From Neoarius graeffei (taxonomy: Eukaryota; Chordata; Actinopteri; Siluriformes; Ariidae), in contig NC_083589.1 of NCBI RefSeq assembly GCF_027579695.1, forward strand, positions 38,295,835 to 38,359,834: 64,000 nucleotides of DNA, in the 5' to 3' direction. Of the stretch, positions 1 to 64,000 are shown one piece after another. The position numbers and the translations under genes were made by a program. Under the pieces are notes generated by a model. It did no database searches. It was given only the letters and a program-made list of their open reading frames with translations, and had not been told where the DNA came from. Position 1 is the stretch's first letter, and each line of letters begins with the position of its first letter.

Positions 1-574
1 GAAGGGTGTCAAAAAGACATTGTCCGGGGTGAGTGCAGTCAATCCTAATTTTTGTGGCTCTGTTTCTCAGCCTGCCAGATTAGATCTGTTCCAGGGATTG
101 GAGAGGGGTACCAATAATTTTAGATGCAGTCTTGATGATCCGCTTCAGATCTTTCCTCTCCTCTGAGGTGCAGCTGGAGAACCACACTATGCATCCATAG
201 CTCAGAACACTTTGTATGGTGCACTGGTAGAAGTTGGTGAGGAGCTTCTGTGAGAGCCCAGTTTTCCTCAGGGATCGCAGGAAGAAGAGTCTCTGCTGGG
301 CCTTCTTCAACATCTCTCTGGTGTTCACTCCTCATGTCAGGTCCTCTGAGAGGTGAACACCGACATACTTGAAGGTCCCCATCTGTTCCACCTCCTCTCC
401 AGGGATCACCAGGCTGGCATTTGTTTTATCCGGTCGTTTGCTGAAGTCAATGACAAGCTCCTTTGTTTTGTTGGTGTTGAGGAGCAAGTCATTGTTCTGA
501 CACCAAGATGTGAGGGCCTGAACTTCCTCTCTGTAGGCTGCCTCATCGCTGTTGGTTATCAACCCCACCACATG
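1..574 (-). pseudogene. L2/CR1-group LINE, reverse-transcriptase C-terminal fragment
   Basis: The minus strand encodes the end of a non-LTR reverse transcriptase. It opens at a VVGLITNSDEAA segment, just after where the YADD catalytic box would lie, and passes through a KYVGVHLSEDLT motif and KKAQQRLFFLRSLRK to a C-terminal tail near the window edge (HPGQCLFDTLPS). These blocks are typical of the CR1/L2/Rex group. The frame is one continuous frame broken by TGA at 332-334, where Trp is expected after SEDLT, and by a stop at about 80. The copy is 5'-truncated, as is usual for LINEs, and abuts a Tc1-like fragment at 575, so it probably inserted there; its 3' end lies outside the window. The clade within this group is not certain. 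Confidence 0.8.
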
Positions 575-948
575 TGAGGAAACCCACCAACATCCCAGAG
601 TTGAAGCTGTTCTGTACGGAGGAATGGGCTAAAAATCCTCCAAGCCGGTGTGCAGGACTGATCAACAGTTACCGGAAACGTTTAGTTGCAGTTATTGCTG
701 CACAAGGGGGTCACACCAGATACTGAAAGCAAAGGTTCACATACTTTTGCCACTCACAGATATGTAATATTGGATCATTTTCCTCAATAAATAAATGACC
801 AAGTATAACATCTTTGTCTCATTTGTTTAACTGGGTTCTCTTTATCTACTTTTAGGATTTGTGTGAAAATCTGATGTTGTTTTAGGTCATATTTATGCAG
901 AAATATAGAAAATTCTAAAGGGTTCACAAACTTTCAAGCACCACTGTA
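575..948 (+). mobile_element. Tc1-like transposon, 3' end (fragment 1)
   Basis: The left part encodes the transposase C-terminus on the plus strand ([13 protein letters not shown], then AKNPPSRCAGLINSYRKRL), followed by a 3' untranslated part and a terminal inverted repeat ending in CCACTGTA at 941-948, with the TA target at 947-948. The DDE catalytic part is missing. The same 3' end recurs at 11262-16314, where it is split by two insertions, so this is a dispersed family. The left boundary is the junction with the truncated LINE. Confidence 0.85.
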
Positions 949-1761
949 CCTTGTAAATGCGCAGTATACAGTAACTGATAGCAGGTTTGCCAGGTAGCTA
1001 CTGTAAATGATAATGAAGCTCTCTACTTTATCATATTCTCTAACGCATTGACCTGATTTTTGATGGTTTTTGCAACCGTATGACATGCGTATGAACGACG
1101 AACGTGCACCAGCACAGGGAACGTGATCGTAAGTGCAAGGCAACATACTGTATCTCATTAACACTTGACCACCGGACAATGAAATTTCTATCTTTATTTA
1201 CATAAGATAGATGGGTTTTTATCCAGCACTTATTTTTAATTTGTTTTTTCAAAATAATGTGGGATTATTTACTAAAACATTTTGTGGAAAATATTGATGG
1301 GGGGGGATTTATAGCAGGCAGTGTATCTTTTGCATTGTATGCTTTTTTTTCTTTGACCCCGAGCGTTTTTTTTTTTAACTCTACACATTTGTGTAAACAT
1401 AATTATTGTATGGTTCAATAGCAATTATGTGCATTTTTCCTTAGTTTTGGATAATCTAAATCTACCCTGGATCGATATCGATTAGTTTTTATGTTCAGTA
1501 GTAACGATATAGTAATGGTGTAAGGTGAAAGTGCTGGTTCACTCCTGTCCACCAGGCACCCAGCAGAATCCTATCACAATAAATGTTGTGGTGTTTCTGC
1601 TGCATGGCATGCAGTGTTAGAGAGAGGAATAAATATGTATTTGTAACTGCAGTGCGCATCTCATCATTGGTATCACTGTCACAAGACAATGCAGCAATTT
1701 ATTGATGCAAAATTCACTACACAATTCATTGTTTCATACGCTTTAATATTATTATTCTATT
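949..1761. other. No gene; contains one dispersed repeat copy
   Basis: No coding signal was found. Positions 1030-1285 match, in reverse orientation, a segment at 41430-41633 (separate entry). There are short G and T homopolymers at about 1300 and 1365. The rest looks unique. Confidence 0.5.
1030..1285 (-). repeat. Unclassified dispersed repeat, copy a
   Basis: The reverse complement aligns by eye with 41430-41633. Shared blocks include ATTAAAAATAAGTGCTGGAT, TTATGTAAATAAAGATA, TTGTCCGGTGGTCAAGTGTT and GCACTTACGAT, with scattered differences. No reading frame, inverted termini or TSD were recognised, so the class is unknown. Copy b is cut at its right side by a hAT insertion. Confidence 0.7.
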
Positions 1762-2679
1762 CAGGTTGATTTTCATCTCATCTCATTATCTGTAGCCACT
1801 TTATCCTGTTCTACAGGGTCGCAGGCAAGCTGTAGCCTATCCCAGCTGACTACAGGCGAAAGGTGGGGTACACCCTGGACAAGTCGCCAGGTCATCACAG
1901 GGCTGACACATAGACACAGACAACCATTCACACTCACATTCATACCTACGGTCAATTTAGAGTCACCAGTTAACAGAGGTGGAAAGAGTACTAAAATATT
2001 ATACTCAAGTACAAGTACTGTTACTCTGATGAAATTTTACTTAAGTACAAGTAAAGTTACCAGACAAAAAATCTACTCAAGTAAAAGTAAAAAGTAGATC
2101 ATTTAAAATGTACTTTGAGTAAAAGTAAAACGTTACTTTTAACAATGGGTGTTTTCTGCCTCCATTGTGTTGTGCAAAAATGAAAAAGAAGAGGAAACAA
2201 GGATATATGTACATCTCAACCCAGATGTTTTATTTAAAGGAAGTGTATCAAATTGAATGCTTAGAATAATGCTGCATTAAAACTGAGACAAACAAAAAAG
2301 GTCAATACACACAGTCATGTCGTTTACATCGCCCTGACCACACACAAAGCATTGTACACGAAATATGAAAGTGAAATGTTGCACCGAAATCTCGTAGCTT
2401 GCCTGTGTGCACTGTGTGTTATTGAACAATTCAATTCAAACATTATTTGTTTTGCTTAGTATTCCTTTCTGGCCTGTTGGATGTAGAATGGTAGGAGGAC
2501 TGATCACGTCAGGTTGGCGAGCTAACTTGCTTGCATGATTAGCCAACCGAATAACAGACTAGTTACCATTATGTTACAGTACCAACAGGTTGCTACTTCA
2601 ACATTAGCAATGCCATCCACTATTTTTGGAATATAACCAGCCTATTGTCGGTTTTACTATGGAAAGGAAACATTATGAT

Positions 2680-3075
2680 CAGGGGTGCAGATACGTTTTT
2701 TGAACTGGGGGGGACAAAAAACTGGGGGGGACAAAGCTGCCAGCAAACCAACCCCGATATGCCTGTCAAACTTGTTGTGGGTAACCATAGCAACCAAGCT
2801 CGAGCTCGCAACCTGTGCAGTCTGCGCAGCTCAACCAACCGAATATCAGTCTTTGTTTTGTTTTATGTGAGTTGTTGCAACTATGTATGTACTGCTGTGC
2901 ACCTCAATAAACCGAATGGTAATTAGTCTTTTGATTTTTCTGTGAGGTTTGCCTTATGCAAAGAAAGACAGCATAGACGTTTTTTCCTCCCTATAAGTGG
3001 GGGGGGACCGAACGAGGTGAATTTAAATCTGGGTGGGACGAATCCCACCCATCCCACCCTCTATCTGCGCCTGTG
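2680..3075. mobile_element. hAT MITE, 396 bp
   Basis: The termini CAGGGGTGCAGATA (left) and CACAGGCGCAGATA (right, reverse complement) are imperfect inverted repeats, with the 8-bp TSD ATTATGAT at 2672-2679 and 3076-3083. G-rich stretches lie just inside both ends. No transposase is encoded. It inserted into the intron that follows the BED exon of the surrounding Tol2-like element. Confidence 0.88.
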
Positions 3076-3101
3076 ATTATGATGCCAATGACAATACTTA
3101 C

Positions 3102-3317
3102 CTCAACATGCTTGCGCAGATTAGACGTCGAATTTTTGTATGCCGCAATGGTTGTCTTCTTGGGCACACATAATCTGCATTGCATAATGAAACTGTCACC
3201 CCTTTTCTCTACGAAGCTGAAGTGATCACGTATGTAGGGCCAGGGGTGCACTTCATTACTGGAAGAAATTGCGTTTACTGCAGGGTCGTCCACCACAGGT
3301 TCCTCGGTCTCCTCCAT
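3102..3317 (-). pseudogene. hAT transposase first coding exon (BED zinc finger)
   Basis: A 72-codon exon starts at ATG 3315-3317 and ends at a strong splice donor (GAG|GTAAGT, cut between 3102 and 3101). Residues about 24-72 form a BED-type DNA-binding module: HPWPYIRDHFSF, then a C-x2-C pair (CRLC), then the start of the histidine part (NLRKH), with the last His expected in the next exon. BED fingers bind transposon ends in hAT enzymes. No later exon is present. The start codon overlaps the TSD of the neighbouring hAT, so that insertion cut the leader right at the ATG. Confidence 0.85.
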
Positions 3318-3322
3318 GTCCG

Positions 3323-5078
3323 CAGGGGCGCTTTATCAACACCCGTGGCCCAGGGGCTAGGCCCCTCATAGGCTACCTGTCAACCCTACCCTTACCGTTG
3401 GCCAGGAAAACACTTATTTTATTTGCAATACGTGTCAAGCATTTACAGTGTAAGCGCGTAATTAGCCTAGAAGCCTACGATAGGTTACGTTTGGCTCAGC
3501 GTAGCTGCGCAAGGCCCACGCTCACATCGCTCAACACATCCGACCACAGAGGGAGAGAAAAACGCACGCATTATCATTACAGAGCCGGTTCTGATTATTA
3601 CCATGGACAGGACAGTGATACTGCGCAACTTTCACACAGGGGCATGGCCAGAGATAACCACACAAGCACGCGTGCGCTATAATGTAGACCTATGTGTTGT
3701 AAACATAAAACACACACACCTACAGACAAGTCCTTTTAAAAAATAAAATACATAAAAATAGCTCGGCGGCATGAAAACAAACATTCACTGCAAGTCAAGG
3801 TACTTGGCTCGGCGGCCACATTAAACGTAAACACCATGGACAGCGGCCAAACTCATAACTCTACAGACCGAAATACACGAAACCAAGTCCTACTAGGGTC
3901 TATTTTACCGATCTATGTTCAAGCATCATGCAAGTCTTCCTTCTCCTTGAATGAGACCGTGCATTCAACTGCCTTTTTGACATGACTGCATCAAAATACC
4001 ACTTGCAACAATATTTCACGCACTCCATCAAGAAAAAAGTTAAACATGATGAACACGGGCATACTGTTTTGAGCATACGATTTTTTAAAAAGAAACTAGC
4101 TACATCAAAGTCCTTCAATAAACCCATCCTTTAGCGCAAATGAGCTTAACCTAGTTCAAAGCCTGACGCTAGCAGTAGCTGCATAAGGCAAAATCATGTG
4201 GGCCTTTCGTCAACAACAAGCCACGGCAGGCAAACATTAATAATCAAGCGTCCTTACCTTAAAACGTTGTCTTGACCACAGAACTTCTCAAGTATTTCAC
4301 TTAAATCCACACGGGTTAACAACACACCCAACACAGCTAGCGAGAAATGTGGATCTGCGCTAGCTTTGTATTGCTATTCCCCTCAGTATGCTTACTCTGT
4401 CTGCTGCCCGAACTGTGAAAATTATAGGCTACAATCTTTTCATCAATTTCTTCAGTAGATGCCGTTTTAGACATTTTATTATCCCCATCGAAATATGCTA
4501 TTATACTAACAGGATTATAACTCAAATCACATGACACGTATTCAAATCACAACTAATTTATTTTACTGTTGGACAGATCATAGCATATCTAGCCTAGCTA
4601 CACATAGCCTAGCTGCTGGTACGGCTGATAACTGATAAGTAGCTGATATTCTGAACAGATTGGTGATCCTTACCTTAAAAAAGTCTGTGACTTTAGGCAA
4701 CGATTCTATCATTACCTGCATCTCTCTCTTTTTTTTCCTTTTATGCGCCCCGCTAACATGTGAACGCTTCATCTTTCAAAGCCTCTAAATTTGTGTCTCA
4801 GTAGTCTGCAGTCTTTGGTGCGCTTTCGTGCGTGACATTACATTTTGTTCCATTTTATTCTGGTACAGTTGTGGGTGTTCGTTTCGTGAACCACATCCAC
4901 CATGTCTCTTACAGCAGGCTACTGTGCGCTCATTTATTTCTAACCTTATTTCTATCCGTACATTAATGTAGGCCCACGATTCCGACAGTTTATTATTTTA
5001 TTAATATTACAAGGCCCCTGATTGGCTGTGGCCCAGGGGCTTGAGCCCCCCGAAGCCCCCCCCCTTAAAGCGCCGGTG
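3323..5078 (-). mobile_element. hAT transposon, 1.76 kb, second nested copy
   Basis: The ends are CAGGGGCGCTTTA and, reverse complemented from the right, CACCGGCGCTTTA. The 8-bp TSD CATGTCCG is at 3315-3322 and 5079-5086. Just inside both ends are GC-rich CCCAGGGGCT blocks. One transposase-like exon is seen on the minus strand (4674-4772); the catalytic part is absent. It inserted immediately upstream of the BED exon start of the host hAT. Confidence 0.9.
4674..4772 (-). pseudogene. ZMYM1-like hAT transposase N-terminal exon
   Basis: ATG at 4770-4772 opens 33 codons, MKRSHVSGAHKRKKKREMQ followed by LPKVTDFFK, ending at a good splice donor (AAG|GTAAGG). A basic MKR..SGAxKRKKK start is typical of the ZMYM1/DUF4371-type hAT transposases that are common in fish. 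No second exon in matching phase was found, so this is a remnant. The family call rests on this short N-terminus only. Confidence 0.6.
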
Positions 5079-5574
5079 CATGTCCGCCATCGTCTGTGTG
5101 AGACTCGCGCGCGCGACAACTGTCCTTCCTGTGATTCATTTCCAGAACGCATTTCCCCTTCTCCGTTTTAGCCTTTTTTATTTTTTATTTATTTATTTAT
5201 TTTTACTCAGTAACGGTTGTGATGTAAAATGTACCGAAGTACACTACTTAAAAGAAAACATACTTAAGTAAAAGTAAAAGTACACTCTTTAAAAATTACT
5301 TGAAAAAGTATAAGTACACAAAAAAGCTACTCAAGTACAGTAACGTGAGTAATGTAATTCGTTACTTTCCACCTCTGCCAGTTAACCTAACCTGCATGTC
5401 TTTGGACTGTGGGGGAAACCGGAGCACCCGGAGGAAACCCAAGCGGACACGGGGAGAACATGCAAACTCCACACAGAAAGGCCCTCGCCGGCCACGGAGC
5501 TCGAACCCGGACCTTCTTGCTGTGAGGCGACAGCGCTAACCACTACACCACCGTGCCGCCCCCAGGTTGATTTT

Positions 5575-6597
5575 GTGCCCTTGCAAATGTTTTACTCATA
5601 CACTCAGCAGGAGCTCCGCTTTTAGGCTGTGTGGATGAGAGAGTGAGCTCGATCACACAACATTCTTACTGTAAAACCATACATTACTGCTGTTTCTCTT
5701 TTTTTTTAAATGTACAGTTGTTTTAGCTCTTTCATTGCCAAAAAATGCACTTTATCTCATACATTTAAGTCAGTTATCCTGTAAAAAATGATGAATGCTA
5801 ATACAAGAAGGTTATGTTTTCAGTGTGGTATTTTTTTGTTCGTCTGCCTTTAAAGCTAGACAGCCTTTCGATTTCATAAAATTGGTGAAATTCACTCCCT
5901 CTGAAATTTGGTCATTGTGATATATGTTTATTTCTGTAATATCTCACAAAAAACAGGCCAGTCTGTGGCTGGGAAGTTATTTAATTTGAGGGGATTCCCT
6001 CACAAATAATGTGCATGAAATCGCTCACTTCGCGCAGTCAAACAGACAGAGGAAGTCCGTGTGTGCATGTGCAGATTTACCTTCTTCTTCTTTTGGGTTT
6101 TACAGCAGCTGGCATCCAATGTTGCCTTACTGCTATCGACAGGTTTACCTTGACCGTGCACTGACAGCTAAACGAACAGCTGATCACACCGAGGTGTTCG
6201 CTGACCGCCGATATTTATTACTTTGGTCCTGTGTTTCCTTTCCTTCACAACATAACGTCTTTTCTCGCTTTGTTACTGTAGTTGGTCTTTCACGTTTCAT
6301 TCGCACACTCACATCTTCCATTTTTCTCTTCTGTTTCGAATTTGTATCCCACAATGCCTTGCACGAACGGGGAAAGCCCACCACATGATGCATGATGTAG
6401 TATCTTGTATTGCGTCATGGTGAAGCAGGAAAAAATGGTGGAGAATTTGGGGCCACATGGCCCTAAATTCATTAATTGTTTTATTTAAAAAAAAAAACTA
6501 ATAAAATTGGATGTCTGTGATTCGAATTTAGTAGCTTTTGTTCCACTAAACAAAAATAACTGGTTGTCGGGGAAAATTCTTTTTATGACCTCCACCT
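5575..6597. other. No gene; one short LINE/SINE tail
   Basis: Nothing coding was recognised. Positions 6081-6142, read on the minus strand, resemble the 3' tail of a LINE (a TAAAACCC stretch followed by AAGAAGAAGAAGG), similar in build to the tail of the I/Nimb element at 22.7 kb, so this is probably a very short 5'-truncated copy. Otherwise the stretch is unique sequence. Confidence 0.45.
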
Positions 6598-6970
6598 GGG
6601 TGTAGTGGTTAGCGCTGTCGCCTCACAGCAAGAAGGTCCTGGGTTCGAGCCCCGGGGCCGGCGAGGGCCTTTCTGTGTAGAGTTTGCATGTTCTCCCCGT
6701 GTCCGCGTGGGTTTCCTCCGGGTGCTCCGGTTTCCCCCACAGTCCAAAGACATGCAGGTTAGGTTAACTGGTGACTCTAAATTGACCGTAGGTGTGAATG
6801 TGAGTGTGAATGGTTGTCTGTGTCTATGTGTCAGCCCTGTGATGACCTGGCGACTTGTCCAGGGTGTACCCCGCCTTTCGCCCGTAGTCAGCTGGGATAG
6901 GCTCCAGCTTGCCTGCGACCCTGTAGAAGGATAAAGCGGCTAGAGATAATGAGATGAGATGAGATGAGAT
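6598..6970 (+). mobile_element. SINE type A
   Basis: Near-complete copy with A box (GTGTAGTGGTTAGCGCTG) and B box (GGTTCGAGCCCC), the conserved middle region and a tail of GAGAT repeats at 6949-6970. The first bases of the head are diverged or missing, and no TSD is clear. Frames that appear open inside it are frames of the SINE and not genes. Confidence 0.9.
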
Positions 6971-7597
6971 CTAGACTTTCATGAAGGTCCAAGCTCTGTG
7001 CTCAACAATGCTATACATCTTAAAATCCACTAGATGGCAGTAAAGTTCAGGCGTGACAAAACCTAATCAGTCTAGAAATATGATTACTCCAAATTACAAT
7101 CCACGTTCATGGGTACCAGAATGGTACCCATGTACCATTCATGTAGGTTTGTTGCTCAAACATGATACAGAAAGCAGTCATCATGGTCCACTCAGAAAAA
7201 GTGGATTCAAAATATGTCAATGTGAAACAAACATGCTGTGGGATCGTTGCCAGTAAGTATGACTCATCCAAACATATAAAATGGTTGCAGTTGCAGATTT
7301 GCACATCATAGAACAGTCGACTATATTGTCCTTGATGCAGGTCTGCGCTGTCCAAGTGCCTTTCTAGCTTATTAAAGCAATAATTTCAGTTGACTTGAGA
7401 AATAATTAGGTCTCAAATTCTACAATAACAGCTTGCTAAAAAAGGAACTATAAAAATGAATGGTTACACAGGCATGCATAAGTAAGTAAATAAATAAATA
7501 AGAAAGCAAGCTTTACTGGTTGTGTTCTTAAAACACCAGGTTAGCTAGTAAACCTCAGTGAAGTTATAACTTTTTAACATAAGTGACACTGTTTTGG
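6971..7597. other. No gene or repeat recognised
   Basis: AT-rich sequence without coding signal or recognised element; a short AAATAAAT run lies near 7485-7500. Confidence 0.4.
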
Positions 7598-7815
7598 GAA
7601 AGCCATGGCCTAATTGTTAGAGAAACAGCTTTGGAACCAAAAGGTTGCTGGTTCGAGTTCCTGGACCAGCAGGACTGGCTTAAGTGCCCTTGAGCAAGGC
7701 ACCTAACCCCCAACCGCTCCGACAAGAGTGGTGGCGTACCTTGTGTCTGATTAGCCAAAGAAAAACCGATGATGCAGATTATCAGTTCGGGCATTGAACC
7801 CGACTGACTGACTGA
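7598..7815 (+). mobile_element. tRNA-derived SINE (type C)
   Basis: The head has an A-box-like TGGCCTAATTGTTAGAGAAA and B box GGTTCGAGTTCC, followed by the GCCCTTGAGCAAGGCACCTAA block that is common in fish SINEs. The tail is a short GACT repeat (CTGACTGACTGA). Related copies are the split SINE at 36544-38972 and the fragment at 52566-52718. Confidence 0.8.
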
Positions 7816-7936
7816 ACACTGTTTAGCTTTACTTAAAGTTTAAACTAGTTACACATACCTTGCTTCACTAAAATAATTGGAGCTGTTCTTTTTTTATTTT
7901 TAATCAACATGTTGGATCACAAAATAAGGGAAGAAG

Positions 7937-9533
7937 TACAACCCCGATTCCAAAAAAGTTGGGACAAAGTACAAATTGTAAATAAAAACGGAATGCAATG
8001 ATGTGGAAGTTTCAAAATTCCATATTTTATTCAGAATAGAACACAGATGACATATCAAATGTTTAAACTGAGAAAATGTATCATTTAAAGAGAAAAATTA
8101 GGTGATTTTAAATTTCATGACAACACATCTCAAAGTTGGGACAAGGCCATGTTTACCACTGTGAGACATCACCTTTTCTCTTTACAACAGTCTGTAAACG
8201 TCTGGGGACTGAGGAGACAAGTTGCTCAAGTTTAGGGATAGGAATGTTAACCCATTCTTGTCTAATGTAGGATTCTAGTTGCTCAACTGTCTTAGGTCTT
8301 TTTTGTCGTATCTTCCGTTTTACGATGCGCCAAATGTTTTCTGTGGGTGAAAGATCTGGACTGCAGGCTGGCCAGTTCAGTACCCGGACCCTTCTTCTAC
8401 GCAGCCATGATGCTGTAATTGATGCAGTATGTGGTTTGGCATTGTCATGTTGGAAAATGCAAGGTCTTCCCTGAAAGAGCCGTCGTCTGGATGGGAGCAT
8501 ATGTTGCTCTAGAACCTGGATATACCTTTCAGCATTGATGGTGTCTTTCCAGATGTGTAAGCTGCCCATGCCACACGCACTAATGCAACCCCATACCATC
8601 AGAGATGCAGGCTTCTGAACTAAGCGCTGATAACAACTTGGGTCGTCCTTCTCCTCTTTAGTCCGAATGACACGTCGTCCCTGATTTCCATAAAGAACTT
8701 CACATTTTGATTCGTCTGACCACAGAACAGTTTTTCACTTTGCCACAGTCCATTTTAAATGAGCCTTGGCCCAGAGAAGACGTCTGCGCTTCTGGATTGT
8801 GTTTAGATGCGGCTTCTTCTTTGAGCTATAGAGCTGGCAACGGCAGATGGCACGGTGAATTGTGTTTACAGATAATGTTCTCTGGAAATATTCCTGAGCC
8901 CATTTTGTGATTTCCAATACAGAAGCATGCCTGTATGTGATGCAGTGCCGTCTAAGGGCCCGAAGATCACGGGCACCCAGTATGGTTTTCTGGCCTTGAC
9001 CTGTACGCACAGAGATTCTTCCAGATTCTCTGAATCTTTTGATGATATTATGCACTGTAGATGATGATATGTTCAAACTCTTTGCAATTTTACACTGTCA
9101 AGCTCCTTTCTGATATTGCTCCACTATTTGTTGGTGCAGAATTAGGGGGATTGGTGATCCTCTTCCCATCTTTACTTCTGAGAGCCGCTGCCACTCCAAG
9201 ATGCTCCTTTTATACCCAGTCATGTTAATGACCTATTGCCAGTTGACCTAATGAGTTGCAATTTGGTCCTCCAGCTGTTCCTTTTTTGTACCTTTAACTT
9301 TTCCAGCCTCTTATTGCCCCTGTCCCAACTTTTTTGAGATATGTTGCTGTCATGAAATTTCAAATGAGCCAATATTTGGCACGAAATTTCAAAATGTCTC
9401 ACTTTCGACATTTGATATGTTGTCTGTGTTCTGTTGTGAATACAATATCAGTTTTTGAGATTTGTAAATTATTGCATTCCATTTTTATTTACAATTTGTA
9501 CTTTGTCCCAACTTTTTTGGAATCGGGGTTGTA
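7937..9533 (-). mobile_element. Tc1-like transposon, full length, copy 1
   Basis: The inverted termini ACAACCCCGATTCCAAAAAA and its reverse complement are flanked by TA at 7937-7938 and 9532-9533. The length of about 1.6 kb is normal for Tc1. The transposase lies on the minus strand (8153-9169) and has two stop codons. A second copy of the same family is at 62306-63909. Confidence 0.95.
8153..9169 (-). pseudogene. Tc1-like transposase, two in-frame stops
   Basis: A single frame of 338 codons, normal for Tc1, runs from ATG 9167-9169. It holds the paired helix-turn-helix DNA-binding part ([18 protein letters not shown]) and the DDE catalytic core: WSDESK (first Asp), [11 protein letters not shown] (second Asp) and DLSPTENIW (Glu). 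TGA codons occur at 9098-9100 and at 8735-8737, the second where the sister copy has Trp. All three catalytic residues are present, so apart from the two stops the enzyme looks conserved. It is not functional as it stands. Confidence 0.93.
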
Positions 9534-9789
9534 TAAAAGTAATTTATTTTGCTTCACAGAAATGGTTTGCAGATTCATATTTGGATGAAGAGGGAAGGGC
9601 CCTGACCATAACGACACTCCTGACCTGAACTAAAGATCACCGTTTCTATTCACTGCATGTGCAGCATATGGGTGACTTATCATGGACTGAGAAATAATAA
9701 TAATAGGTCTTTATTACATAAGATAAAAACACATATCCTATGTTACAATATATAAGAATAATAAAAAGCACAAAGTTAATAGAAATAAG

Positions 9790-9791
<2 letters not shown>

Positions 9792-9850
<59 letters not shown>
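9792..9850. repeat. (AT)n microsatellite
   Basis: Uninterrupted AT dinucleotides over about 58 bases, inside the 3' non-coding part of the decayed LINE. Confidence 0.97.
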
Positions 9851-9855
<5 letters not shown>

Positions 9856-10241
9856 TAAAAGTATAAAATACGACTTCTAATTAAGCTAAATTGTATTTAA
9901 AAATTAGGCGGTTTACAAAAGAACTCATAAAACGCTGAGTGTTAATTTTAGGTTTTAAAGAGAACTTTTTCCTAAGATGGTATCTAGTGTTTTTAACCTT
10001 TGGCATCATTTTATATAACGGATGAGCTTCTAAATTAAAAACTTTAACGTATATTTTCTTATCTTGTTTTTTATAAAAGAGTATGAATATTAATATGGTT
10101 TGAAATATATCTACGCTTCTTACACCTATCTAAAAAACACTGAACCTTTGTTAGTTCTGCTTCAGCGGCACCATACATTGCGAGCCCATATAAAATATTA
10201 GGTAGTACGATGGTATTAAATAAATAATCAATTTCTGCTTG

Positions 10242-10614
10242 GGGCAGCACGGTGATGTAGTGATTAACGTTGTCGCCTCACAGCAAGAAGGTCCGGGTTC
10301 GAGCCCCGTGGCCGGCGAGGGCCTTTCTGTGCGGAGTTTGCATGTTCTCCCCCTGTCCATGTGGGTTTCCTCCGGGTGCTCCGGTTTCCTCCACAGTCCA
10401 AAGACATGCAGGTTAGGTTAACTGGTGACTCTAAATTGACCGTAGGTGTGAATGTGAGTGTGAATGGTTGTCTGTGTCTATGTGTCAGCCCTGTGATGAC
10501 CTGGCGACTTGTCCAGGGTGTACCCCGCCTTTCGCCCGTAGTCAGCTGGGATAGGTTCCAGCTTGCCTGCGACCCTGTAGAACAGGATAAAGCGGCTAGA
10601 GATAATGAGATGAG
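10242..10614 (+). mobile_element. SINE type A inside a LINE
   Basis: Complete copy with head GGGGCAGCACGG, B box GGTTCGAGCCCC and tail GATGAG. The TSD is 11 bp with one mismatch, ATTTCTGCTTG at 10231-10241 and ATTTCTGTTTG at 10615-10625. It interrupts the C-terminal coding part of the minus-strand LINE. Confidence 0.93.
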
Positions 10615-11450
10615 ATTTCTGTTTGATTGTACCCTTCTTTTCTAAGCGATCTTATTACGTATAGGCACTTATTTGCTTTTGTTAATTTGTTTTTCACATG
10701 AGTTGTGAATCTGGTGTTAGACTGAAAAGTGACACCAAGCAAAACAAGTTCCTTCACCTGAGGTATACCGGCTATCCTATCAAAGCTCTCCACATTGCCC
10801 TTTTTCACAAAAGTCAGCTCCTTACATTTACTAGGATTACAAGTCATGGAATTGGAATTTGACCTTCAAAAAACTGCTTTACTAATTTGCAAGCGCAATC
10901 CTTATCCCTCCACACAGGCACGGTAATAGTGGAATCATCTGCATATTTGTACAAGAAAGTTGTGGAACCATCATTAATTTCGAGGTCATTTAGAAAAATA
11001 TTAAAAAGATAGGGGCCACTAACACTACCCTGGGTGGTACCTTGATTAACCTCTTTCTAAAAAGCATCATGTATAACCCTTTGTTGCCTATTTTTCAAGA
11101 AATTTAGATACAGATTGGTAACATATGAGTTAAATGGAAGTTTTTTCAATTTTTCAGATAATAAATAATGTTTAACAGAGTCAAAAGCCTTGCTGAAGTC
11201 CATAGTGAATAAATGCACAGCTTTACAGTCAGGATGATCTAAATAATAAAGGTCACAATAATAAAGGACAGCGATCCTAAGCACACAAGTCGTTCTACCA
11301 AAGAATGGTTAAAGAAGAACAAAGTTAATGTTTTGGAATGGCCAAGTCAAAGTCCTGACCTTAAGCCAATCGAAATATTGTGGAAGGACCTGAAGCGAGC
11401 AGTTCATGTGAGGAAACCCACCAACATCCCAGAGTTGAAGCTGTTCTGTA

Positions 11451-12652
11451 TAGGGATCGACCGATATGTTTTTTTTTCAGGGCCGATATCGATACCGATT
11501 ATTATGGAATTGGGATGCCGATAACCAATATGTGCAACCGATAAACATAAACATTATAATTCACATGAAATTAAACATAGCACACACTGACACAGACTTT
11601 CATATCCATGAAATGTATGTTTAATTGTAAAATTGAACATGAAATTTTGTGCAGGGAGATGCCAGCAGCATTTGTACAATAAAGTCAAACATTAGTTAGA
11701 ATAAAATGAGAAATAAAATAATAATAAAATAAATATTCACCAATAAAAAAATAAATCACTCCCAACTATATTACAGCTCACCATTTTCAGTGGAAAATAA
11801 ATGAAAATACACTCTGGATTCTTGTACACTAAGAACTAAGTAAGACTTACCAACTTCAAGTAGTTTTTAAATAACAAATCAAGTGTAGGGAGCTGCCTGC
11901 AGCATTTTTTAAAAAGTAAAATCAAACATAAAGTAGGCTATCACTCCCTATTATGTAACAACTTAACAAGTAACCATCTACATTCTAATGCTTTTAATGC
12001 CCAAGCCTAATATTCCCAATTTAGGAGGATTATATTGTAGTGAAGGAAGCATTACATGTAGTTTCAGTGAGATTAGTTGGTTGTAGGCTAATTCAAGTGC
12101 TTCCTTCCATAAGCTAAGTTTGCCTGGCTACACAGATGCAAATGGACAATTTTAACGAGTAGTAGATGAAGAATGTAAACATATAATGATGTTGTGCTTT
12201 TGCAACTTGTGTGTTTGTGACTTACTGCGGCAAAAGCAGCGTGTCCTTACCTTGAAGTGGGATCTGCTTCTGCCCGAGTGCCCATACGGCCGCCTTGAAA
12301 CAGTTCACAGCGTTTAGCTACGCGTGTTGATTGGCTGTATCCCTTGTGCCGCTTCTGCCCGAGTGCCCGTACGGCCGCCTTGAAACAGTTCACAGCGTTT
12401 AGCTACACGTGTCGATTGGCTATATCTCTTGTGCCAAACAAATCAGATGTTGTGGTGGGCAGGACCGTGTTCTTGAACTCAGAGAGGCGAGTGCAGGAAA
12501 GGACGTGCAGTGACAGTTGCGTTAGGAACGAAATGGCTGCAAAAAGGCATGTTATCGGCATATCGGTGGAAATTATGGCCGATACCGATAACCCTAAAAA
12601 TGCAGAATATCGGCCCGATATATCGGCCAGGCCGATTATCGGTCGACCCCTA
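11451..12652. mobile_element. hAT-type MITE, 1.2 kb, with ATCGG-rich ends
   Basis: The inverted ends TAGGGATCGACCGATA and TAGGGGTCGACCGATAATCG have an 8-bp TSD, GTTCTGTA, at 11443-11450 and 12653-12660. The subterminal regions are dense in ATCGG/CCGAT, plausibly transposase-binding sites. Near the right end a short ATG frame begins MAAKRH (12532), like the start of ZBED1-type hAT transposases, but it runs straight into the terminal repeat. The element is therefore an internal-deletion derivative. An 85-bp duplication lies at 12266-12435. Confidence 0.9.
12266..12435. repeat. 85-bp direct tandem duplication
   Basis: Two units, 12266-12350 and 12351-12435, both starting GCTTCTGCCCGAGTGCCC, differ at only a few positions (mostly C/T or A/G). 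It lies inside the hAT MITE, next to the sequence that precedes the short MAAKR frame. It may be a duplicated promoter or binding segment; that role is inference. Confidence 0.9.
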
Positions 12653-12750
12653 GTTCTGTATGGAGGAATGGGCTAAAATTCCTCCAAGCCGGTGTGCAGA
12701 ACTGATCAACAGTTACCAGAAACGTTTAGTTGCAGTTATTGCTGCACAAG

Positions 12751-15700
12751 CCGTACCGTTCGGATCACTACCTTGCTCGTGGTGGTACGGCTTGCGTGCT
12801 CCTGTGACCCCTAGAGCTATATCGGCTGGAGTTCTTGAACTCCTGGTAGGGCCACCCATGCCGAGAAGGTCGAAGGATAGGAGCCAGACAAAAAGTGATT
12901 CGCTGGTCCTCCAGGTTGGGGGTTGGTCAGAGGGCTAATATCCTGCTACTGTAAAACCACTTTATTACTGAAACCAGAAGCAGAGAGAATTCATTCAATC
13001 TCGGATGTTCAGTGGCTACTCGTCCGGACAAAGGAGAGCCTATACGCAGGAGGGACAAAGCCGACAGGACCCCCTCAGGCTGAACAGTCAACTGGTACAC
13101 CTGAGGAAAAACACTAAGATCGGTAACTGGAACGTGCGGACGCTATATCAAAGTGGAAACATTGCGCAGGTAGCAAGAGAGATGGCTAGGAGGAACATAG
13201 ATGTGATGGGCCTAAGTGAAACCCATTGGACTGGCCAAGGAAAAATGCAACTTCAAAGCGGCAAGACCATTATTTACGCTGGAAGAGATGATGACACTCA
13301 TAGGAGAAGAGTAGGGATACTGATGTCCAAGGCAGCAGCAAGAGCCCTGATGGATTGGAACCCAATCAGCGAACGGATCATCAAAGCAAGATTTTATTCA
13401 GCGTACATTAAGATGACGATGGTACACGTATATGCACCAACAGAATATGCGGACGAAGAAGAGAAAGACGAGTTCTACACAAGACTGCAAGACGTGTTAG
13501 ATGGATGTAAAACCCATGACATGCTGGTAATAACTGGTGATATGAACGCTAAAGTTGGTGAAAACAACGAGCATTATGAGAGGGTGATGGGAAGGCACGG
13601 TTTAGGGCAACGGAATGATAATGGAGAAAGGTTATGTGCACTAAGCGATATGAACAGCCTTGTGATAACTGGCACATTATTCCCCCACAAAGAGATTCAT
13701 AAAGCCACCTGGTTATCCCCGAATGGAAAAACGAAAAACCAGATAGACCACATCCTTATCAACAGAAGATTCAGGAATTCAGTGAAAGATACCAGAGTAT
13801 TTAGATCAGCAGACATTGGAAGTGACCATTATCTAGTGTGTATGAAAGTCAAGCTCAGTCTTAGAAACCAGCCGAAAGACAAATGCAACACAAGAAGGAA
13901 GTATGATATGGAGAAACTAAGAGAAAAAAGCATTGGAAAAGCATTCAGCATCACCTTGAAGAACAGATATCAAGTACTGGAGGAAGAGGAGCTAGAACAC
14001 CCAAGCGAAGATGGTATAGAAGGGGAATTCCAAATGATGGAAAAGGCATACACAGAGACAGCCGAAATAGTACTGGGAAAACCACGCAGGAAGAAGAAAC
14101 CATGGATCAGCGAAAAATCTTGGAAACTCATTAGCGAGAGAGAAGATACCCACAAAAAGATCTTGGGGACCCACTCCGAGAGAATAAAGAAGAAACTTAG
14201 AAAGAAATATGCCGACCAAAAGAGGGAAGTAAAGTCAAGCTTAAGATCTGATAAGAGGAAATGGATAGACGATATTGCAAAGGATGCAGAAGCAGCAGCC
14301 AGTAGTCACCAAATGAGAACATTATATGGACTAACAAAGACTTTGTGTAACGAAAAAGTGAGGAAAACCTTTGCCATCCTCGATAAAAATGGAAACACCC
14401 TAAGTGGCAAGGAAGAGATCTTAGCTAGATGGACTGAGCATTTTGAGGAAGTACTCGATTGAGGGGAACCGCCCAACCCAATAACAGTAGAAGAAGAGAA
14501 CGGATTCGATTTCTCTGATGTCATCAGTGAAATAGGAATAGAAGAACCAACAAAGGAAGAAGTACAGTCAGCGATAGGAGCTTTAAAAAAATGGAAAGAC
14601 ACCAGGCATTGACTCAATAACGGCTGAGATGCTGAAAGCAGGCGGAGAATTTTCAATCAACAAAGTCCATCAGTTGCTCCAGAATGTATGGAGACAGGAA
14701 GAGCTCCCATCAAAGTGGAGGCAGGGGATCATCATCAAATTACCGAAGAAAGGAAACCTCAAAGAATGCAAGAACTCTAGAGGGATAACCTTACTGTCCG
14801 TAGTGGGGAAAATACTTGGTAGGATAATTATTGATTGTGTGCGGAATGGTGTGGACAAAAGGTTGAGAGATGAACAAGCAGGATATAGGAGGGGAAGAGG
14901 AATGACAGAGCAAGTATTTGTACTAAGAAACATCCTTGAGCAAGTAAATGAATGCCAAGCGACGATATATGTAGGATTTGTAGATTTCGAGAAAGCGTTC
15001 GACTCGATCCATCGGAATAGTTTGTGGATAGTATTGAGAAGATATGGTATCCCAGAGAAGATCATTAAGATGGTAAGGCTATTTTATGAAGGCTTTAAAT
15101 GCGCTGTAGAAGATCAAGGAGAAAGAGGAGAGTGGTTTGATGTCAAAACAGGTGTTAAGCAAGGATGTAACATGTCGGGTTTCCTATTTCTAATTGTGCT
15201 GGACTGGGTAATGAGAAGAACAGTTGGATGTGGTGAAAATGGTATACGGTGGAAGTTCACGTCGAAATTAGACGATCTCGATTTTGCAGACGACTTAGCA
15301 CTGCTGTCCTCTACTCGACAACAAATGCAGGACAAATTGAACAGGTTAGATCAAGAAGCCAGACGCGTCGGACTCAAGATCAATGCAGAAAAGACCAAAA
15401 TGATGAGAATTAACCCTCATAACCAAGAAAAGATAGCTGTTGCAGGGCATGACATTGAGAATGTGGAACAGTTCAACTACCTAGGAGCAATAGTATGCAA
15501 GGAAGGAGGAGGAATGAAAGATCTAAAGAATAGAGTATCGAAGGCGAGAGGCTCATTTGTAAGATTAAAAAAGATCTGGAAGTCAAGCCACATATCAAGA
15601 AGAACAAAGCTTAAACTTTTTAAGACAATGATCATACCAGTCCTTCTATATGGATGCGAGACATGGAAAATGAATAAAGGGGATAACAAGATCATAGACA

Positions 15701-16077
15701 CGTTCCAGAACAAATGTCTCCGGCAAATACTAAGGATCCGTTGGGAAGATCACGTGAGCACAGATGAGCTACTACAAAGAACAACCATGAAGCCTATGAG
15801 CATAGAGGTGAAACGGCGCAAATGGATGATGATTGGCCACTTTCTAAGACAAGATCGCGGAAATAACAACAACACAGCACTAACATGGGCACCAGAAGGG
15901 AGACGAAAATGAGGGCGCCCTAAAACAACATGGAGGCGCACCGTAGAGAAGGAGACAAAAACAGCAGGATGGAGGTCATGGGATCATGTTCGTAGGAGCG
16001 CTGGCAACAAGAAAGAGTGGAGGAACTCTGTGGAGGCCTTATGTGCCACAGGGCGTGCAGGAGATAGGTAACAGGTA
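12751..16077 (+). mobile_element. RTE-type LINE, full length, 3.3 kb
   Basis: It is flanked by a 13-bp TSD, ATTGCTGCACAAG, at 12738-12750 and 16078-16090. It has a 254-base leader, one long coding region for endonuclease plus reverse transcriptase (13005-16071) and almost no 3' untranslated region, ending in a short GGTAACAGGTA repeat. Small size, one main ORF and a tiny 3' part are typical of the RTE clade. Because the 5' end is present, this was a complete insertion. Three lesions in the ORF disable it. Confidence 0.92.
13005..16071 (+). pseudogene. RTE polyprotein (APE endonuclease + reverse transcriptase), three lesions
   Basis: Starts at ATG 13005. The APE-type endonuclease nicks target DNA and shows GNWNVRT, GLSETHW, VYAPT, TGDMNAKVG, NQIDHILI and GSDHYLV (about residues 40-285). 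The reverse transcriptase shows VDFEKAFDS, GVKQGCNMSGF, LDFADDLALLS (catalytic Asp pair) and FNYLGAIV. The frame is broken by TGA at 14460-14462, by a seven-A run at 14585-14591 that is one base too long (+1 frameshift), and by TGA at 15910-15912. Reading continues sensibly after each lesion to the natural stop at 16069-16071. Both TGAs sit where Arg is expected (CGA to TGA). The lesions are few, so decay is recent. Confidence 0.92.
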
Positions 16078-16314
16078 ATTGCTGCACAAGGGGGCCATAC
16101 CAGATACTGAAAGCAAAGGTTCACATATTTTTGCCACTCACAGATATGGAATATTGGTCTGAGGAAAATGATCCAAGTATAATATTTTTGTCTCATTTGT
16201 TTAACTGGGTTCTCTTTATCTACTTTTAGGACTTGTGTGAAAATCCGATGATGTTTTTGGTCATATTTATGCAGAAATATAGAAAATTCTAAAGGGTTCA
16301 CAAACACCACTGTA

Positions 16315-16539
16315 GAGACAAACAACCATTCACACTCATATCTACAGTCAATTTAGAGCCACCAATTAGCCTAACCTGCATGTCTTTGGACTGTGGGGGA
16401 AACCAGAGCACCCGGAGGAAACCCACACAGATACGGGGAGAACGCGCAAACTCCACACAGAAAGACCCTCGCCGGCCACGAACCCAGAACCTTCTTGCCA
16501 TGAGGCAACAGTGCTAACCACTACACCACTGTGCCACCC
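16315..16539 (-). mobile_element. SINE type A, 3'-truncated
   Basis: The minus-strand head with TAGTGGTTAGCACTG and the middle block up to the AAATTGACTGTAGATATGAG region are present. The tail half is lost at the junction with the Tc1-like end at 16314. Several CpG sites are changed, so it is older than the copies with intact TSDs. Confidence 0.85.
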
Positions 16540-16705
16540 TGTTGTTGTTGTTATTGAAGCATTATCAACATTATGATGCACAATATTAGATTGTTTGACT
16601 GGTCAGGTGATGGGTTTGATCCAAACACACACAAAACAAAAAGGTCTACAGTTCAACTTGTCTCCAATAACAATCCTTTTAAAATTGTGGCCTGAAATAA
16701 TACAA

Positions 16706-16707
<2 letters not shown>

Positions 16708-16762
<55 letters not shown>

Positions 16763-17120
16763 CTCTTCATACACACAGTAATTTCTACTGGAGTTCTTAC
16801 ATTATAGTGCTCTCTATCAAGTCACTTTGACCTCAGACCGAGAGCATTTTTCACAGAATGTTGGCAGTGCTGAGCAAAACTGACTTTTGTAGAGTGGGTA
16901 TATGAGGCTTAATGCCTATTTTATCAAGGTTGGCATTCAAGTTCTTTGGTACAGAGCCCAATGCGCCTATCACTGTAGGGACTATTGGAGTCTCCATATC
17001 CCACATCCTCGTAATGTCTACCGTGAGATCGGCATAGTTGTCAATTTTCTCAATCTCCTTCTTGGAAATATTGTGATCTCCAGGGATGGCTACATCTACC
17101 AAGTAACTACTTCTTCTTCT
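16708..17120 (-). pseudogene. RLE-type LINE C-terminal end with ATA-repeat tail
   Basis: The minus-strand frame (about 17120-16851) reads SSYLVDVAIPGDHNISKKE, then NYADLTVDITRMW, then PTVIGALGSVPKNL and TLQKSVLLSTANIL. This pattern matches my recollection of the C-terminal restriction-like endonuclease part of Dong/R4- or HERO-like LINEs, where VDVAIP is a conserved core. Downstream the element ends in a tail of about 54 bases of ATT/AAT repeat (16708-16762). It is 5'-truncated. The clade is tentative. Confidence 0.6.
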
Positions 17121-17252
17121 TATTATTATTGGGGGGTCCATGCTTTTTTTCCTCCAAAAATTAAAAGTTTGAGAATCCCTGTCCCAGATTTTCAAATTCT
17201 ACAGTAAAATGAGTTAATTGCTTGTTTAATCAAGTGTATATCTATTATGCTG

Positions 17253-17458
17253 CAGGTTCCCAACTCCAGTCCTTGAGTACCCATTCTCCTTCATGTTTAA
17301 TGTTTTCCCTGATTCCAGTCACAACTGACTCAGCTACTCACTTAAATAACAGCCCTTCCTGAGTTGAAGTGGATGTTAGAGTAGGGAAAACAATAAAATG
17401 TGCAAAACGTGCAAGCAGTCAAAACAGTGCATACTCCAGGACCAGGTTTGGGAACCTG
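17253..17458. mobile_element. Small MITE with inverted CAGGTTCCCAA ends
   Basis: The left end CAGGTTCCCAACTCCAGTCC and the right end, reverse complement CAGGTTCCCAAACCTGGTCC, continue to GGAGTA with few mismatches. Length is 206 bp and there is no coding capacity. Such ends are common in fish hAT-type MITEs, but the 8 bases on each side do not match, so the superfamily is not proven. Confidence 0.6.
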
Positions 17459-17682
17459 TGCGGTATGGCATTGTAGATGTTTTTCAGTGTGAGCTATGAT
17501 ATTTTTGACCACTTGGTGGCAGTATAAAAGCACATTTTGGCATTGTAACAGGTCACTGGCTAAACCGTCAAGGAGAGGGAGGAAAACAAGTGATGCGACC
17601 AGTCACCTCTGTTCAGTCGCAAAGCTGTTCAGGAGAGTAGCGTTTTAACGGGAACGGGGTCAGGTCTTTTGTGGAGAACCCC

Positions 17683-18864
17683 ATGGGGATCTCAGACACC
17701 AGTAGTATGGATAGTGGAGGAGAAGACTGTGATCCTGAGGGCAATAGGACGTTTAGACCTTCCCCTACAAGGAGTAGGTCTAAACGGGATAGAGACAATC
17801 CGAGTAGATTTAGTGTTGGGAGTGATGAAGAGTCTCAGCGCCTTAAAACAAGAAGGAGTGAGTTTGTTGTAATTGTGAAATTGAAGAGTAATGCGCCCAA
17901 GACCTTGAACGCCGTGCATTTAGCTGAAAGCTTGTCGAAAGAAATGGGTGGCTTCCAGCATGCAAAATCTCTGGCTAATGGCAGGATCCTAGTGGTTTGT
18001 AATTCTAAAACGCAACAGGAGAAAGCCCTCTCTATCTCATCCCTTAGAAACTGCGATGTGGAGGTATATGTACCGGGGACTGGCACAAGGGCAAAGGGTG
18101 TAATTTATGGAGTGCCTATTGACATTACTGATGAGGAAATTCGGAACAATTCTATGGGAACAAAGATTGTTGAGGTTAGACGATTCCTAATTACTAGAAA
18201 CAATGAGAAAATGCCTAGTCGAACAGTACTGCTGACATTTGACTCGGCGGTTATGCCGAGTCGTGTTGGGATTGGATTTTTGAGTTTTCAGGTGAAGCCA
18301 TATATAAGGCCTCCTCTGCGGTGTTTCCATTGTCAGGGATATGGGCATGTTGCCTCTGTGTGCCGTTCGAAAAGAAAGTGTGGCAAGTGTGGGGGGGACC
18401 ACAAATATGAGGAGTGCGATGCGGCTTTGATGTGCTGCCCAAATTGTGGGGAAAACCACAGTTCCGCGTATAAGGGGTGTCGGATGTATGCGACCGCTGT
18501 GGAAGTTCAGAAAGTCAGAACAATTGATAAGATATCTTATGCGGAGGCTGTAAGAAGAGTTAAAAATGCTGGTCCTGGCCATCTCCCTCAACAGCCGCCA
18601 GCTCCTAGAGCCCAAGTAACTTCCACTCCAAGTGATAACTTTGTTATTAAAAAGATGGATCTTCTGGCATTTATCTCTGACGTAATCTCAGAATTGAAGT
18701 TTTCTCGAGTGGTCAACAAGTCTGATGTGGTTCAATTAGTCTCTAAGGCTGCAATCAAATATTTGCAAGTGAACATTCTCCCTGAATCTCTGTTCCGGTT
18801 TCTTAAAGAAAGGGATGGCCGTCCTATGATGTCCCAAAGTAGCACTATGGGAGGGAATAGGTAG
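17683..18864 (+). CDS. LINE ORF1 protein with three zinc knuckles
   Basis: The likely product is the RNA-binding, Gag-like protein that packages the LINE transcript. I chose ATG 17683 (CCCATGG, good Kozak context; 393 residues); an in-frame GTG lies four codons upstream. The N-terminus is charged and rich in Ser and Arg. Residues about 214-270 hold three cysteine clusters in a row: CFHCQGYGHVASVC (C-x2-C-x4-H-x4-C), CGKCGGDHKYEEC and CPNCGENHSSAYKGC. A Pro/Ala-rich stretch follows near residue 305. It ends at TAG 18862-18864, just before ORF2, so ORF2 is probably translated by stop-reinitiation. Confidence 0.92.
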   Translation: MGISDTSSMDSGGEDCDPEGNRTFRPSPTRSRSKRDRDNPSRFSVGSDEESQRLKTRRSEFVVIVKLKSNAPKTLNAVHLAESLSKEMGGFQHAKSLANGRILVVCNSKTQQEKALSISSLRNCDVEVYVPGTGTRAKGVIYGVPIDITDEEIRNNSMGTKIVEVRRFLITRNNEKMPSRTVLLTFDSAVMPSRVGIGFLSFQVKPYIRPPLRCFHCQGYGHVASVCRSKRKCGKCGGDHKYEECDAALMCCPNCGENHSSAYKGCRMYATAVEVQKVRTIDKISYAEAVRRVKNAGPGHLPQQPPAPRAQVTSTPSDNFVIKKMDLLAFISDVISELKFSRVVNKSDVVQLVSKAAIKYLQVNILPESLFRFLKERDGRPMMSQSSTMGGNR

Positions 18865-18869
18865 CTTTG

Positions 18870-21800
18870 ATGGTTTTTAATCTTCTGCAATGGAACGCTC
18901 GTAGTTTGATTGGAAATGGGCAGGAATTTAAAAGGTTTGTCACTTCTAGTGAAATTAGTTGTCATGTTATTTGTGTCCAGGAGACCTGGCTGAAGCCATC
19001 TTTAGATTTTGTCCTGCCTGGATATGTATCTGTGCGGAAAGATAGGAAGGACAGGGTAGGTGGTGGGTGTGTAACTTTTATTAAAGTCGGCGTTGAATTC
19101 AGGGTTGTTCCAATAGAGTCTTCCCTAGAAGTACTAGTGACTGAAATTTGGAGTACTACTGGTCGTTTTTCACTGATTAATTTTTACAACCCGTGTTTAC
19201 GTTTGCGCACAGTTGAGCTGGCTGATATATTAAGTCAGGTGCGCACCCCAGTTATTTGGACAGGAGATTTCAACGCGCATAATGTTTTATGGGGAAGCGG
19301 CAAGACGGATGGCAATGGGGAGGTAGTGGAAGATGTAATGTTTGATTTTAACTTAGTCTGTCTTAATGATGGACACCCCACTAGAGTGCAGCTTGGGTCG
19401 TCGACCACGTCATGCTTGGATTTGATGCTAGTTTCTGGCGAGTTGGCAGGCAAGAGTGGATGGGAAGTGTTTGATTTCAACTTAGGTAGTGACCATTTTC
19501 CTACGCTGGGAACTTTTGGACTGCAGCTTCCTGCTGAGATGATTAGGACAGATGGGAGGCTCAACTTTTTCAAAGCGGACTGGGAAAAGTTCGAAACTGT
19601 ATGCGATACTCTCCTTCCAAGCATACAAAATGAGTCAATAGACCAGTGGAACTCTGACCTTACAGGCCTAATTTCAGCAGCAGCAGCCTCTGCTATTCCT
19701 AAGAAAGGCATAGGCCTACAGAGGAAAGCGGTCCCCTGGTGGAGCAAAGAATGTGATGAAGCTATTAAGGAAAGAAATTCTGCCTTTAGACTCCTGAGGA
19801 GGTACCCCACCGTTGACAACCTTATACAGTATAAACGCTGCAGGGCTCTGGCTAGGAGAATCATTAAATCTGCTAAGAGGGATAGTTGGAGGGAATACTG
19901 CTCCTCTCTGTCAGGTGATACCCCTATTTCACAACTGTGGTCTACTGTGAGGAGGATGAATGGTATAGGAAAGAAGGTAGATATTCCTGTCCTGGTGGTT
20001 GGGGCTTCGACTGCTATGACTCCTGCAGAGAAGGCCAACCTTTTAGTGGAATCATTCAGGAAGGTTCACAGCTTTGATAATGTAGACCAGGAAAGCCGGG
20101 ACATGATGAACCAGTCTGTGGGTGGGTTTGTGTACTCCCATGAATTAATGTCTGATGATTTTAATGTTTTCTTTTCTTTAGATGAGTTAAAGAGAGCTAT
20201 AGCGGCAGGCAGGAAGACGGCCCCTGGCATGGATAATCTACATTACGAATTACTCAAACATGTTTCTGATGCCCTCCTGGATGAATTACTCAGTCTCATG
20301 AATGACATATGGAGGCAAGGTAGACTACCAAAGTCATGGAAACACGCAGTGGTCATCCCGGTGTTGAAGCCTGGGAAGGATCCCAGCTCCCCTTCTTCGT
20401 ACAGGCCTATCGCCCTTACATCGGTTTTATGCAAGGTTATGGAACGAATGGTGACAGACAGGTTGGTCCATTTTTTAGAATCTAAGGGGGCATTGGCAGA
20501 GTATCAAAGTGGATTTAGAAAGGGGAGGAGTACCATGGACAATGTGATTGCCTTAGACTATGAGATCAAAAGAGCATTTGCTAATAAGGAGTCTCTTATC
20601 AGTGTCTTTCTGGACATAGAGAAGGCGTACGACATGCTGTGGAGGGAGGGCCTTCTTGTGAAGCTTTCTAGATATGGTGTAAGTGGTAGGATGTTTGGGT
20701 GGATTAGAAATTTCCTGGAGGAGCGAACAATTCAGGTGAGGGTAGGGCAAGTCTTGTCAGATGTAGTCTCTATTGACAATGGAACTCCGCAGGGGAGTGT
20801 GATTAGCCCTGTTTTGTTCAATGTAATGATTAACGATATGTTTTTAGATCTAAACCAAGGTACTGGGAAGAGTTTGTATGCGGATGATGGGGCTCTCTGG
20901 GTCAAGGGTAGAAACATTCCCTTCATTACAAATAAGATGCAGGAAGAGCTGAATACTGTGGTTAAGTGGGCTAGGAAATGGGGGTTTAAAATATCTGTGG
21001 CCAAATCTAAATTTGTAGTTTTCAGCCGTAGCAAGAAAAAGTGGAACATTTCTTTGTCCCTTTATGATTCTTCTATAGAGAAAGTGGATAGTTTTAAATA
21101 TTTGGGAGTATGGTTGGATAGTAAATTGACCTGGAACGTTCATGTTTCTAAAGTGATTACAAAAACTAGCAAAGTGTTAAATGTTATGAGGTGTTTGTCT
21201 GGATTTTCATGGGGGGCTGAAAAGGGCACTTTACTAACTATTTATCAGGCTATGATAAGATCTATCTTTGACTATGGGTGCCAGGTATATGGTGCGGCTG
21301 CAATTTCTGTCTTAAAGAGGCTAGATGTCATTCAATTTAAGGCCCTTAGAGTCTGTTGTGGGGCATTTGCCTCCACATCGACCTCTGCTCTTCTGGTTGA
21401 AACAGGTGAGAAGCCTTTGATGGTGAGAAGAGTTCAGCTTTCTCTGCACTATTGGAATAGGCTCAGGGAGAAGTTTGCTATCTGCCCCACAAGCCACATA
21501 CTCATGGATTGTTATGAATTTGCCTCTGACCAGATGAGAAGCCATCCATTCCTTAGACAATGTATGATATGGGCCAAAGATTATAACTTATTGGATATGG
21601 TCCCAGTTAAGAGTTCCTATTGGGGATCAGTACCTGTGTGGCTCCTTCCCTCCTTCCAAATTGATTTTAAGTTGCACAAGGATAAACATGATGAGGAGAT
21701 TGAATTTTCTAAGGACTCTGTTCAGGAGCATATTCAACATAACTGGAATCTGCATTTGCAGATTTATACTGATGGATCTAAAGATCCCGAGTCAGGGAGA

Positions 21801-22616
21801 GTGAGTTGTGCGTTTTATGTTCCACAGCTAGATTTAAAATGCGGGTATAGAATAAGTGATAATATGTCTGTGTTTACAGCGGAGGCTTTGGGTATTTTAA
21901 AAGCCCTTCAATGGGTATTGGAGGCACGGCCTAAAAACGTGATTATTTGCTCTGACTCTTCATCAGTCTTACACTGTATTGAAACATACTCTTCAAATGC
22001 TCGCCCTGATCTAATCTCAGACATTCTATTGTTGCTGAATAATCTCCATAAGAGTGGCTGTGTTGTTTCTTTCCTGTGGGTCCCCGCCCATATGGGTATT
22101 AAGGGGAATGAACTAGTCGATCAGTGTGCAAAAGACAGCTTGAAAGAGGACACAATTTCTGTGTCGGTTAGCCCAGGTCGAACTGAACTAAGGAGTAAAC
22201 TCATGGAGGAAGTGTTCCAGACATGGCAGCTCCAGTGGGACAGAGATGTGAAAGGGAGACACTTGTATGCAATTCAGCCTTCTGTAAGCTCCCAGTGTAC
22301 TTTAACTGGAGTTAGGTCTCAGCAAGTAGTGCTGACACGTCTTAGATTAGGGCATTGTGCCCTAAACTCCAATCTATATCTGATTAATAAACACAGAGAT
22401 GGATTGTGCGACAAATGCAGAGTTCCTGAGACAATTTCTCATGTTTTGTTAGAATGTGTGCAATACAGTGTGCATAGACGTACGTTTTTTAACAACCTCT
22501 CCGGCCTTGGTGTTACCACTGTCTCTCTCCCTGTTTTGCTTCAGTTGAAGGATTATAAAGTTACCTCCATCCTGATTGGGTTTTTAAAAGCCTCTGGGCT
22601 TTATTCCAGAATCTAA
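18870..22616 (+). CDS. LINE ORF2: APE endonuclease, reverse transcriptase, RNase H
   Basis: The enzyme of target-primed reverse transcription, 1248 residues from ATG 18870. An upstream in-frame TTG at 18867 is less likely as start. Domains in order: APE endonuclease, about 1-220 (QWNARS, QETWL, TGDFNAHN, SCLDLMLVS, GSDHFPT); reverse transcriptase, about 470-780 (FRKGRS, LDIEKAYDM, NGTPQGSVISP, SLYADDGALWV near 670, FKYLGVWLD); RNase H, about 965-1110, with the D-E-D-D set visible (IYTDGSK, TAEALGI, CSDSSS, WVPAHMGIKGNELVDQCAKD); then a C-terminal C-x2-C-x7-H-x4-C motif (CDKCRVPETISHVLLEC). All catalytic residues appear present. It is in a different frame from ORF1, five bases after its stop. 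Confidence 0.95.
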   Translation: MVFNLLQWNARSLIGNGQEFKRFVTSSEISCHVICVQETWLKPSLDFVLPGYVSVRKDRKDRVGGGCVTFIKVGVEFRVVPIESSLEVLVTEIWSTTGRFSLINFYNPCLRLRTVELADILSQVRTPVIWTGDFNAHNVLWGSGKTDGNGEVVEDVMFDFNLVCLNDGHPTRVQLGSSTTSCLDLMLVSGELAGKSGWEVFDFNLGSDHFPTLGTFGLQLPAEMIRTDGRLNFFKADWEKFETVCDTLLPSIQNESIDQWNSDLTGLISAAAASAIPKKGIGLQRKAVPWWSKECDEAIKERNSAFRLLRRYPTVDNLIQYKRCRALARRIIKSAKRDSWREYCSSLSGDTPISQLWSTVRRMNGIGKKVDIPVLVVGASTAMTPAEKANLLVESFRKVHSFDNVDQESRDMMNQSVGGFVYSHELMSDDFNVFFSLDELKRAIAAGRKTAPGMDNLHYELLKHVSDALLDELLSLMNDIWRQGRLPKSWKHAVVIPVLKPGKDPSSPSSYRPIALTSVLCKVMERMVTDRLVHFLESKGALAEYQSGFRKGRSTMDNVIALDYEIKRAFANKESLISVFLDIEKAYDMLWREGLLVKLSRYGVSGRMFGWIRNFLEERTIQVRVGQVLSDVVSIDNGTPQGSVISPVLFNVMINDMFLDLNQGTGKSLYADDGALWVKGRNIPFITNKMQEELNTVVKWARKWGFKISVAKSKFVVFSRSKKKWNISLSLYDSSIEKVDSFKYLGVWLDSKLTWNVHVSKVITKTSKVLNVMRCLSGFSWGAEKGTLLTIYQAMIRSIFDYGCQVYGAAAISVLKRLDVIQFKALRVCCGAFASTSTSALLVETGEKPLMVRRVQLSLHYWNRLREKFAICPTSHILMDCYEFASDQMRSHPFLRQCMIWAKDYNLLDMVPVKSSYWGSVPVWLLPSFQIDFKLHKDKHDEEIEFSKDSVQEHIQHNWNLHLQIYTDGSKDPESGRVSCAFYVPQLDLKCGYRISDNMSVFTAEALGILKALQWVLEARPKNVIICSDSSSVLHCIETYSSNARPDLISDILLLLNNLHKSGCVVSFLWVPAHMGIKGNELVDQCAKDSLKEDTISVSVSPGRTELRSKLMEEVFQTWQLQWDRDVKGRHLYAIQPSVSSQCTLTGVRSQQVVLTRLRLGHCALNSNLYLINKHRDGLCDKCRVPETISHVLLECVQYSVHRRTFFNNLSGLGVTTVSLPVLLQLKDYKVTSILIGFLKASGLYSRI

Positions 22617-22734
22617 GAGTCTGACATGGTAGTGGACTTGATTATCCTGTAGGTGGCGGTAATACACCAGTTGGTGTCTAATCTGCCATATTAAACTCCG
22701 AAGAAGAAGAAGAAGAAGAAGTAACAGGTCACTG

Positions 22735-23343
22735 AAGGCTGGAGCTTGTTCAGGTCTTGTGTTTGTCCCTCAGTGATAGCAATGTGTGGAGTGATACTCT
22801 TTTAAGGCTCATACTTATAAAATGTTAATTTGGTTTGACTGTCAGAGTGCTATGTGTTCAGTTACACATTCTACAAGCTACGAAGAACTAGCATAGTTTG
22901 CTATAGTTATTTTTTTTTAACCATAATGATTCTTCCTTTAAAAGAAACGAGTTACTTTGTCTCTCTTTGAGAGAGCCTCTGTTGGAGAGAAGTCTAGTGC
23001 ATGCTCAGGCATGTAACAAAGCCTGCACCTTCTATTGTGTGTTTGTAGTCTCTCAATACCCCCTTATTTACTCCATCGTCTCTGGAGCACTTGCCCACTG
23101 ACTCATGGAGAATGAAAATATGCTCTCGGCATTTCTGTCCATCAGGGAAACAATGGCACAGCATATGCTAGTCAAAGGTGTTTAAGTGGTGGTTAAAAGT
23201 TGAAACATGGCTGCGTAAACTTTCTTAAATACTTAAATATGTGTATTACTTAAATACACATAAATATTATTCTCAGTGTTTTTTTATTGGAATATCTTTT
23301 TATATTTGCATACATACAACATAATCCATACTTAATACCTGAC
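22735..23343. other. No gene or repeat recognised
   Basis: AT-rich flank to the right of the LINE; no coding or repeat signal seen. Confidence 0.4.
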
Positions 23344-23907
23344 TATATAATCACTGGCCACTTTAATATTATGAACTTGTTCTTGATTCTAAGATTCCTG
23401 TTCTTGGCTGGCAGGAGTGGAACCCAATGTGGTCTTCTGCTGTTGCATGCTGAGATGCTTTTCGGCTCACCACGGTTGTAAAGAGTTGCTGTGAGTGACG
23501 ATATCCTTCCTGGCAGCTTGAAACAATCTGTCCATTTTCCTCTGACCTCTCTTATCAACAAGGCATTTGTTTCCACCAACTGTCGCTCACTCAGTGTTTT
23601 TTGCTTTTTGCACCATTCTGTGTAAACTCTAGAGACTGGCATGTGTGAAAACCCCAGGAGATCAGCAGTTTCTGAAATACTCAAACCAGTCCATCTGGCT
23701 CAAACCAACACCCATACCACAGTGAAAGCTGTGACAGAGATCCCATTTTTTCCCATTCTGATGTTTGAAGTGAACATTAACTGAAGCTCTTGATTTGTAT
23801 CTGCATGATTTTATGCATTGTGCTGCTGTCAAGGGATCAGCTGATTAGAGAACCGCATCAAACAGCATGTTAATGGGTATTCCTAATAAAGTGGCTGGTG
23901 AGTGTAT
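23344..23907 (-). mobile_element. Tc1/mariner-type element, internally deleted
   Basis: The right end, read inward, is TATACACTCACCAGCCACTT; the left end is a diverged inverted copy (ATAATCACTGGCCACTTTAA) at a TA site. The minus strand from about 23690 encodes the transposase N-terminus: SISETADLLGFSHMPVSRVY (helix-turn-helix), EWCKKQKTLSERQL and later SRRPHWVPLLPAKNR. The catalytic DDE region is missing, so this is a non-autonomous deletion derivative. A shorter relative is at 26080-26466. Confidence 0.85.
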
Positions 23908-24399
23908 AACACAAATTAGGGCCATTAGCAAGTATGAAAACTTATAAAGTGACATCGTGCAGCACCATAAGGGCAAGACATGAAGTCATCAGCATCAGAT
24001 AAGTCAGGAATAAAATACTTTGGGGTGTGCTCTTATAGGACAATAATCAATGTACGGAATCACATTTACCATACCATATAAAGGTATTTTATTACTCTTA
24101 TACCACAGCAACAATGACAATTTTTTTAATTTATTAATGAACAATACAGCACATTTTTTTATCTGGTAATAGCTACATTTAATGTAGTGGAACATCTGTG
24201 AGACAAGTTTCTTTCAAAATTATTTTAACGGTCAGATTTCACTGTTACCTCCTTAAAGCAAAGGAACAATAGCTTTCGATCTCACTGACTTCTTCAGCAG
24301 CGTTCAATGTCATATTAATAAGAAATCCAACAAAGAAGTAGTGGAGACATGAAGCAGTCTCAAAGTTTCAGAATTCAGTGCAGCACTATGACACAGTTG

Positions 24400-25123
24400 G
24401 GGTGGTACGGTGGTGTAGTGGTTAGCGCTGGCGCCTCACAGCAAGAAGGTGCTGGGTTTGAGCCCGGTGGCCGACGGGGGCCTTTCTGTGTGGAGTTTGC
24501 ATGTTCTCCCCGTGTCCGCGTGGGTTTCCTCCAGGTGCTCCTGTTTCCCCCACGGTCCAAAGACATGCAGGTTAGTTAACTGGTGGTTCTAAATTGACTG
24601 TAGGTGTGAATGTGAGTGTGAAGAAGAAACCTTTATTTGTCACATGCACACTTCAAGCACAGTGAGATTCATCCTCTGCATTTAACCCATCTGAAGCAGT
24701 GAACACACACACACCCAGAGCAGTGGGCAGCCATACTACAGAGCTTGGGGAGCAGTCAGGGGTTAGGTACCTTGCTCAAGGGCACCTCAGTCCAAGGCCG
24801 TCCCATGTTAACCTAACTGCATGCCTTTGGACTGTGGGGGAAACTGGAGCACCCGGAGGAAACCCACACAGACACGGGGAGAACATGCAAACTCCACACA
24901 GAAAGGCCCCCGCCGGCTGCTGGGCTCGAACCCAGAACCTTCTTGCTGTGAGGCAACAGTGCTAACCACTACACCACCATGGTTGTTTGTCTCTATGTGT
25001 CAGTCCTGTGATGATCTGGTGACTTGTCCAGGGTGTACCCCACCTCTCGCCCATAGCCAGCTGGGATAGGCTCCAGCTCGCCCGTGACCCTACACAGGAT
25101 AAGCGGTTACAGATAATGGATGG
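24400..25123 (+). mobile_element. SINE type A (older subtype), split by another SINE
   Basis: Parts 24400-24621 and about 24979-25123 make one plus-strand SINE with a 15-bp TSD, ACTATGACACAGTTG, at 24385-24399 and 25124-25138. The tail is AATGGATGG rather than GATGAG, as in the copies at 40622 and 56527, which marks a subfamily. It is interrupted by a SINE of type B in the opposite direction. Confidence 0.9.
24622..24978 (-). mobile_element. SINE type B inside SINE type A
   Basis: On the minus strand this has the same tRNA-derived head and GTTTGCATGTTCTCCCCGTG block as type A but a different 3' half: a CCTTGAGCAAGGTACCTAAC block, then GTGTGTTCACTGCTTCAGAT, ending in GACAAATAAAGGTTTCTTCT. The head is slightly truncated and no clear TSD was found. 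Other type B copies are at 46344 and 56147. Confidence 0.88.
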
Positions 25124-25525
25124 ACTATGACACAGTTGCACTGAGTTACAGCAGAGACTCGAGTCAGCTAATCTATGAGACGACAAGCATGATGGTGTTG
25201 GTGATGTTTCACATGAAAGTTGAAGCTTTGGAAGCTGATCTGTTTGAGCAAAGTGGACAAATGAGATGGTGAGAGAGCTGGACAGATTAAAGAACAAAAG
25301 TGTTGCTGCAGTGTTCTCTTTAGTTAAAGAGGCAAGAACCAAATCCCACCGGCATTGCTATCAACAGGTAGTTTGAATGGCATGATGGGTAATGTAGGAA
25401 ACATTTAACCAATCTAAAATAGACCAACATGTTCATGAAAAGTGTTTATTTTGGATGTCACTGAAGCTCACATATTGATGATAAAGATTAATACGTATGT
25501 TGTTCAGGATGGATGTCTTCTTTAA

Positions 25526-26079
25526 TATGAAGAGGGAAGGTTCTAACCCCAACAACTCTCCTGACCTAAATTAAACTCTCCTGGAGAAAGCAGTGATACT
25601 CTCTCCTGCTGTCTCTCACACATACAGAATAGGAAGCAGCTGTAGCATGTGCTTTTGCTTAGACCCTCTTTTCTGAGGCGAACCTCTGATCCGTGCCTCT
25701 CAGATGTGGTCGCCCTACTTCCTACACACAGCTGGAGCTCAAGCCACCATCAATAAGACGAACAAATTTTGCCCACATGGCACAGCTGAGCTTAGACGTT
25801 TGGCCTCTTATGAACCTGAGAGAGGCAGCAGAGGGAACCGGGAGGAGGGAGCTCACTGTGATATCAGAGATTGTTCGGATGAAAACATTGACTACAGCAC
25901 AAATTCTGATTCATACCCAAACTGGTCATTTTGGTTGGTGCTGTAGGATTAAGCCATTTGCCAGCAAGAACATTTATACTCCCCCCCCCCCCCCCCCGCT
26001 ATAATGTGTCTTCAATTTTGCAATTCTGTTCTGTTCAGTAGGATATTCCCCTGACAACCTACAATTGAAAGGCATTGCA
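25526..26079. other. No gene; 17-base C run
   Basis: Positions 25981-25997 are a pure C homopolymer. The first 60 bases resemble 9580-9640 (GAAGAGGGAAGG, then CTCCTGACCT), hinting at another short dispersed repeat. No coding signal. Confidence 0.4.
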
Positions 26080-26466
26080 TGAACACCTGTACAGCTTATT
26101 CATGCAATTATCCATTTGGCAGCATCACAATGTATAAAATCATGTGGTTACAAGTCAAGAGCTGCAGTTAATGTACACATCAAACATCATCATGGGGATA
26201 AAATGTGATCTCAGTGACTTTGATCATGGCATGGTTGTTGGTGCCTGGCAGGCTGGTTGGGTATTTCAGGAACTGCTGATCTCCTGGGATTTTTAAACAC
26301 ACTTGGGAGTTTGCACAGAATGGTGCAAGAAACAAAAACACAAACCCCTCATGGATGAGGAGGTCACATTTTATGCATTGCCCCACTGTCACATGATTGG
26401 CTGCTTGGATAAATGCATAAATGAGCAGGTGTACAGTTGTTCCTATTAAAATAACAGGTGAGTGTA
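26080..26466. mobile_element. Tc1-like MITE related to 23344-23907
   Basis: The left part (ACACCTGTACAGCTTATTCA) and right part (AATGAGCAGGTGTACAGTTG) are inverted copies, and the right end is AGGTGAGTGTA. Plus-strand traces of the transposase N-terminus remain (GVCTEWCKKQKHK). It is about 390 bp and strongly deleted. Confidence 0.75.
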
Positions 26467-26539
26467 TTCCTGCCTCATGCCCAGCGTTCCTGAAACAGGC
26501 TCCGGAGCATTGCTAGTTTATAGCCAGCCAACTGATTTA

Positions 26540-26990
26540 AAATTTGATTTGAAAATAACCGATATTTATTCTATCCGTATTCACTGGATATGAGCAATCG
26601 TACGCTCTGATTGGCTACTCTACTACTAGGATATCAGCTCATATACCATGAGTAGAGAAAAAAAAAAAGGTGGAGTGTGTTGCTGAACCAACCAAGGACG
26701 AAATAAAAACTCTACTTGAAAACAAAACCCCAAAATACAAAAAAGCAACAAAATATGGAATAAACGTATTTGATGGTAAGAACGTATCTTTTTTATTTTT
26801 CAAGAATTATTATTATAGCATTTTCACAAATTGCTACTGTCATTTCACTGGTTTATTTACATTCTAAGTTGGATGTTTTGTATAAAGTTCTTATTTATTG
26901 GATTTGCAAAAAATAAAAATGCTCTGTTTCTCAAAATCCAGTGAATGTGGACAGAATAAAACAGTTATTCCTTTCAATCTCGTCATACAT
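26540..26990 (+). mobile_element. DNA element with inverted ends and a DUF3504-like exon
   Basis: TTTATTCTATCCGTATTCAC at about 26564 recurs inverted at about 26938-26963 (TTATTCTGTCCACATTCACT on the other strand), so the ends are inverted repeats of about 45 bp. Between them a plus-strand exon of about 36 codons, at about 26667-26774 (KDEIKTLLENKTPKYKKATK, then YGINVFDG), ends at a GTAAG donor. The sequence resembles the N-terminus of KIAA1958/DUF3504 proteins, which derive from Crypton-type recombinases. The resemblance is from memory and short, and Crypton elements are not known for inverted ends, so the element class is open. Confidence 0.45.
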
Positions 26991-27065
26991 GGCTTATAGC
27001 CAACTCGGTACAACATGCCTTGTCGGCTATCAGCTCATACACGACCCGATTTCGTGGAATAACTG

Positions 27066-28369
27066 TTAAATATTCTCTCCATATATGCTATTAGCAATAG
27101 CAACACTCTTTATTGAAGTAGACAAAAACACCTTGGGGAATTCTTTCAATCCAGGTTTGTCTGTACAGTACATCATACTGTATTTAGAGCATCAGCCATT
27201 TTAAACACTTATTTCATCTTGTTCCTCTGTCTTCTGTCAATGTCTTTAAACAGAAAGTTTTGATAATATGCAACTGGCATCATATGAGGATGTTACAAAG
27301 ATATGTACACAAAGTAGCTGGGAGTAATTATGATGTCATCATATGAGTCTCGGGAGACGAGATATAGGGTAATGCTGTAATATAAAAATGATTTTTCTAA
27401 AATGATTCATAAAGACCCTTCTTGCTGTAATAGTGGTGGATCTGAATTTGATTTAATAATCATGTCTATTGTTAGAATTCAGCAAATGCTCTTAGATTTA
27501 TGAGTGAGTCTGAAGTAAACAGATTTCCTGTCCTTTTCTTATTATGGATAGAGTTCTATTCCATGCTAATAGCGCATAGTGTACTGATGTTTCAGACAGA
27601 GATTAGGTATTAAAAAATAAATAAAATAAAATAAAACATGAGTATCTTTGAAGCTGAACACTGTGGACTGGTTTTATTTGATTCAGCCGAGTGACTCCCT
27701 TTGCACGAAACTCCCTAATTTGTCTTGTATAATCCTGAAGACTGAGGTTTAACAGGTAGATCTCACGCTCACTTTAGTCACCATGTTTATATTCTGAGAC
27801 AGTCTGGACGGAGGGCTGTTGGCACAGCTATTGTCAGAGATTTGGCAGATAAGACAGATGGAGTAGTGCACGTCTCTGTCTCGCTTTGATCTGCAGCCCA
27901 GTGCGTGCATCTATGTTCTGATCTCCCATTCACCTCACACTTTAAACACCCAAACAGCTCTAATCTGAGTGAGCATGTTGTCTGGGGGCTTTTACCTCAA
28001 GCACAGGCACTGATGTGGTTATGGTCTGTGACTTGATGTTCTGAGCTCCTCTGTTCCAGCTGTGATGTCTGGAAGGTCCTGTTTGGGATGTTAACAAATT
28101 ATCTGATGACATGGTGCACACAGAAAAGACAGCCTCAGAAGAAAACAAGACATTTTTCATTAGACTTAAGTCAAGTGGCTTTTTTTTTTAATTTCGTTGT
28201 GCTATAGCAACTAGGCTTATTCCATTTTCAGGGGCCTTCATTGATTTTCAAATCTTTTAATGAGGGAGATTATGGCATGTGAAATTAGAGATATTAGTTT
28301 ACCTAGCTAGAGGTGTTGTCCAACTCACATTCTTGTATGGTCACAGCTGGAAACAAAAGGGAAGACCAC
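27066..28369. other. No gene or repeat recognised
   Basis: About 1.3 kb of ordinary AT-rich sequence with no open frame of interest. The short A-rich run near 27615 is AAATAAAATAAAATAAAA. Confidence 0.4.
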
Positions 28370-28372
28370 TAT

Positions 28373-29056
28373 TGCCGCTTTTCCACTACAAACGCGGCTG
28401 AGTTGGGCTGAGCCGTGCCGTGCTGAGTTGGGCTGAGTCGAGCTGAGCGGGGCTGTTGGAGTTGCATTTCGACTACAACCGCGCTGAACCGTGCTGGCTG
28501 GAAGTGGGTGGACACATTGGGTGGAGTTAACGAAAGTGGGTGGACGTCACGTGATGTCGTTAAGCAGCGCAAACAGTGACATCAGTGAGCTTTTAAGCGG
28601 TAGTCTCACGACCCGAATAGTAAACAATAAACATGGAGTCGTTAGTGTTGCTGGTCTTGGTGCTGTGGCTTGTTGTCACCAACAACGCCAACAGATACTG
28701 GCAAGAGCGTATAGATGAGGCGAGGCGCATAAGGCTTCAGAAATTCTTGTAATTCGTAATTCTTCTTCTTCCGGGTTTACGGTGTTTACAGATCCCAGCG
28801 TGCTCGCGGGGCGTGTGTGGGCATGTGAGGACACTCCTCCTCACCAATCAGTGCACAGGGGAGTGTCTGCTCACGCCCCCAGCCTCACTCGGCTCGCTTT
28901 GGCTCGCTTCAGCCCCACTCCAAAACGGTGCGAGTTTTAGGGGCTAAGCAGGGCTGAAGCGAGCTGAGTCGTGCTGTTCTTTGGTAGTCGAAACGCGAGC
29001 CGTGTCGGGCTGAAGTGAGCTGAAGTGAGCTGAAAAAGGGTAGTGGAAAAGGGCCA
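28373..29056 (+). mobile_element. PIF/Harbinger-type MITE, 684 bp
   Basis: The ends TGCCGCTTTTCCACTAC and TGGCCCTTTTCCACTAC (right end inverted) are flanked by a 3-bp TSD, TAT, at 28370-28372 and 29057-29059. Both flanks inside the ends are filled with GCTGAG(T/C)-type motifs, likely subterminal binding sites. A 39-codon ORF at 28633-28752 (MESLVLLVLVLWLVVTNNAN, then RYWQERIDEARRIRLQKFL) resembles, as I recall it, the start of fish Harbinger proteins; it ends before any catalytic part. Confidence 0.8.
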
Positions 29057-29452
29057 TATGGGTCTAAAGAATTTGATCAGGTAAAACAAACAAACAAAAA
29101 CTGGTAGATGATAATAGATGGAAAAACATTTTAATCATTCATTCATTATGTATTACAGGTTGCGGACAAGCTGGATTCAATCCCAGCTGACACTGGTGAG
29201 AGGTGGGATACACCCTGGACAGGTCACCAATCTACCACATGGCTAACGCAGAGAGACAGACAGCTGTTCACACTCACATTCACACCTACTGCTGGGTTTC
29301 AGTCATGTGACTTTTCTTAGCGGTTTTACCAGAAGTGAAATAGCTGGTGGTCTAAAACAGCTGCCGTAGTGCAAACAACTAGTGATAACTTATAAGAGTG
29401 CGCTTGTAATCTAGAATCCACTGCTCACTTTAGATATATTCAGAAGATTGCT

Positions 29453-29962
29453 ATGTGCAATGGAATCAACCCCTACAGTCTGGGAAAGAAGGATTTGTCA
29501 TACGATCTCGAAAACTACCCTTCAGTCAAGTTGCCCGACATCTCGAACTATCTGGTGTTGCAGACGTCCTTCTACACCGCAAAACAGATGAAAGCGTGGA
29601 AGAGTATGGAGGCTTACAACTTTTTTGTATGTGGCTGGGTAAAGGACCTCGGGATCAAGTCACTGCTGAATGAATCCTGTATTGTTTTTGCCCGTGTAAG
29701 TATGTTTTTTTCAATCTTTTTGTTTGCGTCTTTACAATGAAAAGCTGCAAGTTGAAGTGTAAACAAACAATAGTTCATTTGATTCTCACTTGTGTTGGCT
29801 CTTATCTGTCAGATAAATCGTTCACAAAGATCATCAGAAACTTCTTTAAAGACCTGGATCTTAGTTAAACAAGACGGAGAAGTGATCACGGCACTTTGTA
29901 ACTGTATGGCTGGGGAAGAATTTTGTTGCCACCTTCATGCATATGGACTTTGTGAGAAGTAA
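29453..29962 (+). pseudogene. SWIM zinc-finger protein fragment, two exons
   Basis: Exon 1, 29453-29695, begins at ATG and holds DLENYPSVKLPDISNYL and MKAWKSMEAYNFFVCGWVKD, ending FAR at a GTAAGT donor. Exon 2, 29813-29962, follows a CAG acceptor and ends at TAA. Both are phase 0, so they join cleanly. Exon 2 carries GEVITALCNCMAGEEFCCHLHAYG, which fits the SWIM pattern C-x-C-x(n)-C-x-H. This region normally precedes a YqaJ-like exonuclease domain in transposon proteins; that domain is absent here and the frame stops after LCEK. The role of such proteins in the element is not known to me. Confidence 0.7.
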
Positions 29963-30402
29963 ACAAAGAAACAGCTGGGAACTTTAGCGCTTCATGACTA
30001 AAAAAAGTACCATAAAATAACGACACATAGCAAGAAAAGTACTTGGAAAACACTAAGGACATAGCTGAGAGGGCGATACGAACCTTTTACCAAGTGGTCA
30101 CTGCAAACTCGAGCATGCTTCGACTCGGCTCCCTTCGATTTCAGTGAGAGGTTCAAAAGCCACCTTTCTCGACGTCTTTTTGTGAAATCCTGTGTCCATT
30201 CACCCTTTTTTTTATTAGTTCATGGGGAACCCTGAAGAAACTTTTATCAGTTTCACGGTTTGATCGATTTGAACAACCTAAAACAATGCAAGCGTAAGGC
30301 ATTTTTCATGCAAGCAATAAACCTTCTCCATACAAACGCTTTGTCAACTGAGCTTTGGTAGACCACCAGCTAAAGTTTTAAATAACTAATGAGGCGGATG
30401 CC

Positions 30403-30777
30403 GGGCGGCACGGTGGTGTAGTGGTTAGCGCTGTCGCCTCACAGCAAGAAGGTCCGGGTTCGAGCCCCATGGCTGGCGAGGGCCTTTCTGTGCGGAGTTT
30501 GCATGTTCTCCCCGTGTCCGCGTGGGTTTCCTCCGGGTGCTCCGGTTTCCCCCACAGTCCAAAGACATGCAGGTTAGGTTAACTGGTGACTCTAAATTGA
30601 CCGTAGGTGTGAGTGTGAATGGTTGTCTGTGTCTATGTGTCAGCCCTGTGATGACCTGGCGACTTGTCCAGGGTGTACCCCGCCTTTCGCTCATAGTCAG
30701 CTGGGATAGGCTCCAGCTTGCCTGCGACCCTGTAGAACAGGATAAAGCGGCTAGAGATAATGCAATGAGATGAGATG
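30403..30777 (+). mobile_element. SINE type A, well preserved
   Basis: Full head GGGCGGCACGGTGGTGTAGT, B box GGTTCGAGCCCC and GATGAG tail. It lies inside the SWIM-domain transposon, near its right end. The TSD is weak (GGATG on both sides). Four bases of the usual GTGAATGTGAGTGTGAATGG block are deleted. Confidence 0.9.
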
Positions 30778-30950
30778 ACGTGGATGTGACGTCACGTGAA
30801 ACCCAGCAATAGGCAAGTTAGAGTAGCTAATTGACCTAATCCACATGTCTTTGGACTGTGGAAGGAAACTGGAGCACCTGGAGGAAGCCCACGTAGACAC
30901 AAGGAGAACATGCAAACTCCATACAGAAAGGCCTCCGTCAACTGGCACAT

Positions 30951-32590
30951 TTGACATTTTAATTAGTATTTTGAAAAAGTTAAAGGTGAGGTAACTGTCT
31001 GATCATACACCATGACCAATCATGACATTGTAAGAACCTTATACCTAGCAGATTAGCTAATTTGTGTGTCATTATCTTCTGTCATCAAACTGCCTGGTAA
31101 AATTCAAGAGAAAGACCTGGTAATTTTCATCCACCACTTTTGCTGGTCATATCCATAGTTTAGACATGTATTTTAACCTTTTTTTTTAAATCAGGTTGAT
31201 CATGACAGAGATAATTGTAACATTTTATTCAGACATGTACAGTGAGCATATTTTGTTGGCTCTGCTTGAGTCAATGCAGTGAATGGAAGTGTTATGTGAA
31301 AGAGAAGAAGCTTAGTTCTGTGATTTATAATCCCAGGAGAGGATGGATCCATTTTTGAGTCTGGTTCCTCTCAAGGTTTCTTCCTCATGTCATCTCAGGG
31401 AGTTTTTCCTTTCCACTGTCACCTCTGGCTCGCTCATTAGGCATCAAAGTCTACATCTGGAGTTTTGTTGTGAGAGTGTCTATTGTTAAGAGACATGTAC
31501 AAATCAAACTGAAGAGATGATATCATCTGTCTGCACCTTACAAATTTAAAGGCCTTAACGAAGGACTCATGGGGTTATACAGATTAATTTAGATTATTAA
31601 CGCATAACAAAAAACTTTGGCAAACCGATACTAAAACAAACCTGCCAATTCAATTACAGGCCAGACATCTGTTAAATCCATTTGATATTTATTAAGTCAA
31701 CAGTGGACTATTTGCCTGGAGTCCTGGGCTTTCCTCTTTCAAGAGAAGGAAAACTGGGCAAATTAGTCTTTGCCTCTTCGGAAAATCTGTTTACTATAAG
31801 CCGTGCAGCCACATGAAAGGATGGACCAGCCGCAGACTTCTTAGTTGCACTTATTATAAAAGACCTAATGTGGAGCAGACCCATCTTCTGTTCCACTATC
31901 ATGTCACTTTCATTTCCTGAGCAATATTAATTCATATGGTTTTGTTTTATCTAGATGCCGACTAGAGAAGAGGCTTGAGAGCGAGATTGCTCCTGTCTGA
32001 GAACTCGGCAAGGCTCAGCTGTGGAATTCACACTGCCCTCGTGACTCAGGCCAACCGGTGCCTGTTGTGTAACAGAGCACTTTTTTGGGAGATCACAGCC
32101 ACTGAGGCAGATCTTTGTAAAGCTGTTGTTATTCCTTAGAGCTTCCTGAGGGAAGGTCAAGGCAGCTTTGATATCTTGGTGATTTTCTCACAGATGCAGG
32201 TGGTACAGCAGGACTATGTACAAATACAGATGTTATTTTCTAATAGGTATCCATGAGTGTAGTGGGGGGGGGGGAAAGAAACATTATATTCAAATCAGAC
32301 TGGGCAGAAGGTATTATTATTATTATTATTATACATACAGGACACTTTTTCAATGGAATAAAAACATATATTCTATTCCCTTCTAGCAGGTTTCATTCAT
32401 TTGATTTAATAGCATGCAATATTGTTAGCATATCGCTTATCCAAATGTGTATTACGTCACTCTACCCAATGGAGAATAAGCATTGAATATGGTTTACGAT
32501 ATTGCATGGTTATCAAGACAACATGACATCACACGTTGGAAAGCTAAAACTTTCGCGCTAGCAAGCGACTGTGACAATTTGTAAACAAAC
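30951..32590. other. No gene; one dispersed repeat copy and short microsatellites
   Basis: Positions 31335-31480 are a dispersed repeat (separate entry). A G run at 32264-32273 and an (ATT)n run at 32314-32331 are present. No coding signal. Confidence 0.45.
31335..31480 (+). repeat. Dispersed repeat related to 34735-34955
   Basis: Shares TCTGGTTCCTCTC, GGTTTCTTCCTCATGTCATC and GAGTTTTTCCTT blocks with 34735-34955. It lacks the 3' tail seen there. Confidence 0.75.
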
Positions 32591-32668
32591 ATGGCCTCCA
32601 GGTTTGCTTCATTAAATACGGAAGATTTTGAGAGAATTTTGAAAGAGAAAGAAGCATTGAACACCTGA
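32591..32668 (+). pseudogene. 25-codon remnant of a DUF3504/Crypton-like protein
   Basis: ATG 32591 opens MASRFASLNTEDFERILKEK followed by EALNT and TGA. The opening resembles the N-terminus of fish KIAA1958-like proteins with the DUF3504 recombinase domain. It is preceded by a promoter-like, CG-containing stretch with TGACATCA and followed by TAA repeats and the palindrome at 32695. Nothing of the recombinase itself remains. Confidence 0.45.
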
Positions 32669-32694
32669 AATTAATGTATAATAATAATAATAAT

Positions 32695-32837
32695 AATATT
32701 GACTGGCTTTTTTTCATGGCATATCAGATATAGTCCATTCAGCTAGCTTGATATTGAACTCATCTTCGACTCGTTCAGTATCATGCTAGCTGAATGGAAT
32801 ATATCTGATATACCATGAAAAAAAGCCAGACAATATT
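32695..32837. repeat. Near-perfect palindrome, 65-base arms, 13-base loop
   Basis: The left arm 32695-32759 and right arm 32773-32837 are inverted copies with about five mismatches; both contain CTGGCTTTTTTTCATGG and CCATTCAGCTAGC. The loop is TCATCTTCGACTC. It could extrude as a cruciform or give a long RNA hairpin. It probably belongs to the same transposon as the preceding 25-codon remnant. Confidence 0.9.
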
Positions 32838-33005
32838 ATTTAATTATTGTATAGCAGCAATTCTGACAATATTTCAAACTGGAATTCAAATGATATATTA
32901 GTTCAGCTGTGATAATAATCATAGAACGGATTAAGAGGGACTTGTATGGCAAACACACCAAAATACAAGACTGATAATAAACAGATTAAAATTAGTTCTA
33001 TTTAA

Positions 33006-33044
<39 letters not shown>

Positions 33045-33524
33045 CAATGATTCTGCAGTCCTGCTGGGTGGAGCAGTGCTGTGTCAGCACCAATACACAC
33101 ACACACACACCTGGGAATTTGGGCTGTCATAGTGGGTTCATTCCCCTTTGGCTAGTGCCACTGATGTTCCACTCAAAATGATTTACTGGATGTTCATCAT
33201 CAACCTATGCTATTATGATAAATATTAAATGTTTCAAATACTGTCCAAGCATGACAAAGAGAAATATCATGCCATGTATGCCTCTCAAACTGATTATCAT
33301 GTAGTTGTCACCATGAATATCTGATTCTACATAGCAAAATCACTGGAATTGAATTCACTGGGAATGGATTATTCCTGTTCATTTCATCTCTCAATGTTTT
33401 TTTTTTTACACTGCTTGAGAACGGAATCAACCATTGTGAAAGAAGTCATAATTATTAGGTAGTTATAAGACTGGAATGGGTTTAAAACTCAATTCAATTA
33501 CGGGACATTCACATACAATAATAA
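32838..33524. other. No gene; (GA)n and (CA)n microsatellites
   Basis: (GA)n is at about 33008-33041 and (CA)n at about 33093-33110. Otherwise unique AT-rich sequence. Confidence 0.5.
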
Positions 33525-33845
33525 GAAGAAGCCTTTAATTTGGTCACATGTACACTCAAGCACAGTGAAATTCCTCTCTGCATTTAACCTATCTGAAGCA
33601 GTGAACACACACATGCACACACAAGTGAGCAATGAGCACACACACATACCCAGAGCAGTGGGCAGCTGTACTACAACGCCTGGGAAGCAGTTGGGGGTTC
33701 AGTGCCTTGCTCAAGGGCACTTCAGCCATGAGACAGAGGGAGGGGAAAGTGCTGTTTATTCATTTAACTCCCCTCACATTTTTCCTGCCAGTCCCAGGAA
33801 TCGAACCAGCGACCCTCTGGGCCCAAGACTGCTTCGCTAACTTTC
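33525..33845 (-). mobile_element. SINE type B relative with a different head
   Basis: The minus-strand 3' half matches type B (TTCACTGCTTCAGAT, then CACTGTGCTTGAGTGTACAT, ending in CTTCTTCTT). The head is a different tRNA-like sequence with B-box-like GGTTCGATTCC at about 33798-33808. This suggests tail exchange between SINE families. Confidence 0.75.
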
Positions 33846-33945
33846 AGGACATAGCTTCACCAAATAAGTAGAAATACTATCACTTTAAATCTATTTGGAG
33901 TTAAGAAAATGTAGGTGGGAATACACACTGGCCAGTCTATATCAA

Positions 33946-34080
33946 GGCACCATGCACATGTACACATTCACACACTCAATCACACCTAGGAGCACTTTAG
34001 AGTTCACCCTTTTTGGAAGTTTGGAGGAAACCAGAGAACCCAGAAGAAACCCACATGGACATGGATGAATAAATATGACA
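33946..34080 (-). mobile_element. Very old SINE type A relic
   Basis: Weak minus-strand similarity: CACATTCACACACTCAATCA, TTTAGAGT and GGAGGAAACCAGAGAACCCA blocks in the right order and spacing. Heavily diverged. Confidence 0.4.
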
Positions 34081-36543
34081 GACAATATTGGCCTAATGTG
34101 TCTAATATTTGAAGTTGGATTATGTTCATAACATAAAATTTTCCTAAAATCATGCAGGGGTCATTGAAATTGACAGTTATACATAATATACAATGGACAT
34201 AAATTCTACACTCTGTATTTTGCTGTACATTTTACTGCAAGAATCAGCAAGTTAGAGTACATTTTATCAAATGATATCAGTTATTATGCCCCAGTCATTA
34301 TGTTGTAAAGAACTACAAAGACTTGCTAGTATTTACCACTAGATGGTAGCCTTGCCAAAATCCACTATACGACTGATAAATTGGCTAGCAGCATGTAAAA
34401 CACCTGGAACCATCCCAATTACCATGTAAAGCCATGGCAGGAACCAAGTGTTCTCCAGTGGGCCACTTCCTAAACCAAGTGTTCAAAGGAGGCCACTGCT
34501 GCTTTTTATTTGCCCTAAAGGGGCAAACGTGATCCAATTTATGAGCAGCTGCGATTGATCTAAGAAACTGCTATATGGCTGGAGAGATCAAGAGATAACC
34601 TGCTAACTTTAGGACTGCGGTTGTCACGAACAGTTTTGCACTCAAGCTTCCATCAATGAAGAGTTTATAACATAAATGAAACTGACTTCATGTTAAAACT
34701 GTTAATGTTATAGTCATTGTCTGTTGTTGCCCAAATGAGGACGGGTTCCCTTTTGAGTCTGGTTCCTCTCGGGGTTTCTTCCTCATGTCATCTGAGGAGT
34801 TTTTCCTTGCCACCGTCACCACAGGCTTGCTCATTGGGGATAGATTAGGGATAAAATTAGCTCATGCTTTAAGTCATTCAAATTCTGTCAAGCTGCTTTG
34901 CGACAATGTTTATTGTTAAAAGCGCTATACAAATAAACTTGACTTGACTTAATGAGAGAAAAAGATGAGGACATGGCTCAATAGAAATGCCTCACACTTC
35001 CTTACTCCTGTAGGTCCCAGGGTTCCTAGATACTCCTTTGAGTCAAACTCGTGCTTCCTGCCCCAGCTCAGAGGAGAGGGAGTTTGTCCATGTACGCCAC
35101 CTGCAAAGGGAGGGAAGTACAACCTGTGCTGGAATGCACAGACACGCAGTGACAAGACAGGCATGCTACCTAAAACAGACTCAATTAACGAGGAGAATAA
35201 CAAACCGTGAATGTGGGCCAGGCCAGTGGAAGTAAGTCAGTGGAAGTTTGTGTCTCCCTCTGGTATGAGTGGTATTCAAAACCCTTTCAAAAGAGCATCT
35301 TAAACCAAGTGAAATAATCGGGACAGTTTGAATTTTTGCCTCCTGAACATGTAATTGTTGTATAAGCCTCCTCACCTTGTTTTCCCTTTAGCTTACCTGC
35401 TTAAACCCCACTGACCCTTCGGTGTGTGCTTAAAATGAAGCAGGTGAAGGGCGAATCCTGTTTATCCCTTTCCTCCCGCTCTCACTGGTTGTGAATGGAC
35501 TGTCAGAATGGCAGAAGCACTTATTTTCTGTTAATGATGAGAGATTAATGAGAATGAAAGTGTGCTTCCTGCCAGTTTGCGTTTTTGGCAGCGCCTCAAT
35601 GTCAGGAGTGAGTGAACGGTACAATCACAGCCCAGAGGAGCTACAAGAACGGCTATCTGGGAACAATACAGCTCTTTCTATGCCCACTTGTTTTCCTGTT
35701 TCTGCCCACACGCATTCACACATACACGCATACTCATACACTTTCACACACATTTACACATGCTGCAAAATACAAGCCAAGATACTAAGGCCCAGATGGC
35801 TTCTCTTAGAACGCTCATTATGTAACAACCTGGCATAAATGTACATCAGTGCCACACAGTGAATCAAACCAAGTTGCAACAAACTGTTCAAACAGAATAA
35901 CCCATAGTAAACCTCCTTTGCTCTGATGAAAACTATTTCAGTTTCATTTTATAAGAATTCTTGGCAGCACTTACTATAAAGCTGTTACTCATTCAGTTAG
36001 AACTGTGCTCTCATTTCTTTTAAAACTGTCTTCGTATATTATCAGCAATGTCCATGATTAAGGGAACATTACATCATGTTTTAAACATAATCTCCATATG
36101 TTTGTAACATATTGTATATGTGATTACCATGAACAATCATTTTGACACTATGAAAAGAACTGAAAGCCTATTCGCTTAAAAATTACTTTATAGTAATTAT
36201 ATAGTCGAAGTTTCAGAATAGTTGTTTTGGCAGTCAAGTACGATCTCTTCTTTTTTTCATTTCTTTGATCTCTAAGAATGGAGGCATGGTGGTGCAGTGG
36301 GGAGCATCGCTATTATTAGGGTTTGATTGTGTCAGAGGCCCTGGATCTACCGTGACCCTGATCATGATAAAGTGGTTACTGAAGGTGAAAGAATCAATGA
36401 GCTCCAGGAATCTGTTGATGGTTCCACTCTTCCCCTCCTTACTCATAATATGTAGTGCAGTCATTTTACCCTTTTTTTCCATATACAGTCTTTGTTTAAA
36501 AAAAAAAAGTTAAATCTACAAACACTATTGGTTCTTCAAATTT
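34081..36543. other. No gene; one dispersed repeat copy
   Basis: Apart from the repeat at 34735-34955, this looks unique. Open frames near 34965-35235 and 35430-35838 have no recognisable domain. An imperfect CACA-rich stretch is at about 35705-35762. Confidence 0.45.
34735..34955 (+). repeat. Dispersed repeat with AGCGCTATACAAATAAA tail
   Basis: Begins near GGACGGGTTCCC, has GGGGTTTCTTCCTCATGTCA and GAGTTTTTCCTTGCCACCGT, and ends in AAAGCGCTATACAAATAAAC followed by TTGACTTGACTT repeats. The tail and end repeat are like those of SINEs mobilised by L2-type LINEs. A tailless copy is at 31335-31480. Confidence 0.75.
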
Positions 36544-36742
36544 GGGAAAAGTCATGGTCTAATGGTTAGAGAAGCAGCTTTGGGACCAAAAGCCACCAGT
36601 TTGATTCCCTGGACCAGCAGAAATGGTTGACGTGCCCTTGAGCAAGGCACCTACACTACCGTTCAAAAGTTTGGGGTCACTTTGAAATTTCCTTATTTTT
36701 GAAAGAAAAGCACTATTCTTTTTAATGAAGATCACTTTAAAC

Positions 36743-37345
36743 CAGTGGTTCTCAACCGGGGGGGCGCGCCCCCCTGGTGGGGCGCGGAGGTACTCCAGGG
36801 GGGTCGCGAGTAGGCTTCATGTATGGAGGAAAAAAAAAATCTGGGGCTAACAGGCTATAGTAGCTAAGCAGATGCAACACATTTACCCATGTCAAAATGC
36901 AGGACATTGGACTATTACATACAAATCAATACTATTATAAAATCTATCATCAATCTATCATAAAATCTTGTGTGTAGGTTATTTTAAGCCCGTGACGCGA
37001 ACATGACGCAACGTCACGTGAGTGAGTCTGCATACCGTGGCCACCGTGTGAGTGCTTGCCACACACACACTAGTCTGGTTTCTTGCCGAGTTAACTCGTG
37101 CCGACTCTCGCTAGTCTACTATCATCAGCGCAAAACCCAAACAGTCTTTTTAAAGACTACTACCCCACACTGTATTTTTGCTTTCCCCATTTCAGCTCTA
37201 CCCAAATAATTTGTTGTTTTTGTTGTTTTCTTACTGCTAGTCTACTATGGATAATGCTACTACTGCTGCTACTACTACTACTACTACTACTACTAATAAT
37301 AATAATAATCTAGCCCAGGGCTATCTATCTATCTATCTATCTATA

Positions 37346-37385
<40 letters not shown>

Positions 37386-37517
37386 GGTCGATATAAGGTG
37401 CTGTAGGTCGGGTGGCGTCACTGCGGGTGAGTGTGTTTGGGGGGGGGGGATGGGGGCCCCCAACTGCAATGAACCAGCTTTGGTGGGGCCCAGGTTGCAA
37501 AAGGTTGAGAACCCCTG
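36743..37517. mobile_element. hAT MITE, 775 bp
   Basis: The ends CAGTGGTTCTCAACC and, from the right, CAGGGGTTCTCAACC have the 8-bp TSD CTTTAAAC at 36735-36742 and 37518-37525. G-rich GGGGGCGC blocks flank the left end. The interior contains the ACT repeats and the ATCT microsatellite and no recognised transposase. Confidence 0.92.
37321..37385. repeat. (ATCT)n microsatellite
   Basis: About 16 tetranucleotide units with one TATA interruption near 37343; it lies inside the hAT MITE, next to (CTA)n and (AAT)n runs at about 37257-37308. Confidence 0.95.
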
Positions 37518-37557
37518 CTTTAAACTAATCAGAAATACACTCTATACATTGCTAATG

Positions 37558-37931
37558 AGGGGCGGCACGGTGGTGTAGTGGTTAGCGCTGTCGCCTCACA
37601 GCAAGAAGGTCTTGGGTTCGAGCCCCGGGGCCGGCGAGGGCCTTCCTGTGTGGAGTTTGCATGTTCTCCCCATGTCCGCGTGGGTTTTCTCCGGGTGCTC
37701 CGGTTTCCCCCACAGTCCAAAGACATGCAGGTTAGGTTAAGTGGTGACTCTAAATTGACCGTAGGTGTGAATGTGAGTGTGAATGGTTGTCTGTGTCTAT
37801 GTGTCAGCCCTGTGATGACCTGGCGACTTGTCCAGGGTGTACCCCGCCTTTCGCCCGTAGTCAGCTGGGATAGGCTCCAGCTTGCCTGCGACCCTGTAGA
37901 AGGATAAAGCGGCTAGAGATAATGAGATGAG
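37558..37931 (+). mobile_element. SINE type A with 12-bp TSD
   Basis: Full-length copy with B box GGTTCGAGCCCC and TSD ACATTGCTAATG at 37546-37557 and 37932-37943. It sits inside the Tc1-like MITE, 32 bases right of the hAT TSD. Confidence 0.95.
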
Positions 37932-38362
37932 ACATTGCTAATGTGGTAAATGACTATTCTAGCTGCAAATGTTTTTTGTTTCTGGTTTTTGGTGCAATAT
38001 CTCCATAGGTGTATAGAGGTCCATTTCCAGCAACTATCACTCCAGTGTACTAATGGTACAATGTGTTTGCTCATTGCCTCAGAAGGCTAATGGACGATTA
38101 GAAAACCCTTGTACAATCATGTTAGCACAGCTGAAAACAGTTGAGCTCTTTAGAGAAGCTATAAAACTGACCTTCCTTTGAGCAGATTGAGTTTCTGGAG
38201 CATCACATTTGTGGGGTCGATTAAATGCTCAAAATGGCCAGAAAAATGTCTTGACTATATTTTCTATTCATTTTACAACTTATGGTGGTAAATAAAAGTG
38301 TGACTTTTCATGGAAAACACAAAATTGTCTGGGTGACCCCAAACTTTTGAATGGTAGTGTAA

Positions 38363-38886
38363 GGGCCTCTGCATGCTCTTGCGACAAGGCTTTCGCAGAT
38401 AGCTTTTCGCAGACAGTTGTAATTTATCGTTGAGCGGGGAGTAATAGGCGTGCGCGATGTTATTCACCGCCACAACGCAAGGGGGCGCGAAGTCGCGAAA
38501 TCGCTAGGAGTAGTTGGTGGGTGTGGTTAGTGGAGTGTTTATCCTCCGGTTACTTATAATGACTAGAACTGGAGTCGTATAGATGTACGTACTTCCTCAC
38601 TTCCTCGATCAACCGCTCTTCGTGCTGCTCCATCTTCGCTCGTGTTTTTAAAAATGGCGGTCGTGAAAACAAACCAAACCGGGAAAGTAGGGAAGCGGAA
38701 GTGCGTGTACAGTGGATGTAGAGTGGACCAATCAGAGCCCTCTTGTTTGCGACGCTGTCTGCGAGGCTTCTGCGGTGGTCACAATTTTTGGGAGGTGCGT
38801 GCAGAGCGTCTGCGAAGGGGGGGGGCTACGCAGACGCCATCTGCGATGCCATCTGCGAGGACTGCGTTGTCAGCATAAATTGGCCT
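38363..38886 (+). mobile_element. PIF/Harbinger-like MITE, 524 bp
   Basis: A 3-bp TSD, TAA, at 38360-38362 and 38887-38889 flanks imperfect inverted ends (GGGCCTCTGCATGCT against AGGCCAATTTATGCT). Both arms are rich in GCAGA and TCGCAGA motifs, likely subterminal binding sites. A short frame from ATG 38654 (MAVVKTNQTGKVGKRKC) may be a transposon protein start. The TSD contains the right-hand TA of the Tc1-like MITE, so this insertion came later. Confidence 0.8.
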
Positions 38887-39175
38887 TAACCCCCAACTGC
38901 TCCCTGGGCTTCTCTGGGTATGTTGTACGTTACTCTGGATAAGAGCATCTGCTAAATGCCTGTAATGTAATGTGACCCTACAAATGAAGGCTTCTTATTT
39001 AGGCGACCCTGAAAAACCCTTTTAAAGTCAAACAAAACCCAAAAATAAACATGGTATGCTGACCACGGTAAGTGCGCCGATGTGCCCTCTGAATGTTTAA
39101 ATTTAAAATAAAACTTCATAACAGCAATTTATCCATTTTAAAAGTTATGATATTGCTAAAAATAGGTTTACCTGG

Positions 39176-39551
39176 GGGCGGCACAGTGGTGTAGTGGTTA
39201 GCGCTGTCGCCTCACAGCAAGAAGGTCCGGGTTCGAGCCCCGTGGCCGGCGAGGGCCTTCCTGTGCGGAGTTTGCATGTTCTCCCCGTGTCCGCGTGGGT
39301 TTCCTCCGGGTGCTCCATTTTCCCCCACAGTCCAAAGACATGCAGGTTAGGTTAACTGGTGACTCTAAATTGACCGTAGGTGTGAATGTGAGTGTGAATG
39401 GTTGTCTGTGTCTATGTGTCAGCCCTGTGATGACCTGGCGACTTGTCCAGGGTGTACCCCGCCTTTCGCCCGTAGTCAGCTGGGATAGGCTCCAGCTTGC
39501 CTGCGACCCTGTAGAACAGGATAAAGCGGCTAGAGATAATGAGATGAGATG
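39176..39551 (+). mobile_element. SINE type A with 12-bp TSD
   Basis: Complete copy, B box GGTTCGAGCCCC, tail GATGAGATG. TSD AGGTTTACCTGG at 39164-39175 and 39552-39563, perfect. Among the best preserved copies here. Confidence 0.95.
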
Positions 39552-39563
39552 AGGTTTACCTGG

Positions 39564-40613
39564 ATGCAACCATTTGCACTGAAACTGGATATCCGCCTGT
39601 GACATTACTGGCACACTAGTACACCGTTTACTTTCGTTACACAGAGCCATCAAATAAAAGCTTCTAAGTCTTAAAAAAAAATCCCCAGGCACCACTGCTC
39701 TCTCTCTCTCTCTCTCTCTGTGATTTCACTGCTTCAGATGGGTTGAATACAGAGAAAGAATTTCACTGTGCTATAATGTAGTAGTATATGTGACAATTAT
39801 CGAACAGATTTTCACTGTCACTCACAACCTGCAATGGATAATTCAAAATGTGAATTACATTTCCACCACTTTATGCATCAACCAATGGTTTTACCAATTT
39901 TTGTTAATGGACTGGTGAAACTTGGGGCACATTCAATTTGAAAACCGTATGTTCCATTTCCAGCTTGAACAACAGGTTTCCTTGTAACACTATGAAACAT
40001 TGTACAGTGGGCTTTGAGGTATGTTTTCCCTCCTTTGGTGCGTGTGTCAGAAGTGTTATCCAATCAGCAGTAACGTGTATATACAGTAAACCTTGCCTTA
40101 TTAAAAAGGCAGCACGCACAATGGATCCCACTAACATCCTTTACAAACGCACTCACTACAGCTTGGTGTATGCAAGAGCTGAAGACTTTATAATACATGT
40201 TTGTCATAAGTATTATATAGTAAAGTTTTTTCAGTAGAATAAAAGACAGGTGCTGAAAATTCTTTGGAAAGAATTCCATGAATAGCCTTCTAAGCTGCCA
40301 TAGTTGCAAAGTTTGCATAACAAAACAGGGTGTTCAATACACCATCGTTTCTGTTTAAATAAATATTTTGCTATGTTTTATCTGGGCTGAACCTATAGCC
40401 CTGGAATTTGGATGGTAAATTAATCAGAATTTGTGGTTTTCTGATACACCTAGTGCTAATCTGCGACTGATGAATACAAAATGTGATTGCCAGCCATAAG
40501 CAGTTACTTTATTGGTTGATGCAAAAAATGATTGACAGATTCCCTACCTATGTTCCCACCTATTGGGTCTCGAGGCTGCAGCATTACACTAATACCTATT
40601 TCCACTTAAAGGG
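39564..40613. other. No gene; small SINE tail fragment
   Basis: Positions 39720-39795 resemble the type B SINE tail (TTTCACTGCTTCAGATGGGT, then TTTCACTGTGCT) after a (TC)n run at 39700-39718. The rest has no recognised feature. Confidence 0.5.
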
Positions 40614-40621
40614 TACCTGCA

Positions 40622-40984
40622 GGGGTGGCATGGTGGTGTAGTTGTTAGCACTGTTGTCTCACAGCAAGAAGGTTCTGGGTTTGAGCCCAGTGGCCGACGG
40701 GGGCTTTTCTGTGTGGAGTTTACATGTTCTCCCTGTGTCTGTGTGGGTTTCCTCTGGGTGCTCCGGTTTCCCCCACAGTCCAAAGACATGCAAGTTAGGT
40801 TAACTGGTGGCTCTAAATTGACTGTAGGTGTGAATGTGAGTGTGAATGGTTGTTTGTCTCTATGTCTCAGCCCTGCGATGATCTGATGACTTGTCCAGGG
40901 TGTACCTTGCCCATAGTCAGCTGGGATAGGCTCCAGCTTGCCTGTAACCCTGCACAGGATAAGTGGTTATAGATAATGGATGGA
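40622..40984 (+). mobile_element. SINE type A (older subtype, GGATGG tail)
   Basis: A box is TGGTGTAGTTGTTAGCACTG and the B box has decayed to GGTTTGAGCCCA. Tail AATGGATGGA. A 9-bp TSD with one mismatch, TACCTGCAG and TACCAGCAG, flanks it. More CpG loss than in the GATGAG-tailed copies. Confidence 0.88.
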
Positions 40985-41317
40985 TACCAGCAGTGAAAAG
41001 TAAACATAGGCTAGAAATGTTACACATTTTTCATAAATGCATGTTGACTACCCTGTATTGTCACACTGTGTCACATAAAGCAGTGCTTTAAAATTATTTT
41101 GCACACTTGCTCACTTAAGTTCCACTTCAGGGCACAGACATATTGCCATTTTGTGGGCGGTGTCAAAGGTCAGCAGGATGTAGAATCATTGATAGATTTC
41201 TTATATCTTGATTGGCTCACTGCTCCTGACATTGCAAAGGCCAAGGTTAAAAAAGTTGCCTTGTTAAACAAACAAACAAACAAACAACATTGATTCACTG
41301 TCAAACTTTCAATGTCA

Positions 41318-41321
<4 letters not shown>

Positions 41322-41392
<71 letters not shown>
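41322..41392. repeat. Compound (TA)n-(CA)n-(GT)n microsatellite
   Basis: (TA)n at about 41322-41349 is followed by ACACACAT and then (GT)n at 41361-41392. Confidence 0.95.
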
Positions 41393-41394
<2 letters not shown>

Positions 41395-41429
41395 AGGCAC
41401 TGCCTAAAAGTGGAGTTCCCGATGAGTGT

Positions 41430-41633
41430 AAAATGTGTTCGTAAATAATCTCATTATCTTTTAAAAAGCAAATTAAAAATAAGTGCTGGATAAAACCCCA
41501 TCTATTTTATGTAAATAAAGATACAAATTTTGTTGTCCGGTGGTCAAGTGTTTATGAGATACCTTGCTTTGCACTTACGATTGGGTTCCCTATGGTCGCA
41601 AAATCCATCAAAAATGAGGTCGATGCTTTACCC
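41430..41633 (+). repeat. Unclassified dispersed repeat, copy b
   Basis: Matches the reverse complement of 1030-1285 (see that entry). Its right side ends at the TSD of the hAT that starts at 41634; past the hAT, from 43106, similarity to copy a is weak. Confidence 0.7.
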
Positions 41634-41713
41634 CAGGGCTTTTCAAAGTGTGGGGCGCACCCCCCCTGGGGGGCGCCAGAGTTCTTCAGGGGGGGCGCAA
41701 CGTGAGAGACAAA

Positions 41714-42954
41714 ATGGATCGGTTTTTAGTACCTAAAGCTACAGTGAGTGAGGAGACAAAGTCTGGGCCAAGCAAAAAAACAGAGCCTCCAGGATGTTGC
41801 GATTTGCAACTTCAGCCCAAATTCAACCAATCCCCGCGAATTCAGGGCGGTGTTGCAATTATATCCAATCACCGCAACTTTCCCGCAAATTTGACCAATC
41901 GTTGGCGTCGTCTTGAGGTGACGTCGACAAACTACCTTCCGCCTTACTTCCGTGTGTTCAAGAGAAGCAGCATGCGCGTCGTGTTGCCAGATTGGACGAT
42001 TTCAAGTGCATTTTGGCGGGTTTTGAACATATTTTGGACTGGAAAACGTCACCAGTATCTGGCAACACTGAAAGTGTGTTATGTTTACAGTGAAAGACTG
42101 TGTGCACTTTATTTTTTTTTTTTACTTAATACAAGAAGTTAATGGATGCCAACATTTTTGCCAAAATGGAATTTTATTTTCCATTGTTTAGGCAGCTTCA
42201 GCATCATACTGTGAGATTCTGTTCAAATTGTTTTTTTTCTTCTATGAAGCCTGAGCCATTTATTTTATTAGTTTATAATTATTGTTTAATTTAGTCTTCA
42301 GGAGAGACTGCCTGCACACAGTACTAGTATTAATAGTTTTTTTTTTCTTACATGAAAGCTGAGGCATTTATATTATATTTTAAGGTAACTTCATGTTGTG
42401 TTGTGAGGTTCTATGCACTTTAACTTTTGAACCAACAGGTGCATTTGGATAAGTAAAGCCTATTTTTCTGCATTTTTGTAGTCCTGGTAATCTTTTATAT
42501 TGGTAAAGTTGTTTATAGGACCATTTCTCTGTTTTTTTAATCAATAGTTTTTCAGTAATAACTTAATATTTAACATATCACTCAATTTTAATCACAAAAA
42601 GAGAAAATCGCAACAATTTCTCGCAACTTTCACTTCCTCCCGCAATGTAATCGCAACAAAAACCTAAAAAACACCGCAAATTTCATCGCAATTTTTTTGG
42701 AAAACCCCCTGCAACATCAGACATTTTAGCCCGCAACAATCACAGAAAAGGCCCACGGAATCCTGGGGGACTGGAAAAAGAAGGAAGTATGACCACGATT
42801 ATTTAAAGTTTGGATTTTCATGGATTGGATCTGAAGATGCTCCACTGCCACAGTGTGTTGTCTGCCAAGAGGTGCTAGCTAACGATGCTATGGGATGTTT
42901 AAAATGTGTAAAACAAGATGTTTTAAAAAGCACAGATGTTTAAAATGTGAAAAA
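41714..42954 (+). pseudogene. ZBED5-like hAT transposase N-terminus, split
   Basis: The first piece, ATG 41714 to about 41788, reads MDRFLVPKATVSEETKSGPS. The second, about 42770-42954, reads RRKYDHDYLKFGFSWIGSED, then PLPQCVVCQEVLANDAM. Together they follow the N-terminal layout of ZBED5-type hAT transposases, with the C-x2-C of the zinc finger (CVVC) but not its His pair. After NDAM the sequence departs from the family and stops. About 1 kb of unrelated DNA separates the pieces. Confidence 0.7.
41789..42766. mobile_element. Inserted AT-rich segment with CCAGGAT ends and CGCAA motifs
   Basis: It splits the ZBED-like reading frame. The ends read inward as CCAGGATGTTGCG and CCAGGATTCCGTG. Both subterminal regions are dense in CGCAA or TTGCG, for example ATCGCAACAATTTCTCGCAA near 42606. 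This looks like a DNA transposon with repeated binding sites. The flanking bases do not form a clear TSD, so the class is unresolved. Confidence 0.5.
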
Positions 42955-43105
42955 GAAAAAAATGTGTACAACAACCATTTTTTTTAAAATACGAAAGGAA
43001 CATTAAGTATAGCAACAACAAAAATTGTAAGGGGGGGCGCTGTTGTTTATTTGCTCTTCGAGGGGGGGCTGACTCTCCCACACTTTGAAAACCCCTGCTT
43101 TACCC

Positions 43106-45373
43106 TATTCTCTTAAGTATGGAGCTCTGCTCCATGTGCTTCACTTTGCTGTAAGTTCACACTTGGCTTTGAGCTGTCACTAGCCTATATTTAAACCATA
43201 CAAACTATTGTGGCACATGGCATGTCTATACCTGCATTTACACATGTAATAAATAAATAGGCTTTATAGCTAGTATGGACACACATATATCCATAAACAC
43301 ACGCACATACTGAGCTTCTATATATAATAGGCTACTTACCAATTAGTGAGTTCTCCATCTGGTCCTCTCACATCAGGCTACCATGCTATTATGGTACGTA
43401 CTACACACAGGCTATCATGGTCTGTATGTAGTCCATTTCCAATGCAGGTTTGTGTGTGACATACGTTTCCAAACTGAGTTTATCCTTGAAATAATTCAAC
43501 GACTGTGCCTGTATTATATTGTATAAGTTTGTGCTCTTTACAACAAACACCTTCAGTGTCAGTTTTCCGCTTGGCACACTTTCTACATCAGCATCAGATA
43601 ACTGCCGAACCCTTTGACCTGCCTTCCCAACTTTGCACTTACAAAGCACCACTGATTTCATCATTAAAATTATCTGATGATTTGCTACTGCAGTCATTTA
43701 CCAGATGTGGAAAGTCCTTTTTCTGAGGTTCATACAAATGTCTGGTTTCTCTGCTGTCCATACTAACTTAAAGATAACTCTTTTTCATCTGACTAAATCC
43801 AGGCTAACAATTATGTTTACATCAGCTGCACTTAATTTCCTGGACCTGGCTATCAATGACTTGACGTCACATCCTGGGCACCATATTGGTTGCCCATATG
43901 CCATAAAACTTGATGTGCTTTTGGACTTTTAATCACTTAAAGCTACTTATGATAGCTAATCAGGTGGCTGCACTTGTGTGCATTATTATAATTAGAGCTT
44001 GTACTATCGATATTGATCATGTTTAAATGCTCTACAGGTATCCTTTAAACTCACCCGATTACTAATGATGCTCATCTGTTTGCAATCACACCACTCTGGT
44101 AAAATAACCAAGCTGTTCTGTGTTACTTTGCGAAGTTTTGCTGCAGCATTACATCTGTGATGATTCCAGGCTTTTGTTATCTGCCTCGTTTGATTAGAGT
44201 TGGACCATAGTCTGCGTCACAAGCCATGTTTGCCCAAATTTTACTATTGCAGCAACAAAATACACATCGTAAAAGAATGATTTGGTCATGAGTTGAGATC
44301 GGTGGTCTTAGAATGCATAATGTGACATGCTTACACTTTGAAGAATATTTCTGTTTATGTGACCCCATTTTCTGCACAGATCACAATAGAACATCTTCAT
44401 TATAATCTGACATGGGGAACACGTGTTATTGCACAGACTGTTATGCAATTTGGCTAAGATTTTATTGGGATCATCTGTTACAATGTGACAAGTAATAATC
44501 TGAAGACTGAATTATGTTTTCTCTGTTTATTAAACCAGTTTCAATAAAACTATAAAACATGCACTTCTGCCAGCTTGTTCACTCCATGACAGTTGTATTT
44601 AATTTTATTTCATATAATACCACCTCTAATCCTGTCCTTAATTATATCTGTAATTATTTGCAATTTTTCCAAGCATGTTGTATTTATAGAGCATTTATGG
44701 AAAGTTTTAACAAAATGTTATTAATCCAAATCAGAATGTTGTTCAATTTTAATGGGAAATCCTAAAACTGTTGCAATGGCATTGATGATTTTAAATGATT
44801 TTGAGTTCATCTTCATATATCCTTCATGTGATATAACTGTAATTGAACTGACTCAAAACACACTTCATTTCTCCTTCATTAGTCCCTCACATTCACACAG
44901 ACATGGCACTCTCTGTCCTCTCACTCCTCAGCACAGTCAGAACATAACCCTTTCTTGCCAGGAGACGAGAGAGAGAGAGAGAGAGACGGGTAAAGAGCGA
45001 GTGATGACGAGATGGAGAAAGTGGAAGGAGGCTGCTTGTTTTGAAATGTAACCTTGGCCCCCATGGGCAGCGTAACTGGAAGCAGCTGCAGTGGATCGTG
45101 CCACACACAGCTCTGGGCAGCCAGACAACAAGCTCTCTGTGGGCACTGCCGTCACCTCGCTGCCTGCCAGAACACTGGAGCTCTGTGAGGGAGGCCCAGC
45201 TTTCTTCACCACACTCCAGTCCTGCTCACAGGCCCAACAAAGAGCCAAGTTAAGATCCAGGGTACACAGCAGCTCACGTACACCCAAATGCACATATAGC
45301 TTTGCACTGAACAAACCCTGTAACCCCTAAGACAGAGCTATACATGACACCAATCTTAGATTCACATACAGTT
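43106..45373. other. No gene recognised
   Basis: Mostly unique AT-rich DNA. Open frames at 43401-43697 and 44937-45314 on the minus strand show no domain I recognise. A short (GA)n run is at about 44967-44985. The GC-richer stretch 45050-45250 has no splice or codon pattern that would support an exon. Confidence 0.4.
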
Positions 45374-48063
45374 GAATCAGAATCAGAAATACTTTAATAA
45401 TCCAGAGGGGAAATTGAGTACATTTGCAGTTGCTCACACTCAAGTAGAGAAAAGAAATTAAAAAAATTAAACAGATATGTAAAATGTAAACCATATATCA
45501 ATAGAATATCAGTAGTAAAATAATAGAATGAGTAAAATCAATAGAATAAGTAGTACAATAATGGCTATGGTACATAGAAGTTATTACACAATTATTGCAC
45601 ATTGAGTGAGGTACTGAATAGTTATATAATATAATTATTGAACCTATGTACAGTGTGGATGAACATAATACAGTGGACTTATTACACAGATGCAGTATTG
45701 AATAGTCCATTGTCTATTGAGTATCTGAGCCTCTGAGGGACAGGTTGAAAAGATTGATGGCCACAGGCAGGCATGACCTCCTGTGGCACTCTGTAGTGCA
45801 TCTTGGGGGAATAAATCTTTCACTGAAAGTACTCCTTTGATTGGCCAGCACGCTATGGAGTGGGTTGGAGACATTGTCCAGGATGATACGCAGTTTAGCC
45901 AGCATGCTCTCCTCAGACACTGTCTCTAGAGAGTCCAGCTCCACTCCCACAATGTCACCGGCCTTGCAAATCAGTTTATTGAGTCTGTTGGTGTCCATTG
46001 CCCTCAGCCTGCTACACCAGCACAAAACAGCATACAGGAGAGCACTGGCCACCTCAGACTCATAAAACATCCTCAGTATAATCCTGCAGATGTTGAAGGA
46101 CCTCAGCTTTTTAGAAAGTAGAGATGGCTTTGGCCCTTCTTGTATATGGCCTCTGTATTTTTAGTCCAGTCCAGTCTATTGTCAGTATGTACCCCTAGGT
46201 ATTTGCAGTCATACACAATGTCTACACTCACCCCATGAATAGAAGACAGAGGTCACCTTGTTCCTTCTCATGTCCACCACTAGTTCTTTAGTCTTTGTCA
46301 CATTGCTCATACCATGTAATAAAGTTTTCCACTACCAGACTAGAAGAAGAAACCTTTATTTGTCACATGCACACTTCAAGCACAGTGAGATTCATCCTCT
46401 GCATTTAACCCATCTGAAGCAGTGGGGTTTTACACACACACGCCCAGAGCAGTGGGCAGCCATACTACAGTGCCCGGGGAGCAGATAGAGGTTAGGTACC
46501 TTGCTCAAGGGCACTTCAGCCCAAGGCCACCCCATGTTAACCTAACTGCATGTTTTTGAACTATGGGGGAAACCGGAGCACCCAGAGGAAACCCACGCAG
46601 ACACGGGTAGAACATGCAAACTCCACACAGAAAGGCCCCCACTGGCCGCTGGGCTCAAACCCAGAACCTTCTTGCTGTGAGGCGACAGTGCTAACCACTA
46701 CACCACCGTGCCACCGCTATACTCAGTCTCATCATCCTTACTGATATTTCCAACTATAGCAGAGTCATCAGAGTACTTCTGAAGATGGCAGAATTCTGTC
46801 TGATAGTTGAAGTACATGGTGTAGAAGGTGAAGAGGAAGGGAGGAAGGATTGTCCCCTGTGGTGCCACAGTATTGCTGACCACCTTATCTAATGCACAGT
46901 GTTGTAAGTGTACATACTGTGGCCTGCCAGTCAGGTAACTGACAATCCAGGACATGAGGTGGGCCTTCACATTCATCATCATCAGCTTCTCACCCAGATG
47001 TACGGGCTGGATGGTGTTGAAAGCACTGGAGAAGTCAAAGAACATTACCCTCACGGTGCTTGACGGTTTGTCCAGGTGGGAGTAGGCACGGTCAAGCAGG
47101 TGGACTGTGATGTCCTCAACTCCAAATTGGGGCTGGTAGGCGAACTGGAGAGGGTCTAAGAATTATCTGGCCATAGGCCAGAGCTGCTCCAGAGCAAGTT
47201 TCTTCAGGGTGTTCATGATGTGAGACGTCAAAGCCACTGACCTGTAATCCTTGGAGCCACTAAGGCATGGCATCTTTGGCACTGGGATGAGGCATGGCAT
47301 CTTCCACATCATAGGGAACGTCTGAAGACTTAGGCTTATGTTAAAGACATGATGAAGCACTCCACATAGCTGGGGGCACAGGCTTTTAAGCACCCTGGGG
47401 ATGACACCACTAGGACCAGCAGCCTTGCGTGAGTGGAGACATTTCAGCTGTCTTCTTACCTGGTCAGCAGTGAAACTTATTATGGAGATTTCATGTGGGG
47501 GAGGGGTGATGGTGTCAGTTTGACCAGGACAAATGCTCTAGGAGACAGTGAGGGGAGGGGAGGGGAGGGGGTGGGCAATGCCATCAGTTGATAATGGTGG
47601 GTCATCTGGAAGTCGGAAGAGAAGTGGAAGAGCTGGTGGTGGAGTTGATGTTAGTCCTGGGCAGGCAACATATCGGTCAGGGGGGTGGACACTGAATCAA
47701 ATCTATTGAAAAAGATATTCAATTAATTGGCCCTATCCATACCACCTTTAGCCACTCTGCTGCCTGTTGGTCTGAAACCAGTGATGGTCTTCATGCCACT
47801 CCATACCTCTCTCATTTCAGTTTCCTCCTGTCTCCTTAGCCTATCTGATCTTCACTTTAAGCTCCACCTGGTTAGTCCTCAACTCCTCCCTATTGTTAGT
47901 TCTAAAAGCCATCTTCCTGGCATTGAGAATGCCCTTTATGTCTATTGTTACCCATGGCTTGTTATTTGAATCACAAATGACAGTCTTTTCTGGGACAATG
48001 CAGCCCTCAAAGAAGTTGATGTCATCTGTAATGCAATCAGTGAGCCCATCAATGTCCTAAGTG
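45374..48063 (-). pseudogene. L2/Rex1-like LINE, split by a SINE
   Basis: Minus strand, read right to left: NNKPWVTIDIKGILNARKMA (about 47970), REVWSGMKTITGF, KAAGPSGVIPRVLKSLCPQL, SKDYRSVALTSH, DPLQFAYQPQFGVEDITVHL, RVMFFDFSSAFNTIQP, APQGTILPPFLFTFYT and LQKYSDDSAIVG (YSDD catalytic pair), then after the SINE LYAVLCWCSRL and NQRSTFSERFIPPRC. The 3' end is the TTTCTGATTCTGATTCAAC sequence near 45374. Several stops and shifts occur. The 5' end is lost near 48063. These motifs are typical of the CR1/L2/Rex1 group. Confidence 0.85.
46344..46720 (-). mobile_element. SINE type B inside a LINE
   Basis: Minus-strand type B copy: head with TGGTGTAGTGGTTAGCACTG and decayed B box, middle block, the CCTTGAGCAAGGTACCTAAC unit and a tail of AAAGGTTTCTTCTTC. 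It lies between the YSDD box and the following VVENF segment of the LINE reverse transcriptase. The TSD is short or absent. Confidence 0.9.
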
Positions 48064-48519
48064 AGAAACGATCATCTCTGGTGACCTAATATTACCTAAA
48101 GTATATTATTTATATTCTTCTACTCCCTATTCTACTTCATCAGTTTAAAAAAAATGGTAAGGGAAGAGCGATTCCCAGAATCCCCAGAGAAATTCTGTCC
48201 GATGAGTTAATCATCAATCTAAGCTCTGCCTCTCAGGGCCTTTTTCTCTTTTTAACAGACCAGGAATATAATTTCAGATCTCTATGCTTACCAGCTGACT
48301 AACACTGCTTCATTTTTATTCTGCGACTGTAATGAATAAGATGTTTTTACCTGCCTTAGAAGTTTAGAAGTGTGGCGGCCTGGGAAAACCCTTCACATGG
48401 TCAAATTTTCAATATTTTCTACAATATTTCTCAAAACTAAAGACTTTCCTGAACTGGCATACAGTATGCTTCTCTTTTGCATGTATCTCAACCACCTCTA
48501 CATTATCACTGTTAGCCAT
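48064..48519. other. No gene or repeat recognised
   Basis: AT-rich spacer between the truncated LINE and the Kolobok-type element. Confidence 0.4.
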
Positions 48520-48860
48520 TTAAAGGAAATGTCCACCTTGAAACATTAAATATTATATGTTTAGATTGAAATATTTGTGCTGTGTCTAGCGAGTCTGGTG
48601 CTAATGTGTTAGCACCATTTTTTTTAAAGCAATGTTCCACGTCATATTAATGAGAAATTCAACACACAAGTAGTTGTGATTAGTTAAATATAGACTTGGC
48701 TTGGCTAGTTAGCAATCAACAAGATGACAAGCAGGATAGCATTTATGGTGGTATTAGCATGAAAGTTGAAGCTCTGGAATATGTTTGTACAGTTGAAGAA
48801 GGAAGAGAGCTTGACAGACTAAAAGACAAAAGCACTGCTGCATCGCAATCATTAGGTAGA

Positions 48861-49202
48861 GGCCCTGTCCACATGGCAACGGATTCAGGTGAATCCGATA
48901 CAATTGTTTATCGTTTCGGCCTGGCGTCCACATGGCACCGGTGTTTTGGGTGCCCCAAAACGCAATCTTTTGAGAACGGGTTCCAGAGTGGAAAGATCTG
49001 GCAACGTTGCCGTTGCGAAGTCGTCTGGATGAGTAGAATGGATTTGTTCACGATGACGTCACAACCACATGACTGTGAGTGCTTCACGCCGGGTAGAAGT
49101 ATAACGAACTCGATGCGAGTTGTCAACAAATCCTATAACTTGGTTCATGAAACGTGCTTACAAAATATTTTCGCTGTGAATATTTATTGTGTAATGGTGC
49201 AA

Positions 49203-49238
<36 letters not shown>

Positions 49239-49869
49239 GCCCTTAGGGCAGAGTCAATCCCACCAGCAAAAATAGGGAAAAAAAGGAGCGATCTCACCTC
49301 TTCAGATGTTGGTTTAAGTCCTACAATACATTCCTCAAAAAGGGCGTAGAAGAACAAATTAATCCATCAACGTGTAGCATTCAATTTATTCCCGACCATT
49401 AAAGACGCCGCCTTCCGCGTAGAATCATACGTCATCCTCGCCGCCATATTGGATGGGTCAAAGCAAAGAATAAAGATGCCTCATTCATGTGCTGCGTTTA
49501 ACTGTACCAACAGGTTTACCATCCAAACGAGATCACATGGGGTTACCTTTCACAGGTGAGACTGGAAAAATACTTTTCATTGTATTTGGTCATTATAATG
49601 TAATTTTACGAACAGATTTTTCTGACTTTGTGGCTAATATGAAGTCTCGCGCATAATAGTTTATGCGCATGCGTCCTTACTTCTTCTATTGTTCTGGTGT
49701 CTCCGAAGGGACCGTCTTACAGCGCCCCTAGAGGTGTGGCATGTGTATTGCATCATTTTCAGCAAGCATTGCATTGCCATATGGACCTGATATTTTACTG
49801 ATTGTTGCCCATGTGGACGCGATATTTTTTTAAATAACATCTCGTTGCCGTTGTCGTGTGGATGTAGCC
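48861..49869 (+). mobile_element. DNA transposon with a THAP first exon
   Basis: The ends, read inward, are GGCCCTGTCCACATGGCAAC and GGCTACATCCACACGACAAC, partly matching over 20 bases. The TSD is unclear. At 49476-49555 a first exon reads MPHSCAAFNCTNRFTIQTRS then HGVTFH, ending at a GTGAG donor. The C-x4-C pair and a splice site right after FHR are the standard THAP-domain exon 1 layout. THAP domains are DNA-binding parts of P-, Kolobok- and other transposases. No catalytic part remains. A (GA)n run is at 49206-49234. Confidence 0.7.
49206..49234. repeat. (GA)n microsatellite
   Basis: About 14 GA units inside the THAP-bearing transposon. Confidence 0.95.
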
Positions 49870-49963
49870 AGAGTTGAAGCAAGGGTGAAATCCTACTGGC
49901 AGGGCAATCAGTGGGTAGTCAAGTAGCATTGTGGGGAGGTAATGTAGGAAAATATTAACTTAA

Positions 49964-51455
49964 AGCATATATGCAGAGCCATGGCCTCACTTTCATTTAT
50001 AAATGCCTTGAGACCTCAACAATGGCACAGGAATAGTTTTAAGTGTTAACAATAAATCTAATATAGTAATTTTTATGAGTAAAGTGATTTATATAGGTAG
50101 CAGTCTGAGTGAATGACCTTGACATCCGTAACGTCACAGCAGGAAGTTTATCGGTCTCATCGCCATTTCCACTATACTAAAACACAGAGCTGACTGCAAC
50201 TCTGATCCTCCATTTTGAGCTAATTTATCACCATGCCACGTAGATGTGTTGCTGGCGGGTGCAGCAACATGACAGAAGGTGGATTTACGTTGTGTTCATG
50301 GCCCAAGAATGTTCAAACTGCAAAGATTTGGACGCGTTTTGCGAGAAGTTCATGGGCACATTGGACGCCTATGAAGTGGTCTCTCCTCTGCACATTTTAC
50401 TGAAGACTCGTACGAGACCTCTGATCTGTTGAGGAGCGTGGGCTATAAGCCTGTGTTGAAAGAGGGTGCAGGATCAACAATTAAAAAAAAAGAAAGCTAC
50501 AAGAAAAGGAAAGTATTTATTTTATTTCTTTATTTTTTTAATAAGCAAAGTTCAGTTGCACCAGTCCTCCTGGAGTGAGCCGAGGGTTGTTGCTAAAACC
50601 CGGGATGGAACGGGACATGACATATCGCTCAGGCAGTGACCTCCCCACGGTTGTTGCTAAAACTGGTGATGTCCCGTTCCGTCCCAGGTTTTAGTAATTG
50701 CCTGAGCCAAGCAGTAATGGCGGAGTACTCCGTATGGACAAAATAGAGAATGAGTGGACCAGCTGTCTTATTTCTAAACTGGATATTGCTGCCATCTCAC
50801 CCTTACGTGGAAGAACTGAACGAACAACTGAAAGTCAGATTGTTTCAAAACAATCAGCCACAAGATCGGCCTTCAAGAAGCAAGAACACAGACGGGTAAG
50901 ATGAGACTCTCATTTGGATAAAAAAAACAACAACAAAAACAACACGTCGTTTACCTGCATTACATGTAACTTGTATTGTGTGTTTAAATTACTGGTATAA
51001 GATTATTTAATTTGCTTCAGAATGTGATTGTCTCAGTTCATCTGATTATTTAATTAGCCTTTTACGTTTTATCAGTGAAAATGCATGCATGTACATGTCT
51101 GTTGCATAAGTTATAACACCTATCCTGTTTTAATGAGAGTGAACCCACAATCAATTAAGTCAAATCAGTCTTAGTTGAGCAAGTCAGTAACGGTACTTCT
51201 TACTTTCACCATCAATTTTTATTTATATGACTTTGGTCTATAGCTGTAAAAGGCCTCGGCCTTAAAACCAGTTACCGCAGTGACGTCATGCACTCCGGGC
51301 TGGCTGGCTCAGCTCAAATGCCAACTTTGCGGTTGATTTTAACTCTCAAAAATATATATATTTTTAATTCCCATTTATGCAGCATACAAGAGTCAAGGAT
51401 GGAGATACTATCCACTCAGAAATTTATTTAAAAATAAAGGTTCTGCGTATCTGCT
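49964..51455 (+). mobile_element. Second Kolobok-type element with a THAP remnant, 1.5 kb
   Basis: TTAA at 49960-49963 and 51456-51459; inverted ends AGCATATATGCAGAGCC and AGCAGATACGCAGAACC. It holds a THAP-domain pseudogene at 50233-50480 and lies inside the Kolobok-type element 48524-51598. A CG-rich stretch with TGACGTCA-like sites is at about 51275-51310. Confidence 0.78.
50233..50480 (+). pseudogene. THAP-domain protein N-terminus with 5-base deletion
   Basis: ATG 50233 opens MPRRCVAGGCSNMTEGGFTL, then KIWTRFARSSW, WTPMKWSLLC. The first zinc pair is C-x4-C. Just after WSLL the frame shifts: about five bases are missing near 50390, and the expected SAHFTEDSYETSDLLRSVGY continues in another frame, ending near GSTIK, the position of the AVPTIF-like THAP end. 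The conserved order shows a real THAP domain; the deletion disrupts the second zinc pair (C-x2-H). Confidence 0.8.
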
Positions 51456-51602
51456 TTAAGTGAAAATAGACCAGCATGTTGATTAAAGAAGTTTGAATTA
51501 AAAATTAACTTTCAATACAAAATAAGCCTTGGGTGCCATTGAAGATCGTATGCTAATTATAAAGATAAATATGCAAATAATTCAGGATGGATTTTCCTTT
51601 AA

Positions 51603-52147
51603 GAACACATAAAAGCATGTCCTCTCTACTTTGCTTTGTAACTCCTCCATCCCCTCTGGCTGTTATTTTTGGATTTGTCTCAATAAACACCACAACAAAT
51701 GCACAATTTGTGTCTTCTCACCAACATCTGCACATTACAAACACCTTACAATCTTATATAAGTCTATTAACCATGCACAGCTGCACTTTGCCACTTTGTC
51801 CCAGGCAGTGTACCTGCTGTTTGAGCAGCTGTTTAGGTCTCTGCCCTTCATGAACCCAGGGGAAAAACTGCAAAGTGCATCAATTGCTTTCAGTTGGACA
51901 TAACAAAACACACCCAGAAAAACAATGTGCAGCCGAGAGAAATGGATCATTAGCTAATGGGACAACACACTGCCTTCCAACAATGTAGCCCTTTAGCATG
52001 TGAGCTGAATGATTTGGGCTTATAAAAATTACATTTATTTATTTATTTATTGCAAATATGATGATAGATATGTCACGCTTGTTCACCTTCCCATTCTGTT
52101 CTTGTCGAAGAGTTGAAAAAGTGGATTCAAGATGCTTAAGTGCTCTT
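51603..52147. other. No gene or repeat recognised
   Basis: Unique AT-rich sequence; a short TTTA run occurs at about 52033-52050. Confidence 0.4.
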
Positions 52148-52362
52148 ATACACTGATCAGTCATAACATTAAAATCACTGACAGGTGAAGTGAATAACAC
52201 TGATTATCTCATTACTATGGCACCTGCAAAGGGTGCTGAGATGTCAGGCAGCAAGTGAACAGTCAGTTCTCGAAATTGATGTGTTGGAAGCAGGAAAAAT
52301 GGGAAAGCGTAAGGATCTGAGCGACTTTGACATGGGCCAGATTTCAGTGGCTAGATGACTGG
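52148..52362 (+). mobile_element. Tc1-like 5' end fragment
   Basis: Starts TATACACTGATCAGTCATAA with ACATTAAAATCACTGACAGG, followed by the transposase start MGKRKDLSDFDMGQISVAR (ATG about 52299). These are recognisable Tc1-like 5' features in fish; the element is cut off after about 215 bases. It is a third Tc1-like family in the window. Confidence 0.8.
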
Positions 52363-52565
52363 ATTAGATCTTGGAACGTATTTCCTGCGGATATGGCGCT
52401 TCCACTGTATCTGCTGATCTTTTTTTTTTGCTTGTTTAGAGTTTCTCGCTGGTTGTTTTACATCTAGGCAGTATGAGTAGCGTTGTCGCAATATCACTAC
52501 ATCATTTACGTCAAAGCCAGCAACGTCACGACTGGTCATGTTGACTGGTCACAACTGGTCATGAC

Positions 52566-52718
52566 TGGGGTGAAGGTCACTGGTTTGATTCCCTAGACCA
52601 GCAGGAATGGCTGAAGTGCCCTTGAGCAAAGCACTGAACCCCCAACTGCTCCCCAGGCTGCTTTTGGTATGTTGTACACTCTGGATAAGTGCATCTGCTA
52701 AATGCCATTAATATAATG
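52566..52718 (+). mobile_element. SINE type C fragment
   Basis: Lacks the A-box head and starts near the decayed B box (GGTTTGATTCC). It has GCCCTTGAGCAAAGCACTGA, CCCCAACTGCTCCCCAGG and the tail GGATAAGTGCATCTGCTAAA. Confidence 0.8.
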
Positions 52719-52966
52719 ATCACAACACGCAAGGCTAACAGTTCTCATTCCCATTAGAGCCGTAACAAAAGATTTCTGTAAATGTTACTAGGTTGCCAGG
52801 GGATAGATTAACATTTCGACTTTGCTGTTTTGCTCCCATTCCCACAGGACAGCATTACCACATAATAATGGAAAATATACAGTTTTCACTGTTTATGGGA
52901 ATGGGATAAGTATTAAAATCGACACTGATAAATAGCATTTGTTGCTGTGCACTGTGGACAGTAAGA

Positions 52967-53342
52967 CTCTCATCTCATTATCTCTAGCCGCTTTATCCTG
53001 TTCTACAGGGTCGCAGGCAAGCTGGAGCCTATCCCAGCTGACTATGGGCGAAAGGCAGGGTACACCCTGGACAAGTCGCCAGGTCATCACAGGGCTGACA
53101 CATAGACACAGACAACCATTCACACTCACATTCACACCTACGGTCAATTTAGAGTCACCAGTTAACCTAACCTGCATGTCTTTGGACTGTGGGGGAAACC
53201 GGAGCACCCGGAGGAAACCCACGCGGACACAGGGAGAACATGCAAACTCCACACAGAAAGGCCCTCGCCGGCCACGGGGCTCGAATCTGGACCTTCTTGC
53301 TGTGAGGCAACAGCGCTAACCACTACACCACCGTGCCGCCCC
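52967..53342 (-). mobile_element. SINE type A with 10-bp TSD
   Basis: Complete minus-strand copy; the B box has decayed slightly (GATTCGAGCCCC). TSD GACAGTAAGA at 52957-52966 and 53343-53352. Confidence 0.94.
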
Positions 53343-53770
53343 GACAGTAAGAACATTTGACTCATTAAATTAATGGAAGTAATTAATGGAACAAGACAAA
53401 TAAGTCATGGAAGCCTATGTCACCCCAAAAAAAGAATTAAGATGACATTAATGTAAGTCTACATTACTGTAAGGAAAGAAAATATTTTTGGGGGCAGGTC
53501 CTCTATTTCTTTATTAGCAACATGCAAGAAAGCATAATTTACAGATTGCAAAACTAACCCACAAAGTATGTATTAGCTAATCAGTTATGTTTAGGTTAAG
53601 AGGAAAATTTTATTCTTGGCAGAATTATACTGAGCAATTTTATTGGACAAGTAAGATTTTACTTATAAGGAATGTGACTCTGTATTAAATTTAAGGACTA
53701 AATTAACCAATGAATTTCGTTGTAAAATACACACAACATATATCAAAATGTGAAGGCAATGGGCTTCTTA

Positions 53771-54460
53771 GGCTACGTTTACATTACGTCGAATCAGCGG
53801 ATCATCAGATTAACGTTCTTAAAACGATTCGCGTTTACACTAAAACCGTTAGCCGTGCACACAGCAACACCAATACACGGATACGCTCGGCTCCGCAGGC
53901 ATCCTGCGCTCCAAATCACTCCAACCTGAACAGCGAGTGCCCTCTGGAGGGTGCGCACTCCGGCCCTGCGCAGCTCACAGAGCACGCGAGTGAAGTGCAC
54001 AAGCCACGATTCGGGACTGAGCCTCTGTGTGTGTGATCCCAGCGCATATCACTTACTACTTGCAAGTGGAAGGATGGCAAGCCTAAAGACAATCATAACT
54101 ACACAGTGGGCAGTATTTGCATCAGTATTTGCAGTATTTTCATACTTTTATACTCTTTAATGAAAGGTGATACAAGGCGGAAGTCCGCGCCGTTTTTCAG
54201 CAGTTGCGTCACATGACCAACGCCAGCGAATCAGGAAGGTGGATGTCACAATGACGTTGTCCAATGAGACGCCAGCTAGAGCTCAGCACAGCGTATTCGT
54301 GTATCTCAATGTTTACACAGCACCAGACCAGATACGATCTAGATTGAATACATGGACGCTGGCGGATTCCCGTTTCCCGGCTTTTCCAGGCGGTTTAATG
54401 TAAACGGACAGTGCATCCGCGAAGAAAACGAGACAGATACGGTCTAATGTAAACGTAGCC
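53771..54460 (+). mobile_element. PIF/Harbinger-like MITE, 690 bp, TTA TSD
   Basis: Perfect 16-bp inverted ends, GGCTACGTTTACATTA, have TTA at 53768-53770 and 54461-54463. The interior holds a small ATG frame at 54074-54160 (MASLKTIITTQWAVFASVFA, then VFSYFYTL), 28 residues and hydrophobic, of unknown meaning. The interior is GC-richer than its flanks. Confidence 0.85.
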
Positions 54461-54463
54461 TTA

Positions 54464-56146
54464 TTGTGTTCTTTACACTCCTTGAAGAAGACTTCATGGC
54501 TGTAGTTCAGCAATTATTTTTAGTTTATATTGTCTTTTGGGTTACATCACTGGGGCAGAAATACTGAGAAACATTTTAATAAGCTCTTCCCAAATCGAGA
54601 CTTGCAGTTTGTGAAAGTTCAGGGAATCCTCATGATCTAAAGTTCAAGATCACAAGGCACAGATGATGACAGAGCTGTGTGGTAAGATACTAACTAGCTT
54701 TGATGACTCACAGCCCCTGACGCCTTAAAAACATCAGTACTGACTAATAAACACTGTGAGCACAGAGAAAATATCAAGCACTGATACACTGTTTCCTAAA
54801 ACACACAATAACACAGTCTGGCCAATCTGTATACACGCTGAGTAATGGGTGAGCTAACTCTATTTTGTACTGCTAAACAACAAATTAGTCCATAGATAAC
54901 ACCAGATTGCTAGCATCATGACTTTATACACTGAAACATAAAACATTCACTTTAATGGAATGATGATGTACAGACATAACAATACACCATGATAAAGACA
55001 TTTCAAGTAGTTACATTATGTCATTAAAGGAATTCTACAGTGTTTCAAACCAACTTCTATCCTTCACACCTGTAGAGTATGAGTGAATACCAATTTTTTT
55101 TTCTACAGCAAGATTAAATACATTTTCCAAAACTAGAGGAATATAACAAAACATTATTCTAGTTAATAATCAAAGGTAAAATAATGGCAGCCCAAAACTA
55201 GAAAACGTATTAAGTTCCATGAGCGAGCCTCAGTTAGCTAACAGCTTGCAGGGTGCCAGTGAGAGACCAACCATAGTTGACCAAATTCATCATTATTATG
55301 GGGGCTAAAGACAAATGGTCATATCCTTGCCATACTCATCATAACTGAATCCTTAGCTGGACCAAATTCTGGCCCAAGTGGACCGCTTTATGGTTTATGA
55401 GCTACATGGTAGCTGGCTGCTGCAAACATTCATCGGCAGGCCAATGTTTTAGCTTTTGGTGGCCTGATAGCAGCCCAGTAACATGTTGTTAGAGGGGTAC
55501 TTATGCACTTAGGGGTGCCAAAATAACTGGACTAGGTTTAGTCATAGAATTTACCATACAAAACCAATTTTTGATTCCTAAAGCCAAGTTACAATAAGAA
55601 AAAAAAACCTGGAAAAATACAACAATCATGCAAAGTGAAAAATAAAATCAGCATATACAAAATTAATATTTTAGGCATGGCAGTCTGTCTTGTCAAAAAT
55701 CTTCTCTTCTTCCATGTTAAAATATGGGTTTAACCTCTTTCTCAATTATTGACTGTCACCTATAGACTCTAATATATACGTTTCGTTAGCTACCAGCTGG
55801 CAAAGTCACATAGGAGCTATAAATACTATATTTGCATAAAATGCTACCCAACCAGGACTCTCTATGAAATTAGATGTTTAAATATTAGCTTTTAGAAAAG
55901 TATGAAATAATATATTGATCTAAAACAAGATGCTTACAAATTATAATCAAGCCAGTGAGGTAAATGCCATGGCTACTGCTCAGTAAATGGACAGTATGTG
56001 CAGGAATAGCATAAAACAAATCCTGAATTGGGCTACAAGATACAGAGCATCGAACTTCATTTTTGGAGCCCAGTGAAAGGCTTGAGTTTATTGGGAAAGG
56101 TGCAATAAACATGCAGACACTTTAAGAGACAAGGAGACGTTTGGTG
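54464..56146. other. No gene or repeat recognised
   Basis: About 1.7 kb of AT-rich unique sequence without coding signal. Confidence 0.4.
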
Positions 56147-56515
56147 TAGGCACGATGGTGTAGTGGTTAGCACAGTCGCCTCACAGCAAGAAGGTTCTGG
56201 GTTCAAACCCAGTGGCCGGCGAGGACCTTTCTGTGTGGAGTTTGCATGTTCTCCCCATGTCTGTGTGGGTTTCCTCCGGGTGCTCTGGTTTCCCCCACAG
56301 TCCAAAGACATGCGGTTAGGTTAATGTGGGGCAGCCTTGGGCTGAGGTGCCCTTGAGTAAGGTACCTAACCCCAACTGCTCCCCGGGTGCTCTAGTGTGG
56401 CTGCCCCCTGCTCTGGGTGTGTGTGTGTGTTCACTGCTTCAGATGGGTTAAATGCAGAGGATGAATTTCACTGTGCTTGAAGTGTGCATGTGACAAATAA
56501 AGGTTTCTTCTTCTT
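56147..56515 (+). mobile_element. SINE type B
   Basis: Plus-strand copy: head with GATGGTGTAGTGGTTAGCAC, middle block to GTCCAAAGACATGCGGTTAG, then the type B 3' half and the tail AAATAAAGGTTTCTTCTTC. A type A SINE begins 11 bases further right. Confidence 0.9.
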
Positions 56516-56526
56516 CATTTCACCAG

Positions 56527-56863
56527 GGCGGCACAGTGGTGTTGTGGTTAGCACTATTGCCTCACAGCAAGAAGATCCTGGGTTTGAGCCCAGCGGCCGG
56601 CGAGGGCCTTTCTGTGTGGAGTTTGCATGTTCTCCCCGTGTCTGTGTGGGTTTGCTCCGGTTTCCCCCAAAGACATGCAGGTTAGGTTAACTGGTGGCTC
56701 TAAATTGACCGTAGGTGTGAATGGTTGTTTGTCTCTGTGTCAGCCCTGCGATAACCTGGTGACTTGTCCAGGGTGTACCCTACCTCTTGCCCATAGTCAG
56801 CTGGGATAGGCGATCCTGTAGAACAGGATAAGCAGCTACAGATAATGGATGGACGGATGGAAA
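56527..56863 (+). mobile_element. SINE type A (older subtype), 11-bp TSD
   Basis: TSD CATTTCACCAG at 56516-56526 and 56864-56874. Tail AATGGATGGACGGATGG. Small internal deletions around the GGTTTCCCCC block and the tail. Inserted directly next to the type B copy. Confidence 0.93.
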
Positions 56864-56874
56864 CATTTCACCAG

Positions 56875-57790
56875 CCTAATGCAGGCACATAAGGATGTTC
56901 GGTCCATTCAAACCTGGAGTCATTTTTCTTCCAATGTATATTATTATAACTTTTAAGAAATGGGATGTTGATAATCAAGTAAAATCTTTCGTTTTTGCAT
57001 TGTTCACGTCAAATAGTGGTTTTTTTTGGTCCATATAGCATTTGGTATATTTTGTACAATCAAGAGGTGCGGTTCTGTGGCATGGTAGCACATTGAGTAG
57101 CTTTGTGGTTTCAAAGACACATTTTCTTTAATTGCAAGTCTATCATTCGAGGATCTGATATGGAAAACACATTATCACACTGTCTGTTAGAGAATTCAGC
57201 CAAGATTTTACTGCCATCATCTCATACAACATGAAAAGTTCTCAATAGATCGCTGTAATCACATAGTTTAAAAGACTTTATCAATTATAAAGTCCAATGT
57301 CTTCTTTGAAAATGTCACCTTTTAAGCAGATAAACATGTGACTTCCAGTTGCTTGCTCATCACACCACAAACTGTTTGTTCTGTTCCACCCCTAATTCAC
57401 ACACTCACTCCTCTTTTGAGGCATTTACAAATCTGTAAGCTTTAGACGGCTGAGAGACTGTCCTTTGTGGTATTTGAACACCTGCCATGCTGGTCATGAG
57501 GATGAAAGGGGGTGAGAGGAACTCTAATCACTCCCCTGTGGCTCATTGAATGGGACAGCACACGCCACTCAGCACCACAGCAACACCACCAGCCCCGCCA
57601 GGCCGCAATGTCACATGCGAGTGTGGTCACATTTACTGAGCACGAACATGTGGGTCAGTCATCACCCTTTCCTGTCCCTCTCTATCTCGCTCCTATTTTT
57701 CTGGTTTTCTCTGGCTCAATCTTGTTCTGGACACATGCATAACAGAATGACATGGTGGCACGCACTCTGGGATGACGCAGGCACTTGTTT

Positions 57791-57827
<37 letters not shown>

Positions 57828-58340
57828 TCACACTCTTTCTCACCCCACTTAGTGCCTTGGAAAAAAACAGGCCCTCAGCCCTTTCCACATCATGAATAAT
57901 TAAGGACTACTGAGCAGTTCAGTGAGCTGATAAATACAGAGCTATTTTTAGGTCATATTAAAAAAAAGAAACTGAAAGAAAAAGAAGAAGAAGAAGAAGA
58001 AGGTCATGACATTTAAAACTGTATGACAGTGATAGCAGCAAGACTCAGAGAGCACAAGAGACCAATATGACCATGCATGTGAGCATCGCTATACTGCTTA
58101 CCCCCTAAACCATAGCAACAGTAATAAGATGACAAACAAGCATAACCTATTTCCATCCACTAGATCTGCTAAGGCCACTGGAGCTCATTATACTGATAAC
58201 AAAGCTCTAAAGGTCAGCAGTAGATTATGGAAAAGGTAAAGGAGGTAGTGGACTTCTGGTCTTCTCCTATTGTTCTGATATGACCAAGATTCATACAGTG
58301 ACCTTCCTTTAAACCCAAAGTCTGCTGGATTACCCACAGG

Positions 58341-58371
<31 letters not shown>

Positions 58372-59116
58372 ATTGAGGCTAGGGTCTGTGCTGATCTGCC
58401 TGATGAACCTCACTTTGCTTTGTGCTTCATTCTTGTGGTTTGGCTCTGTACACAATCCAGGCTGACATGTCAAATCAGCATTCCTTATTTCCTTAAGTGG
58501 GGAGAATAACACATGAAACGTGCACATGATGGACAAATGTGCAAAGATCTTTGCAAATAAACTCTGCAAGTAAAAATGAAAGGCTTTTAAGAATAAAGCC
58601 AATATATAAAGCAATGAACAGTAAAACAGCCAATAATAAGTATAAACGGCACAAATCCTATTCCACTGTAGTGCAGTTTTCTAAGGAAATCAGCTGGTTG
58701 TTCCAGGCTTCTTGGAGACCTCATTACCGTTCTTCTGTCTCTGGAGGTAAAATCCAAGCCAGCCTTGATGATATTTTCACATGGTCTTTTACTTAACAAA
58801 ATACAAAAATTGTAACTTTGAATGTTTCATTTAATTGTTCTTTTCTACTGACACATTCATTCAGTTGGATTAAAATTGACATGCAAGAGAACATTTATAT
58901 AAAAAGTATGGTGTAGTCCTTTAGCACAGTACTGTATGTGCACAGTTTGGTGAGTGGTGCAAGAGGTCATGCTTGTCGATGAAACATCTGATCTAATGTC
59001 ATCTCAGACACCATGAGCACATGTTGAGCAGAAAGGCTGAAAAAATAAAATGCATGTGTGGATGACTGAAACAACAACAACAACAACCCCTGAATCCAAA
59101 CTGGGACCCTGAACCC

Positions 59117-59159
<43 letters not shown>

Positions 59160-60290
59160 TACTTCGATCATTGTGGGGACTCGCCAACATAATACATTCC
59201 CTAGCTCTATCCTGAACCTTAAAACTAAGTCTTAATTCTCAAGTAGCACTTTGAAGAAGTGAGGACCAGCCAAAATGTCCTCACTTCCCAAAAATGTCCT
59301 AACCCTGTTGGTAAAAAATGCATTCCATTTCTCAATATGTAGCAAGTATACATACACACACACACACACACACACGCACAAAACAGACTTCAAAGGGCAA
59401 CAAAAAGGGTAACAAAACAGTTTCACTATCCATGTGAGGACCTTCCATTGACATAATTATTATTACAGTTAATTAATGCTGTGCCTGCACCTCAACCTAA
59501 CCCTAACCTCAGTAATGAAAAGGAAACTTTTTGGCTCTTTTATTTATTTTTGTTAAAAAAAAAAACACAACAGCAATTTCCTTATGGGGACCATCCAAAT
59601 GTCCCCACAAGGTCGAAATTGTCAGATTTTACTATCCTTGTGGGGACATTTGGTCCCCAGTAGTATATAAAAGCATGTGCATGCGCACATGCACACACAC
59701 ACACACACACTCTCCATAATCGCATTTGACTCGGGTCCCAGGCTGCAGTTTCCCTCTCCAGTCCTCCTTATTAATGAAGACAGATGTCATATTTTTCATC
59801 AGAAAACATGATGATCCACCTGCTTATTAATGGTTAGCAGGAAAAAGCCATGTGCTGAGACATTCCAACTAATGATGAAGTCATTTCAAATGAAATCCAC
59901 ACGGAAAGCAATGCACTTTGCCATGGTGATGTCACTTGGTACTGTGTTGTTTACAGGATGTGGAGCTGAACTTACTGGATGTGTCAGCAACACACAGACA
60001 CACAGAGATACAAATGCTTACAATGGGAGGCCTGCTTTATCTATTAGGGCAAGTTATATACTCATGAATCATAATTGTAATATAATAATGTGTCTTTGTA
60101 TTTCTGTAAAATAAGGATAGCCAAGAAACAGGAACAGATCATTACATGTTAAATACACAACAGCGAGATATGACCTTTGCAGAGGTATTCTACTGAAGTT
60201 TGTAAAGGTCCAGATACATAGGATAAGCAACTAACATGACTGAATGCAGACAACAGTTACCTTTAAATGCTCAACCATTATTGATTAGTG
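56875..60290. other. No gene; several microsatellites and a GTGGGGAC repeat
   Basis: (TC)n at 57796-57824, (AAG)n at about 57981-58001, (AAC)n at about 59071-59086, and (CA)n at 59118-59156, 59353-59375 and 59692-59710. Positions 59135-59665 carry several copies of GTGGGGACT/GGGGACATTTGGTCCCC-type units. Open frames here show no recognised domain. Confidence 0.5.
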
Positions 60291-60651
60291 AATTAATTAA
60301 TTAATATTTATTAATATGTCTTGCGACCACTTTAAGTCGCCCAGCCCACATGGGCTTATAAGACACCGAAACAAAAAAACATTACATAAAATCAAATCAA
60401 ATGAAACATAAGTAATTGATAAATCAAAATCCAACCAGAAATGATAACGATAGCAACACAGAAAGAGGATATTACATAGGATGGTGTTCAACACAAATAA
60501 TAATATAACTTGTACATACACAAAATCAACTCAATGTAAAGTAAACCGGTAGACGTAACAGGAAAAGAGAAAAACCAAACCAAAACTACAAATAAAACAG
60601 GTCTATAATAAAATTCATTCTATTGAATCACTCATACTGTTTTTTTTCCTC

Positions 60652-62305
60652 TTATGAATAAATGTAATATTTGCATTTTTTCCAAGCCTGCTGTAAATAT
60701 AACGCAATTTCAAACACCCCCTCTGTAAATAACCAGTTAAGTTTAATTTCATCTCTTTCCCAGATAATATCAGGTCTCTTGCTGTACATTTTATCAAAAA
60801 GTGCTTGACGTAAATTGTCATAGAATGGGCAGTAGAATATAAAATGAGCCTCATTTTCTATTTCATGTAGGTCACATAACAAACAGATTCTGTCCCCTTC
60901 CGGAATGGCACGGTATCGGCCCTTTTTAATACACAAAGGTAGTATCCCAGATCTAACCTGATCACACAAAGACCTCTGGGACCTTGTAAGAGGTAAGGTA
61001 ACATATTTTTCTGGGGAAAATGTATCCTTCATCAGCACATAAGATCTCAATTTCGGTTTCAGCCATAGTTCAGAGGGCCAGTTTTGCTCATATTGAGAGA
61101 ACAGTACCTCTTTGATGAGTCTAATATCGCCTCTGAGCGTATTCAAGAAGACATGTTCATGCTCTAAGTCACAAAATATTTTAAATAAATCTTTGCTCCA
61201 GGGACCTCTGTTACGTATGTCTCATCTGAAAACCTTCTTTGTAATCCTGTCATCAGGCATACTCACTAGCCTATTCCAGAGTGCCACCATAGCCCCCTTC
61301 CACCTAACCTCACATGGTATCCAACCCATGTCATCATTTATAGCAGAGGTGGGTGCAAAACGGTGAACGCAGAGGAAGCAGCGGATGGCCCTATTTTGAA
61401 TAACAAGGCTTTTGTCGTAATTTTTAAAGCCCCACACTCCCGCAGCATAATCCAATATAGGACAGACACATGCATCATAAAGTGCAGAGTACGCTTGGTA
61501 CCCTAGGTCCTTTAAAACTTTAACTTTGCCTAATATACCTCCTAAGGCTCTCCCTGCTGCATCGGCCAGTATAGTAGTACCGGGAGTAAAAGTTAGATGT
61601 TCATCTAAATGGAGACCCAAGTATTTATAAGAGCTCGTATACTCCAGCTTCACTTTTCCAAACATAAATTCATAAACACTTCGCTTAATACCACATTTTC
61701 TAAAGTGGATAATTTGTGTTTTTGTCTGATCGATCATCAGTCTCCATTGAAAACACCACTTTGTTACTATAGTCAACATTTCCTGTAGCTGGTCTTTGGT
61801 CTCAGCTATTAGAACAATATCGTCTGCATAAAGCAGTATGTTAAGTGTTGTATCATCTAACCTAACTCCAAACCCAGATTCTTTCACTAGTTTTGCAAGG
61901 TCATTAACATACAATGTGAATAAAGTTGGTGACAATACATCACCCTGCTTAACTCCAGAAGGAGTGGGGAACCATTGTGTGTTGTGTTCATTAAGTTGCA
62001 CACATGCCACCGGCAATTTATATAAAGTCATAAGCCCCTCATAGAACTTGCCATCAACCCCGGTGTCAATCAGTCTGTATGCCAAAAGATCTCTGTCTAT
62101 CCAATCAAATGCCTTTTGAAAGTCAATGTAACATGCAAAAGTTGATTTTCCCTCCTGAATTCTTGCTCTGATAACAGTAGAAATTATATATATGTGATCA
62201 ATACAGGCTCTCGCTTTGCGAAAACCATTCTGTTCGTCTTCTATCAGATTTGAAGACTCAAGATAGTAATTTAATCTGTTATTGAGAATACTTGTGTAAA
62301 GTTTA
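60652..62305 (-). pseudogene. LINE reverse transcriptase and C-terminal domain, one internal stop
   Basis: One continuous minus-strand frame with a single TGA at 61222-61224 (after KKVFR). Motifs in order: EDEQNGFRKARACIDHIY, CYIDFQKAFDWIDRDLL (first catalytic Asp), GVKQGDVLSPTLFTLYVNDL, LLYADDIVLIAE (catalytic pair), SSYKYLGLHLDE, ILDYAAGVWG. The C-terminus has a cysteine/histidine cluster, CLLCDLHEIENEAHFIFYC (C-x2-C-x10-H-x4-C), and ends naturally at 60652. Few lesions: this stop and the Tc1 insertion. Confidence 0.9.
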
Positions 62306-63909
62306 TACAACCCCGATTCCAAAAAATTTGGGACAAAGTACAAATTGTAAATAAAAACGGAATGCAATGATGTGGAAGTTTCAAAATTCCATATTTTATT
62401 CAGAATAGAACATAGATGACAAATGTTTAAACTGAGAAAATGTATCATTTAAAGAGAAAAATTAGGCGATTTTAAATTTCATGACAACAACACATCTCAA
62501 AAAAGTTGGGACAAGGCCATGTTTACCACTGTGAGACATCCCCTTTTCTCTTTACAACAGTCTATAAACGTCTGGGGACTGAGGAGACAAGTTGCTCAAG
62601 TTTAGGGATAGGAATGTTAACCCATTCTTGTCTAATGTAGGATTCTAGTTGCTCAACTGTCTTAGGTCTTTTTTGTCGTATCTTCCATTTTATGATGCGC
62701 CAAATGTTTTCTATGGGTGAAAGATCTGGACTGCAGGCTGGCCAGTTCAGTACCCGGACCCTTCTTCTACGCAGCCATGATGCTGTAATTGATGCAGTAT
62801 GTGGTTTGGCATTGTCATGTTGGAAAATGCAAGGTCTTCCCTGAAAGAGACGTCATCTGGATGGGAGCATATGTTGCTCTAGAACCTGGATATACCTTTC
62901 AGCATTGATGGTGTCTTTCCAGATGTGTAAGCTGCCCATGCCACATACACTAATGCAACCCCATACCATCAGAGATGCAGGCTTCTGAACTGAGCGCTGA
63001 TAACAACTTGGGTCGTCCTTCTCCTCTTTAGTCCGAATGACATGGCGTCCCTGATTTCCATAAATAACTTCAAATTTTGATTTTTCTGACCACAGAACAG
63101 TTTTCCACTTTGCCACAGTCCATTTTAAATGAACCTTGGCCCAGAGAAGATGTCTGCGCTTCTGGATCATGTTTAGATACGGCTTCTTCTTTGAACTATA
63201 GAGTTTTAGCTGGCAACGGCGGATGGCACGGTGAATTGTGTTCACAGATAATGTTCTCTGGAAATATTCCTGAGCCCATTTTGTGATTTCCAATACAGAA
63301 GCATGCCTGTATGTGATGCAGTGCCGTCTAACGGCCCGAAGATCACGGGCACCCAGTATGGTTTTCCGGCCTTGACCCTTACGCACAGAGATTCTTCCAG
63401 ATTCTCTGAATCTTTTGATGATATTATGCACTGTAGATGATGATATGTTCAAACTCTTTGCAATTTTACACTGTCAAACTCCTTTCCGATATTGCTCCAC
63501 TATTTGTCGGCGCAGAATTAGGGGGATTGGTGATCCTCTTCCCATCTTTACTTCTGAGAGCCGCTGCCACTCCAAGATGCTCTTTTTATACCCAGTCATG
63601 TTAATGACCTATTGCCAATTGACCTAATGAGTTTCAGTTTGGTCCTCCAGCTGTTCCTTTTTTGTACCTTTAACTTTTCCAGCCTCTTATTGCCCCTGTC
63701 CCAACTTTTTTGAGATGTGTTGCTGTCATGAAATTTCAAATGAGCCAATATTTGGCATGAAATTTCAAAATGTCTCACTTTCGACATTTGATATGTTGTG
63801 TATGTTCTATTGTGAATACAATATCAGTTTTTGAGATTTGTAAATTATTGCATTCCGTTTGCATTTACAATTTGTACTTTGTCCCAACTTTTTTGGAATC
63901 GGGGTTGTA
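62306..63909 (-). mobile_element. Tc1-like transposon, full length, copy 2
   Basis: Same family as 7937-9533, with ends ACAACCCCGATTCCAAAAAA and TA at 62306-62307 and 63908-63909. It is inserted in a LINE reverse transcriptase; with the element and one TA taken out, the LINE frame reads through. Confidence 0.96.
62523..63545 (-). pseudogene. Tc1-like transposase copy 2, three stops and altered catalytic Asp
   Basis: Frame of 340 codons from ATG 63543-63545 to TAA 62523-62525. In-frame stops: TGA 63474-63476 (the same codon as in copy 1), TGA 62853-62855 (CGA in copy 1) and TAG 62562-62564 (CAG in copy 1). The first catalytic Asp has been lost: WSEKSK here, WSDESK in copy 1. The second Asp ([11 protein letters not shown]) and the Glu (DLSPIENIW) remain. 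It is intact where copy 1 has its second stop. Confidence 0.93.
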
Positions 63910-64000
63910 TACTGTGCTCATCACACTTATTCCCCTGTAGTTAATGGGGACTTTAGGGTCTTTCTTTGCTGATTTTGGGATGGGTTTAATTATTGATTTA

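Follow-up and report, generated by a model that had tools for sequence, protein, structure and literature searches.

We have identified, in a repeat-rich and apparently fish-derived stretch of 64,000 nucleotides (the window), what is very probably a full-length and recently inserted non-LTR retrotransposon (LINE) of the I group. The copy lies on the forward strand at 17559..22720, that is, 5162 bases between the two copies of a target-site duplication. A first-pass annotation had described it as a complete, uninterrupted I/Nimb-type LINE that may still be active. Exact reading frames, tail and duplication support its completeness, and the coordinates given for ORF1, ORF2, the tail end (22720) and the duplication (17545 and 22721) all proved exact. 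The I-group part of the label is likewise supported, by the content and order of an AP-type endonuclease, reverse transcriptase and RNase H.

Boundaries of the element and its duplication

The target-site duplication is a perfect 14-bp pair, GTAACAGGTCACTG, with the left copy at 17545..17558 and the right copy at 22721..22734 (both + strand), and a + strand search of the window finds this string only at 17545 and 22721. Within it the element opens with a 5' leader of 124 bases (17559..17682, + strand), whose first base is set by the duplication boundary and whose true 5' end is therefore a predicted one, and closes with a (GAA)7 tail (22700..22720, + strand). Thus, two hallmarks of a LINE, a target-site duplication and a 3' tail, are both present and exact, as the earlier description of a perfect duplication and intact (GAA)n tail had held. 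Long terminal repeats were sought by comparing the window with itself (E up to 1e-10), which gave no pair touching 17559-22720.

Among 58,688 position pairs at the 5162-base spacing, the only 14-bp abutting match is the element's own duplication; the next best is one 13-bp match in a G-run, and no other is at least 9 bp long. Random draws at the same spacing reached 13 bp in 2 cases and 14 bp in 5 (7 of 200,000 in total), presumably at these same two places, since the full scan holds no other match of at least 9 bp. When the element ends were allowed to float by 15 bases, 13 or 14 bp was reached in 5 of 4,000 draws. A lone 14-bp pair is nevertheless not rare in a window so rich in repeats: 26 14-mers containing all four bases occur exactly twice on the + strand at a distance of 3-8 kb, of which 23 lie in listed repeats, one is the duplication and two are other pairs. 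It is because the GTAACAGGTCACTG pair adjoins both predicted ends of the element that it is telling.

Reading frames, domains and RNA signals

Start and stop positions confirm that both ORFs are open, over 393 and 1248 codons. ORF1 (17683..18864, + strand; ATG at 17683, TAG at 18862-18864) carries two cysteine knuckles located by pattern match, C2C4H4C at 18322-18363 and C2C3H4C at 18379-18417 (both + strand), so that the CCHC knuckles typical of I-group ORF1 are represented by one standard and one near-standard pattern. A third cysteine block, recognized by eye, lies downstream of both. The Pfam scan of ORF1 returned no family at E 0.001, with zf-CCHC at 14.3 bits (E 0.046) falling under the Pfam cut-off of 20.8; among solved structures, residues 209-246 match the HIV nucleocapsid knuckles (E 0.0027). 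Two single-sequence structure models are of low confidence (mean pLDDT 33.2 and 38.6), too weak for a fold search. In these models residues ~60-130 may follow a beta-alpha-beta-beta-alpha-beta order, which is that of the RRM.

ORF2 (18870..22616, + strand; ATG at 18870, TAA at 22614-22616) is predicted to encode, in this order, an AP-type endonuclease (18882..19502; QWN, QETW, GDFNAHN and SDH), a reverse transcriptase (20220..21119; FLDIEKAYD, TPQGSVISP and YADD), an RNase H downstream of it (21762..22133; D-E-D-H-D residues) and a C-terminal CCHC motif (22407..22457), all on the + strand. The three enzyme domains rest on Pfam and motif strings, the CCHC on its motif string. Five Pfam models scored above their cut-offs: Exo_endo_phos_2 (1.8e-18), Exo_endo_phos (6.7e-10), RVT_1 (2.2e-41), RNase_H (1.7e-11) and RVT_3 (9.1e-5). 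ORF2 therefore unites endonuclease and reverse transcriptase in a single frame, a further LINE hallmark. In the comparison with solved structures, the RNase H segment aligned with HIV-1 RNase H (6.5e-5) over its second half only. We presume the names of the reverse transcriptase blocks, and likewise the catalytic assignment of residues in the endonuclease and reverse transcriptase motifs. The RNase H residues agree with the catalytic set D-E-D-H/R-D given in the available text of PMC4640811. Every endonuclease, reverse transcriptase and RNase H string that was sought was located, which bears out the earlier claim that the catalytic motifs are present; such motifs do not prove enzyme activity, and the domains are predicted ones.

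Between the frames, the ORF1 TAG is followed by five bases and then by the ORF2 ATG in a different frame (18862..18872, + strand), a candidate site for stop and restart of translation. RNA folding around this junction did not exceed that of shuffled sequences on either the downstream side (z 0.48; 136 of 200 shuffles as good) or the upstream side (z -0.05; 87 of 200), so that no downstream structure like that of SART1 was seen.

At the other end, a putative stem-loop stands directly before the tail (22653..22689, + strand), as judged by folding against shuffles. A 55-base piece containing it folds at -16.9 kcal/mol (z -2.98, with none of 200 shuffles as stable), a piece that was picked after the hairpin had been seen; a longer piece of 86 bases gave z -1.90, with 12 of 200 shuffles as good. 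Stem-loops are common at the 3' ends of stringent-type LINEs, according to excerpts of PMC3747384. A possible second tail, the (GAA)6 run at 57984-58001, was set aside: it is preceded by what reads as an A-rich simple repeat, and 22652 is the sole position of GGTGGCGGTAA in the window. A literature search with the 3'-tail strings gave only an unrelated match.

Relatives and other repeats in the window

Domain content and order support a placement of the element in the I group, with Nimb as a candidate clade within it. An RNase H downstream of the reverse transcriptase is characteristic of the I group, and the I element itself has two ORFs. The occurrence of RNase H in this group is noted in the extract of PMC4640811, and the I element and I clade share with our copy both RNase H and a 3' tail of short repeats, although the repeats are TAA in the I element (PMC3747384) and GAA in the present copy. 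The Nimb clade (Nimbus, locust Limi, zebrafish Nimb-1_DR and others) has the same I-group layout with RNase H, a likeness drawn by description only. In the accessible passages, Limi has three cysteine-rich motifs in ORF1 (PMC3391268), the clade is on record from insects, molluscs and fishes (PMC3391268, PMC9004415), including teleosts (PMC9004415), and a table of I-clade families has nine entries, each of them listed for zebrafish (PMC4746887). We conclude that the element is an addition to a known type of LINE family, and of the I group by the features tested.

Likenesses to other systems are more partial. The endonuclease piece matched one solved structure at E up to 1, that of TRAS1 from silkworm (1wdu; E 0.0034, residues 127-212 only), and the reverse transcriptase found its best solved match in human LINE-1 ORF2p (6.9e-23). 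Human LINE-1, however, has a poly(A) tail where this element has (GAA)7, and is not known to carry an RNase H. TRAS1 belongs to the R1 clade and, like SART1, targets telomeric repeats. SART1, an R1-clade element also of silkworm, couples the translation of its ORFs through a stop-start site that overlaps and needs a downstream structure (PMC5972666, in the portion available), whereas here TAG and ATG lie five bases apart with no standout folding. Searches of viral and prokaryote DNA collections gave no relatives of ORF2 or of its reverse transcriptase part, and are uninformative on animal relatives because of what those collections hold. The first 916 residues of ORF2 drew two phage records by tblastn, at identities of 23.4% and 26.7% (residues 383-657 and 470-703), which we took as ordinary reverse transcriptase resemblance.

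Other LINEs were sought in the rest of the window by tblastn of ORF1 and ORF2 (E up to 0.01). ORF1 had no match, and ORF2 found four other reverse transcriptase stretches (10919-11203, 14599-15804, 46755-47474 and 61267-62337). All are short or broken, as was claimed for the window's other LINEs, the first and third being the short ones. The LINE at 12972-15912 has endonuclease and reverse transcriptase matches and DUF6451 near its end; its reading frame shifts between 14460 and 14587, and an RNase H match was not found in it. The fragment at 60652-62448 has a reverse transcriptase and one stop, at 61222-61224, gave no endonuclease match in the two ORFs scanned, and runs into a Tc1-like copy that begins at 62306.

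That copy (62306-63911) and a second Tc1/mariner-like one (7937-9535) are 95.97% identical over 1611 aligned bases, and both have inverted ends of ~215 bases that are ~80% alike; DDE_3 scores above its cut-off in 7937-9535, and a Tc3-type HTH below its cut-off in 62306-63911. Additionally, a dispersed repeat of ~370 bases, which we take to be a tRNA-derived SINE by its looks, has seven copies (6599-6967, 10238-10616, 30403-30786, 37559-37932, 39169-39566, 40614-40984 and 52968-53348) that are 84.7-98.3% identical across their 21 pairs, with partial copies elsewhere. Two of the seven begin GGGCGGCACGGTGGTGTAG. ARAGORN found no tRNA in the window, this repeat included, and Rfam gave nothing in the window at the gathering cut-off. 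An 85-base unit stands in two tandem copies, 94% alike, at 12266-12435.

Age and mobility

The intact reading frames, taken under neutrality, indicate that the copy is young. In the 4,923 coding bases, 3.5-4.0% of single-base changes create a stop or alter a start codon under three mutation models. With 0, 0.08 or 0.15 indels assumed per substitution, and 80% of indels assumed harmful, the probability of survival without such damage drops to 5% once 0.0038-0.0175 substitutions per site have accumulated, taken across all indel rates (~0.015-0.0175, ~0.006 and ~0.004, respectively). If it has evolved neutrally from the time of its insertion, the copy has thus probably accumulated under ~0.4-1.8% substitutions, depending on the indel rate assumed. 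The earlier claim of youth is in keeping with this model and with the exact duplication. CpG content does not support it, as the element (observed/expected 0.43) is depleted no less than the remaining window sequence (0.47); TG+CA leans the opposite way, towards youth (1.14 versus 1.28). Our conclusion on age rests on neither ratio.

With every part expected from motifs in place, and the copy young, the element may be competent to move. Possible, though slightly less likely than not, is a reading in which it acts as a source for a family amplifying now; two open ORFs, an exact duplication and an intact tail and motifs speak for this. Against this, a blastn comparison (E up to 1) with the remainder of the window brought up no close copy, only six matches of 19-21 bases, of which five involve the tail end and the sixth the leader. 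Nearly as likely is that the copy is young and structurally complete yet unable to move, owing to a missense change or the lack of a promoter; a single copy leaves room for either, although no motif string that was sought is missing and the domain scores are good. An old insertion kept intact by selection, as after domestication, would account for the intact ORFs alone, and is very improbable because selection on proteins would not be expected to preserve both the duplication and the tail perfectly. An explanation by chance reading frames, or by an artefact of assembly, drew no support and can be dismissed almost entirely, given a stop-free run of 1251 codons (stop to stop) at ORF2 against a longest of 195 and a mean of 99.5 in 300 mononucleotide shuffles read in three forward frames, together with strong domain matches and a duplication at both ends.

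In the likely cycle of such an element, transcription would be driven by a promoter within the 5' leader, and the ORF1 protein, to judge from its cysteine knuckles, would bind the element RNA. Ribosomes ending ORF1 at the TAG would restart five bases on, at the ORF2 ATG. The ORF2 endonuclease would then nick the bottom strand of the target, at a site that the duplication would place between 17544 and 17545, and the reverse transcriptase, on recognizing the 3' hairpin together with the GAA tail, would copy the RNA from the nick. RNase H would remove the RNA, and repair would have left the 14-bp duplication, which is itself seen in the sequence. The fuller proposal, in which an active source of an amplifying Nimb/I family combines a stop-restart junction (TAG, five bases, ATG) free of SART1-type structure with a 3' hairpin and GAA tail as the recognition signal, is possible but rather unlikely.

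Should the element prove competent, retrotransposition assays would gain a natural I-group LINE, and recent insertions in the host species a marker. Otherwise it stands as a clear-cut representative of a known family.
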